Positions 1-64,000 of a stretch of DNA of 64,000 nucleotides are shown one piece after another (the stretch's first letter is position 1; the number at the start of each line of letters is the position of its first letter). The DNA comes from Austropuccinia psidii (taxonomy: Eukaryota > Basidiomycota > Pucciniomycetes > Pucciniales > Sphaerophragmiaceae), in assembly GCA_023105745.1 (NCBI GenBank), contig JALGQZ010000005.1:1488001-1552000 (forward strand), read 5' to 3'. The position numbers and the translations under genes are program-made. The notes under the pieces were generated by a model. That model had not been told where the DNA came from. It ran no database searches and saw only the letters and a list, made by a program, of their open reading frames with translations.

Positions 1-1623
1 TCAACTTTAAACCTCCGAGCATCATTTGCCCATTTGTTGATGATTTGGGTTTTCCACCAAGTCCAACTCTGGTGTCCATGTACCTGTCTTATTTTGATGT
101 ACCATCTGTGAGCTGATCTGGTAAACAAGGTGTTAAACCTGGCTGTTACCAATCTGTCTGGTAATGCAAAATCTTCTTTGATCATGTCAATACCTCTAAT
201 GAATTCCATATGGTCATATTCACCTTCACCACTGAAGTGAGGCCATTCTTTAAGTTTTGGAACTTCTTTCAAGAGTGCTTGGCCCATTGATGGTTCCAAG
301 TTATGAAAAGAAGTGGATAAATCATTTTTTAATTGTGAATTATCAGGATCCAATACTTGTGGATTTGGAATTCTTGTGCCCTCATTTTGATTTAGAGGTG
401 TAGACATTCTTGGTAAGGTGTTCAGTATTTGTTCAATGTCATTCATTTTAGTGTTGCTACACCTTTGGGAATTTCTGTATTCATGTTGGAAGCTTTGTAT
501 TGAATTTATTACTTCAATTTAATACATGTCTTCCTTATGTGTCAGTTCTTGCCATAACTCTGTCTGTCTTGTATTTTAAGCAGTGACTTGATTTAATTTC
601 ATTGATAATTTTGATATTTCTTCTTGTGAAGCATCAAAACACTTTTTCAAGGCAATGGTATATGTCTATACTTCAGTAAATGAATTTGAAATCATCAATA
701 TTGAATTTAGAATATTTATCTGTTAATTCTTTAATAATGGCAGATTGTTCATTTATTTTATTAGAAGAATTATCATTATTGGAATCTTTAATTGTTCTTA
801 AAACTTTTTCAAAACACATAAGTGTTTCATTAATTTGGCACAGACTCAGGTTGTTTGTTTTAATGTTGTTACAAATGGTTTCATTTTTATCAGAAAGATG
901 TTTTTTCATGTCATTTATAGCATCATACAACTCTGGGATGGAATCAAATATATCAGAAATCATTTCTGGAATCTACATCTGGCTTCCTCCCTCTTCTGTA
1001 ATTCTATCATGGTTCTGGCCATCTGGAATACATTTTCCATGGAATCCTGCTGAATCTTTGGGATTCTGTAGCCCTGGCTGTAAGGTTTTGGGGCTGGTGC
1101 CTTCCCTTTGCCCTTGTTTGGAGTTTGTGGCTGCTTTTTCACGTTGGAATTGCTGCTGCTGGCCACTGGGGCTGTTTTCGGCACTGGTTTGGGTGGTGGA
1201 GGGTTGTTTTTCCTCCATTCTAGTGTCAAAAGAATCATGTTTTTCTTCTCCATCAATGGATGCCATACATTGAGCAATTTGCAAGTGTTGGGATGGCCCA
1301 AGAATTTTCTTACTGTCAGGTAAGAATTCATGCAATTCTTCCACAGGTCTGCAAGGATCTGGTACTCCTTGAATTGAAGTGCATTGTTGTATGCACTGTG
1401 GCTGGCTTTGTATATGTCCACAGAGGCTTTTTGTGGCGGTGTCAGCCCTTTTTGAAGGTAAAATAGTATTATCAGCTTCAGAATGACCCAATTTAGTTGT
1501 TTGGAAGTCATCAACTGACCCTTTTCCTTCTGTACCTGGTTGGCCTCTGCCATAATGACGTCTATTACCTTTTTGGGAGCTGCTTGAGGGGTTGGAGCTG
1601 GCTCCTGACCTGGTTGAAGGCAT
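1..1623 (-). pseudogene. Gag of a Ty3/gypsy-type element (element 1), 5' part, frame-disrupted
   Basis: Read on the minus strand from MPSTRSGASS at 1623. The first part (about 1623-960) is hydrophilic and rich in Q, S, P and K, and continues in a second overlapping frame (1553-960), so at least one frameshift is present. A segment containing QGYRIPKIQQDSMENV at about 1080-990 recurs as QGYRIPKLEPSAMDRV in the B element, so the two share a Gag family. Residues from 963 to 673 look like a coiled coil. From about 240 to the window edge the frame reads HFSGEGEYDHMEFIRGI, then FTRSAHRWYIK and WTWWKTQIINKWAND, which resembles the retrotransposon Gag capsid domain. The gene continues beyond base 1. 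The order gag, leader, primer-binding site, LTR-D on the right shows that this is the 5' end of a minus-strand element. Confidence 0.72.
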
Positions 1624-2099
1624 AATTATGGTTTAAAAAGGCTTAAAACAGTATCTTTACGTCAAAAAACCTACTATTGGCCAAATTCTTAGCTTTCTGA
1701 AGAGTATTACTTATGTCCAAGTGAATCAATTCAGAAGATATTGGTTCAGGTTGATTATTTTGAGTCACAATAACAGTACTATTATGGTCTGAATTAATAG
1801 TTCTTGCAGGAACAATGCTGGTGACTGTTGAGGCTGTTTCAATGTTTTCTTGTCTTACCACGTTGTCAGACACTAAAATTAATGAAAAAGCCAATTAATC
1901 AAGTAAAAAAAGGATATTTCAAAAAAGAAATAAAAATATAAGCCTCACTTATAATATGAAAAAAATTATTTTTTATGGGTTTTTCGGATTATAAGTATTT
2001 TTTTATATGTTTTTTAAATTTTTCAATATAAGAAAAAAGATTTAAAAAGAGTAAAAAAAAAATATGTCACAGGTAAAATATCACGGCTGGGCCCCCAAA
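1624..2099 (-). other. 5' leader of element 1 with primer-binding-site candidate
   Basis: AT-rich leader between gag and LTR-D. It holds one 83-codon frame (1894-1643) that I do not recognise. Directly beside the LTR (2082-2099) the minus strand reads TTTGGGGGCCCAGCCG. The same TTTGGGGGCC stands beside LTR-B at 17745-17762 and beside LTR-C at 46761-46778, where a tRNA primer-binding site is expected. Confidence 0.6.
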
Positions 2100-3936
2100 T
2101 GTGAGGTGTGGATATGAAACTTTGATTAAAAATCAAGTACTTTTCCTGTCCTCAAAATTTGTATAAGGTAAAATTCAGTTAAAAATAGTATGAAATATTA
2201 TTTCTAAGAGAAAACACGCCAATTTTATTGTTTATAACTTTATTAGTATAAAACAATAATATTATAAAAATTTATTGTTTTACCAACAATAAAAACTTAT
2301 CCAAAAAATACTCTACAACCGATATTTTAACGCTACAAAAGAAATTTCTTCAAGAGCAATTTCAATTGGAATCAATTGAGCAAAGAACTGCAAGCAATTA
2401 ATTAAAGAACAAAGTCTTTAAAAAGAATATTAAAGAGAAAACACGCCCAAAAGTGACCAGAGTGAATTTGGAAACAAAGTGACAAAGTTTACAGTGATGA
2501 AAGATGCTTTAATTCACTTTTGGGGTGGTTCAGGGGTAAAAATGATTATAAGAGTTACAAACAATGATTATAATGATTTTTTCACGTGGTGAAAAGGATT
2601 AAAATGATTTAAAAATGGTGGTTGGAATCTTTGATTGATTGGTTTAACAGTGTTTAAACTAATTAATATAAGGAAAAGATTCTAACATGAAGAGAAAAGT
2701 GGGGCAAAGAAGACATTCTTTTATATCCATCAATTCTCTTACTCAAAAAGGAAAATTTACTCTTGTCAGTCGTGAAAAACAGTCTGACAACAGAAAAGCC
2801 AATTATGGCATCATTGAACCCTGGTTTAGACCAAAAAGGGCTTGTTTAAGCCATTTTTAGCCATTTTCAGCCATTTTAGACCCTTAAATCAGCCATTACT
2901 ATAGCAATACCAGGCCTAGAGCCTTCAAAACACGTCAGAAAGTGTGTAAGAGGTGTAGAAACCAGTTAAAACTGTTTTTACTATGGTTGTTTTATCTTAA
3001 GGGTAGTTTTACCCTCTTGGCAACAGCTAAAACTACCCCAGTTGGTATCAAAACCTCATCATCAATTGAGTCCACAGACCCTGTAACTCAATTCCAGGCC
3101 AAAAGTGATGAACTTTTGCGTGAATTGTGACATCCCACGCCTTTCAGCAAGGATTTTGGGGGTCTAGCTCCCCCTGAGAGCTGGAGTTCCTTTTCCCCCC
3201 CAAATCTAATCTTTCCAATTTATTTTTCCTTTAATTCCTCATCATGTATTATACTTATAATTTACATATTTAATTCAATTCAATTGTACAGTACAATACA
3301 GTAATAATTGACACCTCATATGTAAATCAAAGTTCACTTATGTAATACACGCACACATTTTGACATTTCAATTGAATTCAATTGAAAATACTTCAATTCC
3401 TCATAACTTCTAAACTAAACACAACACCTCAATTTTAACACAAAAATTGATGGTTAACACCACATGTGGTGTGAGGTAAATTAAGGTTTTGAGGATTTTC
3501 AACTTTTGTATTGAAAATACTAAAAACTTAATTTAAGCTTATTTAGAGTTGAGTTACAGAATTTCACTCAGAGGTGACCCTACCTGATTTTTTATGAGGA
3601 ATCCAATGGTGAAATAATTTTTATGTATTTATTTATTGGATAAAAAGTTATAATAATTTTTATTTAACTTTTTTCCAAATTTATTTATTTTTTCACAATT
3701 TTGTTAAAATTTCATTTTTACTTAATTTTTTCAAGGATAAATGTAATATTATACTTACAAAATTTAATGTATTTTTATTTTTAAATTGTAATTAATTCTT
3801 TATTTTTAATATAATTTTATATTTCTATTTTGATTTTTATTTTAATAATATAAATAAATTTATTTTATTTATATTAATATGTTATTTTTTATATTTGTGG
3901 TCTTTTGGGTATATGAAATTACCTCTAAGGCTCACA
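2100..3936 (-). mobile_element. LTR-D copy 1, 5' LTR of element 1
   Basis: About 1837 bp. On the minus strand it begins TGTGAGCCTTAGAGG and ends CACCTCACA, the TG..CA form of an LTR. Three further copies occur in the window (9483-11292, 18185-19991, 54515-56033). Here it adjoins a primer-binding site and gag, so it is the 5' LTR rather than a solo LTR. A 16-bp perfect palindrome, ACACCACATGTGGTGT, lies at 3459-3474. The right flank (from 3937) drops straight into the reverse transcriptase of gypsy-0, so element 1 inserted into that older element. Confidence 0.82.
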
Positions 3937-5293
3937 CAAACCATGATATCATCTAAAGAAACAACTACATAAACATCTACAAGATCAGAGAAAATATAAT
4001 TGATATGATTTTGAAAAGAGGCAGGAGCATTGGTGATCCCAAATGGAATGACCAAATACTCATAAGTGGCATATTTTGTTCCAAAAGCTGTCAAATCTTC
4101 ATCACCTTCCTTGATTTTGAGCAGATTATATGCACCATGCAAATCAATCTTGAAAAAGATAGAAGAACCCTTAAAAACAGTAAGGAGCTGGTTAATAGGA
4201 GGAACAGGAGATTTTTTCTTGGTCATAACATTAAGTCTTCAGTAATCGACACATAAATGGAGGCCACCATCTTCATTTTTGACAAAGGGGACAGGTGCTG
4301 GTGTTGAAGAGGAGCTTGACCAAATTCAACCTTCTTCTACATTCTCTGAAATGTAGGCCCTTAGTTTATCTGACTCTTGGTTTGATAAAGAGTAGATCAC
4401 CCCAGCTGGAGGAAGAGACCCCTCTAGCTCAATATGATGATCACAGGCATGTTGAGGAGGAAGATTCTCTTCTTTTACCTTGGAGAATACATTAAAATAG
4501 TGGTGATAAACAGAAGGAACAACCTTCAGCATAGTTTCTGCTTCTTCTGGCTCTTCCTCTTCATCACCCAACTCCTCCAGGGAGTTATGATAAGATGAAG
4601 GAGGAAGGTCCACCTTTCCAAGGAAAAGATGAAGTGAAGATACAGAATTATCCTGTCCAACATCTTGAATCTCTTTGACAACTTCAACTCTAGATGATAG
4701 TAATGACTGATGCAAATTAAAAGAAGGAATATGGACAGAAGATGGAAATTATTGTTTTCTATAATCACCAACCAGAGCTGCACATGATTTGGAAGAAGAA
4801 AAGTCATTACTGAAAGATTTACAAGGATCATAATAGTCCTTATGATCAACATTAAGAGTGATCATCTCTTGACTCCAATCAATAGATTGATTGAAATGAT
4901 TAAGAAATTCAAAGCCCAATATAAGGTCTTCTCCCTTGGGAGTATCAATGACTGAAAAATTCCATTCAAAGCTTCAGAAGGATGGAAGCTCAACCATTTA
5001 TTTAGTATGGAGAGTCACAAATAGAGAAGGGGACTGAGAGGTGTCCAAGATGATAAGAGGCATATTCTCTGGGAGTTCTGAAATGCTCAAAGAATACTTG
5101 TGAGCAAAGTGCTTTGCAATAAATGAGTTGGTAGAACCAGAATCAATGAGAATACTGTAAAAAACATCAAAAAGAGAAGAAAAAAAATAAATTAAGAGAA
5201 TTTTGACACCAGTATTCAGAATACACAATTGTTCTATGGATGGACAACAGTGAAGACCATTGACCACGACATGATCTTCACTCAGGGTTTTCC
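3937..5293 (-). pseudogene. Pol remnant of gypsy-0 (protease and reverse transcriptase part)
   Basis: Minus-strand, broken into several frames (4226-3937, 4715-4326, 4852-4526, 5267-4998). The segment at 5160-5100 reads SILIDSGSTNSFIAKHF, the DSG active site of a retropepsin-like protease. The 4226-3950 segment has the RT fingers/palm sequence KIDLHGAYNLLKI and FGITNAPASFQNH, followed by a mutated SLDDIMV where an intact copy has YLDDIMV. It aligns collinearly with the intact Pol at 35501-39202 but is riddled with frameshifts and stops. RNase H and integrase are missing because element 1 cuts the gene at 3936/3937. Confidence 0.85.
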
Positions 5294-6608
5294 CTGGCTG
5301 GGAAATTTGCCTGATGGTTTGGCAGGCTGGGTTTGAGGCCTTTTAAAACAAGCCTCAAGATTATGCTTCCCACCACAATAGGAACACAAGCCCTCCTTGA
5401 ATATTTTTTTTTCAGAACCCATCAACATGAAGTCCTTATTCAGAAAAGAAGAATGGGGCTTCTCCGTCTTCTGAAAATTAGAATTCTGCTTCTTCTTTTG
5501 ATTTGAACTTGAAGAAATTTGAGTATGAGAAGAAACTGACTTTGAGGCGTCAGACTTCTTCTCTTGAGAATGCCCCTTCTCCTTTTGCCTCTCATGGTAC
5601 CTGGTATCAAGCTCCATGGTAAACTCCATTAAGTCTTTAAGAGAGTCAATTATTGAAGGATGGGAGGCAAATTGATCCAGGATCCTGAAGGGAAATCCCT
5701 TCCTGAAATGATGGATAAGTAATCTTCCACCCCAATCTCCAATTTGTAAAGCTTGAATTCTGAAATTAGCAATTTAGAATGATAAATGTCCACCTTCCTT
5801 CATTCTCAAGGCATCCAAATCTGATTCAGCTTTTCTGACTTCATTTGGGTCCCCAAATAAGGTAAAGATTTGAGATTCAAATAATGGCCAATTATTGAGA
5901 AGGTATGCTGGGTATTGATTGGTGAGATTGGAGAGATAAGGCTCAATCCATTTTGCAGCCCTGGAATGAGAAATGAAGTGGAATCAAAAACTTTCTTCCT
6001 GTCTTTAGAGAAAATTTCCTGATCATTATGGATGATAAGTTGAGAAGACTGAATGAAACTTCTGACTTTGAAGGTTTGAGTCCCATCAAAGCATTCTCAT
6101 ACCTTGATAGATGGAATCTTGAAAGCTAGTGATATTAAGGTTTCAGAGGATTAATATGATTGAAGATTAGCCATAATTCGAGTCGTCTGCTGCATAATGG
6201 CCAATAAAGATGGCTAAGATGGATGAGAGGTAGGCAGGCGTATTAGACTGGGATAGAGTTGGCCCTCCAGCACCTTGGAATGACACCACAGGAGAAGGAA
6301 CACATTCAGTTCAATCAGTCTATTCCTCTTCCACAGAATTCTCCTCCTCCACTTCACCATCTTCACCAGGACCTTTGAAAATTGTCCTTGAGATTCCTGG
6401 AAAGCAACCAACACCTCCCCAAAGTGAAATTGATCTTCTTTCCCCTCTTTCTTACTTCCTGGATGGTGCTGCTACTTCCAAATTTGGTCCTCAGTTGAGG
6501 AACTTCTGAGGTGCCATCAAGAGGAGCTCTTGGATTTGGGGTGAGAACATCTTGTCATCTGGCCTGAGATCTTCTCTTCCTTAAAGGAGGTGAGTGTTGG
6601 ACAGGAAT
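5282..6608 (-). pseudogene. Gag of gypsy-0, decayed
   Basis: Collinear with the Gags at 39217-40578 and 62203-63540. The C-terminal 115 codons (5629-5282) stay open and contain the zinc knuckle CSYCGGKHNLEACFKRP and the ending PSGKFPSQGKP. Upstream the frame is broken many times. The expected start codon reads ATT (minus strand at 6608-6606) before PVQHSPP, so the initiation codon itself is lost. The G GGA AAA heptamer near the end (5288-5294) is conserved. Confidence 0.85.
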
Positions 6609-7331
6609 GATTTTCAGGATAAAATGAGAAAAAATGAATAACAATTAAAATTTGAAGGTGAAAAACTTGAGGCAAGGCAAAAGCAAAGCTTGTAGTCTAA
6701 ATTGAAATTAATATCTTGAGGAAAAATCAATGAATAAAAATGAAAACTTCAGGTAAATCAATCAACCAAATGTAAAATGAAATCTTGAAGTCAACAAATC
6801 AATATGTCAAATCAGTCAAATTCAACATCTTGCAGAAAAATTAATCAATCAAATGAGCTCTTGAAGAAAAATCAATTTATGTTGAAAATCTTGATGTGAA
6901 AAATCAGCAGGATAAATGAGATTTAACTTCAATCAATTTTATTCAAGTCAATATCAATTTTATTTCAAATGAATCAATCAAATAAAATCAAGTGAATTCT
7001 TGCTTAAAAATCAAAAATTCTTCAAGAATGAATCAAAATGAATCTTTCTGAATAATTTTGATGACCAATTTCAAAAACAAATGAAAATAGGACCTGAATT
7101 ATCAATTAAATAAACTTGTTAATTTGAATAAAGAATTTAAAAGAGAAACAAAAATTACAATGGGTCAGCTTTCAATTTTCAAGAATGAAGAATGAGTGAG
7201 AGAAAACTGAGAGGTGATGATAAATCATGAAGTTCATAAGCATTAAAGAGTCATAATTTTGATGAGATGAGTGACACAATTATAAATAATGAATGAACAG
7301 AATGAAAATAATTTATGAGTCAATTAACATA
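6609..7331 (-). other. Leader of gypsy-0
   Basis: About 720 bp of low-complexity AT-rich DNA dominated by AATCAAT and CTTGA words, matching the leaders at 40579-41310 and 61426-62202 in position, length and composition. No gene is supported. Confidence 0.6.
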
Positions 7332-7601
7332 ATCTCACAGGGGCTGTTGATGGAAGACAGTGTGGCCTGGCATTCAGTAGCCAGCAAACTCACTTGGAAG
7401 ACTACAAAGATTGAAGAAGATAAAATAAAATAATAATAACTTTCTCTAAGAAATATGCAAGTACAAGATGAGATGCAATAAGAGAAAAGGAAGCCAAATG
7501 GCCAAAGAGACAACCAAGTAAGTCCTTAATAGCTGTTTAAACCTGCCAGAATTAACAATGGAATTATTAAGGGATATGACCACCAATGTTCACTGACAGG
7601 C
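7332..7601 (-). mobile_element. gypsy-0 5' LTR, inner part (interrupted)
   Basis: Matches the inner end of the family-A LTRs at 41311 and 61425 (CACAGGGGCTGT, GCCTGGCATTCAGTA). It stops abruptly at 7601 with CAGGC, where the B element starts. The LTR resumes at 24437 after another CAGGC: together 7332-7601 and 24437 onward restore the order seen in the uninterrupted LTR at 61119-61425. Confidence 0.85.
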
Positions 7602-10600
7602 TGTAATATGTGTCTATGAAACTGTTGATAATATTACTATTAATCAACAGTACACTGACTGTTCTTATGAAATATAATAAAAAAACATGATTCTAACCAC
7701 AATTAAATAATTGATTCTTTCTTTTACTTGTTATACACTACTAGTGATTATAACAGTAAGCAGTAATTGTCTACAAGAATCGATTACAAGAAGTATTTAA
7801 TGATAAAACTTCTGTATTAAAATAATACAATTATTTTCATATATAATTGTCTTTTGCAAGAATAATTATAAATAATTCTTGAAGAAAACAATTACGAGAG
7901 AAAAACTTTAAGAATTAAGACAAAACACTTACTAATACTCCAAAGAACTTATTAAATATAATAGTAGAAAGATTTGGCGGATAATTGTGGATTTAATGGA
8001 TCAAATTGGATTTATAACAGGGTTACAACATTATGTAGTTGATTTCTATGATCTCATGTCTTTCTGATTTATTTAGAAAGAAGAAGTGACTTAAGAAAAG
8101 ATTAACTAATACTTACTTGTTGGTAATAATGGTATATATGAATAATGTGATTATTTGGAAAAAACAGCAGAAGGAGGCCTCTTTTAAGTCTAAGACAGCT
8201 CACAGAAGTGAGACATGGAGAAAAGGGAAAAAGAAGTGAGTGAGAAAACAGAAATAACTTTTGGATTAATGATTGCATCATCTTTTTTCATGTAAGATTA
8301 TCGTAATTACTTAATTGATCCTTTTATGTGACTACCAACCCAAATATGGTTAAGAAGAAAAGGAGTAAAAACTGTAAATCTTCTTTTATTTCAAAATAAA
8401 AATTAATTTCTCAAAGTTATCAATTTTATTAGAAATTTCATCCCAGGTTGTATTTTCTGTGAATTTTTGAAGATTCAGTATTTCACATAGAATTATCAAA
8501 AATTGACTGTAGGTAAAATGTTTAATTTTACTTAGAAAAGTATTATTATTTTTGTTTTCTTTATGAATTATACTCTTTTTAATTGGTCCTGAAAGTTTCA
8601 GGAAGATTTATTAAGAATTGCTTTTTGGATGAATTTTTGAAGTTTTGACCTCATTTCTACGTAGATTTGCAAATAATACTATATTGCTGGTTGCTATGAG
8701 GTACCTCAATGGCTAATAGTCCAAAAAGGGTTTGAATTACGCTCTTAGTGTTTATCCATGGAAATTCAGTAAGAATTGACATGGTTACAGGAGTCTAAGT
8801 TGCTCTTCACGTCCTTTGCATGTCAAAATAGAAGCTCATTTGCTATTTTCTTATAATTTAATGAGATTTTAACTTGGTAACCAAGTTCCCAAAAGGTTTT
8901 AGTATACTAATTGGGCCAAGATCAGCCATGAATTCAAGCTTTAGAGCTTTTTATGCCTCAGAGGCTTCAGAAGTTGCATACCCTGGCTCTCTTTGATGTC
9001 TTTTGTCCCCCTTGACTATTTTCAAGTATAAAATAGAAATTCAGGCTTCAAGACTGATATCCACTATGGGTGTATCAAAAATGTATGTAGGAATACCATA
9101 ATATTAAGTGCCACAAACATGCATAACACTATTTGTAGTGTATATGTAATATGGGATTTCTCACATTCCCATTTTTTTGGCATGAAATTAAGAAAAATAA
9201 AAATTTTCACGGATCATTTATGTGGTATTAATGATGTGGTATTGAAGTATTTTCCATATTACCACCTCAAAGAGTTAATTTAAGCTTATTCCCTCTATGG
9301 AGCTACCCTAGGTGGACTTTTGTGTAGAATCCAAATCTGGTCTTAAATCCATGGATTTACTTACTCACAAAAAAGCCATTCATCTTTTCTGAAATAAAAA
9401 ATCATGAATTCTGTATATATAAATGACTTATGGGTTATTCATAGTTCAAAATTCATTTTTAAAGATATTTGTGGCCTATTTGTGTGAGCCCTAGAGGTAT
9501 TTTCATATACCCAAAAGACCACAAAGAACAAAATAACATATAAATTTATTTCTATTATCAAAATTAAAATTAAAATATAAATCCATATTTATATACAAAA
9601 AGAGAAATTTAATTATAATTTAAAATAAAAATCACATGAAATTTTAAAATTGTGAAAATGCATTTTTACTTGAAAAAATTAGGTAAAAATGAAGTTTTAA
9701 TAAAATTAGTGAAGTTAAAATATTTTTTGTAAAACGTTACGTAAAATATCTTATAGCTTTTTATCCAATAAATAAACTTAAGGAAATTACTTCACCATTG
9801 GATTCCTCATAAGAAATAAGGTGGGGTCACCGCTGGGTAAATTTTCTGTAACTCAACAGTAAATAAGCTTAAATTAGGTTTTTAGTATTTTCTGTACAAA
9901 AGTTTAAAATCCTCAAAACCTTAATTTAACTCACACCACATGTGGTGCTAACCATCAACTTTTGTGTTAAAATTGTGGTGTTGTGTGCAGTTTAGAAGCT
10001 ATGAGGAATTGAAGTATGTTCGATTGAAATGTCAAAATGTGCATGTGTATCACATAAGTGAACTTTCATTTACATATGAGGTATCAACTATTACAGTTGT
10101 GTACTGTAAAACTCAATTGAATTATATGTGTAAATTTTAAGTGTATTACATGATGAGGAATTAAAGAAAAAATAAATTGGAAAGATTAATTCTGGGGGGA
10201 AAAGGTACTCTAGCTCCAAGGGGGAGCCAGACCCCCAAAATCCTTGCTGACAGGCGTGGGATGTCAAAATCCACTCAAAAGGTACTCACTTTTGGCCTGG
10301 AATTGAGTCACAGGGTCTGTGACTCAATTGATGATGAGGTTTTGATACCAACCAAGGCAGTTTCAATTGTTACCAAGAGGGGAAAACTACCCTTAAGTTA
10401 AAACAATCTTAGTAAACACAGCTTTAACTGGTTTCTATTCCTTCTAAACACATTCTGACGTGTTTTGAAGGCTCTAGACCAGGTATTGCTATAGTAATGG
10501 CTGTTTTAAGGGTCTAAAATGGCTAAAAATAGCAAAAAATGCCTAAAACCTGCCCTTTTTTGGTCTAAGCCAGGGTTCAATGATGCCATAATTGGCTTTT

Positions 10601-11326
10601 CTGTTGTCAGAGTGTTTTCCACGACTGAAAAGAGTAAACTTTACTTTTGTAGTAAGAAAATTGATGGCTATAAAAGAATATATTCTTTGTCCCACTTTTC
10701 TCTTCATGTTAGAATCTTTTTCCTTTTATAATTAGTTTAATCACTATTAAACCAATCAGTAAAATATTACAACCACCCTTTTTAAATCATTTTAAACCTT
10801 TTAACCATGTGAAAAAAGCATTACAATCATTGTTTGTAACTCTTTTACTCATTGTTACCCCTTGAACCACCCCATAAGTGAATCAAAGCATCTTTCATCA
10901 CTGTTAACTTTGTCACTTTCTTTCCAAATTCACTCTGGTCACTTTTGGGCATGTTTTCTCTTTAAATATCTCTTTAATTACTTTTTTCTTTTATCAATTG
11001 CTTGCAGCTCTTTGCTCAATTAATTCCAATAGAAATTGCTCTTAAAGAAGTTTCTTTTGTAGCCTTAAATATCTCTTGTAGAGTATTTTTGAAAACGTTT
11101 TATTGTTGGTAAAACAATAAATATTCATAATATTATTTTTTATACTTATGAAGTTAAAAACAATAAAATTGGCATTTTTTCTGTTAAAAATACTGTTTCA
11201 TACTATTTTTTGATTATATTTTACCTTCTACAAATTTTGAGGACAGGAAAAGTACTTGATTTTTAATCAAAAATTCATATCCACACCTTAAAATTTGGGT
11301 ATGTAAAATATACGTCAAGGCTCACA
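7602..11326 (-). mobile_element. LTR-B copy 1, 3' LTR of the B element (split by LTR-D)
   Basis: Starts TGTAATATGTGTCTATG and ends CAAGGCTCACA on the plus strand. Without the nested LTR-D it is about 1.91 kb, the same size as the solo copies at 46831-48752 and 51236-53159. Small open frames inside are not conserved and were not called as genes. Confidence 0.88.
9483..11292 (+). mobile_element. LTR-D copy 2, solo LTR nested in LTR-B
   Basis: Begins TGTGAGCCCTAGAGG and ends CCACACCTTAAA (terminal CA mutated to AA). Flanked by a perfect 5-bp duplication ATTTG (9478-9482 and 11293-11297). Joining the flanks restores the LTR-B sequence GGCCTATTTGGGTATG. It contains a 74-codon frame (10177-10401) that recurs in copies 3 and 4. 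Confidence 0.92.
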
Positions 11327-14300
11327 TTCCCTCCCACCAAAGAATGAAATTTTACTACAATTTTATCAATGGTATCAAGAAGAAAAAGGTCCCAAAGGTG
11401 GTAATGTCCACTGTCCAACCTCTTTACATTATTCAGATCAAGTAATTTAAAGCACCTTTATAGAAATATTCAGGCTTGTGGCCTTCTTTCATGTCTAAAT
11501 CATTTTAAGAATTTATCTGAGTCAGGTATTTCTGATTATGCCAGCCATTAATCTTCATGTACTGTATTTCTATATCTGACAAGATATTCTCTTTTATTTT
11601 TATCCCTAAGTCTACATTCTTTAATGAAATTCTCTATATTTTTGTCTTCACTCTGTTCCACTGGTGGTACAGTAAAAGGAGTTGGGTTTCTTAAAGTAAA
11701 AAATTCTTTTTTGTGTTGTTGATAAGGTTTTATCAAGCTGACTGGAAAGGTGAGGTGTTTATTTTCTAATTCACCACTCAATTCCACTTGAACTGCATTT
11801 TTCCCATGTAAGGCAAAAATAACAAAATGTCCTGCATAGGAATCTTTAAGTTTCTTTGGGCCTTTTTATAATTAAAATTCAAGGTTGAAAGTACAAATAG
11901 GTCCCCTACTTTGAAGTCTGGTACTTTGTGACTCTTTTCCCACTTCTGTTTTGAATAGTCAAAAGCATCATTCATACTCTTTTTTGCATGATGTTTCACT
12001 TTATTACGCATAATCTTGAATCTGGAAGCTGTAGGATGAATTTCAATCAATTCCTTCCTCAGTGTGTCTGCTGGGAGTCTTGGATTTTATCCTCTTGATA
12101 ACATAGCAGGAATTTGGCCTGTAGAAGAGTAGACTGATGTCTTATATGCCAGTTCAAATTCAGGTATTAGAGTGCACCAGTCATGGGTAAAGCCATCTGA
12201 GTCTTTGAGTTCTAACCCATAAGCACAGAATCTCCTGACCATGTCCTCTAAAATTTTAATCATTCTTTATGCTAGTCCATCTGTTGAGGGTGATATGCGA
12301 TTTAGAATGATAACTTAGTCCCAAAAAATCTGTGAAGATTGGTCCAAAGTGCAGATGTGAACTTGGGGTCTCTGTCACCTATGATATTCTTAAATGATCC
12401 TGTATGAGAAATAACTACACTCCATAGAAGAAGAGCTGTATCCATAGCAGTGTGATCTTTATTAAATTGTCAAAATATGGGAGTCTTGCTATATCTGTCT
12501 AGAATGACTAAACAAGCATTATGACTTTTGTTACCACTTGGAGGAAGTGCTATGACCCAATCCATATGAACAGCTTCCCAAGGGTATTTTGGTTCTTGAA
12601 TATGAACTATCAGTCCAAATTTTTTGCCTGTACTCCTGTTTGATTTTTGGCATCTGTCACAGGTATGGCAAATTTCAATGGTTTCTTTTCTCCAAGATGG
12701 CCAACATGCACAGTTGTTCACTTTTTCAAGTTTTTGGTCTTCTGACAGTTGTTTAGAGTAGATGCTATCATGGCATTCATGAAGAATGGTATTTATAAGC
12801 AATCTGCTACACAATGTCATTACACAAGAATGTGTTGTTCTGTGGTAAATTATTCCATAAAACAAGTGAAACCTTCCTTCAGAATAGGAATTCTTCCAAA
12901 CCTCATCCAGTGAATTGACTAAAGATGTATCTTTGCAGTCTTTATCTAACAAGGAATTCAAGATATGGCAATTACTTCCTTGCTTATAAGATTTTCTGAC
13001 CTCTTCAAATAATTCAGTCCCAATATCAGGTATGTTAATCCCTTTAATTGGAATCTATGTTTCTGCTTCCAAAGGTACATAAGCTGGGTTATCAGAAGTA
13101 TTGGCTAGTGCTCACCTGCTAAGTCCATCAGCATTCTTGTGAATATTTCCTGCCTTATGGACTATAGTCAGGTTACCTCTATATTCTTGAATGAATTTTT
13201 GCCATCTCAACATATGTCTGTTGGGAGGTTTCATGTTAATAGTTGATTTCACGGCATTACAGTCAGTTATGACTTCAAAAACACTTCCATCAATATAATA
13301 GTGTAATTTCTCCAGTTCCAATACCAAACATAAGCACTCCATCTGGCTTGCACCATATCTGGCTTCTGTTGGTTTGATTTGTCTTGAGATGTAACAAAAT
13401 GGTCCCTCTGTAGGTTTGCCATCAAAAATTTGGACCTGATGTAGGGCTGCCCCTAATCCTTCTCCACATGAATCAATGTACAATTTAAATGGTATATTCC
13501 AGTCAGGCATGAGGAGTAAAGGTGCTTCTGTAAGAGCTTTCCTTATCTTCTCATAAGGCTTAATCCTTTCCTGTTTCATCTCAAATACTGTCTGTTGATG
13601 ACATATTCTATAGGTTTATTTGGCTAGAATTGCAAAGTCCTTCAGGCATTTACTGTAATAGCTGGCAAAGCCAGGAAAATACATAATTTCTTTCTTTTTC
13701 CGGGGTATTGGCTTAAGTAAAACTACTTCCACTTTATTTTTGTCAACACCCAAGCTTAAAACAGAAACAATATTTCCTCAAGATTTAAGTTCTTCAAAGG
13801 CAAAGTTACATTTCTTGAGTGAGATCTTCATATTCACCCCTGTAGCTTTGCCAAGTACTCTTGCAAGTATTAAAAGGTGCAAAGACCATGAGTCAGATCA
13901 TATGATAATATCATCAATATAAATGACACACCATCCTTCAGATAATGATGTAGTGAAGATGGTATTCATCATTCTTTGCTAATGAGATGGTGCTTTTTTA
14001 ATACCAAATGGCATTCTAAGATACTCATAAATACCACAGTGAGTGACAATTATAAGTAATTTCTCCATTATGGGAATCAAAACATTTTGATGAAAACCTT
14101 TCAATGCATCCATGGATATTTTATACTTTGCTTTAGACAATTGAGTCAAGGTTTATTGAGTTCTAGGAATTGTATACCTATCTGGAACTGTGTAGGTATT
14201 CAATGCTAGAAAATCTCCAACCATCCTTGATTTATTATCATTTCGCCAAGCAGTAATAACAGGTGTTTTCACTTCAACTTCTTCCTTATGGGCTACTTTC

Positions 14301-15382
14301 CTTAGTATACCAAGTTGGATCAACTATTGGATATATTTCTCCATGGCTTCTCTAGCTCTGGGACTGGATGGATAAGCTGGTCTTCTAAGTACTGGAGGGT
14401 ATGGTCTGTCAATATTAATAGTAATATCAACTTCATGCCCTTTAATAGCGCCTAATGGTTCCTTATCAGAATTAAAGGCATTAATATATGTGTATAATAC
14501 ATCAATAAGATCATGCCTCATTTTGGGTGATAATGAGGGATTAATTTGTGCTTCAGCAAGTTGATTAGCCTCAAATTCTTCTTTATGAGTATCTTTAACA
14601 TAAGATATTATAGGTATTTTCTTTGGCATATTGGAAGAAGCAAACTTTTGTCTTTTATTTTCTCCATTTGTGAAATATCTGTCTTTATGGTTATTGATGT
14701 CAATACCATGAATATTCAAGTAATCATTTCCAAGAATGATGTGCTGAGATGTGCAATTGTCCATTACTACTATCTCTGACTTCATTCTTACACTTCCTGC
14801 TAGATGTGGAAATACAAGATTAGTGTCCAATATGCCCAAAGGGTACATATTATCACTGGAACTACTAAATTGTACACCCTCTATTGGTAATAGATGGTTC
14901 TTCCAACCAGGGAGTATGGTGTGAACATAATTTTTGCCTACACAAGTACAAAATTCCCCTGTATCCAAGTTTACTCTGGCTTCAATATCATTTATCAGGA
15001 TTGATTTAATACAAGATTCTCCAGCAGTGTATCCTTTACCTCTAGCAGGTTTGGTTTTACACATTCTGGCATCCTGGATATTGATCAGGTTATGACAATC
15101 CTCACTGTACTGTGGAAAGTGAGGATGGACTTCTGTGACCTCAAAGAAAGTTGTGATGTTTTCAATGGGATAGTCTTCTACTGGTGTATCCTCAGATACT
15201 GCATAATCTAGGTAAGATTCCTCCTTCTCTTCAGTACACTGAACCTCTTCAATTACTTGAGCTTCATTAATTTTTGTCTTCTTGGTGCAAGTGTTGGCTA
15301 AATGTGAGGTGCTTCCACATTTATGATGCTTCAAGACAGGTCTTTCAGGCCTCTTATCTTCTGTGGAAGGTTTAGAGACCAT
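11327..15382 (-). pseudogene. Pol of the B element: protease, RT, RNase H, integrase, chromodomain-like tail
   Basis: Minus strand. A 352-codon frame (15382-14324) has VNLDTGEFCTCVG, a DTG protease motif, and ends in the start of RT. The RT region (about 14320-13750) is split by stops but shows MPFGIKKAPS and YIDDII. RNase H is open at 13579-13112, ending HKNADGLSR. The integrase frame (12961-12470) has the zinc-binding pattern HECHDS .. CHTCDRCQK and the catalytic start MDWVIALPPSG; an Asp segment GDRDPKFTSALW follows at about 12390-12340. The last open piece (11787-11548) contains IENFIKECRLRDKNKREYLVRYR, which is chromodomain-like. Order PR-RT-RH-IN identifies Ty3/gypsy. At least six frame breaks make it non-functional. 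Confidence 0.88.
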
Positions 15383-15388
15383 TGTAGA

Positions 15389-17190
15389 TTACATAGGGAT
15401 CCTAGTCCAGCTCTTACCAACTCTTGTCCTAGTAATGATATCTTCCATGGCATTTATGTAGTCTTCTTTTGAGCAGGGCTTTACAAATCTACACTTAATA
15501 GCATGTTCTAGTTCTCCTCCACATTTTCTTAATATCTTCATATTAATCATATAGTCAGACATATCTGGGTGTAAGGCAGATAATCTGTCTTTCTGTTTGA
15601 GGAGCCAAGTAAGTGGTTTATGCTTTTCTGAGTTAAAAATTGCACTTTCAAAAGCATTTTCCATTTTCAATATCCAAGAAGTTTTAGCCTATTTGGTGAT
15701 TATTTCATATTTCCACTAAGGCAAATCATGTTTACCATGATCTTTACTCATTTTGTAATACCATTTCTTTGCAGTTCTGCTAAAAAAAGAGTGTACCTTG
15801 CCCACTATAATTTCATCAGGTATGTGAAAATCCTCTTGCAACATATCAATTGTTCTGATGAACTCAATATGATTGTGCTCTCCTTCACCAGAGAATTTCG
15901 GCCATTCTTTCAGTTTGGGAATATATTTTGCACAGATAGGATTTTCTCCAAAAAGGGGGTCAAACTTCCTTTTACAGAAAGTTTCTCTTCAGTCAAAGGT
16001 TTATAATGCCTTGGCATATGTGGTTCATAATTCTTATGAATTTGCTCCACATTTGCGATTATTTCATTCTTAAATTTCTGCCTCTCACTGTCACTTTATT
16101 GCGATATCTGTGCCAAATGGATTGGTATTATTCATTATTTCCAAAACCTGACTTCTCATAATTTAAAGTTGTTCATTGATGTTTGAAATAGAAATGTCTG
16201 CTATTTCATCCTCTTGAACTTGAAATGTGCTTTAAAATCTGTCACATGTATTGTTAATTGAATCAAGTCTGGCATTTGTCAACTCATACCACTCAGTAGA
16301 AGCTTTGTCATTTCTTTTCAATCCACTTATATCTGATGTTATTTTATTTAACTTTGCATCAAATTTACCAAGTCCTACATCAATACTAGATTTAACAAAT
16401 TTTATTTCTTTTATCATTTGCATGGAAAGGTCCTTTTCATCCTTTCCTGCTCTTTGGATGTGAATTCCATGAGAGTTCTAGCCATATTGAAGACCCTGTC
16501 CATGGCTGAAGGCTCCAATTTGGGGATCCTGTACCCCTGGGGTAAGGTGTGGGCCAATTGGCTTTGCTTTTTCCCTTTCCTGATAGCTCTTGGGACCTTC
16601 CTGCTTCTTCTGAGGTCCTTTGGTTTGTCTTTGGACACCTATGGAGCTGGTATGGAGCTGGTAGACCCACTGGGCCTTCTTTCTCCAAAGCTGGAGTCAT
16701 TTCCAGTTCCTTCTTCTGGTCTATGGATAAAAGACTTTGATTTTTCAGCCAGTTATTTATCTTTTTGAGCTTGTCTTTGCAAGAAAATGGGCTCCATCCT
16801 CCTAAGAGTTCTATGGTCTTCTCCTTACCCAGAAAGCTCTTGATGTGTAAGTAGGAGTTCATGGCCCGCTGTCAAAGGCTTGGGCATATTTACCACCTCT
16901 CCTCTTTGTCTGCTCTGTACCAATTCTTGTATTGGAATTGATAAATTTCTATTTCTTCCACTGTAAAATGATTCAGCCCTAGAAATACTATCATGAATCA
17001 GTTCAGACTCAGTGTTCACATCAAATCTTGTGGGTGCAGACCTTGGGGAATGGGGGGCAACTCTGGCATCCTCCAGATGTGTCTTTCTTGAGGAAGACTT
17101 GCCACTTTTGGACTTAGTGTTTCCTCTGCTTTGTCCACATCAATCTGGTTGGACTGAATACTTTCTTCCATTTCTTGTATGCACTATTTT
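15389..17190 (-). pseudogene. Gag of the B element, decayed
   Basis: Minus strand, scattered over frames 17019-16825, 16862-16437, 16638-16414, 16423-16232 and 15670-15389. The piece GYRIPKLEPSAMDRVFNMA (about 16540-16480) matches the Gag of element 1. A coiled-coil-like stretch (16423-16232) and a capsid-like end (15670-15389, LTWLLKQKDRLSALHPDMSD) follow in the same order as in element 1. Stops and frameshifts lie between them. Confidence 0.75.
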
Positions 17191-17744
17191 ACGTCAATTT
17201 AAGAGAAAAAATTAAGAATAAAGTCAAAAATACACACCTTTTGGTGGTTGTTTACCTTTTTCTGTTTGAAACAAAGTGCCTCTTTTATATATTTGAACTT
17301 AAGTACTGTCTTCAGATTTTGGACTGGTAATATATCTTTTACTGAGTCTGTTACCAGCTGCAAATTATTTGATTAAAGACACCAAAAAACCTAAAAAACA
17401 AAATTTATTTTTTATACTTAAAAGATTTTTCAAAAGATTTTTTATAAGTTTTTATTATTATTTTTTATTTAAAAAAGTATTCTTCTTTAAAAAAAATAAA
17501 AATGTAAGATTTTGATTTAAAATGAGTTCATAGTAACTCAAAGAATAATTTCATAAGTTTTTGGATGTGAAAAAGCCACATGTAAAACAATATAAACTTA
17601 AACCAAATTCCTCAATGAAAAAATTTTAAAGACAATTTCAAAAACAAAAAAGGATTTTAATTTTAAATTGAAAGAAAAAAATAATTAAATTAATATACTT
17701 CAGAGCTTAAAAATATATTAATTTAGGGTACAAGGTTCAAAAAA

Positions 17745-17762
17745 CACATCCAGGCCCCCAAA
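17745..17762 (-). other. Primer-binding-site candidate of the B element
   Basis: Minus strand reads TTTGGGGGCCTGGATGTG immediately inside the 5' LTR, after two T residues. The core TGGGGGCC is shared with element 1 and with the LTR-C element. The complementary tRNA 3' end would read GGCCCCCA; the tRNA was not identified. Confidence 0.6.
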
Positions 17763-20700
17763 TGTAAGATGTGTCTATGAAACCATTGATAATATTACTA
17801 TTAATCAACATTACTATGACTGTTATTATGAAATATAATAATAAAAAATTATTATAACCACAATTAAAAAATTAACTATTTAATTATTTCTTTTAATTGT
17901 TATACACTACAAGTGGTTATAACAGTAAGCAGTAATTTTCCACAAGAATCAATGAAAAGAAGTATTTAATAAGAAAACTTCTTTATTAAAATAATAAAAT
18001 TATTTTAATATATAATTATCTTTTGCAAGAATAATTATGAATAATTCTTGAAGAAAACAATTACTAGAGAAAAACTTTAAGAATCAAGACAAAACACTCA
18101 CTAATACTACAAAGAGCTTAAAAAAAAGTGATAGTAGAGAAATTTCATGAATAATTGTGGATTTAATGGATCAAAATTGATTTATTTGAGCCTTAGAGGT
18201 AGTTTCATATACCCAAAAGACCACAAATAACAAAATAAGATATAAATATAAATAAAAGAAATTTATTTATATTATAAAAATAAGAATTGAAATATAAATA
18301 CAAATTTATATACAAAAATGAAAGTTTATTTATAATATAAAATAAAAATCATATTAAATTTGAAAATTGTAAAAATGCATTTTTACTTGAAAAAATTAAG
18401 TAAAAATGAATTTTTAATAAAATTAATGAAATTAAAATATTTTTTGTAAAACGTTACGTAAAATATCTTATAGCTTTTTATCCAATAAATAAACTTAAGA
18501 AAATTACTTCACCATTGGATTCCTCATAAAAAATAAGGTGGGGTCATCTCTGGGTAAAATTTCTGTAATTCAACTCTAAATAAGCTTAAATTAGGTTTTT
18601 AGTATTTTCTGTACAAAAATTGAAAATCCTCAAAACCTTAATTTAATTCACACCACATGTGGTGTTAACCATCAATTTTTGTGTTAAAATTGTGGTGTTG
18701 TGTGTAGTTTAGAAGCTATGAGGAATTGAAGTATGTTCAATTGAAATGTCAAAATGTGCATGTGTATCACATAAGTGAACTTTAATTTACATATGAGGTA
18801 TCAATTATTACAGTTGTGTACTGTAAAACTCAATTGAATTGTATGTGTAAATTTTAAGTGTATTACATGATGAGGAATTAAAGAAAGAATGAATTGGAAA
18901 GATTAATTCTGGGGGGGAAAGGTACTCTAGCTCCAAGGGGGAGCCAGAACCCCAAAATCCTTGCTGACAGGCGTGGGATGTCAAATTTCATGCAAAGGTT
19001 CCTCACTTTTGGCCTGGAATTGAGTCAAAGGGTCTGTGACTCAATTGATGATGAGGTTTTGATACCAACCAGGACAGTTTTAAATGTTGCGAAGAGGGTC
19101 AAACTACCCTTAAGTTAAATGTTTTTAGTAAAAACAGTTTTGACTGGTTTTTTATATCTCTTACACACATTCTTATTTGTTTTTAAGGCTCTAGACCAGG
19201 TATTACTATAGTAATGGCTGATTTTAGGGTGTAAAATGGCTAAAACCAGCCCTTCTTGGTCTAAACCAGGGTTCAATGATGCCATACTTGGATTTTCTGT
19301 TTTCAGAGTGTTTTCTACGACTGACAAGAGTAAATCTCACTCTTGGAGTGATAAAATTGATGGCTATAAAAGAATGTCTTCTTTGCCCCCCTTTTCTCTT
19401 CATGTTAGAATCTTTTCCTTTTATAATTAGTTTAAACACTGTTAAACCAATCAATAAAATATTACAACCACCCTTTTTAAATGATTTTAAACCTTCTAAC
19501 CACGTGAAAAAATTATTTTAATCATTTTTTGTAACTCTTATAATCATTTTTACCCCTTGAAACACCACATAAGTGAATTAAAGCATCTTTCATCACTGTT
19601 AGCTTTGTCACTTTGTTTCCAAATTCACTCTGGTCAATTTCAGGCGTGCTTTCACTTTAAATCTCTTTTTAAAGAATTTTCTCTTTAATTAACTGCTTTC
19701 ATGTCTTTTCTCAATTAAATCCAATTGAAATCTCTCTTGAAGAAATTCCTTTTTTAGCCTTGAATATCTCTTGTAGAGTATTTTTGGATAAATTTTTATT
19801 GTTGGTAAAACAACAAATCTTTATAATATTATTGCTTTATACTTTTAAAGTTAAAAACAATAGAATTGGTGTGTTTTCTCTTAAAATAGTACTATTTCAT
19901 ACTACTTTTTAATTATATTTTACCTTATACAAATTTTGAGGACAGGAAAAGTACCTGATTTTTAATCAAAGTTTCATATACACACCTTACAATTTATAGC
20001 AGTATTACAAAAATATATAGTTGATTTCTATGATTTAACGTCTTTCTGATTGATTCTGAAAGAATGAAACACTTAAGAAAAGATTAACTAATACTTACTT
20101 GTTGGTAATAATGGTATATTTGAATAATGTGATGATTTGGAAAAAACAGCAAGAGGAGGCCTCTTTGAAGTCTAAGACAGCTTGCACAGGGGGGCCGTGA
20201 GGAAGAATGAAAAACAAATGAGTGAGAAAACAGTAATATTTTTTGGATTAATTATTGCATCATCTGTTGTCATGTAAGATTATCATAATTACTTAATTGA
20301 TCATTTTACGTGACTACCAACCCAAATATGGTTGATAATAAAAGGAATAACAACTTTAAATCTTCTTTTAATGAAGAAGAAACATTAGTTTCTCAAAGTT
20401 ATCAATTTTATTGGAAATTTTGTCCCAGGTTGTATTTTCTGTGAATTTTTGAAGATTCAGTATTTCACATAGAATTATCAAAAATGGACTGTAAGTAAAA
20501 CTTTGAATTTTACTTATAAAAGTATGATTCTCTGTGGTTTTTGTATTAATTATACTGTTCCTAATTGTTCATGAAGGTTTCAGAAAGGTCTGTTAAGAAT
20601 TGTCTTTTTAATGAATTTTTGAAGTTTTTACCCAATTTCTATGAAGAATTGCAAATAATACTATATTGCTGGTTGCTATGAGGTAAATCAATGGACACTA

Positions 20701-21479
20701 GTCCAAAAAGGGTTTGAATTACCCTTTTAGGGTTTATCCATGGAAAATTGTTAAGAATTGACATGGTTAGAGGAGTCTAAGTTGCTCTTTACCTCCTTGT
20801 CACAACAAAAAAGCAGCTCATTTGCTATTTTCTAATGATTTAATGGAATTTTAACTTGGTAACTAAGTTCCCAAAAGGTTTTAGTACACTAATTGGGCCA
20901 AGATCAGCCATGGACCCAAGCGTTAGAGCTGTTCACGCCTCAGAGGCTTCAGAAGTTGGGTAACATGACTCTTATTGATGTCTTTTGTCCCCCTTGACTA
21001 TTTTCATGTCAAAAATGGAAATTCAGGCTTAAAGACTGATATCCACTATGGGTGTACAAAACGTGGATTTAAGAATACCATGATATTAAGTGCCACAAAC
21101 ATGCATAACGCTATTCTTCATGTATATGTAATATGGAATTTCTCACATTCCCATTATTTTTGCATGAAATTGAGAAAAACAAACATTTTCACAATTCTTT
21201 TATGTGGTATTGAAGTATTTTCCATATTACCACCTCTTATACTTATTTTAAGCTTATTCACTCTATCGACTTACCCTAGGTGAATTTTTGTGTATAATCC
21301 AAATCCTGTCTTAAATCCATGGATTTACTTACTCACAAAACATTTATTCATCTTTTCTGAAATAAAACATTATTAATTTTGAATATATGCATGACTTATG
21401 GGTTATGCATAGTTCAAACTTTATTTTTAATGATATTTGTGGCCTATTTGGGTATGTAAAATATACCTCAAGGCTCACA
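17763..21479 (-). mobile_element. LTR-B copy 2, 5' LTR of the B element (split by LTR-D)
   Basis: Plus strand starts TGTAAGATGTGTCTATG and ends AAGGCTCACA. About 1.9 kb without the nested LTR-D. It closely resembles copy 1, as expected for the two ends of one insertion. Confidence 0.88.
18185..19991 (+). mobile_element. LTR-D copy 3, solo LTR nested in LTR-B
   Basis: Runs from TTTGAGCCTTAGAGG (first bases mutated) to CACACCTTACA. Flanked by the perfect 5-bp duplication ATTTA (18180-18184 and 19992-19996). It sits at a different place in LTR-B from copy 2, so the two were separate events. The 74-codon frame is at 18894-19118 and the palindrome ACACCACATGTGGTGT at 18650-18665. Confidence 0.92.
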
Positions 21480-21484
21480 CAGGC

Positions 21485-24431
21485 TGTGAGCCTGTGAGGG
21501 ATGTATAACATACCCATAAGGCCACAAATAACTTTATACACAGTTAAAATCGTCTTCAACAGACTTTTTAATTGAATTTAAAATAAAAAATAACAAAAAA
21601 GAAGTATATCTTTTTTTTGGATAAACAAAGTTATAAATATTATGTCATTTTTGGTGTCACAGGGGCTCTTCAAAGCAAAGAGGGCCTGGCACTCAGTAAA
21701 CTGGGACTCACTTATGGAGGTCTCAAAGATATGGTAAGAAGGGATTGAATACACTTAAGAGTGTAAGGAATGAATTACTATAATAAAAAATATGAGAAAG
21801 AAGCAACAAAGAAATAAGAGTAAGAAAAAGAAGAGCCAACCACAAACAAGTCCAAGTCCACTGTTTCAACCTGTCAGAATGGAAAGAGAAGGGTTAATAA
21901 GGATATGGCCAACCAACTCATACTGTACAGGTGAAGAGAGAAATGCAAAGACTAAATTAAAATTAAATAATTATAATACCCAAATATAAGGATAAGAATA
22001 ATTATGAAATAATAAATAAACTAAATTGATTAACTGGGGAAAAGTCCCCAGGGGGGAGAAAGAGGGGCTGGTATATGTGAGAAACACCAGCCCTGGTCCA
22101 GAGGAAGAATTTTCATGAGAGGATTGAATTATTGAATTGAGTCTGGCCAATACAGGTCCTGTACAGCTGTAGAGGATCTGTACAAGAGGTGTGGTGAAGT
22201 TTAGTGATCATACAGTTTCATAATGGTGTATCCAAAGTGTATTGGGTGAATCCAACCTCTACAGATGTTGACAGGCTGTGTTGAGGTACCAAGCTGTATG
22301 TGTGTTTCAGCAAGGAAAATTGCTGGAACTGAATTCTGATGCAGATAGTGGATCTGCTGATTTGAGGTTTTTGAGTGGGTGTATTAATGAATACCCTTAC
22401 CCCTGGTGAGTGGTTGTTACATTCGGATTCTACACCAAAAATAACCTAGGGTACATCCATAAGGTGTTATACCCCAAAACACTTATTTCTTATGTTATTA
22501 GAAGATTTATGAATCTCACAGTACTAATGTAACTTTTTTAACATTTTTTTTAAATTGTTAACTTTAAGCTTAAATAAGCTTAAATTTAAAGTTGCAAAAG
22601 GTTTATGCAAACTTACCAAAATTTTAGTTAAAATTGAGGTGTTGTGTATATTCACTGAATTGGCTAAGAATTTGCCATGCAGAATAAAAATCCTGCGTGA
22701 GCTCAATTTAAAAGGGTTTAAGGCCATAGTATGGCTTTAAATAAATAAAAGGACAAAATCCACGCAAAAAGGTGGGACAAAGGAAAAAGACCAAATAGAG
22801 CTGGGGTACCCAACTTTTTGGATCTGCAAGGATTCAATTAAGGTTGTCCGCCTGTATTGAAGTATTTTCAACCTTATTTAAGCTCTAAGATTCGACTTTG
22901 ATCCAACATTAAAGTTTAAACTTGTTTTATCCCAAATTAGACAGGAATTTCAAGCTGCCAGAGGGTAAATCCCAATATGCAGGCTTGAATTCAAGGTTTT
23001 AAGAACTCTCAAAGCTTAATTAAGCTTAAAAAGCTTAAATAAGCTTAAAACGTTAAGGTTACAAGCATTAAAACCTTATCAAAACTTAAGGTTTAGTGTG
23101 TATTGCTATTTTACGTGGAAAAATAGCAATAACTTCAAAAATTCATTAAAAATCTAATTCTCAATGGATTTGCTTGAAAATTTCACACAGCTTAAAATTA
23201 AATATTATATACATATAAATCAAACTTTAAGTATATTTTATAAATAAATTTCCTGGGTAATTAGCCTGGAAATTTACTCTTTTAATTAAAGATCAAAGAA
23301 AATTATAATTTCTTTAAAAATTAATTAAAATATGAGTTTAAGAGATTTCTGCTTGAAACTCTATTTTGAAGTTGTTCATGTGATGAACTTGAATATAAAT
23401 AAGTTTATTTATAGTAAAAACTTAAAATAATTAGTTTAAATGAAGATTAAAGCTACATGGAGTTAAGAATAACCTTGTTAACTTTAAATTGGAATTAAAA
23501 TTAAGTTACCTTAAGTTAAGAGCTTTAGTTTTAAGCATGGCTTTTCAGTTTTGACCTGAGCACGCCCTCTATATCCATTATGAATCATGAGAGCTGCTCT
23601 GAAGACATAAAAAGAGTCTTTTCATCACTGTTTTTGTCCATCAATTTTATTATCAATCCAATCATATTAGAAATTTAAACAGGTAAAGTTTTATTAAATA
23701 TAAAATCTTATTATTAAAGCAATTCTTAAGCTATTTTATTCTTTATTAATTGAAATTAAAGAATTGGAATCATAGAATTTAGATTATTGTTGTAATCACC
23801 AATAATATATTTTATCATATAAAATTAAATCAGCTTAAATATCTGTTAAAATCCACAAATTCCTCTTAAAAACTCTTCAATCTTAATTTTTATTATAAAA
23901 AGTTGTTTTATCCTTAAAATTATTGATTTTTGGCATTTGTTTAACTTATAATTATTATTTAATATAATAACTGTTGTTGTTTGACTTTTTGTATTAAATA
24001 AATATTATAAGTAAGTTTTCTCTAAAGCTCTATATTTTTTTTATCTAGTATTAGTTTTTTGTATATAGAATTTTTATTCTATAAGAATTACTTCTGCACA
24101 GTGTGTGTTTAATTCTCTTATAAATAATATTTATATTATTTATCAGTGGTTAATATTCATATTTTCCACGTGTAACTGTCTCATTAAGAGCTTTACACTT
24201 CTTATTGTTATAACTGTCAGTGACTTTAACAATAATAGAATAATTATTATTTTATATTATTATATTCTTTTTATAATAATAATTAAAGTTATTTTCTTAT
24301 AATTATTGTTTAATAATCATATTTAAATTTGTGGTTATAATATTTTGTTATATTATATATTTCTACTGAGGACAGTCATAGTACTCTTGATTTTGCTACT
24401 ATTATCAAGAGTTTCATAGACAAACCTTACA
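21485..24431. mobile_element. LTR-like element E, interrupted by a family-A solo LTR
   Basis: Begins TGTGAGCCTGTGAGG and ends AAACCTTACA, LTR-type ends. It lies directly after the right CAGGC of the B element and is followed by a third CAGGC (24432-24436). Removing the nested LTR leaves about 2.2 kb of AT-rich DNA with no coding sequence that I recognise. Its first 40 bp recur at 28567-28607. It may be a solo LTR of a family related to B, since its start resembles the minus-strand start of LTR-B. Confidence 0.65.
21655..22421 (-). mobile_element. Solo LTR of the gypsy family A, nested in E
   Basis: Plus strand TGTCACAGGGGCTCTTC to GGTTGTTACA, 767 bp, near-identical over long stretches to the LTR at 41311-42073. 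The flanks TTTGG and TTCGG form a target duplication with one mismatch. No internal sequence is attached. Several promoter-like polypurine and TGTACAGG words are present but nothing specific can be assigned. Confidence 0.85.
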
Positions 24432-24436
24432 CAGGC

Positions 24437-25700
24437 AAAGAAAGAAAAGATAAGGTGCTAAATGATTGACTTGATAATATCAGTATTCACTTAAAAAAAT
24501 GAAAAGATAAATAAAGATAAAGTAAAATCAGAATATATTAATTAACTCGGGGGAAAACCCCCCAGGGTTAAGAGAGTCTGGTATATGTGAAAGGGTGAAA
24601 GCTTGACTCCTTCAGGCTGGCAGCTGATCTGTATTAAAACCTGGAAGCTGTATTGATTTTCTGATGAAGCTTATCCCTTTCCGAAATGAGAATTGAACTG
24701 GGTTGAATGATCTTCCCATGGTGTATGATTCAAAACAAAGGTCTTTATGAATCCATACTGTATTGAATGAATGTGGTGGCCAAGGTGGATTGATGGAGCA
24801 TTGACACTTGGAAAATTATTTTGGAACTTCCTCTTGTAATCCCTTGAGAATGAACTTCCAGTATTCTGTTGGGGGAATACTATGAATGAGAATCTCCAAT
24901 GACTGCTTGATGGTGTCATTGGTAATTTGAGAGTAACACTTGTCCTTGAGCTTTGATGAATCCTCTGGATGACATGATGCCTTGATGAGTTATGTAATGT
25001 TGCAATAACCATCTGATATGGGCACCATTGTATTGATGGAGAAGAAAGAATCATAATGGTGTATAACACCATCTATGGCACTTTTTTGTATTGATAGCTG
25101 AAAGTGGCAAAAGGTGTTTGAAAAGGTTCCAGGAGGATCATACATGGAAGTTGGGTTTTGGGTGGCTTCAGATGTTTCAAAGTGTTCTGGGGTGTTTTGG
25201 CCAAATACAGATTATACATTGTTAAACCTGTATTGTTGCAAAGTGCGCGAATATTGAATTTAAGCCCCAAATGACCTGATCTTGCTATTTGGGCATGCTT
25301 CCCATAATACATGGGAAAATGGCATAAAATGGGCTAAATGCACGAATCTATATTTAAAGCTTAAAAACCAAATACAGGATTTTGGGATGTATTTCCCCTG
25401 TTGACTGGGAAATACCAAACAGTTCCCAGTAAGGGTGTGATTATGATGAAGGGGCCAGGTTAGCTCCAGATGGTGAAATGGCCCTAAAAGGGCCAATTTG
25501 GCCAAGGATGATTGTTATGGCCAAATTGCGATAAAATCAATATGGCATTTCTATTCCATATGGCAGTCCAAAAAGGTGATTTCCAGGGTTTTTACAGGTA
25601 TGCTCAAGTGGCTATATTGTGCCTTTTGGGCTGTAAATGAAGTCTTGTACACAAAAGTGAAAATACAGTCTTAAGACCATTTAGGCTAGTTTTGGACAGA
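24437..25700 (-). mobile_element. gypsy-0 5' LTR, outer part
   Basis: Resumes the LTR broken at 7601. The minus strand reads through TTAGCACCTT, GGGGGGTTTTCCCCC and CATATACCAGACTC, matching 60995-61130 of the plus-strand gypsy LTR. Frames at 25072-24671 and 25505-25073 encode stretches alignable to 60505-61051 (for example MTPSSSHW) only because the LTR DNA is conserved. The outer boundary is not sharp; about 25.6-25.75 kb is my estimate. Confidence 0.7.
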
Positions 25701-28566
25701 AAACACAAATTTTACAAAGGCACCAAACCTTTAGAACATAATTAAGAAGTACGTGAAGCCCTTCCAATGCCACCTTGTCCCATAGGTAAAGTAAATCCTT
25801 CAAAATACCTTTGGCTACTGTTCCCCTTCAATATCCAAAATTACAAAAAATGGTGTTATAGAGAATTATTCATCTTCACCAGAAATCAAACAATGACACT
25901 CTCAAGGGGCCATTCTTCAATTTTAAATACCATTCGAGAGCTCAGGGAACATTCGTTTAAGAGGCAGACTCAGGCTGCAAGAAGCGGTGTTTTCATCAAC
26001 ACCTATCACCTCATCCATGAAGTGTTGGCTAATTTCAAATCAGTATTAGTCAACCAATAGAAAACTGGGAAAATTATTTTGAAGGAATATGCAAGAGGTA
26101 GTTTGGAATAAGTTGTCAAGTATTAACCATGAGTAAAATGGCTACACCCAAAAGCAGGTGTTGCATTTGTAAATTAGCTTGGACCCATCCAATACTGAGA
26201 ATGGACCCTGCCTGCAAATTGGGTTGAGCCCAGGATTCAAATGTTTGGTAGTATTCCAAGTTATTCCAAGCCACTTGAATATCAGATACTTTCAAATATT
26301 CTCTTCCTTTTTTTAATGTGATGGACTAGGAATATAGCATATAATAGGAAAATTGTTTCCATTTATATTCTCACCTTAAAGAGAATATTCTCTTTGATAA
26401 AAATTTGAATGTAAGAATATACCTCAAATTTCAATAGTTTAATTTTTTTGAAGGAAAAATATTTCAATACAACTCTTAAAAATTAATACATGTTTCATCT
26501 TCATATATCTATGACTTTCTATTAATTTATAAAAATATAAATTCTTTTTTCACCTTCAAGAAATTAAAACCAGCTGTCCTCAACTGGTTCCTCTTCTAAA
26601 GAAACTCAATTGTTAAATAATCTTTTTAACATAGGGCTTAATTGCTGTGAATTCAGAAGCAAAAGATGAAGGCTTTAAATCTGATTTTAATAAAATTAAT
26701 TCTAAACAATACATAAAATATATATTTCCTCTTTTTTGAGTTAAATTTTTGAAATTGAAGTTTTTTTATTTTATGATTACTTTTTCTCCTCAAAAAATGT
26801 TGTCAATTTTTATCATTAAGGCCAAATATTCTCCTTTTTAGCAATATAATTCCTCACTCTTGCTTTCTGGAGAGAATTATTTCTTAAGTCACAAGACAAG
26901 TCGTATTATTTATTCCTTACAGCCTCTGAAAGTGGAAGAAATCAAAAAAACAAATAAAATTACAGTACAGGGCCTGTGACTTGTGTTACTGTAGCTTTGT
27001 TGAAGATTTTAGACAAATTTACAGTAGGACCCCTCAAAGGGCCTATACAGTAATAAATTAGAGACTTGTATATAGTGTTACAGTAGCAGGCCTTAAAAAA
27101 ACTGCTACTGTAATTTCAAATGAAAACCAAAACATAAAATTGAAATTGAAGGAAATTAAAAATATAAACAAGAAAATAATGAAAATTAGAAAAAGAACAT
27201 AGAAAACAAAAAGCTGTAAAACAATTAAAATATCACATCACCCACAAAAGTTGGTAAAAGCACTCAAACAGTAAATATATATGAATTTATTCAAGATACA
27301 AGAAAGATAGCTCTCCCTATTTAATTTATTCATAAAGTATTAAAAAAGGCTTGATTCAAATAATAAGAACAAAATATTCAACACACATTTTACAAAAAGT
27401 CTTCATGTTTTGAGAAATCTCTGTCATTCTATTTGAAATATTTTCACAAAGGAATCTTTTGAGATATTCTTTGTGGGTTTTGTTTCTGTTTTTCTTTCAA
27501 CAATCAAATTGAAGATTATTCATTTTCCAAAAAAAGGTTGGCAAGAAAGATTAGAGTTTGTCCATTCACTGTCACATGGTGATAAAACTAATCAATAATG
27601 TTCATTATTTAAATTCTTCCAAGAATGAAGGGCCAATTCACTTAATATCTGAAATCTATCTGCCACTATGGCATAGGATGATGTAAAAAAACTATGAAAG
27701 CTTGAGTTAGCTGAAAGCCTCTTCAAATATTTGCAATATTCAGATTGATTATACTTCTTTATGTTTTTGAGGCTCAGGGGATTTTCCCTGAATTTCAAAT
27801 AGATATATTGGCAGACTTCTTCCCTATATTTATTGATCATCAAGTATTATTCATGATTTTTTTTAATAATTGGACCATTATTTGTAGAAAAACTTAAAAT
27901 ATGCTTTTGAAAATTCCTGAAAAAAAACCTTTCACAAGTTTCTATCAAAACATAAGATATACTGGGTGAATTTCTTGAGAAATGTTTTATAATGAAACTC
28001 AACATTGGAGGGATGGGTCATAATTTTTTTTGATTCAGATTGGAAATGGCTCTGTAATTAAATATGTTCCATTTCCAGCTCAATTACCAAAATGATACAC
28101 CTTATTTTTTTGGACTCAAATTTTACAATATGAATTTGATAAATATTTTAACAATTCTCTAAGGATAAATACCAATCAAGAAATGATATGATCTCATGTT
28201 ATCTTTTAATAGCACTTGAGGGTCTGCCTATAGAGCTTTATAGAATTGATCTATGAAGATATGGTTATTCTGAATTGATACTTATTTTGGGATTTACAAG
28301 CTTGTTGATGTAATTATAAATTTAGAAAGTTCAAATGACCTTTATAGGAAGAAATTGAGAAATATACTTATTAAGAGAAGATATTTATACCTTTAATTTT
28401 TAGTTGATATTATTTAGGGGTCTTATTAGTTGAGCTAAAGCTAAAGGAGTTTTCTCACTTATTCATAAATATGTAGTTCTTAATTATTTTTATTTGATAT
28501 TGACTTCATATATATGTTTGAAGTCAATGATTGTTAATAAAATAAAGCGGTAACTTGCATAGCTTG
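25701..28566. other. Unassigned AT-rich region
   Basis: No gene, LTR or transposon was recognised. Two open frames stand out: 25767-26060 plus (97 codons, with TMTLSRGHSSILNTIRELRE and HLIHEVLANFK) and 27592-27843 minus (83 codons, with YIYLKFRENPLSLKNIKKYN). Neither matches a family I know. They could be fragments of decayed mobile-element or host genes, or chance. Around 26900-27120 the words TTACAGTA and CTACTGTAA recur. Confidence 0.4.
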
Positions 28567-28607
28567 TGTGAGCCTGAGAGATATGTATTACATACCAATA
28601 AGGCCAC
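28567..28607. mobile_element. Fragment of element E (first ~40 bp)
   Basis: TGTGAGCCTGAGAGATATG, then ACATACCAATAAGGCCAC, resembling the start of E at 21485. It is cut by LTR-B copy 5 at 28608. Confidence 0.6.
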
Positions 28608-29062
28608 TGTAAGATGTGTTTATAAAATGGTTGATAATATTACTATTATTCAACAGTAATATTACTGTTCTTATGAAATATAATAATAAGAATCATTATA
28701 GCCACAGTTAAATAATCAATAAATTAGCTATTTATTTTACCTGTGATACAGTACTAGTGAGTATAACAGTAAGCAGTAATTGTCTACAAGGATCAATTAC
28801 AAGAAGTATTTAATAATAAAACTAATTTTAATATACAATTATCTTTTGAAAGAATAATTATAAATATAATTCTTGAAGAAAACTAATACTAGAGAAAAAT
28901 TTAAGAATTAATTAGAACCACTCACTAATACTTCAATTTAACCTTAAAAATAATTGGTGGAGATATTTAATGGATAAAGTGTGGATTTAGAGGCAAAAAA
29001 ATGGTTTATAGGAGTATTACAACAAATTATAGTTTATTTCTATGAGCTCACATATTTCTTGG
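28608..29062 (-). mobile_element. LTR-B copy 5, truncated
   Basis: Starts TGTAAGATGTGTTTATA and follows LTR-B for about 450 bp to a stretch near 29050 that corresponds to TTTCTATGATTTCACG in copy 3. The remaining 1.45 kb of the LTR is absent. The break point is where the Tet/JBP block begins. Confidence 0.75.
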
Positions 29063-29089
29063 GATCCTGCACAGGCTAAAGAAAATTTC

Positions 29090-29310
29090 AGCATTGTGGG
29101 GAAGCTTCACAAGCGTAAGAATTGGCGTGTGAATCGTCGAAAGCCTGTAAAGGCGTAAGGATTGGCGTGTAAACTTTCGGGAGCCTGCACAGGCATAAGG
29201 ATTGGCGTGTGTAGCGATGGCCCCCCGCATAGGCGTAAGGAACTTTTAGCATTGTCAGAACCTGCACAAGCATGAGGATTCGCGTGTGAAGCATTGGCAT
29301 CCTGGACAAT
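29090..29310. repeat. Subterminal degenerate minisatellite
   Basis: Roughly four imperfect units of about 50 bp built on GGCGTAAGGATTGGCGTGT and GCCTGCACAGGC. The word GCGTAAGGAT is shared with the 34.2-34.8 kb array. Open frames here (for example 29414-29088 minus) are a by-product of the repeats. Confidence 0.7.
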
Positions 29311-29330
29311 AGCAACAAACCAGGACCGAT

Positions 29331-29352
29331 GTACGATGGCATGCCACCGTAC
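29331..29352. promoter_or_regulatory. 22-bp near-palindrome, copy 1
   Basis: GTACGATGGC followed by ATGCCACCGTAC: 20 of 22 positions are self-complementary. It lies 127 bp beyond the oxygenase stop codon. A closely related near-palindrome is at 31260-31281 and a degenerate one at 34109-34130. Confidence 0.6.
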
Positions 29353-29478
29353 ATAATCCACTTCACCCCTTTTTCATGTGAGACACCCCATCTCCCGCAC
29401 TCGAATCCATCCAATCCTGGTGTATATTGTCCTCTGCCTTACCTCACCATTACTTACCCAACCCACTTGCAAATCTCC

Positions 29479-30823
29479 TCATTCTTTGAATCGGCATGAG
29501 ATTGTATTACCATCCCTGATTTGATAGCCCGCTCTCTCGCCAATCTCATAATAGCCATTGCTTTTTTGCCGCATTGTTTTTGCTAACCTGCTTGAGCATT
29601 GTGCGGACATACCCACTAGTGTCGTGCTTTCGTTGTCCTGTGCTGGATCAGTATAATGAACAAATGTACTACTGGCCCACACTACCTGAATGAGCCCATG
29701 ACATGCGGATAGATCAATCCAAAAATGCTCATTTGGGAAAATCAATTTTCCCCCTGTACACCGCTTTGACGCATCTCTTTGAATTTGGCCGGTCCGCTTA
29801 TCAGCTTGAAACCACCATCCCGAAGCATACAGCGATGCATCCTTATCAACATGAGGTGCGTTTTTGAATCCATTCATGGTGAAAGTGAGTGCGGAAGCGA
29901 ACTCGAATGCACCCTGATTTGCCGGAATATCGCCTTCATACTTGACTTGATCAAAAGACGGAACCCCCAATGAGTTGTAGCAATTTTGAATCTTCTGAAA
30001 TAAATTATCCCCAACATATCGTAAGGATTGACCTAGAATGCGACCCACCGAGCTAAGATTGGCACCTCGGTCCCGCCATTCATCTTTTGCATTTTCAATT
30101 TTGCCAGCACTACCATACAGACCAAATTGTTCATTCTTCGTGGTGCATTTGCGCCACCCAATCGCGAACATAAATCCCTCCAGTAATGCTCCATTTGTTG
30201 CAATAGGGTCAGTGAACCTCTTTTCGCGAAATAAGAATTGTGATAATTCATCCCATTGATTGACCTCGACTTCACTCATTGTTGTGAATGGTCGGAATTC
30301 AACAAGGGCAATGAGTAATCCGGTTGAAGAGAAAATTGCCACACGGCCAAAGTGAATGCGTTTGATCTGATTGACATCCACCACCCTCCGAATTTCACTT
30401 GGGGTGATATTTGCTGATACTGGCATTGATATTTGTGCTGTTGGGCGAGAGGAGGAAAAAAACCTATTCATTCGGGTCGTTTTGCGCTCATTTGTCTTTT
30501 GGGATCTGCTACTATTCCCGAGTGGTTGCGGGATCACTATGTGTTGAAGCACACAAGATATCAGATACTGCCAAGGAGCTTTCTTCGGCACACATCCTTT
30601 GACTTCCCTGTTGGAGCCCACATGACATTGGCACAATCTGAACCGACTAAAGCCCATGTTCTTCAGTGGGGCCCAATGAGGGTGCCACATAAATGTGGAA
30701 GCATATATATATATCTATATATATACACTGAGATTAAGCGAGTAACTCACACTTTCCTTCCTCAGCCCGACGCTTTCTCGCGAGTTCCCTTTTACGCTCT
30801 TTTCCTTTTTTCGTGAATGGCAT
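29479..30823 (-). CDS. Tet/JBP-like 2OG-Fe(II) dioxygenase
   Basis: Predicted two-exon gene. Exon 1 (30823-30753) starts MPFTKKGKERKRELARKRR, a strongly basic N-terminus, and ends at a GTGTGAGT donor. Exon 2 starts near 30506 (several AG acceptors within 10 bp) and runs to the stop at 29479, giving about 365 residues. The C-terminal half has the Fe(II)-binding HxD in NAPHVDKDASLYASGWWF and a distal His in SSTFVHYTDPA, with GGKLIFPNEHFWIDL between, the arrangement of the double-stranded beta-helix oxygenases of the Tet/JBP type expanded in basidiomycetes. Members oxidise 5-methylcytosine or thymine bases in DNA using 2-oxoglutarate; activity here is inferred. No DNA-binding domain is seen apart from the basic start. 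The frame is intact, and the gene follows the partner gene on the same strand. Confidence 0.78.
30705..30727. repeat. AT microsatellite in the oxygenase intron
   Basis: An imperfect (AT)n run, ATATATATATATCTATATATATA, falls within the predicted intron 1 of the oxygenase gene. Confidence 0.7.
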
Positions 30824-31389
30824 GCTTTCAGCAGAAAATGAAATGAAACCGAATGATTACTGATTTCTTAATATCACCTAAATTGGATTGCGATGGATGA
30901 ATCTTTTTTAATTGCGGCTAAAAAGAAAGCTCACGCCTGACCTTGGCAAATTCACGATCTCAAATACCTGAACCTGAAAATTGCAGTGGATAGTGCATTA
31001 TTCAATTTTACACATTGATGTTCCCATGCAATCACTTTCCAATCCAGCAATTTGGAATATTGCAAGCACACGCAAATGCAATATGCATCCTGCTGCAGAT
31101 CCCTAGTTATCCCACTCCTCTTGAAAGACACAGGAACCTTTTGCCTATTATGGGCTGGCGTGAAGTGATACACGCGACCTCCCGCAATGCCCCCGCGTGT
31201 GCTACTCGCGGGCACAACGCCTGACTCAGCTTGCGTCTTGTCGGAGTCTTCGCAATGATGTACGGAGGCATGCCGCCGTACAATTACTATTGGTACTCAG
31301 ACTGTGGCATCCGGGCAGTAGTAGGATAGGAAGTCATGATTATTAAATTTTGCAAAATTAAATTACAATCTATCTAGTACAAAGCTAAT
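30824..31389. other. Intergenic region between partner gene and oxygenase
   Basis: About 565 bp holding the presumed oxygenase promoter and the partner-gene 3' end. It contains the second near-palindrome (31260-31281). An 87-codon minus frame (31215-30952) lacks recognisable features. The words GCCCCCGCGTGTGC and GCGACCTCCCGC make this the most GC-rich part of the block. Confidence 0.5.
31260..31281. promoter_or_regulatory. 22-bp near-palindrome, copy 2
   Basis: GTACGGAGGC followed by ATGCCGCCGTAC: 20 of 22 positions are self-complementary. It lies between the two genes, 437 bp upstream of the oxygenase start codon and 109 bp beyond the partner-gene stop. Confidence 0.65.
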
Positions 31390-33631
31390 CTAAAACGGGT
31401 CAATCCTGGTTGTGAGTTTAGCTGACCTGGGTACCGTCAAGGTGACCTCATCACTTGAACCAAGCCCGCGATTTGCCACCCAGGCATCACCAAAGTCTAA
31501 TACTAAGCATCGTGCAAAATCAAATCTAAGAGGTACAGTGGGGTTAAAAGACTCTGATGAGAAGAAACTTTTATTCAGTAAATTACATATACACTTATTA
31601 GTACGTAGCCACACTGGCTCCACTAGATTTTTACCCTCTGAAAGTTTTGCGGAAATGTCAATTAGTGCTAAAGCCCCTTTAACTGAGCTTGTTCTCCAGT
31701 CATCTGAGCATACCATCAAACCACGAACCCCCGCCGCACAGAATGCCGCTAATATACCATAGCAAATTCGATTGATTCCAAGATTCTTGTGACACGCCAA
31801 AAGATCTTTGATGGCCTCATTTTTTTTTGAGTTTGTGAGTTTGCCTTTGATGCCATTAACTTCGACCTTTGTATGTGCACGTACCATGTTGTATGCAATC
31901 ATCAAATGGATAACTGTATCCATTAGATCCTCCAGGTTCTTGTGCGGCTTTGTGGATATCTCATTGTCAGCCCCGCCACCTTCAATGCTGAGTTGGGTTG
32001 CACGTTGCTTCGATTTACTCAAGCAGGAGGCAAGGTATTCAACTGCTCCCCGTTCGAGTCCAAGAGGATCGGTTGAATTTGATGTTGGTGCAACATATGG
32101 TTTGGGTGCAATCACATCGTATGAGACTAAACTAATGGATTCAAACATAACATTTGCCCAAAAATGTTTAACTGGATTGGCGGGGTAAAGAAGGCTCTGA
32201 ACCATTTTGAAGAAGGAGTGTTCAGATTTTGCGAGATTATCTGGAGGTTTAGCTGATTCCTTCATCAATTTGAGATTCCAAATGTTGTGATCAAAAAACG
32301 CTTCTGTTTCGGTTGGCTTAAAAAAATCTAACCCTGTATATTGCAATTTATATCACCAGTCAACAGCCAATAATCAAGTATCATGCACAAAGATAAAAAA
32401 AAACTCACCTGCCATCTCAAGGTCCTGCAGCCAAGCCGACATTTTAAGATCTCGGTTACTGATCACCTTAATACCAACGGGCAGGAATGTATGAGCATCC
32501 TTTGTTGGTAAATTGTCCCATCTATTTTTGTAAATCCTATTGATATTATCAAGCCCCCTTTTCCATGATTGTTGAGTAATATTGGAATGATAATTCAAAA
32601 CGCCTGCAAACTCTTCCATGCGGGATAAAAATATTCCTTGAAAATTCGCAGCGGATGACACTTCGGGCTCAGCGTCGGGAATTATATCAGTCATATCTCG
32701 TCCCATTGTATCATGTTTAATTGTTTCCCTTTCTTGAAAGGCTTGAATATTCCGAGGAGAGGCAGGAGGGGTTGCATCATGCATTGTTTCATTGGGTATC
32801 GGGGGACTTTCAGTATGTGGAGCTTCATCATGGATTGTTTCATTGAGTATTGGGGGGGGTTCAGTATGCGGAGGTTCATTATCAATATGGTCCCCTTCAA
32901 CATTGATAATTTCATGACCTTGATCACGAGAGTCCTTTGCGGCTTCAAAGGTACGGCGTTTTTTGTTTGTTTTTTTGGTCGCATGTATATTTGGTCTTTT
33001 TCCTAATCCTTTGCCTGGAAATCCAATTACGACTCGAGATCCTTCAGGTAGAGATTCTCCCACCTCCACACCTGCCCATATATTGTAAGCAGCTATTTTT
33101 ATCAATTTTGTTTTGAATTAGTAATGGACTTACGGTTCAAATCCATTTTGAGCAGGCTCATGGCTTCAGCAATCTTTTGACGCACATAATCAGGAATTTT
33201 ACTATCATTTTGGATTTTTTCGAGCCTTGGGATTGTTTGAGCAATGTTGGAGACAAATTGTTCCTTGGATATAATTTCCACCTCCCCACTGAAAATTACA
33301 TCATTTTGCCCATCATCTTCTGTCGGTGCACAAGGTTCAACAGTCTTTTCCTTCTCATAACTTTTAAAATTTGGTTTCTGAGAGCTTGGAGGCTGCCCTG
33401 AAATAAAGGCTATGACACAATATCAGGTTTTGAGAGATTTGAAATATTAAAGATGGATGCATACTCACATTCCGGAAGAACTGGTGGATCTTGATTATCT
33501 TCATGTGACTGGCTCTCTACTTCAATGCCTAATTCACGACTACTGGCGATATCAGAGATTTCACTTCCACTCTCTGGGGCTGAAGTTGGTCGTTCATTGA
33601 ATTCTGTTGAATTTCCCGGGGTTCGGGCCAT
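31390..33631 (-). CDS. Unrecognised 677-aa protein, partner of the Tet/JBP-like gene
   Basis: Four exons join in frame with consensus splice sites: 33631-33469, 33397-33134, 33071-32409 and 32333-31390 (donors GTGAGT, GTAAGT, GTGAGT; acceptors TTTCAG, GGGCAG, TACAG). I do not recognise the family. The N-terminal ~145 residues are acidic and Ser-rich. Residues about 160-290 include GFPGKGLGKRPN, a basic KKTNKKRR stretch that could be a nuclear localisation signal, and two imperfect copies of a 16-residue repeat (DNEPPHTEPPPILNET, HDEAPHTESPPIPNET). The C-terminal ~390 residues look globular and mixed helical (FFKPTETEAFFDHNIWNLKL, GINRICYGILAAFCAAGVRG, RCLVLDFGDAWVANRGLG). No transposase DDE pattern or zinc cluster was seen. 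No stop interrupts any exon, which suggests recent function. It lies upstream of the oxygenase on the same strand, with 567 bp between its stop and the oxygenase start. Confidence 0.72.
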
Positions 33632-34108
33632 AGCGGAGGTAGTTTATTAAGCAAATAGATGGTGACGAGTTGATTGCTAACTTGTTTGAAAATTTTTTGA
33701 TAAAAGATCCAAATTCAAGAAAAAAGGTGCAAATGCGATTTGTCGGGAAATTGAAGGAGGCAATGTTTTGCAAATTATTTCATATCATGCAAATGAAATC
33801 ACTTCCCTGTGAGACATTGAATAAAGTTGACTAGTGAGAAACCTACTAAAGTCAACTTTTGAACTATTCAATGCTCATGAGGTAAGGACTAAGCAAAGTG
33901 TTCATTTGATTGATATGAAATAAAATGGTTTTGTCGGCGAAACAGGAGACACAATTCTTGTCTTAAATAGTCCACTTATTAGGTTTTAATTTGTGAGTCT
34001 CATGATTTAAACCCTAGCCACAACATGGTGAATATACTGACCAATATCCCCTTAGGTCCTGTTGGCAGAGAAGGCCACTCAGCATATTTCGGCAATTGCG
34101 TTCATCGT
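33632..34108. other. 5' region of the partner gene
   Basis: Presumed promoter region. Its main feature is the foldback listed at 33761-33940. No further gene was recognised. Confidence 0.5.
33761..33940. repeat. Foldback (large imperfect inverted repeat) upstream of the partner gene
   Basis: Left arm 33775-33797 reads TTATTTCATATCATGC plus AAATGAA; the reverse complement of 33901-33923 is the same apart from two bases. Inner stretches pair too: CATTGAATA..AAGTTGACT at 33815-33832 with AGTCAACTTT..TATTCAATG near 33850-33874. Symmetry centres near 33845. It could fold into a hairpin of about 150-180 nt or be a small MITE. Confidence 0.75.
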
Positions 34109-34130
34109 GTACGCCAACAAGCCACCGTAC
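34109..34130. promoter_or_regulatory. 22-bp near-palindrome, degenerate copy 3
   Basis: GTACGCCAAC followed by AAGCCACCGTAC. Outer GTACG..CCGTAC and the length match copies 1 and 2, but the centre has drifted. It lies just before the 84-bp minisatellite. Confidence 0.45.
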
Positions 34131-34164
34131 TGTACACTATGGATGTAATACGGAAGCGTGAGGA

Positions 34165-34795
34165 GGGTAAGCGTTGTCGGAGGCATGTCGGGAGGGCACT
34201 ACATGAGCGTAAGGATGGTAAGCAGTGTCGGGAGAATGTCGGGAGGGAGGGTAAGCGTTGTCGGAGGCATGTCGGGAGGGCACTACATGAGCGTAAGGAT
34301 GGTAAGCAGTGTCGGGAGAATGTCGGGAGGGAGGGTAACTGTTGTCGGAGGCATGTCGGGAGGGCACTACATGAGCGTAAGGATGGTAAGCAGTGTCGGG
34401 AGAATGTCGGGAGGGAGGGTAACTGTTGTCGGAGGCATGTCGGGAGGGCACTACATGAGCGTAAGGATGGTAAGCAGTGTCGGGAGAATGTCGGGAGGGA
34501 GGGTAACTGTTGTCGGAGGCATGTCGGGAGGGCACTACATGAGCGTAAGGATGGTAAGCAGTGTCGGGAGAATGTCGGGAGGGAGGGTAACTGTTGTCGG
34601 AGGCATGTTGGGAGGGCACTACATGAGCGTAAGGATGGTAAGCTGTGTCGGAGGCATGTCGGGAGGGCACTACACAAGCGTAAGGGTCATCAGTGGTGTC
34701 GGAGGCATGTCGGGAGGGCACTACATGAGCGTAAGGATGGTAAGCGTTGTCGGAGGCATGTCGGGAGGGTACTACACAAGCGTGAGGATGGTAGG
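34165..34795. repeat. Tandem array: 84-bp minisatellite grading into a ~50-bp half unit
   Basis: The marker GTCGGAGGCATG starts at 34176, 34260, 34344, 34428, 34512 and 34596, an exact 84-bp spacing. Each unit joins a ~50-bp part (GTCGGAGGCATGTCGGGAGG, CACTACATGAGCGTAAGGATG) and a 34-bp part (GTGTCGGGAGAATGTCGGG). After about 34.64 kb only the ~50-bp part repeats. Because 84 is divisible by 3, several frames on both strands stay open (for example 34025-34816 plus, 34721-34137 minus). I do not regard these as genes. Confidence 0.93.
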
Positions 34796-34849
34796 GGCGG
34801 GGGTGTGAAAGCGTAAGGAGTGGTGAGGACGGAGAGGGGCGGGCAGTGT

Positions 34850-35155
34850 CGGAGTCTCATCCGGATGGAGGGCGGTGCGGGTGCGTAAGCATGCTAAGCG
34901 TCGGGGAGGCGGAAGCCAATGAGGTGAAATTACACGAACATTGCGCATAGTGTTGAAATGGGTTTGGGCTTTGAGTGACATTCTCATGTGACACATGTGA
35001 CGATTGACGTTGTCTTGACGCTGACGTGACGTGACCCACTAAATCCAGTGACTATAAAGTGACACTAACGCGACTGAAGCAAGATTTTATACTGACCGCG
35101 GTGCGACGTGAAGTCAATCGCCGACGATTGACGCGAGATTCGCCCTGGTGAATGC
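34850..35155. other. Right terminal region of the Tet/JBP block
   Basis: Homologous, in inverted orientation, to 59546-59840. Shared words on the minus strand include ACCGCGGT, TATAAAATCTTGCTTCAG, TTTAGTGGGTCACGTCACG and CACATGTGTCACATGAGAAT. A TATA-like box with the same downstream context occurs in both copies. The outer limit is placed where similarity fades near 35155. Confidence 0.7.
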
Positions 35156-35500
35156 CTTCTGAAATGAATTGCCATAAATGACTACTGAAATGAATTGCCG
35201 TAAATGACTTGAAGTAATGAATGTCTTGAATTATGATGATTGGCATAAAATGAAATGATAATAAAGAAAGAAAATTAAAACATAAAGAAAGAAAGAAACA
35301 TTTGGCCATATCTTGACAAGGTCCAAATGGAGGGTATTGATGTTGTAAGCTTCCTGAACCTGTCCAAAGAATTGAAAAGTGCTCACAAAGTGCCCAAGGT
35401 GATGCTTACAACAACATATGGGTAGAATACCCCCTTAAAGGTGCATGCCAGGAGAGGAACTTACTTTCATAACTTCTTCTCCCCACCAAGCACCATAAAA
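35156..35500. other. Spacer between the Tet block and gypsy Pol
   Basis: Contains a 26-bp tandem duplication (CTGAAATGAATTGCC..TAAATGACT at about 35158-35210), then the region beyond the Pol stop codon. A run of G on the minus strand (TTTAAGGGGGTATTC, about 35426-35440) could be a polypurine tract. No 3' LTR matching the 5' LTR at 41311 was found, so the gypsy is probably truncated here. Confidence 0.45.
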
Positions 35501-38500
35501 TCAAACTCTTGAGGTATTTGGACCAGGCTTGTCTGGATACAATGAGTGGAAATCCTTGACAAGGTCTGGTGAGTTGGTAAGGTTGGAAGCTGGTTCCCAA
35601 GTGGTTCTTTCTGGGTCTTCACTGAATCCTTTCCACTCTACAAGATACCATAAATTACCTCTTTTGAGTTTTGAGTCCAGAACCTGAGCCACTTCCCATT
35701 CTTCTTGCTCTTCCACTAAAACTGGTGGTGGCGGCAATTGATGACGATTTGGGATAGTTGAATGCTTGACTGGTTCTAATAAGGACACATGGAATACAGG
35801 GTGAACTGTCTTCCATTGCTGAGGCAACTTGAGGTGATATGCATGGCTGCCAATCTTTTTAAGAACTTCAAAGGGTCCCAACCATCTTTCTGATAATTTC
35901 TTGGTGGGTCTTGTTGTCTTGATGTTCTTGGAAGCTAGCCATACTTTGTCCCCAGGTTGGAAATCAGGTGGAATTGCCCTATTTCTATCTGCATACTTCT
36001 TGAATCTCCTTATTGCTGACTCTAATTCTTCTTTGACAACTTGCTGTACTGATTGGAGTTTTGTTGATAACTTTCCAGCAGGTGAGTCTTGAGAAATATG
36101 GATTGAGTCAAAGCTGGGATTTCTTCCATAAATGGTGAAAAAAGGTGATTGCTTGGTTGATGAATGTTCTGCATTATTATAGGCAAATTCAGCCAGAGGG
36201 AGCCAGGTGTACCAGTCATCTTGATGGTAGCTGACATACATCCAAAGGTACTGTTCTAGTATCTGATTTACCCTCTCTGTCTGTCCATCTGTTTCAGGGT
36301 GAAAGGCAGTTGAAAGATCTCTTGATATCTTGAGCTGCTGACACAATTGAGTCCAGAATGATGAAACAAATAAGGATCCTCTATCACTGACAATACTGAC
36401 TGGGAGTCCATGCTTGGAAAATACATGACTAATGAATATTTGAGCTAAATCCAGAGCAGTGATTGTGCCATAAGTTGGAATGAAGATTGCCATTTTTGAG
36501 AATCTGTCCACAGCTACTAAAATTGAATCAAAGTTGTTGGACAGTGGCAATTGAGTGATAAAGTCCATTGATAATGAATTCCAAGGACCAGATGGAATTG
36601 AAAGAGGCTTGAGTAATCCAAACTTCTTGTGATGAATGTTCTTGTTTCTTGAACATTGCTGACATGAGGACACATAGTCCTTGATGAATTGATTCATGCC
36701 AGACCAATAAAAATCCCTCTTGATGAGCTTGAGGGTCTGCTCCTGGCCAGGATGGCCAGCCAATGGTGAGTCATGACGCCTTTGAAGAATATTGAGTTGA
36801 AGTTCTTCATTGCTTGGGATTACCACTCTATCTTTGAATAATAATAACTTGGCTTGAGGTTCAAGAGAATAATCTGGAACTGATTCACCTCTTGCTAGTT
36901 TCTTGAGTATTTCTTTATAGTCTTTGTCTTGCCATACTTCTTTTTGAATCTTGTCAACTAAATCTGAGAAAATTTCCACTTTGATTGAGAAGAATCTTGA
37001 CTCTTGAATTCCATCTTGCTTAAGTACTTGATGAAAATTCTGAGGATTCTTGCTGATGAAGTCCACCCCCCTCTCTGGGTACACGTCGTCCCGACGTGAC
37101 AAGGCATCTGGTAAAGTGGCCAGCCTGGCTGGGCGGTAAGTGATAGTGAAATGAAATTCTGAGAGAAATTCAGCCCAATGGGCCTGACGACGAGTAAGAA
37201 CTTTGGAAGACATGAAATACTGCAAGGGAGAGTGGTCTGTCAAGACCTCAAAAGAATTGGAAAGAGAAAGAAGAAATGCTCTCCAGCGCTTGAGAGCCCA
37301 AACTATGCCAAGGAGTTCCTTGTCATAAATTTCATAGTTGAGTTCAGCTGGCAAGAGCTTGCGACTATCAAATGCAATGGGGTGCTTTCCTGAGTCATTC
37401 ACCTGGCTCAGTACGGCGCCCAAAGCATAATCAGAAGCATCAGTCTCTACTATAGTAGGTAGAGAAGGATTAAAGTGACATAAGATAGGAGCAGAGGTGA
37501 AAGCTTCTTTGAGTGCTTGAAACTGACTAAGAGCTTCCTCATTGAAGATGAAAGGAGAATCTTTTTTAAGGAGGGAAGTGAGGGAAGTGATTTTTTTAGA
37601 ATAATTTTTAATGAAACGTCGATAAAAACTGGCAAAGCCAAGGAAAGATTGAAGGGCCTTGATGTTTTTGGGCTTAGGCCAATTGAGGATTTGCTGAACT
37701 TTTGAAGAATCCATCTTCAGGCCATCACTTGAAACAACATAGCCCAAGTATTCCACACTTGAGGCATGGAATACACACTTGGAGGCTTTGGCAAACAGAT
37801 CATTGTCCCTCAGTCTTTGGAGGACAGAGGCCACATGTTTGACATGTTCCTCCTCAGAACTGGAAAAGACCATGATATCATCTAGATAAACCACAACAAA
37901 CACATCCAAAAAATCTGCAAAGATATCATTTACTAGATTTTGGAAAGAAGCAGGAGCATTGGTCAAACCAAATGGCATGACCAAATACTCATAACTGCCA
38001 TATTTGGTTCTAAAGGCAGTTAAGTGCTCATCCCCCTCTTTGATTCTCAGAAGGTTATATGCACCAGGCAAATCTATCTTGGAGAAGATAGTGGAACCGT
38101 TGAATACGGTAAGAAGCTGGTTCATAGGAGGAACAGGGTATCTGTTCTTCCTAGTGACAGCATTGAGTTTGCGGTAGTCAACACACAAACGAAGACCTCC
38201 ATCCTTTTTCTTGACAAAAAGGACAGGTGCTCCTGTTGAAGAGGAGCTTGGTCTAATGAAACCTTTCTCTACATTCTCTGAAATGTAGGCCCGCAGTGTT
38301 TCTGACTCTTGATTTGATAATGAGTAGATAACACCAATTGGAGGTAGAAGACCCTCAAATTCGATATGGTGATCACAGGCGCGGTGTGGAGGAAGTTTCT
38401 CTGCTTTCACCTTGGAGAATACATCCAAATATTGGTGATAAGCAGGAGGAACAACCTTCAACACAGTTTCATTTTCTTCTGGCTCTTCCTCCTCATCCCA

Positions 38501-39220
38501 CTGCTCCTCCAGGGATGCATGAAAAGATAAGGGAGGAAGGTCCATATCCCCTTGGAAGAGATGAAGTGAAGATATGGCAACATCTTCTCCAACATCCTTT
38601 ATCTCTTTGAAGACTTCATCTCTTGATGGAAGTAATGACTGAGAGGGAATTATGGAAGGGATATGGACAGAAGAAGGAATGGAAGGTGTCTTAAGTTCAC
38701 CAGCCAGAGCAACACTGTTGACAGCAGTGGCTAAGTCATTACTAGTAGAAGGAATAATACCACTAGAATCCTTATGATTAGAATCATAGGTGATCAATCC
38801 ATTTTTCCAATCAATAATGGGATTGAAATGGTAAAGGAAATCATAGCCCAATATCAGGTCTTCTCCCTTGGGTGAATCTATGATAAAGAAATCCCATTCA
38901 AAGCTTGGGAAGGAAGGCAAGTCAACTACCCACTTGGTATAATGGGTGATGAACAAGGCAGGGGATTGATTAGAATCCAAAATGAAAAGAGGAATCTTTT
39001 CAGGGAGCTCTGACATAGTCAATGAGTACTTGAGAACAAAATTCTTTGCAATAAAAGAGTTTTTAGCACCAGAATCAATGAGAATACTATAAAAAATATC
39101 AGAGACAGAAGAGAAAATAAGAAATTTTAAAGATTTCTTGACACTAGTATTCAGAGTGCACAATTGTGCTCTTGAAGGAAATAAGTGAGAACCATTGAAC
39201 ACATCATGATCCCCACTCAG
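35501..39220 (-). CDS. Pol polyprotein of Ty3/gypsy chromovirus (intact frame)
   Basis: Open for 1233 codons from MFNGSHLFPS at 39202, but continuous in frame back to 39220, where a -1 shift from gag would enter. Order: retropepsin-like protease (ILIDSGAKNSF, near residue 43), reverse transcriptase (LRLCVDYRKLN, IDLPGAYNLL, MPFGLTNAPASF, catalytic VYLDDIMVF), RNase H (VETDASDYALGAVLS .. LPDALSRR), integrase with the HHCC zinc finger (HDSPLAGHPGQEQ .. CQQCSRNK) and DDE residues in SMDFITQLP, IVSDRGSLF and HPETDGQTERVNQ, and a C-terminal chromodomain (WEVAQVLDSKLKRGNLWYLV..WKGF). All catalytic residues are present. It would act in cytoplasmic particles and the nucleus to copy and integrate the element. 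No stop or frameshift was seen, so it is young. The Met start is probably not used. Confidence 0.95.
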   Translation of the reverse strand: MSGDHDVFNGSHLFPSRAQLCTLNTSVKKSLKFLIFSSVSDIFYSILIDSGAKNSFIAKNFVLKYSLTMSELPEKIPLFILDSNQSPALFITHYTKWVVDLPSFPSFEWDFFIIDSPKGEDLILGYDFLYHFNPIIDWKNGLITYDSNHKDSSGIIPSTSNDLATAVNSVALAGELKTPSIPSSVHIPSIIPSQSLLPSRDEVFKEIKDVGEDVAISSLHLFQGDMDLPPLSFHASLEEQWDEEEEPEENETVLKVVPPAYHQYLDVFSKVKAEKLPPHRACDHHIEFEGLLPPIGVIYSLSNQESETLRAYISENVEKGFIRPSSSSTGAPVLFVKKKDGGLRLCVDYRKLNAVTRKNRYPVPPMNQLLTVFNGSTIFSKIDLPGAYNLLRIKEGDEHLTAFRTKYGSYEYLVMPFGLTNAPASFQNLVNDIFADFLDVFVVVYLDDIMVFSSSEEEHVKHVASVLQRLRDNDLFAKASKCVFHASSVEYLGYVVSSDGLKMDSSKVQQILNWPKPKNIKALQSFLGFASFYRRFIKNYSKKITSLTSLLKKDSPFIFNEEALSQFQALKEAFTSAPILCHFNPSLPTIVETDASDYALGAVLSQVNDSGKHPIAFDSRKLLPAELNYEIYDKELLGIVWALKRWRAFLLSLSNSFEVLTDHSPLQYFMSSKVLTRRQAHWAEFLSEFHFTITYRPARLATLPDALSRRDDVYPERGVDFISKNPQNFHQVLKQDGIQESRFFSIKVEIFSDLVDKIQKEVWQDKDYKEILKKLARGESVPDYSLEPQAKLLLFKDRVVIPSNEELQLNILQRRHDSPLAGHPGQEQTLKLIKRDFYWSGMNQFIKDYVSSCQQCSRNKNIHHKKFGLLKPLSIPSGPWNSLSMDFITQLPLSNNFDSILVAVDRFSKMAIFIPTYGTITALDLAQIFISHVFSKHGLPVSIVSDRGSLFVSSFWTQLCQQLKISRDLSTAFHPETDGQTERVNQILEQYLWMYVSYHQDDWYTWLPLAEFAYNNAEHSSTKQSPFFTIYGRNPSFDSIHISQDSPAGKLSTKLQSVQQVVKEELESAIRRFKKYADRNRAIPPDFQPGDKVWLASKNIKTTRPTKKLSERWLGPFEVLKKIGSHAYHLKLPQQWKTVHPVFHVSLLEPVKHSTIPNRHQLPPPPVLVEEQEEWEVAQVLDSKLKRGNLWYLVEWKGFSEDPERTTWEPASNLTNSPDLVKDFHSLYPDKPGPNTSRV

Positions 39221-40578
39221 GCTTTTCCCTGCTTGCTAGGGAAGCCTCTTGATGATGACCCAGGCTTGTTCTGAGGTCTCTTGAAGCATTTTTCAATTGG
39301 GTGCTTGCCACCACAATAAGTACACAACCCTGCTTGAATCCTCCTCTCCTTTTCAGAACCGATTAATTTATTGTCCTTATTGAGGAGAGCAGCATGGGGT
39401 TTGTCCTTTGAAGATTGAAATTGCTTGCCCTTCTTATTCTTCTTCTGATGAGGCCTCTTTTGAAATGAGTTTTGAGGAGGCCTAGACTGATTGGATCCAC
39501 TGACTTGAGGCTTCTTTTCTTGATTGCCACCCTTTTCCTTTTGCCTCTCATGATATCTTGTGTCTAATTCTAAAGTGACATCCATAAGTTCTTGAAGAGT
39601 ATCAAAAGTTCCAGGGTGAGAAGCCAACTGGTCCAATAATCTTGATGCCAATCCTCTTCTGTACACATGAATATAAGCTCTTTCCCCCCAATCTCCAATT
39701 CTTGACATTCAGCTTCTGAAATCTACTATGTACAAGGAAACATGACCACTTTCCTTCATCCTCAAATTGTCCAACTCCTGTTCAGCTTTCCTGACTTCAT
39801 TGGGGTCACCAAACAGAGTCAATAATTGAGATTCAAACAATGGCCAATTATTGAGGAGGTAGGAAGGGTCTTCATTGGAAATATTTGAGAGGTAAGGTTC
39901 AATCCATTTGCCAGCTCTACCAGTAAGAAAAGAAGTTGAGTACAAAACCTTCTTCCTGTCAGAGAAGAAGTTTGCTGGATCATTATGGAAAATTAATTGA
40001 CAGGATTGGATAAATCCTCTCAACCTATGAGCTTGAGTACCATCAAAAGAATCAGGTGCCTTCATGGATGGAGTCTTGAAAGCAGGGGCTTTGGAATTGT
40101 CCCTGGGGGCAACTGCTTGAGTGAGTTGTCCCATGAATTGAGTCATCTGCTCCATCATCTTGAGGAGACTTGGATCAGTTTGAGAGACAAGAGGTTGACT
40201 AGAAAGGGCTATATTAGAACCCTGAGGAACCTCTGGAGCATTTTCCAAGGCATCTGCCACTTCAGTTTCCCCAGAATCTTCCTCTTCCACAGACTCTTCC
40301 CCCTCTTCATCTTCAACTTCCCCTAATCTTGCTCTTGCACCTTCAGACATGCCAGGGTAGCCACCCAAAAGTCCAGAAAAGGATCTTGATCTTCTAGATT
40401 TTATTCCACCTCTTCTTGAGGGTGCTGCTCCTTCCATTGGTGGTCCTCTCTCCAAGTTTGCACTCAGTTGATGAACTGATGGTGTGGGGTCAAGACGAGC
40501 CCTTGCTGTAGGAGTGAGAACAGCTGGAATTTTCTGGGATCTAGTATTCTTTGCTGGGGGGCTATGCTGGACTGGCAT
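39217..40578 (-). pseudogene. Gag of the minus-strand gypsy, one in-frame stop
   Basis: Starts MPVQHSPPAKNTRSQ at 40578. A disordered acidic N-terminal half (EDEEGEESVEEEDSGE) is followed by the capsid-like region (TPSMKAPDSFDGTQAHRLRG, RKVLYSTSFLTGRAGKWIEP, FGDPNEVRKAEQELD) and a basic C-terminus with a zinc knuckle CTYCGGKHPIEKC (CX2CX3HX4C). The frame is interrupted by TGA at 39711-39709, where the plus-strand copy has TTA (DFRSLVSRIGDW). The second part, 39708-39217, continues in the same frame. Total length is about 453 codons, the same as the intact Gag at 62203. A single stop with everything else intact suggests very recent loss, a sequencing error, or read-through. Confidence 0.88.
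39223..39229 (-). promoter_or_regulatory. Candidate -1 ribosomal frameshift heptamer (gag-pol)
   Basis: Minus strand G GGA AAA in the gag frame, followed by GCC TGA. Pol is open in exactly the -1 frame from here. The same heptamer precedes the gag stop in the copies at 5288-5294 and 63528-63534. Confidence 0.65.
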
Positions 40579-41310
40579 TATGAAAAGAATTAAAATAACT
40601 TGATGGTATTAAGAAGAATAATCAGGCTTGGCCAAATCAATCACAATAAAATCTTGATGAATCTTGAGGAATCAATTCAAATCTTGAGGAATCAAATTCA
40701 ATCAACAGTCAAATAAATTCAATCAATCAACAATCAATTCAAATCAAATATCAATAATCTTGAGGAAATCAATAATCAATCAATATTCAATCAATAATCA
40801 ATCAATAAGTGTCTTCAATATGAAATCAAGTCTTGAGGAATCAATCAATCAGTCCAAAATCTTCAGAAATCAATTCAATATCTTGATGAGTCAAATCAAA
40901 TCAATAATCAAATCAATTCTTGAGGATCAATCAATATCTTGAGAATTCAAAAGTCAATCAATAATCCAAATGAAATCCTGAATCAATAACCCAATCAACC
41001 AATGAATCCCAATGAATAATCCAATCCAATAACCAATCAATTACTCCTGAATAAGACCTGAATAAAAACACAGAAAAAATTTGATTGATAAAAATAAAAT
41101 GAAGTGATGAAATGGTCAGCAATGATTAAGAAGGAAAAAGAATCAATTTTCATAAGAATGAAATGAATGAGATGAAAATTGATGAGAGAGAAAAATTCAT
41201 AGAAAATCATAAAAAATCATAAAATCATGAAAAGGTCATAATTGATGAATGAGAGGAAATGAATATAAATGAATGAAAAGAAAGAATCAAATATGAGTTA
41301 ATTAATTTAA
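40579..41310 (-). other. Gypsy leader, CAATCAAT-rich
   Basis: About 730 bp between LTR and gag made largely of AATCAATCAAT and TCTTGAGGA words. The 60-codon frame within (40760-40942 plus) is low-complexity and not a gene. Next to the LTR the minus strand reads TTAAATTAATTAACTCATA, without the usual TGG of a tRNA primer-binding site. Confidence 0.65.
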
Positions 41311-42073
41311 TGTCACAGGGGCTCTTCGAAGTGAAGAGGGCCTGGCACTCAGTAAACTGGGACTCACTTATGGAGGGCTCAAAGATAAGATAAAAAAGAG
41401 ATACACTTAAGAGTGTTAAAGATAAATTGCTAAAGAATAAATATAAGAAAAAGCAGCAACAAAAGATAAGAGTAAAAGAATAGAAGAGCCAACCACAAAC
41501 AAGTCCAAGTCCACTGTTTCAACCTGTCAGAATGGAAAGAGAAGGGTTAATAAGGATATGGCCACCCAACTCATACTGTACAGGCGAAGAAAGAAAAGGC
41601 AAAGACTAACTTAAAATTAAATAATTATAATACCCAAAATAAGGATAAGAATAATTATAAAATAATAAATAAACTAAATTAATTAACTGGGGAAAAGTCC
41701 CCAGGGGGGAGAAAGAGGGGCTGGTATATGTGAGAATCACCAGCCCTGATCCAGAGGAAGAATTTTCATGAGAATAATTGATGATTGAATTGAGTCTGGC
41801 CAATACAGGTCCTGTACAGCTGTACAGAACCTGTACAAGAGGTGTGGTGTATTTGAGTGATCATACAGTTCCATACTGGTGTATTGAAACTGTATTGGGT
41901 GAATCCAACCTGTACAGGTATTGACAGGCTGTATTGATGTACCAAGCTGTATGCATGTTTCAGAATGAAGATTGCTGAAACTGACTGCTGATGCAGATAC
42001 TGGATTTGCTGATTTGAGGTGTTTGAGTGGGTGTATGAATGAATACCCTTACCCCTGATGGATGGTTGTTACA
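41311..42073 (-). mobile_element. 5' LTR of the minus-strand gypsy (family A)
   Basis: Plus strand TGTCACAGGGGCTCTTC to GGTTGTTACA, 763 bp, the same ends as the solo LTR at 21655-22421. An alternative outer end is 42144 (GGTTGTGACA), which would give a perfect 7-bp TGTCACA/TGTGACA terminal repeat as in the LTR at 59849-61425. The solo LTR supports 42073. Confidence 0.8.
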
Positions 42074-42981
42074 CCAAAAAGCCAATTGGGTCAGGCTGAA
42101 AATGCCATAAACACTAATGGGGGGTTCTCCCCATGGTTGTGACAGCCTTCAAGTTTTGGGAAGGATAATTTATTTCTACCAACCCCTTAATCTTTCTTTC
42201 ACAGGTGATACTCAATTGTTGATAGTTTTATCCTTAGGAAAGAAATATACTGTTCATATAAATGATAGTTTTCAGATCAAAAAAAAGAAAATTGCAGATC
42301 AAAATGTGAAGTTTTCTCATCCCCTTGTCTTTTCTGGTTGAATTATAAAAATGATTCTGAGTTTTTAGTCATTATAATAATTAAAAGTGGGGTTTTTTGC
42401 CACAACAATACTCTTGTGAGACATATAGGCCTAGTTACCTTCAACTCTAACCCAATTTGTTCTTTACCACAGTTCATGGTACTTTTGGGAGTCTTGCTTA
42501 TGCCTTGGTTTCATGCCATAAAGAATCAAAATAGAACAGGATTTTTTCAGAACTAAAGCTTAAATATGTTTTTATCCATCTCCAGGAGATATGGCATTGC
42601 TTATGTGTCCCGCCTTTAGAGGTTTTGATTCATGGACTCAGAAAATGCTTTTTCAATGTTTTCCTGCACTTTTCTCAAATTGCGTAATACTCAACTTGTA
42701 ATTCAAAAAATTATCAGCATAAATTTACAAACCAAGACGTTGCAATAAAGATTGCCACATAGTTTTCTGAGCCTCTTTCCAGCTGCCCTATCTTATTCCT
42801 AATCAAAATTCTGTAATGCTTCAGTGATGAGAGGTAAAATCAATTTCTTGACACCGTATTGTTAGTTTCAAAATAGTGGGCTATCATGATTTCAATCAAA
42901 CAAGAGATACTATGCCGGGTTGCATTTAAGCACAGGCTGCATTGGCAACTCTGTTCTTGTGGATAAAACTATCTATTCAAG
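42074..42981. other. Region 3' of the SDR gene
   Basis: About 900 bp of less AT-extreme DNA. The first 70 bp (to 42144) carry CCATGGTTGTGACA, the reverse complement of the outer end of the other family-A LTR form, so they may be a LTR remnant. Frames at 42117-42341 and 42338-42556 (plus) have no recognisable features. It may include the SDR 3' untranslated region. Confidence 0.4.
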
Positions 42982-44606
42982 CTATTTATTTTTATCCTCG
43001 GCGCGTTGCACCAAGGTCTCGCAAAGCTCCCAAAATTGCTGCCCCAATCGACCCCCGATATCTTCAGCCTCCGGGCTCTTCTTAGCTACCTGTCCATAAG
43101 GAACCAAATAAGCAGCCCTAAAGAAAATTGCAAGATTTTAATATTAGCTTCAATCAACCAGACTTTGGCTCTTTTTGGCTCAAAGTAGTCTCAAAACAGA
43201 CTGAGTTTTTTTTTTCAAAGCATACTTAAGATCTTTGGTTTCAATTTCGGGAGAAGTAGCTGCGTACAGCTGGGTCAAAGCACCATCCGTTGGCGTGGCA
43301 GAAACCGATCGCATGAAGGCTTTCTGTTTAATAGGGTATGGAAAAAAAATTCGCAAGTTGATTACGGGCGCATCAGCAAAAACCCAAAAACCCATATTTG
43401 ACCAGTGCAAGACCAAGGCGGGAAAGACAACTTACACCAAGTGCAACTAAGACAGACGGCCACCTTTGAAATAGGTCTGAAAATTTTCAAAAGGGGATCA
43501 GCTTGGTGGGTTTAATTTTACACGACAGCATGGGCACTCAACATCGTGCGATTTCAGTGTCGACAGCCCCTGGGTGCTAAGAAGTTTTCAAACTGTAGTT
43601 AGTTGAATTCCTTCAACCCCTACCACCGCAAAATACAAGTAACAAGCTTACAACCGACAAACAATAGATATTAGTATTACTGAGCCTCCTTTGGAGTTCG
43701 TTGGTCAAAAGTATGTTCTAAGAAAAATAAGATCACTTCCATTCAGTCTATTAATCAAAGGGTGAAATCAAACATGGTGGTTCGGAAAACAAACACTGAG
43801 TTTACTGTAAGCATAGCGATCCATCTCTTTTTTCCTTCTGTTATTCAAGCCTTCTAAGCTAGAGAAATCAGGCTGCCGGGCTTGTATGTGTGCCGCACTA
43901 GAAACATTAACAATCCTAACGTGGGAGTCTGAAACTGAGCTAGCTGTATTCTTGAGAAGCGGTAGTAGGCTGGTAGTTAGAGCAAAATGGCCAGTGCCAT
44001 TACATGCTTGTATTTCAATGCCATCAACGCTGAGCTCATAGGGTGCCATCGTCTAGTGAAAAGCGTTTTCAATCAAGTATTCTATTTCGAGATCAGACGA
44101 AAATAGAAATACCAGGTGGAATGCTCACGATTCCAGCATTATTGACCAGGATATCAAGCCGACTCTCTTTGCTGCTCAGAGTTTCGGCCGCAGCCTTAGC
44201 GGAAGACAAAACAGTCAAATCAAAATAAATGAACTCAATCTGAGCATTTGGTACTTGGTCCTTGATTTTCTTGATTGCCTCGTGAGCACGAGCTTCAGAT
44301 CTGCACGCTATACTATTCCAACGAATGCAATTTCAACATGGTCATTATGAAATGGAATCAACTCCAGATTTCAAAGACGCCCAAAAAAAACAACACTCAA
44401 CTAGACCTTGGCTTCGTGTCGAGCAAGCTCGAGGCATGTGGCCAATCCCAAGCCGCAGTTTCCTCCTTCAAAATTGTACTTCTATCAGAGCTCTTCAAAC
44501 CTGTTTAATATTATGGGTCAAAATCCAGAGCTTTCTGACCTGTTACCAGGGCAACCCGACCTGTTGAGGAAAAGTGGTTCGGCTAAATGTTAACTTTCCG
44601 GCTCAT
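42982..44606 (-). CDS. Short-chain dehydrogenase/reductase (SDR), host gene with nine or more exons
   Basis: Exons on the minus strand that join in frame without stops: 44560-44540, 44465-44402, 44312-44129, 44052-43795, 43717-43652, 43576-43543, 43476-43436, 43323-43226, 43117-42982. Introns are about 50-250 bp with GT..AG ends. The joined product has about 300 residues. Motifs in order: VALVTGGNCGLGLA (Rossmann TGxxxGxG), VYIACRSEARA (an Arg after beta-2 that favours NADP), DILVNNAGI (NNAG), RIVNVSSAAH (catalytic Ser), DRYAYSKLSN (YxxxK), SVHPGAVDTEIAR and a C-terminal AAYLVPYGQV. This matches the retinol-dehydrogenase/WW-oxidoreductase-like SDRs that oxidise or reduce alcohols and ketones with NAD(P)(H); the substrate is unknown. 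The first exon is unresolved: an ATG at 44606 (MSRK) fits by content but not by phase. It appears intact and is the clearest ordinary gene in the window. Confidence 0.85.
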
Positions 44607-45480
44607 GTCGGCAAGGGTGGAACAATTAGATCTCAATTGTGATAACCCAGTAACTTGGGCGCACCATTTAGTTTGGGCATTTGCTTTGCATTCCAGCGTA
44701 CCCTAAAAAATGGAACGTTGGCGACTAAGAAATGGAGAAACCAGTCGAAGGCTACCAGTAGCATTGTCAATGAAAATTAAGTGTTGGATGCTGGAAAAAC
44801 AATAGCTTGGATTGAGCAAGGTGAGGAAGAGTCGCAACGGTTAAAGAGTATATTTCAGCAACTGCTAGGATGATACCATGGTCTATTTCTTTTTGTTTGT
44901 CGGCAAGGGTGAAAATCTTCTTCGGAATTCCGCTAGTTTTCGAAACCAGCAACAACCTAGTGTAACTCTCGCCTCTTCTCTCCTAGAGTAAAGCGAACAA
45001 AGCCTCTTGCAAGCCTTTAGAGAATGTGAACTCGTCAGGCTTAAAATAGCGTGGCATATAGGATGGTCCTGCAGCTAAAGCAGCATTGTAACAGTAATGT
45101 GGGGTGCTATATTTAGTCATACAATACAAATTTTCTGACTCAAATCTCAATTGTCCTTGCACCGCACAATCAGCCAAAAGCACCGGGCAAAAGCGCGTTC
45201 ACAAAGAAGATACAGGACAAATTGCGAACAAAATCAAAACTCGGAGTCGTCATACATCAACAGAAGCATTACGTGTAACATATTAGCATCTCGGAGTAGA
45301 AAGATGATGGATTACTAAGACGCTGGCCAGGATATCCAGGTCCCCCACTACTGCACAGAAGACACTGTCCTAACCCATACCTGGCGGTAGACACAAAAAG
45401 GTATGGGTTACCACATCAGCCTCCCCTAACCCATAGTATATGGGTTGATAGGAGTACCTCCTCTAACCCATATAAGTATG
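44607..45480. other. 5' flank of the SDR gene
   Basis: Probably the SDR promoter and perhaps upstream exons. Minus frames 44955-44767 and 45183-44983 (the latter with MPRYFKPDEFTFSKGLQEAL) are not recognisable, but the words ACCCTTGCCGACA occur in both the 44.9 kb frame and just before the candidate SDR ATG. The inverted-repeat cluster listed at 45371 lies at the far end. Confidence 0.4.
45371..45475. repeat. Cluster of AACCCATA inverted repeats
   Basis: TAACCCATACCT at 45371-45382 pairs perfectly with AGGTATGGGTTA at 45399-45410 across 16 bp. AACCCATA (45428-45435) pairs with TATGGGTT (45439-45446) across 3 bp. A fifth copy is at 45465-45472. Two hairpins could form. It lies at the border of the SDR region and the AT-rich retroelement remnant. 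Confidence 0.7.
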
Positions 45481-46778
45481 GCGTTTTTGTTCTCTTTTCT
45501 TTTGTATGATTATCAATTTTTTGATGTTTTGTCAAATCATTGCATGTGCATGCATTTTATCAGAAATAAACTTAGCGTATAAATACAATGACAGTCCAAT
45601 AAAAGGAATAAAAGAAATCTACTCTATTAAGCTCAATCTTGAAGGATTAAAAATGTCCTGCATGTATGTCTATTGAGAGTTTTTGAGCAGAGACCAATCA
45701 AGCTCACACACATATGACTTAAGTGAGTCATGTAGAGAGTCAGCTTCTTGTTAGTTCTCATTGGAGATGAACTTCATAAGCAAACATATGGCTTTTTTGG
45801 GCTGGTTTTGCAGATGTTTTATCAAACATTACTTTGTTTTAACCATCCCACTAACCTTGTGAATTGTTATGAGCAGCAGAATCTTCAGCCAAGGTGGCAC
45901 TGAAGATCTTCTCTGGAGACCATTGCTCTAAATTTCCTTGATGGTATGGATTGAGTAGCTTTTCCAAGCTCATCATATTCTTGTAATGGAAAACACCTAG
46001 TTTTACAAGGAAATTGGATTCCTCTTCAACTGCCTGTGCAGCTTCAATGATCTCATTGTTTTAGCTTGAGGGCATAGTAATTTCAGGAGCTGTTGGCCCA
46101 TTGGTGATGATCTTTGTGTGCCTCCAGAAATTCATAATTGTTGACAAGTGAATTGAGGCTCATGAAAGCCTTTCAATTCAAATGGCTGCCAGCTGTTTGA
46201 TCTTGTAGATATTTTCTATTGGAGCTTCATTTAAACAGTGGCTTGGTTGCTTTCTGTTGGATTGTCTTCAAACACTAAAAAAGACAAATAAATACAAGTC
46301 TTTTATATAAGAAGTGTTATTTTTGGTAATATATGGCAATTTTCCACATAAAAATTGCTTTTATATCTTTGAAAAATGGAATGAATAAAGAAATGAATAA
46401 AAGTAAATAAAAATAACTTTTTTTATTGTTTTTTAATATTTTTTAATATTTTTTATGTTTTTATTTTTAGAGAAAAAAATAAAAATGAATATGATTCTTT
46501 TATGAATTAATTTATAATATAAAATTATTTTTCATTTATAAAATATCTTTTTTAATCACTAGAGTCACTCAAAGAAAGTTCTTGCAAGTCTAAGGATGTG
46601 AAAAACCATGTGTAAGACAGTACAATTGCTTTCCAAATGCCTCAATAGCTTTGAAAATCAATAAATATAAAATTATTATATAATTTTATGATTATAATTA
46701 TAACTTTTTATTGGATAAACCCAATTAGAATCTCTTTTAAAGGTCTTTTAAAGTAAATATCATGGCCAGGCCCCCAAA
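45481..46778 (-). pseudogene. Gag/leader remnant of the LTR-C element
   Basis: The minus strand at about 46070-45880 reads EAAQAVEEESNFLVKLG and NPYHQGNLEQWSPEKIF without a usable start, flanked by stops. Its place, 0.5-0.9 kb inside an LTR with a primer-binding site at 46761-46778 (TTTGGGGGCCTGGCCATG), is that of gag in element 1 and B. The rest of the element is missing. The 46.3-46.75 kb part is AT-rich leader. Confidence 0.5.
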
Positions 46779-49700
46779 TGTAAGGTTTGACTACAAAACA
46801 ATAAGTAAAAATTACTAATATTTTACTTGTTGTAAGATGTGTCTATGAAACTGATGATAATATTACTATTAATCAACAGTACTATGACTGTTCTTATGAA
46901 ATATAATAACAAAATGTTATTATAACCACAATTAAATAATTAAAGAATTATTTCTTTCACGTGTTAAACACTACTAGTGATTTTAACAGTGAGAAAGTAA
47001 TTGTCTACAAGAATCAATTACAAGAAGATTTTAATAATAAATCTTCTTTTATTAAAAGAATGAAATTATCTTAATATATAATTATCTTTTGCAAGAATAA
47101 TTATAATGATAATTCTTGAAGAAAACTAATTTTAGAGAAAAACTTTAAGAATTAGAAATAAATCACTCACTAATATTCCAAAGAACTTATTGAAGGATAA
47201 GATAGAGAGATTTGACGTAGAATTATGGATTTTAGGGATCAAAATTAATTCATAACAGTATTACAACAATATATAGTTGGATTCTATGATTTCACGTCTT
47301 TCTGATTGATTTTGAAAGATTTAAAACACTTAAGAATAGCTATAAATGATACTTGTTGGTAATAATGTTTCAAATGATAATAAGATGATGATGATGTGGA
47401 AAAAACAGCAAGAAGAGGCCTCTTTTAAGTCAACAACAGCTCACAGAGGCGTTCGATGGAGCAAACTGAAAAACCAGTGAGTGAGAAAACAATAAACCCT
47501 TTTTGATTATTGATTGCATCATCTGTTGTCAGGTAAGATTATCATAATTACTTAATTGATGCTTTTACGTGACTACCAACCCCAATATGGTTAAGAATAA
47601 AAGGAGTAATATCTGTAAATCTTCATTTATTCCAAAATAATCATTTATTTCTCAAAGTTATAAATGTTATTGCCAATTTCACCACAGGTTGTAATTACTG
47701 TAAATTTTCGAAGATTCATTGTTTCACGTAGAATAGTCAAAAATGGACTGTAAGTAAAACTTTTAATTTTACTAGTAAAACTGTAATTATTTTTAGTTTT
47801 ACCATGGATAATACAGTTCTCTATTATTTCTGAAAGTTTCAGAAAGATTAATTAAGAATTGTATTTTAAATGAATTTTTGAAGTTTTTACCTCATTTCTA
47901 CGTAGAATTGCAAATATCAGTGTTTCACTGGTTGCTATGAGGTAAATCAACGGATACAAGTCCAAAAAGGGTTTTAATTACTCTTTTGGGGTTTATCCTT
48001 GGAGAATAATTAATAATTGACATGGTTAAAGGAGTCTAAGTAGCTCCTTACCTCCTTGGCACATCAAAATAGCAGGTTATTTGCTATTTTCTTAAGATCT
48101 ACAGTAGTTGTAACATGGTAACAAAGTTCCCAAAAGGTTTTAGTTTACCAATAAGGCCAAGATCAGCCATGGATCCAAGTTTTGGATCTGTCCATGCCTC
48201 TGAGGCCTCAGGAGTTGGGTACCCTGGCTCTCTTTGATGTCTTTTGTCCCCCTTGCTTATTCTTTATGTCAAAATAGAAATTTTAAGCTTCAAGTGAGAT
48301 ATCCACTATGGGTGTACCAAATTTCCATGTAGGAATACCATGATATTAAGTGCTCAAAACATGCATAACACTATTCTTAGTGTATATGTAACATGGGATT
48401 TCTCACATTCCCATTATTTTGGCGTGAAATTAAGAAAAACAAAAATTTTCACGGATCTTTTATGTGGTATTGATGATGTGGTATTGAACTATTTTCCATT
48501 TTACCACCTCAAACAGTTAATTTGAGCTTATTCACTCTATGGAGCTACCCTAGGTGAATTTTTGTGTAGAATCCAAATCTGGCCTTAAATTCATGGATTT
48601 ACTTACTCAATAAAAGGTTATTCATCTTTTCTGAAATCAAAAATGATGAATTTTGGATTTATGCATGACTTATGAGTTATGCATAATTCAAAATTTCTTT
48701 TTAAGATATTTGTTGCCTATTTGGGTATGTAAAATATACCTCAAGGCTCACACTAGTTGTACTATGAATGTCCTTATAAATAAAATAAATAAGATAAAAA
48801 AAATAATTATAATAATAAAGAATTATTATAATTATGGCCTAAAAATAATTATATAATTTATATTATAAAAAAATAATATAATAAATAAATATATTAATAT
48901 AAGATAACTAATATATTTAAAAGCACTTTATTATTGTTACCAACAAATAATAAAGGCGTAAGAATTGTTTTTTATTAATAAAAAACAATTAATAACAATA
49001 ATATTACTGATATTAAAGCTATAAATTAATATAAATACTATTCATATTAATTAAAGAATTATTAAAGTAATAATAAAGAGAAAATTATTATACTAAGAGA
49101 GAATAACCTACTTTTAAAACTTAGTATAATAATTTTGAATAATTTTACGCCAAATAATATAAATAAAACTTGTTTAAATTGTAGTAAAAAATAAGAAAAA
49201 TTACAAATTTTCTTGATTTTATGTGCATTTAAGTTTTTTAAGAGAAATATAACAAAACAATGGAACAATTGGTGTAATCACGTCAAGGATGATGATTCTA
49301 ATGAAGATTACCTTTGGTCTTTAATAATATAATAGATTTATATATAAAGAATAAAGATTTTACCTTTTTAATTTAAAGGTTTTAATGTTTTGTTGCATCT
49401 GGGGGGAAAATAGAGTAAAAAGAGCTCTATTTATAGTAAATACCGCCCTTCTAGAGTCCAGCGTGCTTCTAGTAGTCGTTCACTGATGCTTTCTACTAGA
49501 AATGATCAATATTCCAAGGTTTAGTAATGATTACATCATAATCAAACCATCTTATCTCATTATTACGCCAGTATTTAGAGTTATCACTATACCTCTAAGT
49601 TTGATGAAATCATAGGCTTGGCAGAAGCCTAAAATTCATGGATTTTATTAGTATTAATCATAATCCAATAGTATTAAGCAGTTTTATCACTTATATGACT

Positions 49701-50647
49701 GTTAAACCTAAAATAAGATTACAGTGAGTGATCATAAATGATCAAATTTAAGCTTAAACTTTGATCATTAATAACTTTTAAGTTATACACGCTACAGCTA
49801 ATCTGAGAGTGGATTCTGATAGCTTGGAATGTCATTATTAAACTGTCAAGAGAATTCCATTACATCATCAAAACTCTAGTTTTGATGATTTTTCTTGTAA
49901 CTCATCTTTTCTGTTGAAATTTAATATTTTGAACTTCAAGCCATGATTTCAAGGGGTAATACCTTGAATATTATAGTAACAATTATTTCATTCTTCACGT
50001 ACAAGCTAGTAGAATCTGAATGTCTACTATTTTTTAAGTTTGGACCACTTTCACAACAAAGTGGTCAACAGCTTTATTGATGTTATTCAATAATCCATTA
50101 CAGGTTTTAACCTTGTGTATAACTTGTGAAATAAAGTTCATATCTGGATTTCTAAGGTAATTCAGTGGTGAATTTTCTTTTGGTTTATATCTCTATCTTG
50201 TATATTTCAAGTGATATTAGCTAAAAACCATGAATATATGCGTTGACCCAAAAAATGCATATATTCAGCTTAATTCTTCAAGTATTGACTTTAGAGATTA
50301 GCTTTATAATTGTTTTATGTGTAGAATGTTATGGAGAATCCAATAGTACAATTTATCTTACATGCTGTCTCATTGGTTTCTGAGATAAATGAGGTTTTGT
50401 ACCTTTTTTAAGATATTATTACTTATACTCCAGTAAATAGTGACTTTTCAGATATGCCATAAAAACGACATATGTGTATTTTACCATGAGGAATCTAATG
50501 GTGTGATTTATTCAAATTTTTATTCATTAGATTTTGTACTTCTTTATGGTATTTTACTAATTTTTGAGATAATTATCATAAGTATAATTATTACAGAAGT
50601 TTTGCTGTGATGTTGTTGGATATGTGGTCATATCTCAAAGGCTCACA
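46779..50647 (-). mobile_element. LTR-C copy 1 (5' LTR), split by an LTR-B solo insertion
   Basis: Plus strand TGTAAGGTTTGACTAC to CTCAAAGGCTCACA; about 1.94 kb without the insertion at 46831-48752. A primer-binding-site candidate adjoins it on the left, so this is the 5' LTR of a minus-strand element. Copy 2 is at 53753-57173. Confidence 0.88.
46831..48752 (-). mobile_element. LTR-B copy 3, solo LTR nested in LTR-C
   Basis: TGTAAGATGTGTCTATG to CAAGGCTCACA, 1922 bp. Target duplication CTTGT (46826-46830) and CTAGT (48753-48757), one mismatch. LTR-C copy 2 has the uninterrupted site (TTTTACTTATTGCACT, about 53797-53812), which confirms the insertion. Confidence 0.93.
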
Positions 50648-51235
50648 GTTATAGATGGAATTTAATTCTGAGGCCCACTTGGTTCTTAAGCTGATTCTCC
50701 TTCCAAGGTGTTCATAGCGGAGTGGCGTTATTTTAGATCTTGGGATTTGTGAGGGTGTGGGTCATTTGATTGTTGCATTCAGTTTATTCACACCATACCC
50801 AATGTCAAAATAGTAATTTATTTGTGGCCATTTGAAGTAATGGGCTTTTCTTGTCACAATGGCATGTCTGTGTTACCAAATCTTGAGGCAGTTATCTCTA
50901 TACCAAAATTACAAATGAATATGTGAGGTTTTCATTTTTGTGTTGCTATATTTTCAGCAAAAAATGTATGCTAAATGTCATGAAATAACAGTTTCATCAT
51001 TACAAGCAATCTAAAGGACATCACTTTGTTATCATACAATCCAAAGTGACCTTCTATTTCTTCTATAGATATAATCAAGTGTCCATAATCAAATACAACA
51101 GCTTTATAAATATTGAGATTCTGCCAATCTAGTAAGAAAGTCCCATCAATCTTCAAAGTTTTGAAGATCAGAAAGTTATTGCTCATTATGCAAGATGGAT
51201 CACAGACTTTTAAAATTCTTTGAATAATACCAAAT
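50648..51235 (-). pseudogene. Probable 3' portion of the decayed transposase gene
   Basis: A 71-codon minus frame (51186-50971; VVFDYGHLIISIEEIEGHFG) lies immediately beyond LTR-B copy 4. Because that LTR has a perfect target duplication, this DNA was once contiguous with 53160-53752, which carries transposase-like sequence. I assign it by position more than by motif. Confidence 0.4.
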
Positions 51236-53159
51236 TGTGAGCCTTGAGGTATATTTTACATACCAAAATAGGCCACAATTATCTTAAAAAGAAATTTTGA
51301 ATTATACATAACTCATAAATCATGCATATATTCAAAATTCATCATTTTTGATTTCAGAAAAGATGAATAACCTTTTATTGAGTAAGTAAATCCATGGATT
51401 TAAGGCCAGATTTGGATTCTACACAAAAATTCACCTAGGGTAGCTCCATAGAGTGAATAAGCTCAAATTAACTGTTTGAGGTGGTAAAATGGAAAATAGT
51501 TCAATACCACATCATCAATACCACATAAAAGATCCGTGAAAATTTTTGTTTTTCTTAATTTCACGCCAAAATAATGGGAAAGTGAGAAATCCCATGTTAC
51601 ATATACACTAAGAATAATGTTATTCATGTTTTGAGAACTTAATATTATGGTATTTTTACATGGACTTTTGGTACACCCATAGTGGATATCTCACTTTAAG
51701 CTTAAATTACTATTTTGACGTAAAAAATAGGCAAGGGGGACAAAAGACATCAAAGAGAGCCAGGGTACCCAACTTCTGAGGACTCAGAGGCGTGGATAGC
51801 TCCAAAGCTTGGTTCCATGGCTGATCTTGACCCAATTGGTAAACTAAACCTCTTTGGGAACTTGTTTACCATGTCACAACTACTGTAAATCTTAAGAAAA
51901 TAGCAAATAAGCTGCTATTTTGACGTGCCAAGGAGGTAAAGAGCTACTTAGACTCCTGTAACCACGTCAATTCTTAATGAATTTCCATGGATAAACCCCA
52001 AAAGAGTAATTAAAACCCTTTTTGGACTTGTATCCATTGATTTACCTCATAGCAACTAGTGAAACACTGATATTTGCAATTCTACGTAGAAATGAGGTAA
52101 AACCTTCAAAAATTCATTAAAAATACAATTCTTGATAAATCCTTCTGAAACTCTCAGGAACAATGGAGAACTTTATTATCTATGGTACAACCAAAAAGAA
52201 TTACAGTTTTACTAGTAAAACCAAAAGTTTTACCTACAGTCCATTTTTGACCATTCTACGTGAAACACTGAATCTTCAAAAATTCACAGTAATTAAAACC
52301 TGTGATGAAATTGGCAATAACATTGATACCTTTGAGAAATCAATGATTATTTTGGAATAAAAGAAGATTTACAGATGTTACTCCTTTTATTCTTATCCAT
52401 ATTGGGGTTGGTAGTCACGTAAAAGCATCAATTAAGTAATTATGATAATCTTACGTGACAACAGATGATGCAATCATTAATCCAAAAAGGTTGATTGTTT
52501 TCTCACTCACTGGTTTTTCAGTTTGCTCCATGGCACGCCTCTGTGAGCTGTTGTTGACTTAAAAGAAGCCTCTTATTGCTGTTTTTTCCACATCATCATC
52601 TTATCAATGTATTAAATCATTATTACCAACAAGTAAGTATTAGTTAAAAGCTATTCTTAAGTGTTTTAAATCTTTCAGAATCAACCAGAAAGACGTGAAA
52701 TCATAGAATCCAACTATATATTGTTGTAATACTGTTATAAATCCTTTTGATCCCTTAAATCCACAATTCCACGTCAAATTTCTCTACTTTTATCTATCAA
52801 TAAGCTCTTTGGAGTATTAGTGAGTCATTTATCTTTAATTCTTAAAGTTTTTCTCTAGTAATAGTTTTCTTCAAGAATTATCTTTATAATTATTCTTGTA
52901 AAAGATAATTATATATTAAAATAATTTTATTATTTTAATAAAAGAAGTTTTTATTATTAAATTCTTCTTGTAATTGATTCTTGTAGACAATTACTGCTCA
53001 CAGTTATAATCACTAGTAGTGTATAACACATTAAAGAAATAATTTTATAATTATTTAATTGTGGTTATAATAATTCTTTATTATTATATTTCATAAGGAC
53101 AGACATAGTACTGTTGATCAATAGTAATATTATCATCAGTTTCATAGTCACATCTTACA
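51236..53159 (+). mobile_element. LTR-B copy 4, solo LTR
   Basis: TGTGAGCCTTGAGGTAT to CACATCTTACA, 1924 bp, inverted relative to copy 3. Perfect 5-bp duplication CAAAT at 51231-51235 and 53160-53164. It splits the transposase remnant. Confidence 0.95.
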
Positions 53160-53752
53160 CAAATCCTCGTGAGTTACCCCTCAGAAAACATATAACACTG
53201 TTTCTGACATTTTTGGTTTCAGTTGAATATATATTGTTGCCAATATTAATGTTTGAAACTGGAAAATACCACGGTCAGACAATTCTTGAAGTGGGATGAC
53301 TTGTGCATTGAAAAGTACTGTCTAAGCTGATCCATGCAACTATTTCCCTTGTGGAATGAAAATTCTGTAAGTACTCAACCAGTGAATCATAAGTTTGTTG
53401 CTCATGGAGGAATGGTTTGTTATATTTTTTCTAATTGAACATTTCAGGAGGCTGTGATTCAAAAATTTGTTTTATTTCACATGGGACGGATGGTGACTTA
53501 AGGAGAATGGAAAGGTTGGAACATTAACAGATATGTTGAAGTAAGGTTTTATCTATATCATCTATTCAGAGTTACGAGAAGTTAGTTTTATTCAGTTCAT
53601 GTGTATAATTAGTGTGAATATATTTCTATTATGAATTAACATACATATTTTTTGATTTTTTGGAATTTTTGAAAATACTCCAATCAAGTGCTCATACCCC
53701 CATGTGGCTGAGGCTTGTGCTGGCCCCCAACGTTAGAAGAGTTCTGTAATAT
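53160..53752 (-). pseudogene. Transposase remnant, middle part
   Basis: The minus strand just left of 53752 reads, with one stop, RWGPAQASATWGYEHLIGVF followed by SKIP, which I recognise as the conserved block after an NHH..H segment in Tnp2/CACTA-type transposases of rust fungi. It continues the frame that ends NHFADHI at about 57174 on the far side of LTR-C copy 2. Many stops and frameshifts follow toward 53160. Confidence 0.55.
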
Positions 53753-56700
53753 TGTAAGGTTTGACTATGAAACAATAAGTAAAAATTATGAATATTTTAC
53801 TTATTGCACTCTGAATGTCCTTATAAATAAAATAAATAAGATAAAAATAATTATAATAATAAAGAATTATTATAATGAAGGTGTAAAAATGTAATTATAT
53901 TATTAAATAAATAAAATAATATAGTAATTAAATATATTAATATATAATAATTAATATATTTTAAAGCACTTTATTATTGCTACCAACAAATAATAAAGGC
54001 ATAAAAATTTTTTATATATTAAAAAAATATTAATAACAATAATATTACCAATATTAAAGTTATATATTAATATAAATACTGTTTATATTAATTGAATAAT
54101 TATTAATAGTAATAATAGAGAGAGGCTATCATAATAAGAGGAGATAACCTACTGTTGACGCTTAATATAATACTTTTGGATGAATTTACGCCAAATAATG
54201 TAAATAAAACATATTTCAATGGTATTTAAAAATAAAAATAAGAGAAATCACAAATTTATGAGTAATCAGGTCAAAAATGATGATTATAATAAAGATTACC
54301 TTTGGTCTTTGATAATATAAAAGATCTATATATAGAAAATGAAGATTTTACATTTTGATTTAATTGTTTTAATGTTTTGATACATCTTAGGGGAAAATAG
54401 ATTAAAAAAAGCTCTATTTATAGTAAATACCTCCTTCTATAGTCCAGTGGGCCTCTGCTAGACGTGTACTGATGGTATCTACTAGAAATTATCAGCATTT
54501 TAAGGTTTGGTGATTGTAACGTGTGGTTATGAAAATTTGATTCAACATCAAGTACTTTTCCTGTCCATAAAAGTTTTATAAGGTAAGAAATGATTAAAAG
54601 TAGTATGAAATGGTATTTGTAAGAGAAAACACACCAATTTTATTGTTTTTAACTTTATAAGTATAAATCAATAATATTATAAAGATTTCTTGTTTTACCA
54701 ACAATAAAAATTTATCCAAAAATACTCTGCAAGAGATATTTAAGGCTACATAAGAAATTTCTTCAAGAGCGATTTCAGTTGGAATTAATTGAGCAAAGAA
54801 CTGCAAGAATTTAATTAAAGAAAAAAATTCCTTAAAAAGATATTTAAAGAGAAGACATTCCCAAAAGTGACCAGAGTAAATTTGGAAACAAAGTGACAAA
54901 GTTAACAGTGATGAAAGATGCTTTAATTCACTTTTGGGGTGGTTCAAGGGGTAAAAATAATTATAAGAGTTACAAACAATTATTATAATGATTTTTTCAC
55001 GTGTTTTAAAGGCTCAAAATGATTTAAAAAGGGTGGTTGTAATATTTTATTGATTGGTTTAACAGTGTTTAAACTAATTATAAAAGGAAAAGATTCTAAC
55101 ATGAAGAGAAAAGTGGGGCAAAGAAGACATTCTTTTATAGCCATCAATTTTCTTACTCCAAAAGTAAAATTTACTCTTTTCAGTCGTGGAAAACACTCTG
55201 ACAACAGAAAAGTCAATTATGGCATCATTGAACCCTGCTTCAGGCCAAAAAAGGGCTGGTTTGAGCCATTTCAGACCCTTGAATCAGCCCATTACTATAG
55301 TAATACCTAGTCTAGAGCCTTCAAAACACGACAGAATGATTTTAAGAGACGTAGAAACCAGTTGATACTGCTTTTACTAAGATGTTTCTATATTAAGGGT
55401 AGTTTTACCTTCTTGGCAACAGTTAAAACTACCCTGGTTGGTATCAAAACCTCATCATCAATTGAATCACAGACCCTGTGACTCAATTCCAGGCCAAAAG
55501 TGATGAACCTTTGCGTGGATTTTGACATCCCATGCCTATCAGCAAGGATTTGGGGGGTCTGGCTCCCCCTTGGAGCTAGATTTCCTTTCTGCCCGAGAAT
55601 TAATCTTTCCAATTTATGCTTTCTTTAAATCCTCATCATGTACTACACTTGTAGTTTACACATAAAATTCAATTGAGTTTTTACAGTACGCAACTGTAAT
55701 ACTTGATACCTCATATGTAACTTGAAGTTCACTTATGTAATACATGTGCACATTTTGATCTTTCAATTTAAAATACTTCAATTCCTCATAACTCCTAAAC
55801 TACACACAAAACCTCAATTTTAACACAAAAATTGATGGTTAACACCACATGTGGTGTGCATGTTCACAATTTCAAAATTTAATGTAATTTTTTATTTTAA
55901 ATTATAATTAATTTTTGTATTTATATTTTAATTTTTATCTTGATAATATAAATAAATTTAGTTTATTTATATTTATATGTTATTTTGTTATTTGTGGTCT
56001 TTTGGCTATATGAAAATACCTCTAAGGCGCACAGTGATGATTACATCAAGATCAAACCATCTTATCTCGTTTTTATGCCATTATTTAGAGTTATTATTAT
56101 AACTCTAAGTTTGATGACATCATAGGCTTGGAAGAAGCCTAAACTTTGTGGATTTTATTACTATCAATCAGAATCTAATAGTATTCACTAGTTGTATCAC
56201 TTATATAACTGTTAAACTTAAAATAGGATTACAGTGAGTGGTCGTAAATTATCATATTTAAGCTTCAGCTTTGATCATGAATAAAGTTCAAATTATACAT
56301 GTTACAGCTATTCTGAGAGTGGATTCTGCTAGCTTGGAATGTCCCTAATAAACTTCCAAGAGCATTTAATTACATCATGAAAACTCTATTTCTGATGATT
56401 TTCTTGTAACTCATTTTTTCTGTTGAAATTTAATATTTACAAAATTCAAACCATGATTTCAAGGGGTTATACATTGAATATTATAATAGAAATTACATCA
56501 TTATTCACGTATGAGCAATTCAAATCTTACTGTCCACTTCCTCAAGTTTGGACCACTTTCACAACAAAGTGGTCAACAGCTCCATTGATTTTAATCCATA
56601 ATCCATTATAGGTTTTAATCTTGTTTATAGCTTGTAAAATCATGTTCATTTATGTGTTCTTATAGTAACTACATGGTGACTTTATTTTTGGTTTACCCTC

Positions 56701-57173
56701 CATCTTGTATATCTCAAGAGATATTAGCTAAAACCCATGAATATATGCATTGACCAAAAAGGTGCATATATTCTGCTTAATTCCTTAAGTATTGACTTTA
56801 GAGAATAGCTTTATAATTGTTTTATGTGTGGTGTTTTATTTAGAATCCAATGGTAGAACTTTTTTCACATGTTGTTACATTGTGGTCTGAGTTAAATAAG
56901 GTTTTATACCTTTTTTAAGTCATTATTACTTGTTCTTCAGTAATTATTGACTTTTCAGATATGCCATAAAAATGAAATATGTGTATTTTACCATGAGGAA
57001 TCGAATGGCTTAATTTATTTCACTTGTTTACTCATTAGATTTTGAGTTAATCCAGATTCTTTACTTATCTATGGTATTTTTACTAGTCTTTGAGATAATT
57101 ATTATAAGTTTAACTATTACAGAAATTTTGTTGTGACCTCTTTGGATATGTGGTCATATCTCAAAGGCTCACA
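53753..57173 (-). mobile_element. LTR-C copy 2, solo LTR (split by LTR-D)
   Basis: TGTAAGGTTTGACTATG to CTCAAAGGCTCACA, about 1.9 kb without the LTR-D insertion. Perfect 5-bp duplication AATAT at 53748-53752 and 57174-57178. It interrupts the transposase remnant. Confidence 0.95.
54515..56033 (-). mobile_element. LTR-D copy 4, solo LTR nested in LTR-C, internally deleted
   Basis: TGTAACGTGTGGTTATG to CCTCTAAGGCGCACA, flanked by a perfect 5-bp duplication GTGAT (54510-54514, 56034-56038). LTR-C copy 1 shows the empty site as GGTTTAGTAATGATTACATC (about 49524-49543). It is about 300 bp shorter than the other copies; the gap falls just after the 16-bp palindrome at 55842-55857. The 74-codon frame is at 55612-55388. 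Confidence 0.93.
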
Positions 57174-59545
57174 AATATGATCAGCAAAATGATTATTTGG
57201 TTTAATTTTCTGTTTTGGGAACAGGTTTTGATTGGACAGGCAGAGCTTTTTCCAAAGTTCACAAAATGCAGTCACATCATCCATTGAAACTGTACAACTG
57301 GTGGCAATGTTGGTAGAACTAATAAAATGGAATGTATTCTTGGTTAGTAAATTTCCAAGGTCCCCAAATTTACCCATTTTTCTTTGCGTATTGGGGGAAT
57401 TGTGTTCATCTAATGACATCTGTTGACTGAGCTTTAAAAAAATAATTTAAACCTTGTATAAAAGAGCCCATTCAGTGGCTTTTAAGCTACCATGGGAGGG
57501 TGAACCCATTTTGTGGGGTACTCTTTTCCATGATGATGGAATTATGGTATCAGATATCATTTGTCAGACATGGTCTAGAGCCTCCCCCTTTATCTGGTGA
57601 TCACTCAGGGCACTGATATCCAACTCAGAGGGGATGTAATATGCATCAAATGAGGGAATCTCTGCAGAGCCACTAGATGGATGTTGCATGTGAGGAGTGG
57701 GCATTGGGAAGTAATTCTGTCAGGTGGAAGTAGTGGGGAGTGACTCATTTATGATTTTTGCTTTGTCTCTTCTCAGGGAGAGGGTCTCTAAATGTGATTT
57801 CATCAAGTGAGCTGTTGGAGGTCATTGAATCTGAGTCTGAAGTGTTGGTGTCATTGGATTGTCTACGGGACCTGATGTATATTTTTGATTTGGCCTCTGG
57901 AATGCACAATTTGAAAGCTGCATGATCCTTTAAAATTACAAGTATTAAATTATGCATTATGTCGAGATTAATAATTCTGGTTTCATCCCAATACAGAAGG
58001 TTTTCCAAAATTGAATATCACACTCCATACTCAGCAAAAATTTCTTGTTTTTGTTGTGGGGAAGCCCAAAGCCATTTTGAAATGGTTGATTTATTATTTG
58101 GGTATGTGCTTGTGTAGTGAAATTGAGGACCAATTTCTTCAATTTTACCCTTGTGAATAGAGCAGAAATTACAAAAGTGGTAGCCTCAGTGAGAGATAAA
58201 TCCAGTAAGCTTGTGCATGGCAACCACATCTGCAATGGCTGTGAGGATGGCAACACAAAGAAAGGATCCTGAAGGTATCATTGAGATGGGTGAAAAATGT
58301 TAATCTTGGCACAGTTCTTTGAGCTCCTTGATCAGGGGAATTAATAGGTAATTCAATGGAAGGGCAGTTGGCTCCTTTGTACCAGGAATGAGTCTGGAAA
58401 CATAGAAATTCTCTGGCTTCAATCTTTCACTTGGGAGAGATTAAGGCAAATTAGCATGATAGGTTCAATGCTGGCCAAGCAGCTTGACTTGATATGTGCA
58501 TTAAACCAGTCCACATAAATCAAGAAGGCCAATGCGCCAGGAATGGACATGAATGGGGGGTCATTGATATTTCTGGTGCCAGTGAAGCATCTCCAGACTA
58601 ATCAATCCCAGATGTCACATTTGGGGGAACCACCAGGTTTTTGGGATTGTTGATTTTGATGCAGAACTTCCATAATGCCAGCCCACTGGAAAAATCTGGA
58701 AAGAAAATTTTTGCATGGTTGATAAATGAAATGTTTTGTTGGGATAAATCTTTGTTTGATTTTGGTTGTGTTTTTGGTGTGGGGCTCAACTAAATGGATG
58801 AATTTGCCTAATGATTGTGTGCAAGGGGCATCATGATAATTTGGTTCATGATTTTCAATAAGTGGCTCCAATTGGGATGGTCAAATATGGTACTGAGATC
58901 TTGAGGTATATGGAATACAGGAGCGGAGTGATCACCTGAGCTTGAGATACTTGACTTGATAAGTAAATTCAGGGCAGGGGTGATAATGCATGAAACCCTG
59001 CGGGGAATATTATACCTTAGGGATAGAATGGCCAATATTATCATTACAAGGTCTTGTGGGGTAAGCTTTTGACTGCCACTGTATGCTTTCAGTGCTGTTG
59101 AATTGAGACCCAGTGAAGTGGAGAGCGTGCTTTGTGTCAATTGACAATAATCATTTGGGAGAATTTGATCCAATAAAATTTGCGGACACTCAGATTTTTC
59201 ATGTGCTGTTTATATTGGAAAGGTTTGAATGCAGCTCCCTGCCTATCACCCTAAGGGGAAGAGTGTGTTTGAGTTGAGCAGTGTTGACACATGCATATGT
59301 GCGTTGAGGAATAGCAAGGGGTTGAAATTGGGGTCGGAATTGTGAAAAAGGTTAAAATATTTGTAAATATCTATGGTTGATTTGCAACTTCTTAGGGAAG
59401 TGATTAATTGGGAAAAATTTGAGTGATTATATGTGAAGGAGAAGATGAATTGAGCCAGTGGAGGATTTTATCCCATTCATAATGGTGGGTTACTTTCAGT
59501 GGATAAAGCATAATGTGTCACATCTTGATGGGGAATTAGGTTAGG
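57174..59545 (-). pseudogene. Decayed Tnp2/CACTA-like transposase, 5' and middle parts
   Basis: Minus-strand frames 59173-58808, 58871-58602, 58256-57957, 58008-57745 and 57419-57174 follow one another in order. The piece YWDETRIINLDIMHNLILVI (near 57995-57935), followed by LKDHAAFKLCIPE, resembles the D-x-MHN..L..HH block of Tnp2-type DDE transposases, and the Ser-rich acidic stretch after it (SNDTNTSDSDSMTSNSS) is common there. FADHI at about 57185-57174 leads into the block beyond LTR-C copy 2. Stops and frameshifts throughout show it is dead. Family assignment rests on memory of rust transposases; other DDE families remain possible. Confidence 0.55.
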
Positions 59546-59848
59546 AGTTTACTTGCACCAGGGAAAATGTTGCATCAATTGCCAGCAATTGACTTCATGT
59601 CGTACCGCGGTCCATATAAAATCCTGCTTCAGTTGGGTTAATGTCACATTATAGTCACTAGACTTAGTGGGTCACGTCACGTTTGCGTCAATACAACATC
59701 AATTGTCACATGTGTCACATGAGAATGTCACTCAAAGCTCAAACCCATTTAAACGCTATTCACAATGTTTGGGTAATTATGCCTCATGGTGCAAGGCAGC
59801 AGGTTGGCATGCTCATATTTGTGCATGAGAAGACTTGCGCCCCACCAC
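59546..59848. mobile_element. Truncated inverted copy of the Tet-block terminal region
   Basis: About 290 bp homologous to 35155-34850. It keeps the TATA-like box (CATATAAAATCC at 59613-59624) and GGGTCACGTCACG. Many CpG sites of the 35-kb copy appear here as TG or CA. It is cut at 59849 by the gypsy LTR. Confidence 0.7.
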
Positions 59849-61425
59849 TGTCACAACCATGGCAATTCACTTCCTTGGATCCCCATATGGCATATCAAGC
59901 CACAGCCCTTTTATGGCCAATTGGCCATATCCATCACCAGTGGCCAATATGGCCACGTCATCAGCTCATGGACCATTTATGGCCATTTGTGTTTTGGGGC
60001 CTTCATGGCCCTTCACCTCAATCCAGCACCCATAGCGGCAATTTATGGCCAAATGGGTATTTCTGGTCATTTCCCTCAAAACCAGGGGAAATGGCCCAAA
60101 TGGCTGTTTTTGGCCATTTGGGCTCATAATGCGCATTTGCGCATTTTTGCGCATTTTGCGCATTTGCGCACTTTTTGCGCATTTTGCGCACTTTTGCGCA
60201 TTTGTGCACTTTTTGCGCACTTTGCGCATTTGCGCATATTTGCGCACTTTTGCGCATTTTGCGCATTTGCGCACTTTTGCGCATTTTGCGCATTTTTGCG
60301 CACTTTGACGCAAAGTGTCCAAAAGACACTTTCCCGCCTTTTGGGCCAGTTTTTGGCTCAGAACCCAAAAATGGCCAAAAACCCCAAAAGGCCCAGAAAC
60401 ACCATTCCAAGCTCTGAAGCCATTACATCCATCCTTTTCCCTCTGCCTTTCCATCTCAAGACCTTTGGACGTAATCTTCTTGCCAATCAACCAATATGCC
60501 ATAAATGATGTTATATATCATTGTGCATCATTTTTCAACAGCAATTCAATGGTGGCAATATCAAATGTTCATTTCAACATTCCAACATCTCATCACGTCA
60601 TCAAGGCACCCAATCATTCAGAGGAATCATCAAGGCTCAAGGGCAAGTGTTTCAGCGTCAAAGACCAATGACGCCATCAAGCAGTCATTGGTTATTCTCA
60701 CTCCAAGTATTCATTCCAAGGGAATACTTTCAATTCATTCTCAAGTGTATTCAAGAGGCAATGCCAAAAAGAAGTTGTCAAGTGTCAAAGCTCCACTCAA
60801 TCCATCTTGGCAACCATATTCATTTCAATACAGTCTGGATCCATCAAGACCTGTATTTCATTTTCAATCATGGGAAATTCATTCAACCCAATTCAATTTC
60901 AATATTAGCCAGCTGTATCAATTCCCAAAAGAATCAATACAGCCTCAAGGATCAATACAGATCAGTTTTCAGCCTGAAGAACTCAAGCTCCCAACTTTTC
61001 ACATATACGGGCTACCCTTTCCACCCTGGGGGGTTTTCCCCAGTTAATTAATATATTTTGATTTTATTTTATCTCTATTTTCTTTTCACTTTAGTTAAGC
61101 AAATACTGATATTATTAAGTCAGTCATTTAGCACCTTTCTCTTTCTCTTTCTTCGCCTGTCAATGGATACTTGGTGGTCATATCCTTACTAATTCCATTA
61201 TTCATTTTTGGCAGGTTGAAACAGTGATTAAGGACTTACTTGGTTGGCTCTTTGGCCATTTGGCTTCCCCTTCCTCTTTTGCATCTCATCTTGTACCTGC
61301 ATATCTTTTAGAGGAATTCATTCTTATTATTTTTATTCTTTATCCTTTTGGAGTCTTCCAAGTGAGTTCCCTGATTGCTGAGTGCCAGGCCACTCTTGTA
61401 TTTCTGTCCAAGAGCCCCTGTGACA
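59849..61425 (+). mobile_element. 5' LTR of the plus-strand gypsy
   Basis: TGTCACAACCATGG to GCCCCTGTGACA, 1577 bp, with a perfect 7-bp terminal inverted repeat TGTCACA/TGTGACA. It shares its last ~450 bp with the LTRs at 41311 and 7332/24437 and is much longer than the 763-bp form because of a different outer half. Open frames at 59683-60508, 60505-61051 and 61224-61445 lie across it and are not supported as genes. Confidence 0.75.
60131..60313. repeat. GCGCA short-period array in the LTR
   Basis: About 18 copies of GCGCA separated by TTT to CTTTTT, giving an irregular 7-10 bp period, ending GCGCACTTTGACGCAAAGTG. It is far richer in CpG than its surroundings. Frames on both strands stay open (NAQKCAK.., AHFAHLR..) as a by-product. 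Confidence 0.93.
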
Positions 61426-62202
61426 TTATATTAATTAACTCATAATTTCTTTTTCATTCTGTTCATTCTTTCTTTATAAATTCATTCACTCATTTCATCG
61501 AAATTATGATTCTTTTACGCTTATGAACTTAATGATTCATTGTCACCTCTCAATTTTCTTTCACTCATTCTTCATTTTGAAAATTGAAAGCTGACCCATT
61601 TTTATTTTTTTTATTCTTTTTAAAATCTTTCCAAATCATCAAATTTTCATTCTCATTCATAATTCAGGCGTCATCTTTATTTTCTTTGATTTTCAAATTT
61701 TTCATCAAGATATTCAGACACGTTATTCACATCAAGATTCATAATTGATTCATTCTTCAAGAATTTTGGTTTTTAAAGAATAATTCACTTGATTTTGATC
61801 GATTGATTGATTTGACATATTTGATATTGACCTCAAGAAAATTGATTGACCTGAAGATCTCATTGATTTTGCTGATTTTTTCACATCAAGAATTTTGACA
61901 TAAATTGACTTTTCTTCAAGATATCATTTGATTGATTGATTTTTGCAAGATTTTTGATTTTGATTGATTTGATTGATTGATTTATTGACTTGAAGATCTC
62001 ATTGACTTTGATTCATTGATTTACTTCAAGACATTGATTTGATTTGACTTCAAGACTTCATTTGATTTTGATTTATTGACGTACTTGAAGATTTTCACTT
62101 TTATTCATTGATTTTCCTCAAGATTTGATTGTTGACTCTTTTCACTTCAAGCAAATTTTGGTTTTCAATTCATTTATTTTATTTTATTTTATTCCTGATG
62201 TC
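61426..62202 (+). other. Leader of the plus-strand gypsy
   Basis: 777 bp rich in TTGATT, TCAAGA and ATTGATTGATT, the complement of the leaders of the minus-strand copies. The segment next to the LTR, TTATATTAATTAACTCATAA, is conserved in all three copies but has no TGG start expected for a tRNA primer-binding site. Confidence 0.65.
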
Positions 62203-63540
62203 ATGCCTGTTCAACACTCACCTCCGGCAAGACAGACAAGATCTCAGGCCAGAGCTCAAGCTGTTCTCACTCCAACTCCAAGAGCTCCTCTAGATGGCAC
62301 CCCAGCAGTTCCTCAACTGAGGGCCCAATTAGATAGAGGACCCCGCATGGAAGGAGCAGCACCATCCAGGAAGGAAGGAAGAGGGCCAAGAAGGTCATGT
62401 TCATTCTCAGGAGTAGTTGGCGGATTTCCAGGAACTTCAAGGACTATTTTCAAAGGTCCAGGTGAAGATGGTGAAGAGGAGGAGGAGAATTCTGTGGAAG
62501 AGGAAGAGTCTGATGGTACTGAAGGTGTCCCTGCTCCGGTGGAGGCATCCCAAGGTACTGGAGGACCAACTCTAGCCCAGTCTAATCAGCCTGTCTCTCA
62601 TCAGTCTGAACCATCCCTATTGGCCATCATGCAGCAAATGACTCAGATTATGGCCAATCTTCAAGCAGCTTCATCCTCTGAAGCATCAAGACCACCAGCC
62701 TTCAAGACTCCATCTATGAAGGCACCGGAATGCTTTGATGGGACTCAGCCCTTCAAAGTTAGAAGCTTTATTCAGTCTTGTCAATTGATTTTTCACAATG
62801 ATCCGGCAAACTTCGCTCAAGACAGAAAGAAGGTCCTTTATGCCACTTCATTTCTCATTGGCAGGGCTGCAAAATGGATTGAGCCTTATCTTTCCAATCT
62901 CACCAATCAAGATTCAAATTACCTTCTCAATTCTTGGCTTTTATTTGAATCTCAACTCTTCACTTTATTTGGTGACCCGAATGAAGTCAGAAAAGCAGAA
63001 GCTGAGTTGGATTCCTTAAGAATGAAAGAAGGTGGGCATGTATCCTTATACATTGCTGATTTCAGAAGCTTAGTCTCAAGAATCGGGGATTGGGGTGAAA
63101 GAGCTCTCATCCATCATTTCAGGAAGGGATTGCCATCCAGGATTTTGGATCAATTGGCCTCCCATCCTTCAAGAATTGACTCTCTTCAAGACTTAATGGA
63201 CGTTACCCTGGAACTTGATACCAGGTATCATGAGAGGCAAAATGAAAAGAGTCATCATCAAGAGAAGAAGCCAGAAGCCTCAAAGTCAAGTTCTTCTCAT
63301 CCTCAAAATTCTTCAAGCTCAAGTCATAAGAAGAAGAAGAATTTTCAGAAGAGGGACAAGCCCCATTCTTCTTTGTTGAATAAAGATTTCAAGCTCATGA
63401 ACTCTGAAAAAGAAAGAAGAATCAAAGAGGGTCTTTGTACCTATTGTGGTGGGAAGCATAGTATTGAGTCCTGTTTCAAAAGGCCTCAAAACAAGCTTAC
63501 CCAACCGTCAGGCAAATTTCCCAGCCAGGGAAAAGCCTGA
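62203..63540 (+). CDS. Gag of the plus-strand gypsy, intact
   Basis: 445 codons from MPVQHSPPARQTRSQ. The frame is open upstream to an ATG at 62125, but 62203 is chosen because the copy at 40578 starts with the same MPVQHSPPA. Residues 1-130: Pro/Arg-rich then acidic (DGEEEEENSVEEEESDGTE). About 130-370: capsid-like region (AFKTPSMKAPECFDG, KKVLYATSFLIGRAAKWIEP, FGDPNEVRKAEAELDSLRMK, SLVSRIGDWGERALIHHF). About 370-445: basic, Ser/Lys-rich nucleocapsid with one knuckle CTYCGGKHSIESC (CX2CX3HX4C). It forms the particle that packages element RNA. No stop or frameshift, so this copy is probably recent and may be competent. Confidence 0.95.
   Translation: MPVQHSPPARQTRSQARAQAVLTPTPRAPLDGTPAVPQLRAQLDRGPRMEGAAPSRKEGRGPRRSCSFSGVVGGFPGTSRTIFKGPGEDGEEEEENSVEEEESDGTEGVPAPVEASQGTGGPTLAQSNQPVSHQSEPSLLAIMQQMTQIMANLQAASSSEASRPPAFKTPSMKAPECFDGTQPFKVRSFIQSCQLIFHNDPANFAQDRKKVLYATSFLIGRAAKWIEPYLSNLTNQDSNYLLNSWLLFESQLFTLFGDPNEVRKAEAELDSLRMKEGGHVSLYIADFRSLVSRIGDWGERALIHHFRKGLPSRILDQLASHPSRIDSLQDLMDVTLELDTRYHERQNEKSHHQEKKPEASKSSSSHPQNSSSSSHKKKKNFQKRDKPHSSLLNKDFKLMNSEKERRIKEGLCTYCGGKHSIESCFKRPQNKLTQPSGKFPSQGKA
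63528..63534 (+). promoter_or_regulatory. Candidate -1 ribosomal frameshift heptamer (gag-pol)
   Basis: CAG GGA AAA GCC TGA in the gag frame gives the heptamer G GGA AAA three codons before the stop. After slipping back one base the frame reads SLSEDHVVFNG into Pol. Confidence 0.65.
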
Positions 63541-64000
63541 GTGAAGATCATGTTGTGTTCAATGGTCTTCACAGTTTTCCATCCAGAGCACAATTGTGCA
63601 TTCTGAATACTGGTGTCAAAAATTCTCTTAAATTTTTTGTTTTTTCTTCTCTCTCTGATATGTTTTACAGTATTCTCATTGATTCTGGTGCTACCAACTC
63701 ATTTATTGCAAAGCAGTTTGTTCACAAGTATTCTTTGACCATGTCAGAACTCCCGGAGAAGATTCCCCTCATTATTCTTGACTCCTCTGAGTCTCCTTCT
63801 TTATTTGTGACTCACCATACTAAATATATGGTTGAGCTCCCTTCCTTCCCAAGCTTTGAATGGGACTTTTTAGTCATTGATACTCCCAAGGGAGAAGACC
63901 TCATATTGGGCTTTGACTTTCTTAATCATTTTAATCCGTTTATTGATTGGAGGCAAGGATTGATCACCTTTAATTCTGATCATAAGGACTATAATGATCC
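63537..64000 (+). CDS. Pol of the plus-strand gypsy, N-terminal part (runs off the window)
   Basis: Open in the -1 frame relative to gag from 63537 to the window end without a stop. It reads FNGLHSFPSRAQLCILN, then the retropepsin motif SILIDSGATNSFIAKQF, then ELPSFPSFEWDFLVIDTPKG and EDLILGFDFLNHFNP. It matches the first 155 residues of the Pol at 39202 closely, including all protease residues. The reverse transcriptase and integrase lie beyond the window. Confidence 0.93.
   Translation, partial: MSEDHVVFNGLHSFPSRAQLCILNTGVKNSLKFFVFSSLSDMFYSILIDSGATNSFIAKQFVHKYSLTMSELPEKIPLIILDSSESPSLFVTHHTKYMVELPSFPSFEWDFLVIDTPKGEDLILGFDFLNHFNPFIDWRQGLITFNSDHKDYND

What the first reader, a model, noticed from the sequence alone, without database searches (positions are those of the whole stretch)
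29063..35155. Two-gene block pairing a Tet/JBP-like oxygenase with an unrecognised 677-aa protein
Seen: two spliced, undamaged minus-strand genes in a CpG-containing island, surrounded by decayed retroelements, with repeats near both ends and one terminal region repeated elsewhere in the window. Known: Tet/JBP oxygenases are expanded in basidiomycetes and have been reported next to KDZ-type DNA transposons. Inference: this may be a different mobile unit that carries its own base-modification enzyme, with the partner acting as mobility protein or chromatin factor. No KDZ transposase or its zinc clusters are visible here.
Basis: partly seen in the sequence, partly recalled or inferred. Interest (0 to 1): 0.88.

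Follow-up and report, generated by a model that had tools for sequence, protein, structure and literature searches.

The report
Rust mobile element with demethylase gene
A piece of mobile DNA in a myrtle-rust genome carries a gene for a DNA-demethylation-type enzyme, a companion gene of unknown type and repeated motifs at both ends, which suggests a parasite that brings its own tools to escape the host's DNA silencing; elements carrying such an enzyme are already known in rusts, the companion and its repeats are the new part.

Summary
The window is Austropuccinia psidii. A sharp CpG island (29060-35150, observed/expected 0.77, elsewhere 0.20) holds two open minus-strand genes: a 677-aa partner (4 exons) and a TET/JBP-type oxygenase (domain intact; 5' end unsettled, simplest model 330 aa). 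Both recur widely: 144 partner and 192 oxygenase protein hits, the 120 listed of each all A. psidii MF-1. They sit together in about ten MF-1 loci (7 neighbour pairs, 3 fused models); the array precedes the partner in four models. The 5' end begins CACCAGGG and recurs at 59556 with different flanks. CCTTACGC occurs 11 times in the window (0.19 expected), only in the two arrays flanking the genes, on one strand. Other copies show CpG-deamination damage at arginine codons; this copy keeps arginine at 29 of 30 such sites. So this is one copy of a mobile TET+ element, probably truncated at its 3' side. TET+ DNA transposons in rusts, A. psidii included, were published in 2025: the kind is known. 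I found no description of the partner family or flanking arrays in the texts searched. Best mechanism, inferred: the partner binds the arrays and directs the oxygenase to keep the element unmethylated. No transposase, TSD or 3' end was found; genome searches did not complete.

The parts
34919..35150 (-). 5' terminal region, begins CACCAGGGC at 35150; contains TATAAAA and repeated CGTCA
   Evidence: Same start and 85% identity at 59556-59787; CpG O/E 1.46 against 0.09 just outside
34150..34918 (-). 5' tandem array (51/33/84-bp units) with CCTTACGC motif
   Evidence: 9 of the window's 11 CCTTACGC; translated array heads 4 of 121 partner protein models
34108..34130 (.). degenerate copy of the palindromic 23-mer
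   Evidence: family D7 (78%); not recovered by the pattern at 3 mismatches
31390..33631 (-). partner gene, 677 aa, exons 33631-33469, 33397-33134, 33071-32409, 32333-31390
   Evidence: of 121 paralog models 27 share the start and 18 the stop, one (P0009) both
31259..31281 (.). palindrome GTACGGAGGCATGCCGCCGTAC, just 3' of the partner stop
   Evidence: 2 matches in the window, mean 0.00 in 100 shuffles
29479..30471 (-). TET/JBP-like oxygenase, 330 aa one-exon model (frame open up to 30714; 5' end unsettled)
   Evidence: Pfam PF20515 E 2.9e-47; 192 protein hits; model support and doubts
29330..29352 (.). second palindrome, just 3' of the oxygenase stop
29060..29329 (-). 3' array of about 40-bp units sharing the CCTTACGC motif, same strand as the 5' array
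   Evidence: 2 of 11 CCTTACGC, 3 of 14 CTTACGC
59556..59787 (+). second copy of the 5' terminal region in different flanking DNA, CpG-decayed (6 of 19 CpG kept, 11 now TG or CA)
28608..29059 (+). flank: first ~450 nt of a 1.9-kb repeat, cut off exactly at the block edge
35501..39235 (-). flank: open Gypsy polyprotein ORF, CpG O/E 0.15

Best explanation
The block is one well-preserved copy of a high-copy mobile DNA element of A. psidii that carries a TET/JBP oxygenase (of Kojima's PU type, inferred from the host, not tested) and a 677-aa partner. Its 5' end starts with CAC, as in fungal EnSpm elements; its 3' end is probably truncated at 29060, and a transposase, if the full element has one, is missing here or supplied by other copies. 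Shown: pairing, copy number, arrays, 5' terminus, CpG island, CpG decay in other copies. Inferred mechanism: the host methylates CpG in mobile DNA, which silences it and mutates CpG to TpG/CpA; the partner binds the CpG-containing arrays on either side of the genes and guides the oxygenase, which oxidises 5mC there, so the element stays transcribable for a time. This works like a plant VANC/VANDAL or Spm TnpA anti-silencing system but with its own oxidising enzyme. I put the mobile TET+ element at about 0.85 and the partner-guided part at about 0.35; the figure below is for the whole.
For: Oxygenase domain E 2.9e-47. Partner: 16 of 16 hits and the 120 listed of 144 are A. psidii MF-1; oxygenase: the 120 listed of 192. 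Three further models fuse partner then oxygenase in the window's order. Array precedes the partner in 4 of 121 models. CACCAGGG start with flanks that do not align in two places. CCTTACGC: 11 in the window, 0.19 expected, none of 100 shuffles above 3; 9 in the 5' array, 2 in the 3' array, 0 in the genes, 0 on the other strand; the 9 owe their number to tandem repetition, so the 2 in the 3' array are the telling ones. CpG island edges coincide with the block edges. Arg codons CGN kept in 24% (partner) and 40% (oxygenase) of paralog cells, AGR Arg 74% and 79%, non-Arg 82% and 85%; replacements are mainly Q, H, C, W. At sites chosen from the paralogs' own R/QHCW mixture the window has R at 17 of 17 (16 CGN, one AGA) and 12 of 13; paralog medians 0.25 and 0.40. 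A. psidii TEs are CpG-methylated and CpG-depleted (PMC12774611, PMC8063080, passages).
Against: No transposase, no TSD and no 3' terminus were found; inverted similarity of the two ends is at chance, and no exact CACCAGGG lies at the far end; the 9-mer CACCAGGGC by itself is as common as chance gives (6 with one mismatch, 4.84 expected), so the terminus rests on the 232-bp homology of only two copies. The partner has no robust domain hit, its models are poor (pLDDT 35 and 50) and no fold matched, so DNA binding is untested. 111 of 118 listed partner tags had no listed oxygenase neighbour on the same contig within 3 tags; short contigs and cut-off lists may explain part of this. The family's other copies are themselves heavily CpG-decayed, so protection is at best local or temporary; youth alone could explain this copy. 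At least one oxygenase paralog keeps more of the sites than the window (P0017, 13 of 13). The 5' and 3' arrays are only modestly alike (direct: 1 of 200 shuffles as good; inverted: 5 of 200). Kojima notes that such enzymes may make other modified bases rather than remove 5mC, and speculates that the AG type acts without target specificity.
Confidence: 0.42

Rival explanations
1. The block is a 3'-truncated or internally deleted EnSpm-type TET+ transposon; the partner is an accessory transposition protein (like TnpA of Spm, binding subterminal repeats to assemble the ends), the oxygenase is a passenger that works without guidance, and the transposase gene is lost from this copy.
For: CAC start agrees with the 5'-CAC..GTG-3' ends Kojima gives for rust EnSpm; 3' edge abuts a truncated repeat; repeats at both ends resemble subterminal repeats; Kojima reports an extra third protein in TET+ PHISTA elements.
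Against: No transposase remnant recognised in the block; only one end defined; the shared motif has the same orientation at both ends, unlike typical inverted subterminal repeats; TIR not found.
Confidence: 0.3
2. The partner is itself the transposase, of an unrecognised or very diverged type.
For: It is the only other gene recognised in a unit present in many copies; it has no other identity.
Against: No C(2)C..H(3-4)H pattern of the CMCT transposases in the partner or in any of 121 paralogs (the motif as given); the weak model is mostly helical with no RNase-H-like sheet that I can see (low confidence); no fold match.
Confidence: 0.13
3. A dispersed host gene pair or segmental duplicates, not a mobile element; the CpG island is an ordinary gene island.
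For: The region at 43-45 kb, by eye a host gene, has comparable CpG O/E, 0.65-0.78.
Against: Over a hundred protein models, noncoding array carried along in 4 of 121, abrupt shared terminus with flanks that do not align, TE-like CpG decay of the copies.
Confidence: 0.05
4. The CpG retention needs no protection: this copy simply inserted recently from a master copy. (Not exclusive with the others; it denies only the protection step.)
For: Younger TEs in A. psidii keep more CpG (PMC12774611, PMC8063080; passages); the other listed copies are mostly decayed.
Against: The adjoining Gypsy ORF is also fully open yet has O/E 0.15, so a working TE of this genome need not be CpG-rich; this does not exclude youth.
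Confidence: 0.45

Closest known systems
TET+ DNA transposons of rusts (Kojima 2025, PMC12730594), above all EnSpm and PHISTA
   Same: TET/JBP gene inside a mobile DNA unit in Pucciniales; A. psidii named; CAC start as in the EnSpm families; extra protein known in PHISTA
   Different: No transposase seen; 'tandem repeat', 'subterminal' and 'accessory' do not occur in the main text; bases before CAC are TT and TG, not TA, against PHISTA/ESTA; supplement not read, so the partner could be listed there
KDZ (Kyakuja-Dileera-Zisupton) transposons with TET/JBP
   Same: Mobile unit with TET/JBP gene in basidiomycetes
   Different: No KDZ transposase found in the block proteins scanned
VANDAL/VANC anti-silencing elements of Arabidopsis (PMC5735166, PMC10398659; abstracts read)
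   Same: Works alike, by inference: element protein plus noncoding tandem repeats as its possible targets
   Different: Those abstracts mention no oxygenase; no sequence relation tested
Maize Spm TnpA (recalled)
   Same: CAC-type element whose accessory protein binds repeated subterminal motifs and is linked to demethylation
   Different: The shared motif here is direct, not inverted; no homology shown

Membership tests
TET/JBP (Tet-like 2OG-Fe(II)) oxygenase | domain match and HxD...H metal residues | tested here: met
   PF20515 E 2.9e-47; HVD present; among paralogs H 115 of at least 118, D 112 of at least 117, downstream H 100 of at least 106 (one search shows the three commonest letters only; roles of residues recalled)
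TET+ DNA transposon | TET gene within a multi-copy mobile unit | tested here: met
   shared 5' terminus
TET+ DNA transposon | transposase in the same element | tested here: not met
   none recognised in the block; block probably truncated
EnSpm (rust type) | 5'-CAC start | tested here: met
EnSpm (rust type) | 3' GTG end, TIR and 3-bp TSD | tested here: inconclusive
   no matching 3' end; 3' side probably lost
PHISTA / ESTA | TA target-site duplication | tested here: not met
   bases before CAC are TT at 35150 and TG at 59556, if CAC is the true end
KDZ | KDZ transposase | tested here: not met
   no Pfam match in the block proteins scanned
CMCT transposase (for the partner) | C(2)C and H(3-4)H motifs | tested here: not met
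   0 of 121 paralogs; no C..C in the window protein
VANC-like anti-silencing protein | sequence-specific binding of element repeats and loss of methylation | not testable with these tools
   only candidate target arrays seen

The most novel reading that the evidence does not exclude
A self-contained, targeted DNA-demethylation cassette: a new protein family (the partner) recognises CpG-containing repeat arrays on both sides of the element and recruits the element's own TET oxygenase, giving a fungal counterpart of plant VANC anti-silencing that carries its own catalytic arm, and whose success can be read in the CpG content of each copy.
Probability: 0.3. Interest if true: 0.82.

Novelty: new variant of a known kind. 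Interest (0 to 1): 0.52.

Why it matters
Why fungal transposons keep capturing TET enzymes is open: the published view is that they probably undo methylation or CpG mutation of their own element, without experimental proof, and for the rust type the sections read give no way for the enzyme to find its element (for the mushroom type Kojima speculates on untargeted action). This unit offers a concrete candidate, a co-carried partner and co-carried repeat arrays, and a natural read-out: copies differ in CpG decay, so protection can be tested in public methylation data.

Tried and rejected
Structure of the partner: two AlphaFold jobs with 12 and 66 sequences gave pLDDT 35 and 50; Foldseek on the second found 13 matches at E 10 or better, none at 0.001. 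The weak Pfam CDC24 hit (E 0.0033 in the window protein, under its cut-off; 15 of 66 paralogs, best 1.5e-5) was not taken as an identity. A profile search of the PDB found nothing, nor did a PDB search with the oxygenase. Viral contigs: 48 pattern matches, none a confirmed relative of the partner (the tool may leave out near records). TIR search between the ends: at chance. The idea that the block simply interrupts the 1.9-kb repeat was rejected because no match to the rest of that repeat was found beyond the block up to 46.8 kb. The idea that the 232-bp region is an internal divergent promoter was set aside because both copies start at the same CAC and CpG content jumps there in both. In one search a different, degenerate form of the 3' array motif was weak (1 match, 39 of 500 shuffles as good); the exact motif, with its own control, is the one used. 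Dropped before the arginine count: alignments over 97% identical.
Full report
Origin. The two proteins match Austropuccinia psidii MF-1 entries at up to 96% (oxygenase) and 92% (partner, a 212-aa stretch), so the window is A. psidii (myrtle rust) or something very near it.

Anatomy. On the minus strand the block reads: CACCAGGGC... 232-bp end (35150-34919) with a TATA-like box; tandem array (34918-34150); a degenerate palindrome (34130-34108); partner gene (33631-31390; four exons, 677 aa); a palindrome (31281-31259); spacer; oxygenase gene (30471-29479); a palindrome (29352-29330); a short array (to 29060). Of 121 partner models 27 share the start and 18 the stop, one both. The oxygenase matches Pfam PF20515 (E 2.9e-47). 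The simplest model is one exon, 330 aa: 4 of 119 MF-1 oxygenase entries have that length and 9 of 119 start at the same methionine. Against it, 8 of 119 start further upstream and 11 of 119 hold a short stretch before the domain that the window's frame lacks. The partner has no identity: three sub-threshold Pfam hits, no PDB relative by profile, poor models, no fold match.

Edges. CpG content is the clearest edge marker: 234 CpG in 6091 bases, O/E 0.77, against 0.20 in the rest of the window (29060-35500 left out) and 0.09 in the 350 bases beyond 35150. Other CpG-rich places are 43-45 kb (0.65-0.78) and 60-61 kb (0.59). At 35150 the end sequence starts at the same base as a second copy at 59556 whose flank does not align. 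That copy keeps 6 of the 19 CpG of the block copy, with 11 turned into TG or CA. The 9-mer CACCAGGGC alone is no rarer or commoner than chance (6 with one mismatch, 4.84 expected). At the other side the block stops where a 1.9-kb repeat, present elsewhere in the window, is cut off after about 450 nt. No inverted repeat of the 5' end lies there, so I read the 3' side as truncated and leave the element's class open; the CAC start fits EnSpm, and the bases before it (TT, TG) do not fit TA-duplicating PHISTA or ESTA.

Copies. Partner: 16 hits, all A. psidii MF-1; with a 12-sequence profile 144 hits at E 0.1 or better, 120 listed, those all A. psidii MF-1. Oxygenase: 192 hits, 120 listed, those all A. 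psidii MF-1; the unlisted 24 and 72 were not seen, so other species are not excluded. Hits are protein models, not loci: three partner pairs and one oxygenase pair lie within six tags of each other. MF-1 contigs are short, so linkage is under-counted. Still, 9 of 118 unfused partner tags lie within three tags of a listed oxygenase (random mean 0.62, maximum 5 in 5000 draws over an assumed range of tags); comparing contig lengths keeps 7 and drops 2; five of the seven are direct neighbours. Three more models (P0005, P0007, P0013) run from partner into oxygenase in the order seen here. In 4 of 121 partner models (P0002, P0014, P0016, P0208) the predicted protein begins in the translated array, so the array belongs to the unit. 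111 of 118 partner tags showed no listed same-contig neighbour.

Repeats. CCTTACGC occurs 11 times in the window where 0.19 is expected (largest of 100 shuffles 3): 9 in the 5' array, 2 in the 3' array, none in the genes, none on the plus strand. CTTACGC occurs 14 times on the minus strand, 10 and 3 of them in the arrays. Whole-array similarity is modest: direct, 1 of 200 shuffles as good; inverted, 5 of 200. The palindrome GTACGGNGGCATGCCNCCGTAC occurs twice within three mismatches (mean 0.00 in 100 shuffles), each time 100-130 bases after a stop codon. These are candidate binding or processing sites; nothing shows what they bind.

Decay. Taking the window genes as reference (alignments over 97% identical left out), paralogs keep arginine in 216 of 908 cells where the codon is CGN (partner) and 566 of 1424 (oxygenase), but in 294 of 396 and 442 of 556 where it is AGA/AGG; other residues are kept in 82% and 85%. 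The replacements are mainly Q, H, C and W, as CpG deamination on either strand would give. Not every site fits: a few AGR arginines vary (partner 321 and 326, oxygenase 315), and two CGN arginines (partner 14, oxygenase 329) show no R among the commonest paralog letters, so they may be new in the window. To avoid using the window copy as yardstick I chose sites by the paralogs' own mixture of R with Q/H/C/W: the window has R at 17 of 17 sites (16 CGN, one AGA) and 12 of 13; medians of paralogs with at least 6 such sites are 0.25 (78 proteins) and 0.40 (121 proteins); the best paralogs reach 0.86 (7 sites) and 1.0 (P0017, 13 of 13, one more than the window). So this copy is among the least damaged of those seen, and the family as a whole is attacked by CpG mutation. 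That fits published CpG methylation and deamination of TEs in this species (PMC12774611 and PMC8063080, passages). It also means the oxygenase does not give lasting or family-wide immunity. Youth of this copy explains its state as well as protection does; the open but CpG-poor Gypsy ORF next door (O/E 0.15) only shows that a working element here need not be CpG-rich.

What is known. Kojima 2025 (PMC12730594; abstract, rust sections, phylogeny, discussion and figure legends read; word searches; supplement not read) describes TET genes in seven transposon lineages of rusts, A. psidii included, and an undescribed third protein in PHISTA elements. It speculates that the enzymes counter methylation or CpG hypermutation, allows for other base modifications, and for the mushroom type proposes untargeted action. 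In the held library the only paper with Austropuccinia, dioxygenase and transposon together is that one. Plant VANC proteins bind tandem repeats of their element and cause methylation loss (PMC5735166, PMC10398659; abstracts).

Verdict. A real, high-copy, paired mobile unit with its own oxygenase: a new variant within a known kind. The guided anti-silencing reading is the most attractive and is untested; the accessory-transposition reading is close behind. The whole-genome comparison that would settle the ends, the transposase and the methylation state could not be run because the genome search did not complete.

Noticed in passing
57120-59467 (-): Decayed minus-strand ORF pieces next to the second terminal copy; by eye (recalled) they resemble an EnSpm/Plavaka-type transposase, but no piece scanned has a Pfam hit at its cut-off. 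CpG O/E 0.14 for 57745-59467.
   Followed up: partly
43000-45200: Second CpG-rich island (O/E 0.65-0.78) with pieces that by eye look like a short-chain dehydrogenase gene (Pfam adh_short only at E 0.15).
   Followed up: no
46831-48752, 51236-53159, 7602-9485, 17763-21480, 28608-29059: A 1.9-kb repeat present in several copies in both orientations, one interrupted by another repeat at about 18180-19995.
   Followed up: no
60109-60307: Tandem array of GCGCA-rich units upstream of an open frame at 62089-63537 that looks gag-like by eye.
   Followed up: no
35501-39235 (-): Open 1244-aa Gypsy polyprotein with chromodomain, RT, RNase H and integrase, CpG-poor although open.
   Followed up: partly
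30955-31296 (-): 114-aa open frame in the spacer between the genes; by eye an MF-1 model (P0072) reads through a similar sequence into the oxygenase, so the oxygenase may have an upstream exon.
   Followed up: no
21635-22421 and 41289-42073: Two LTR-like stretches 89% identical in the same orientation 19.6 kb apart, which could be the two LTRs of the Gypsy element around the block, with much later insertion between them.
   Followed up: no
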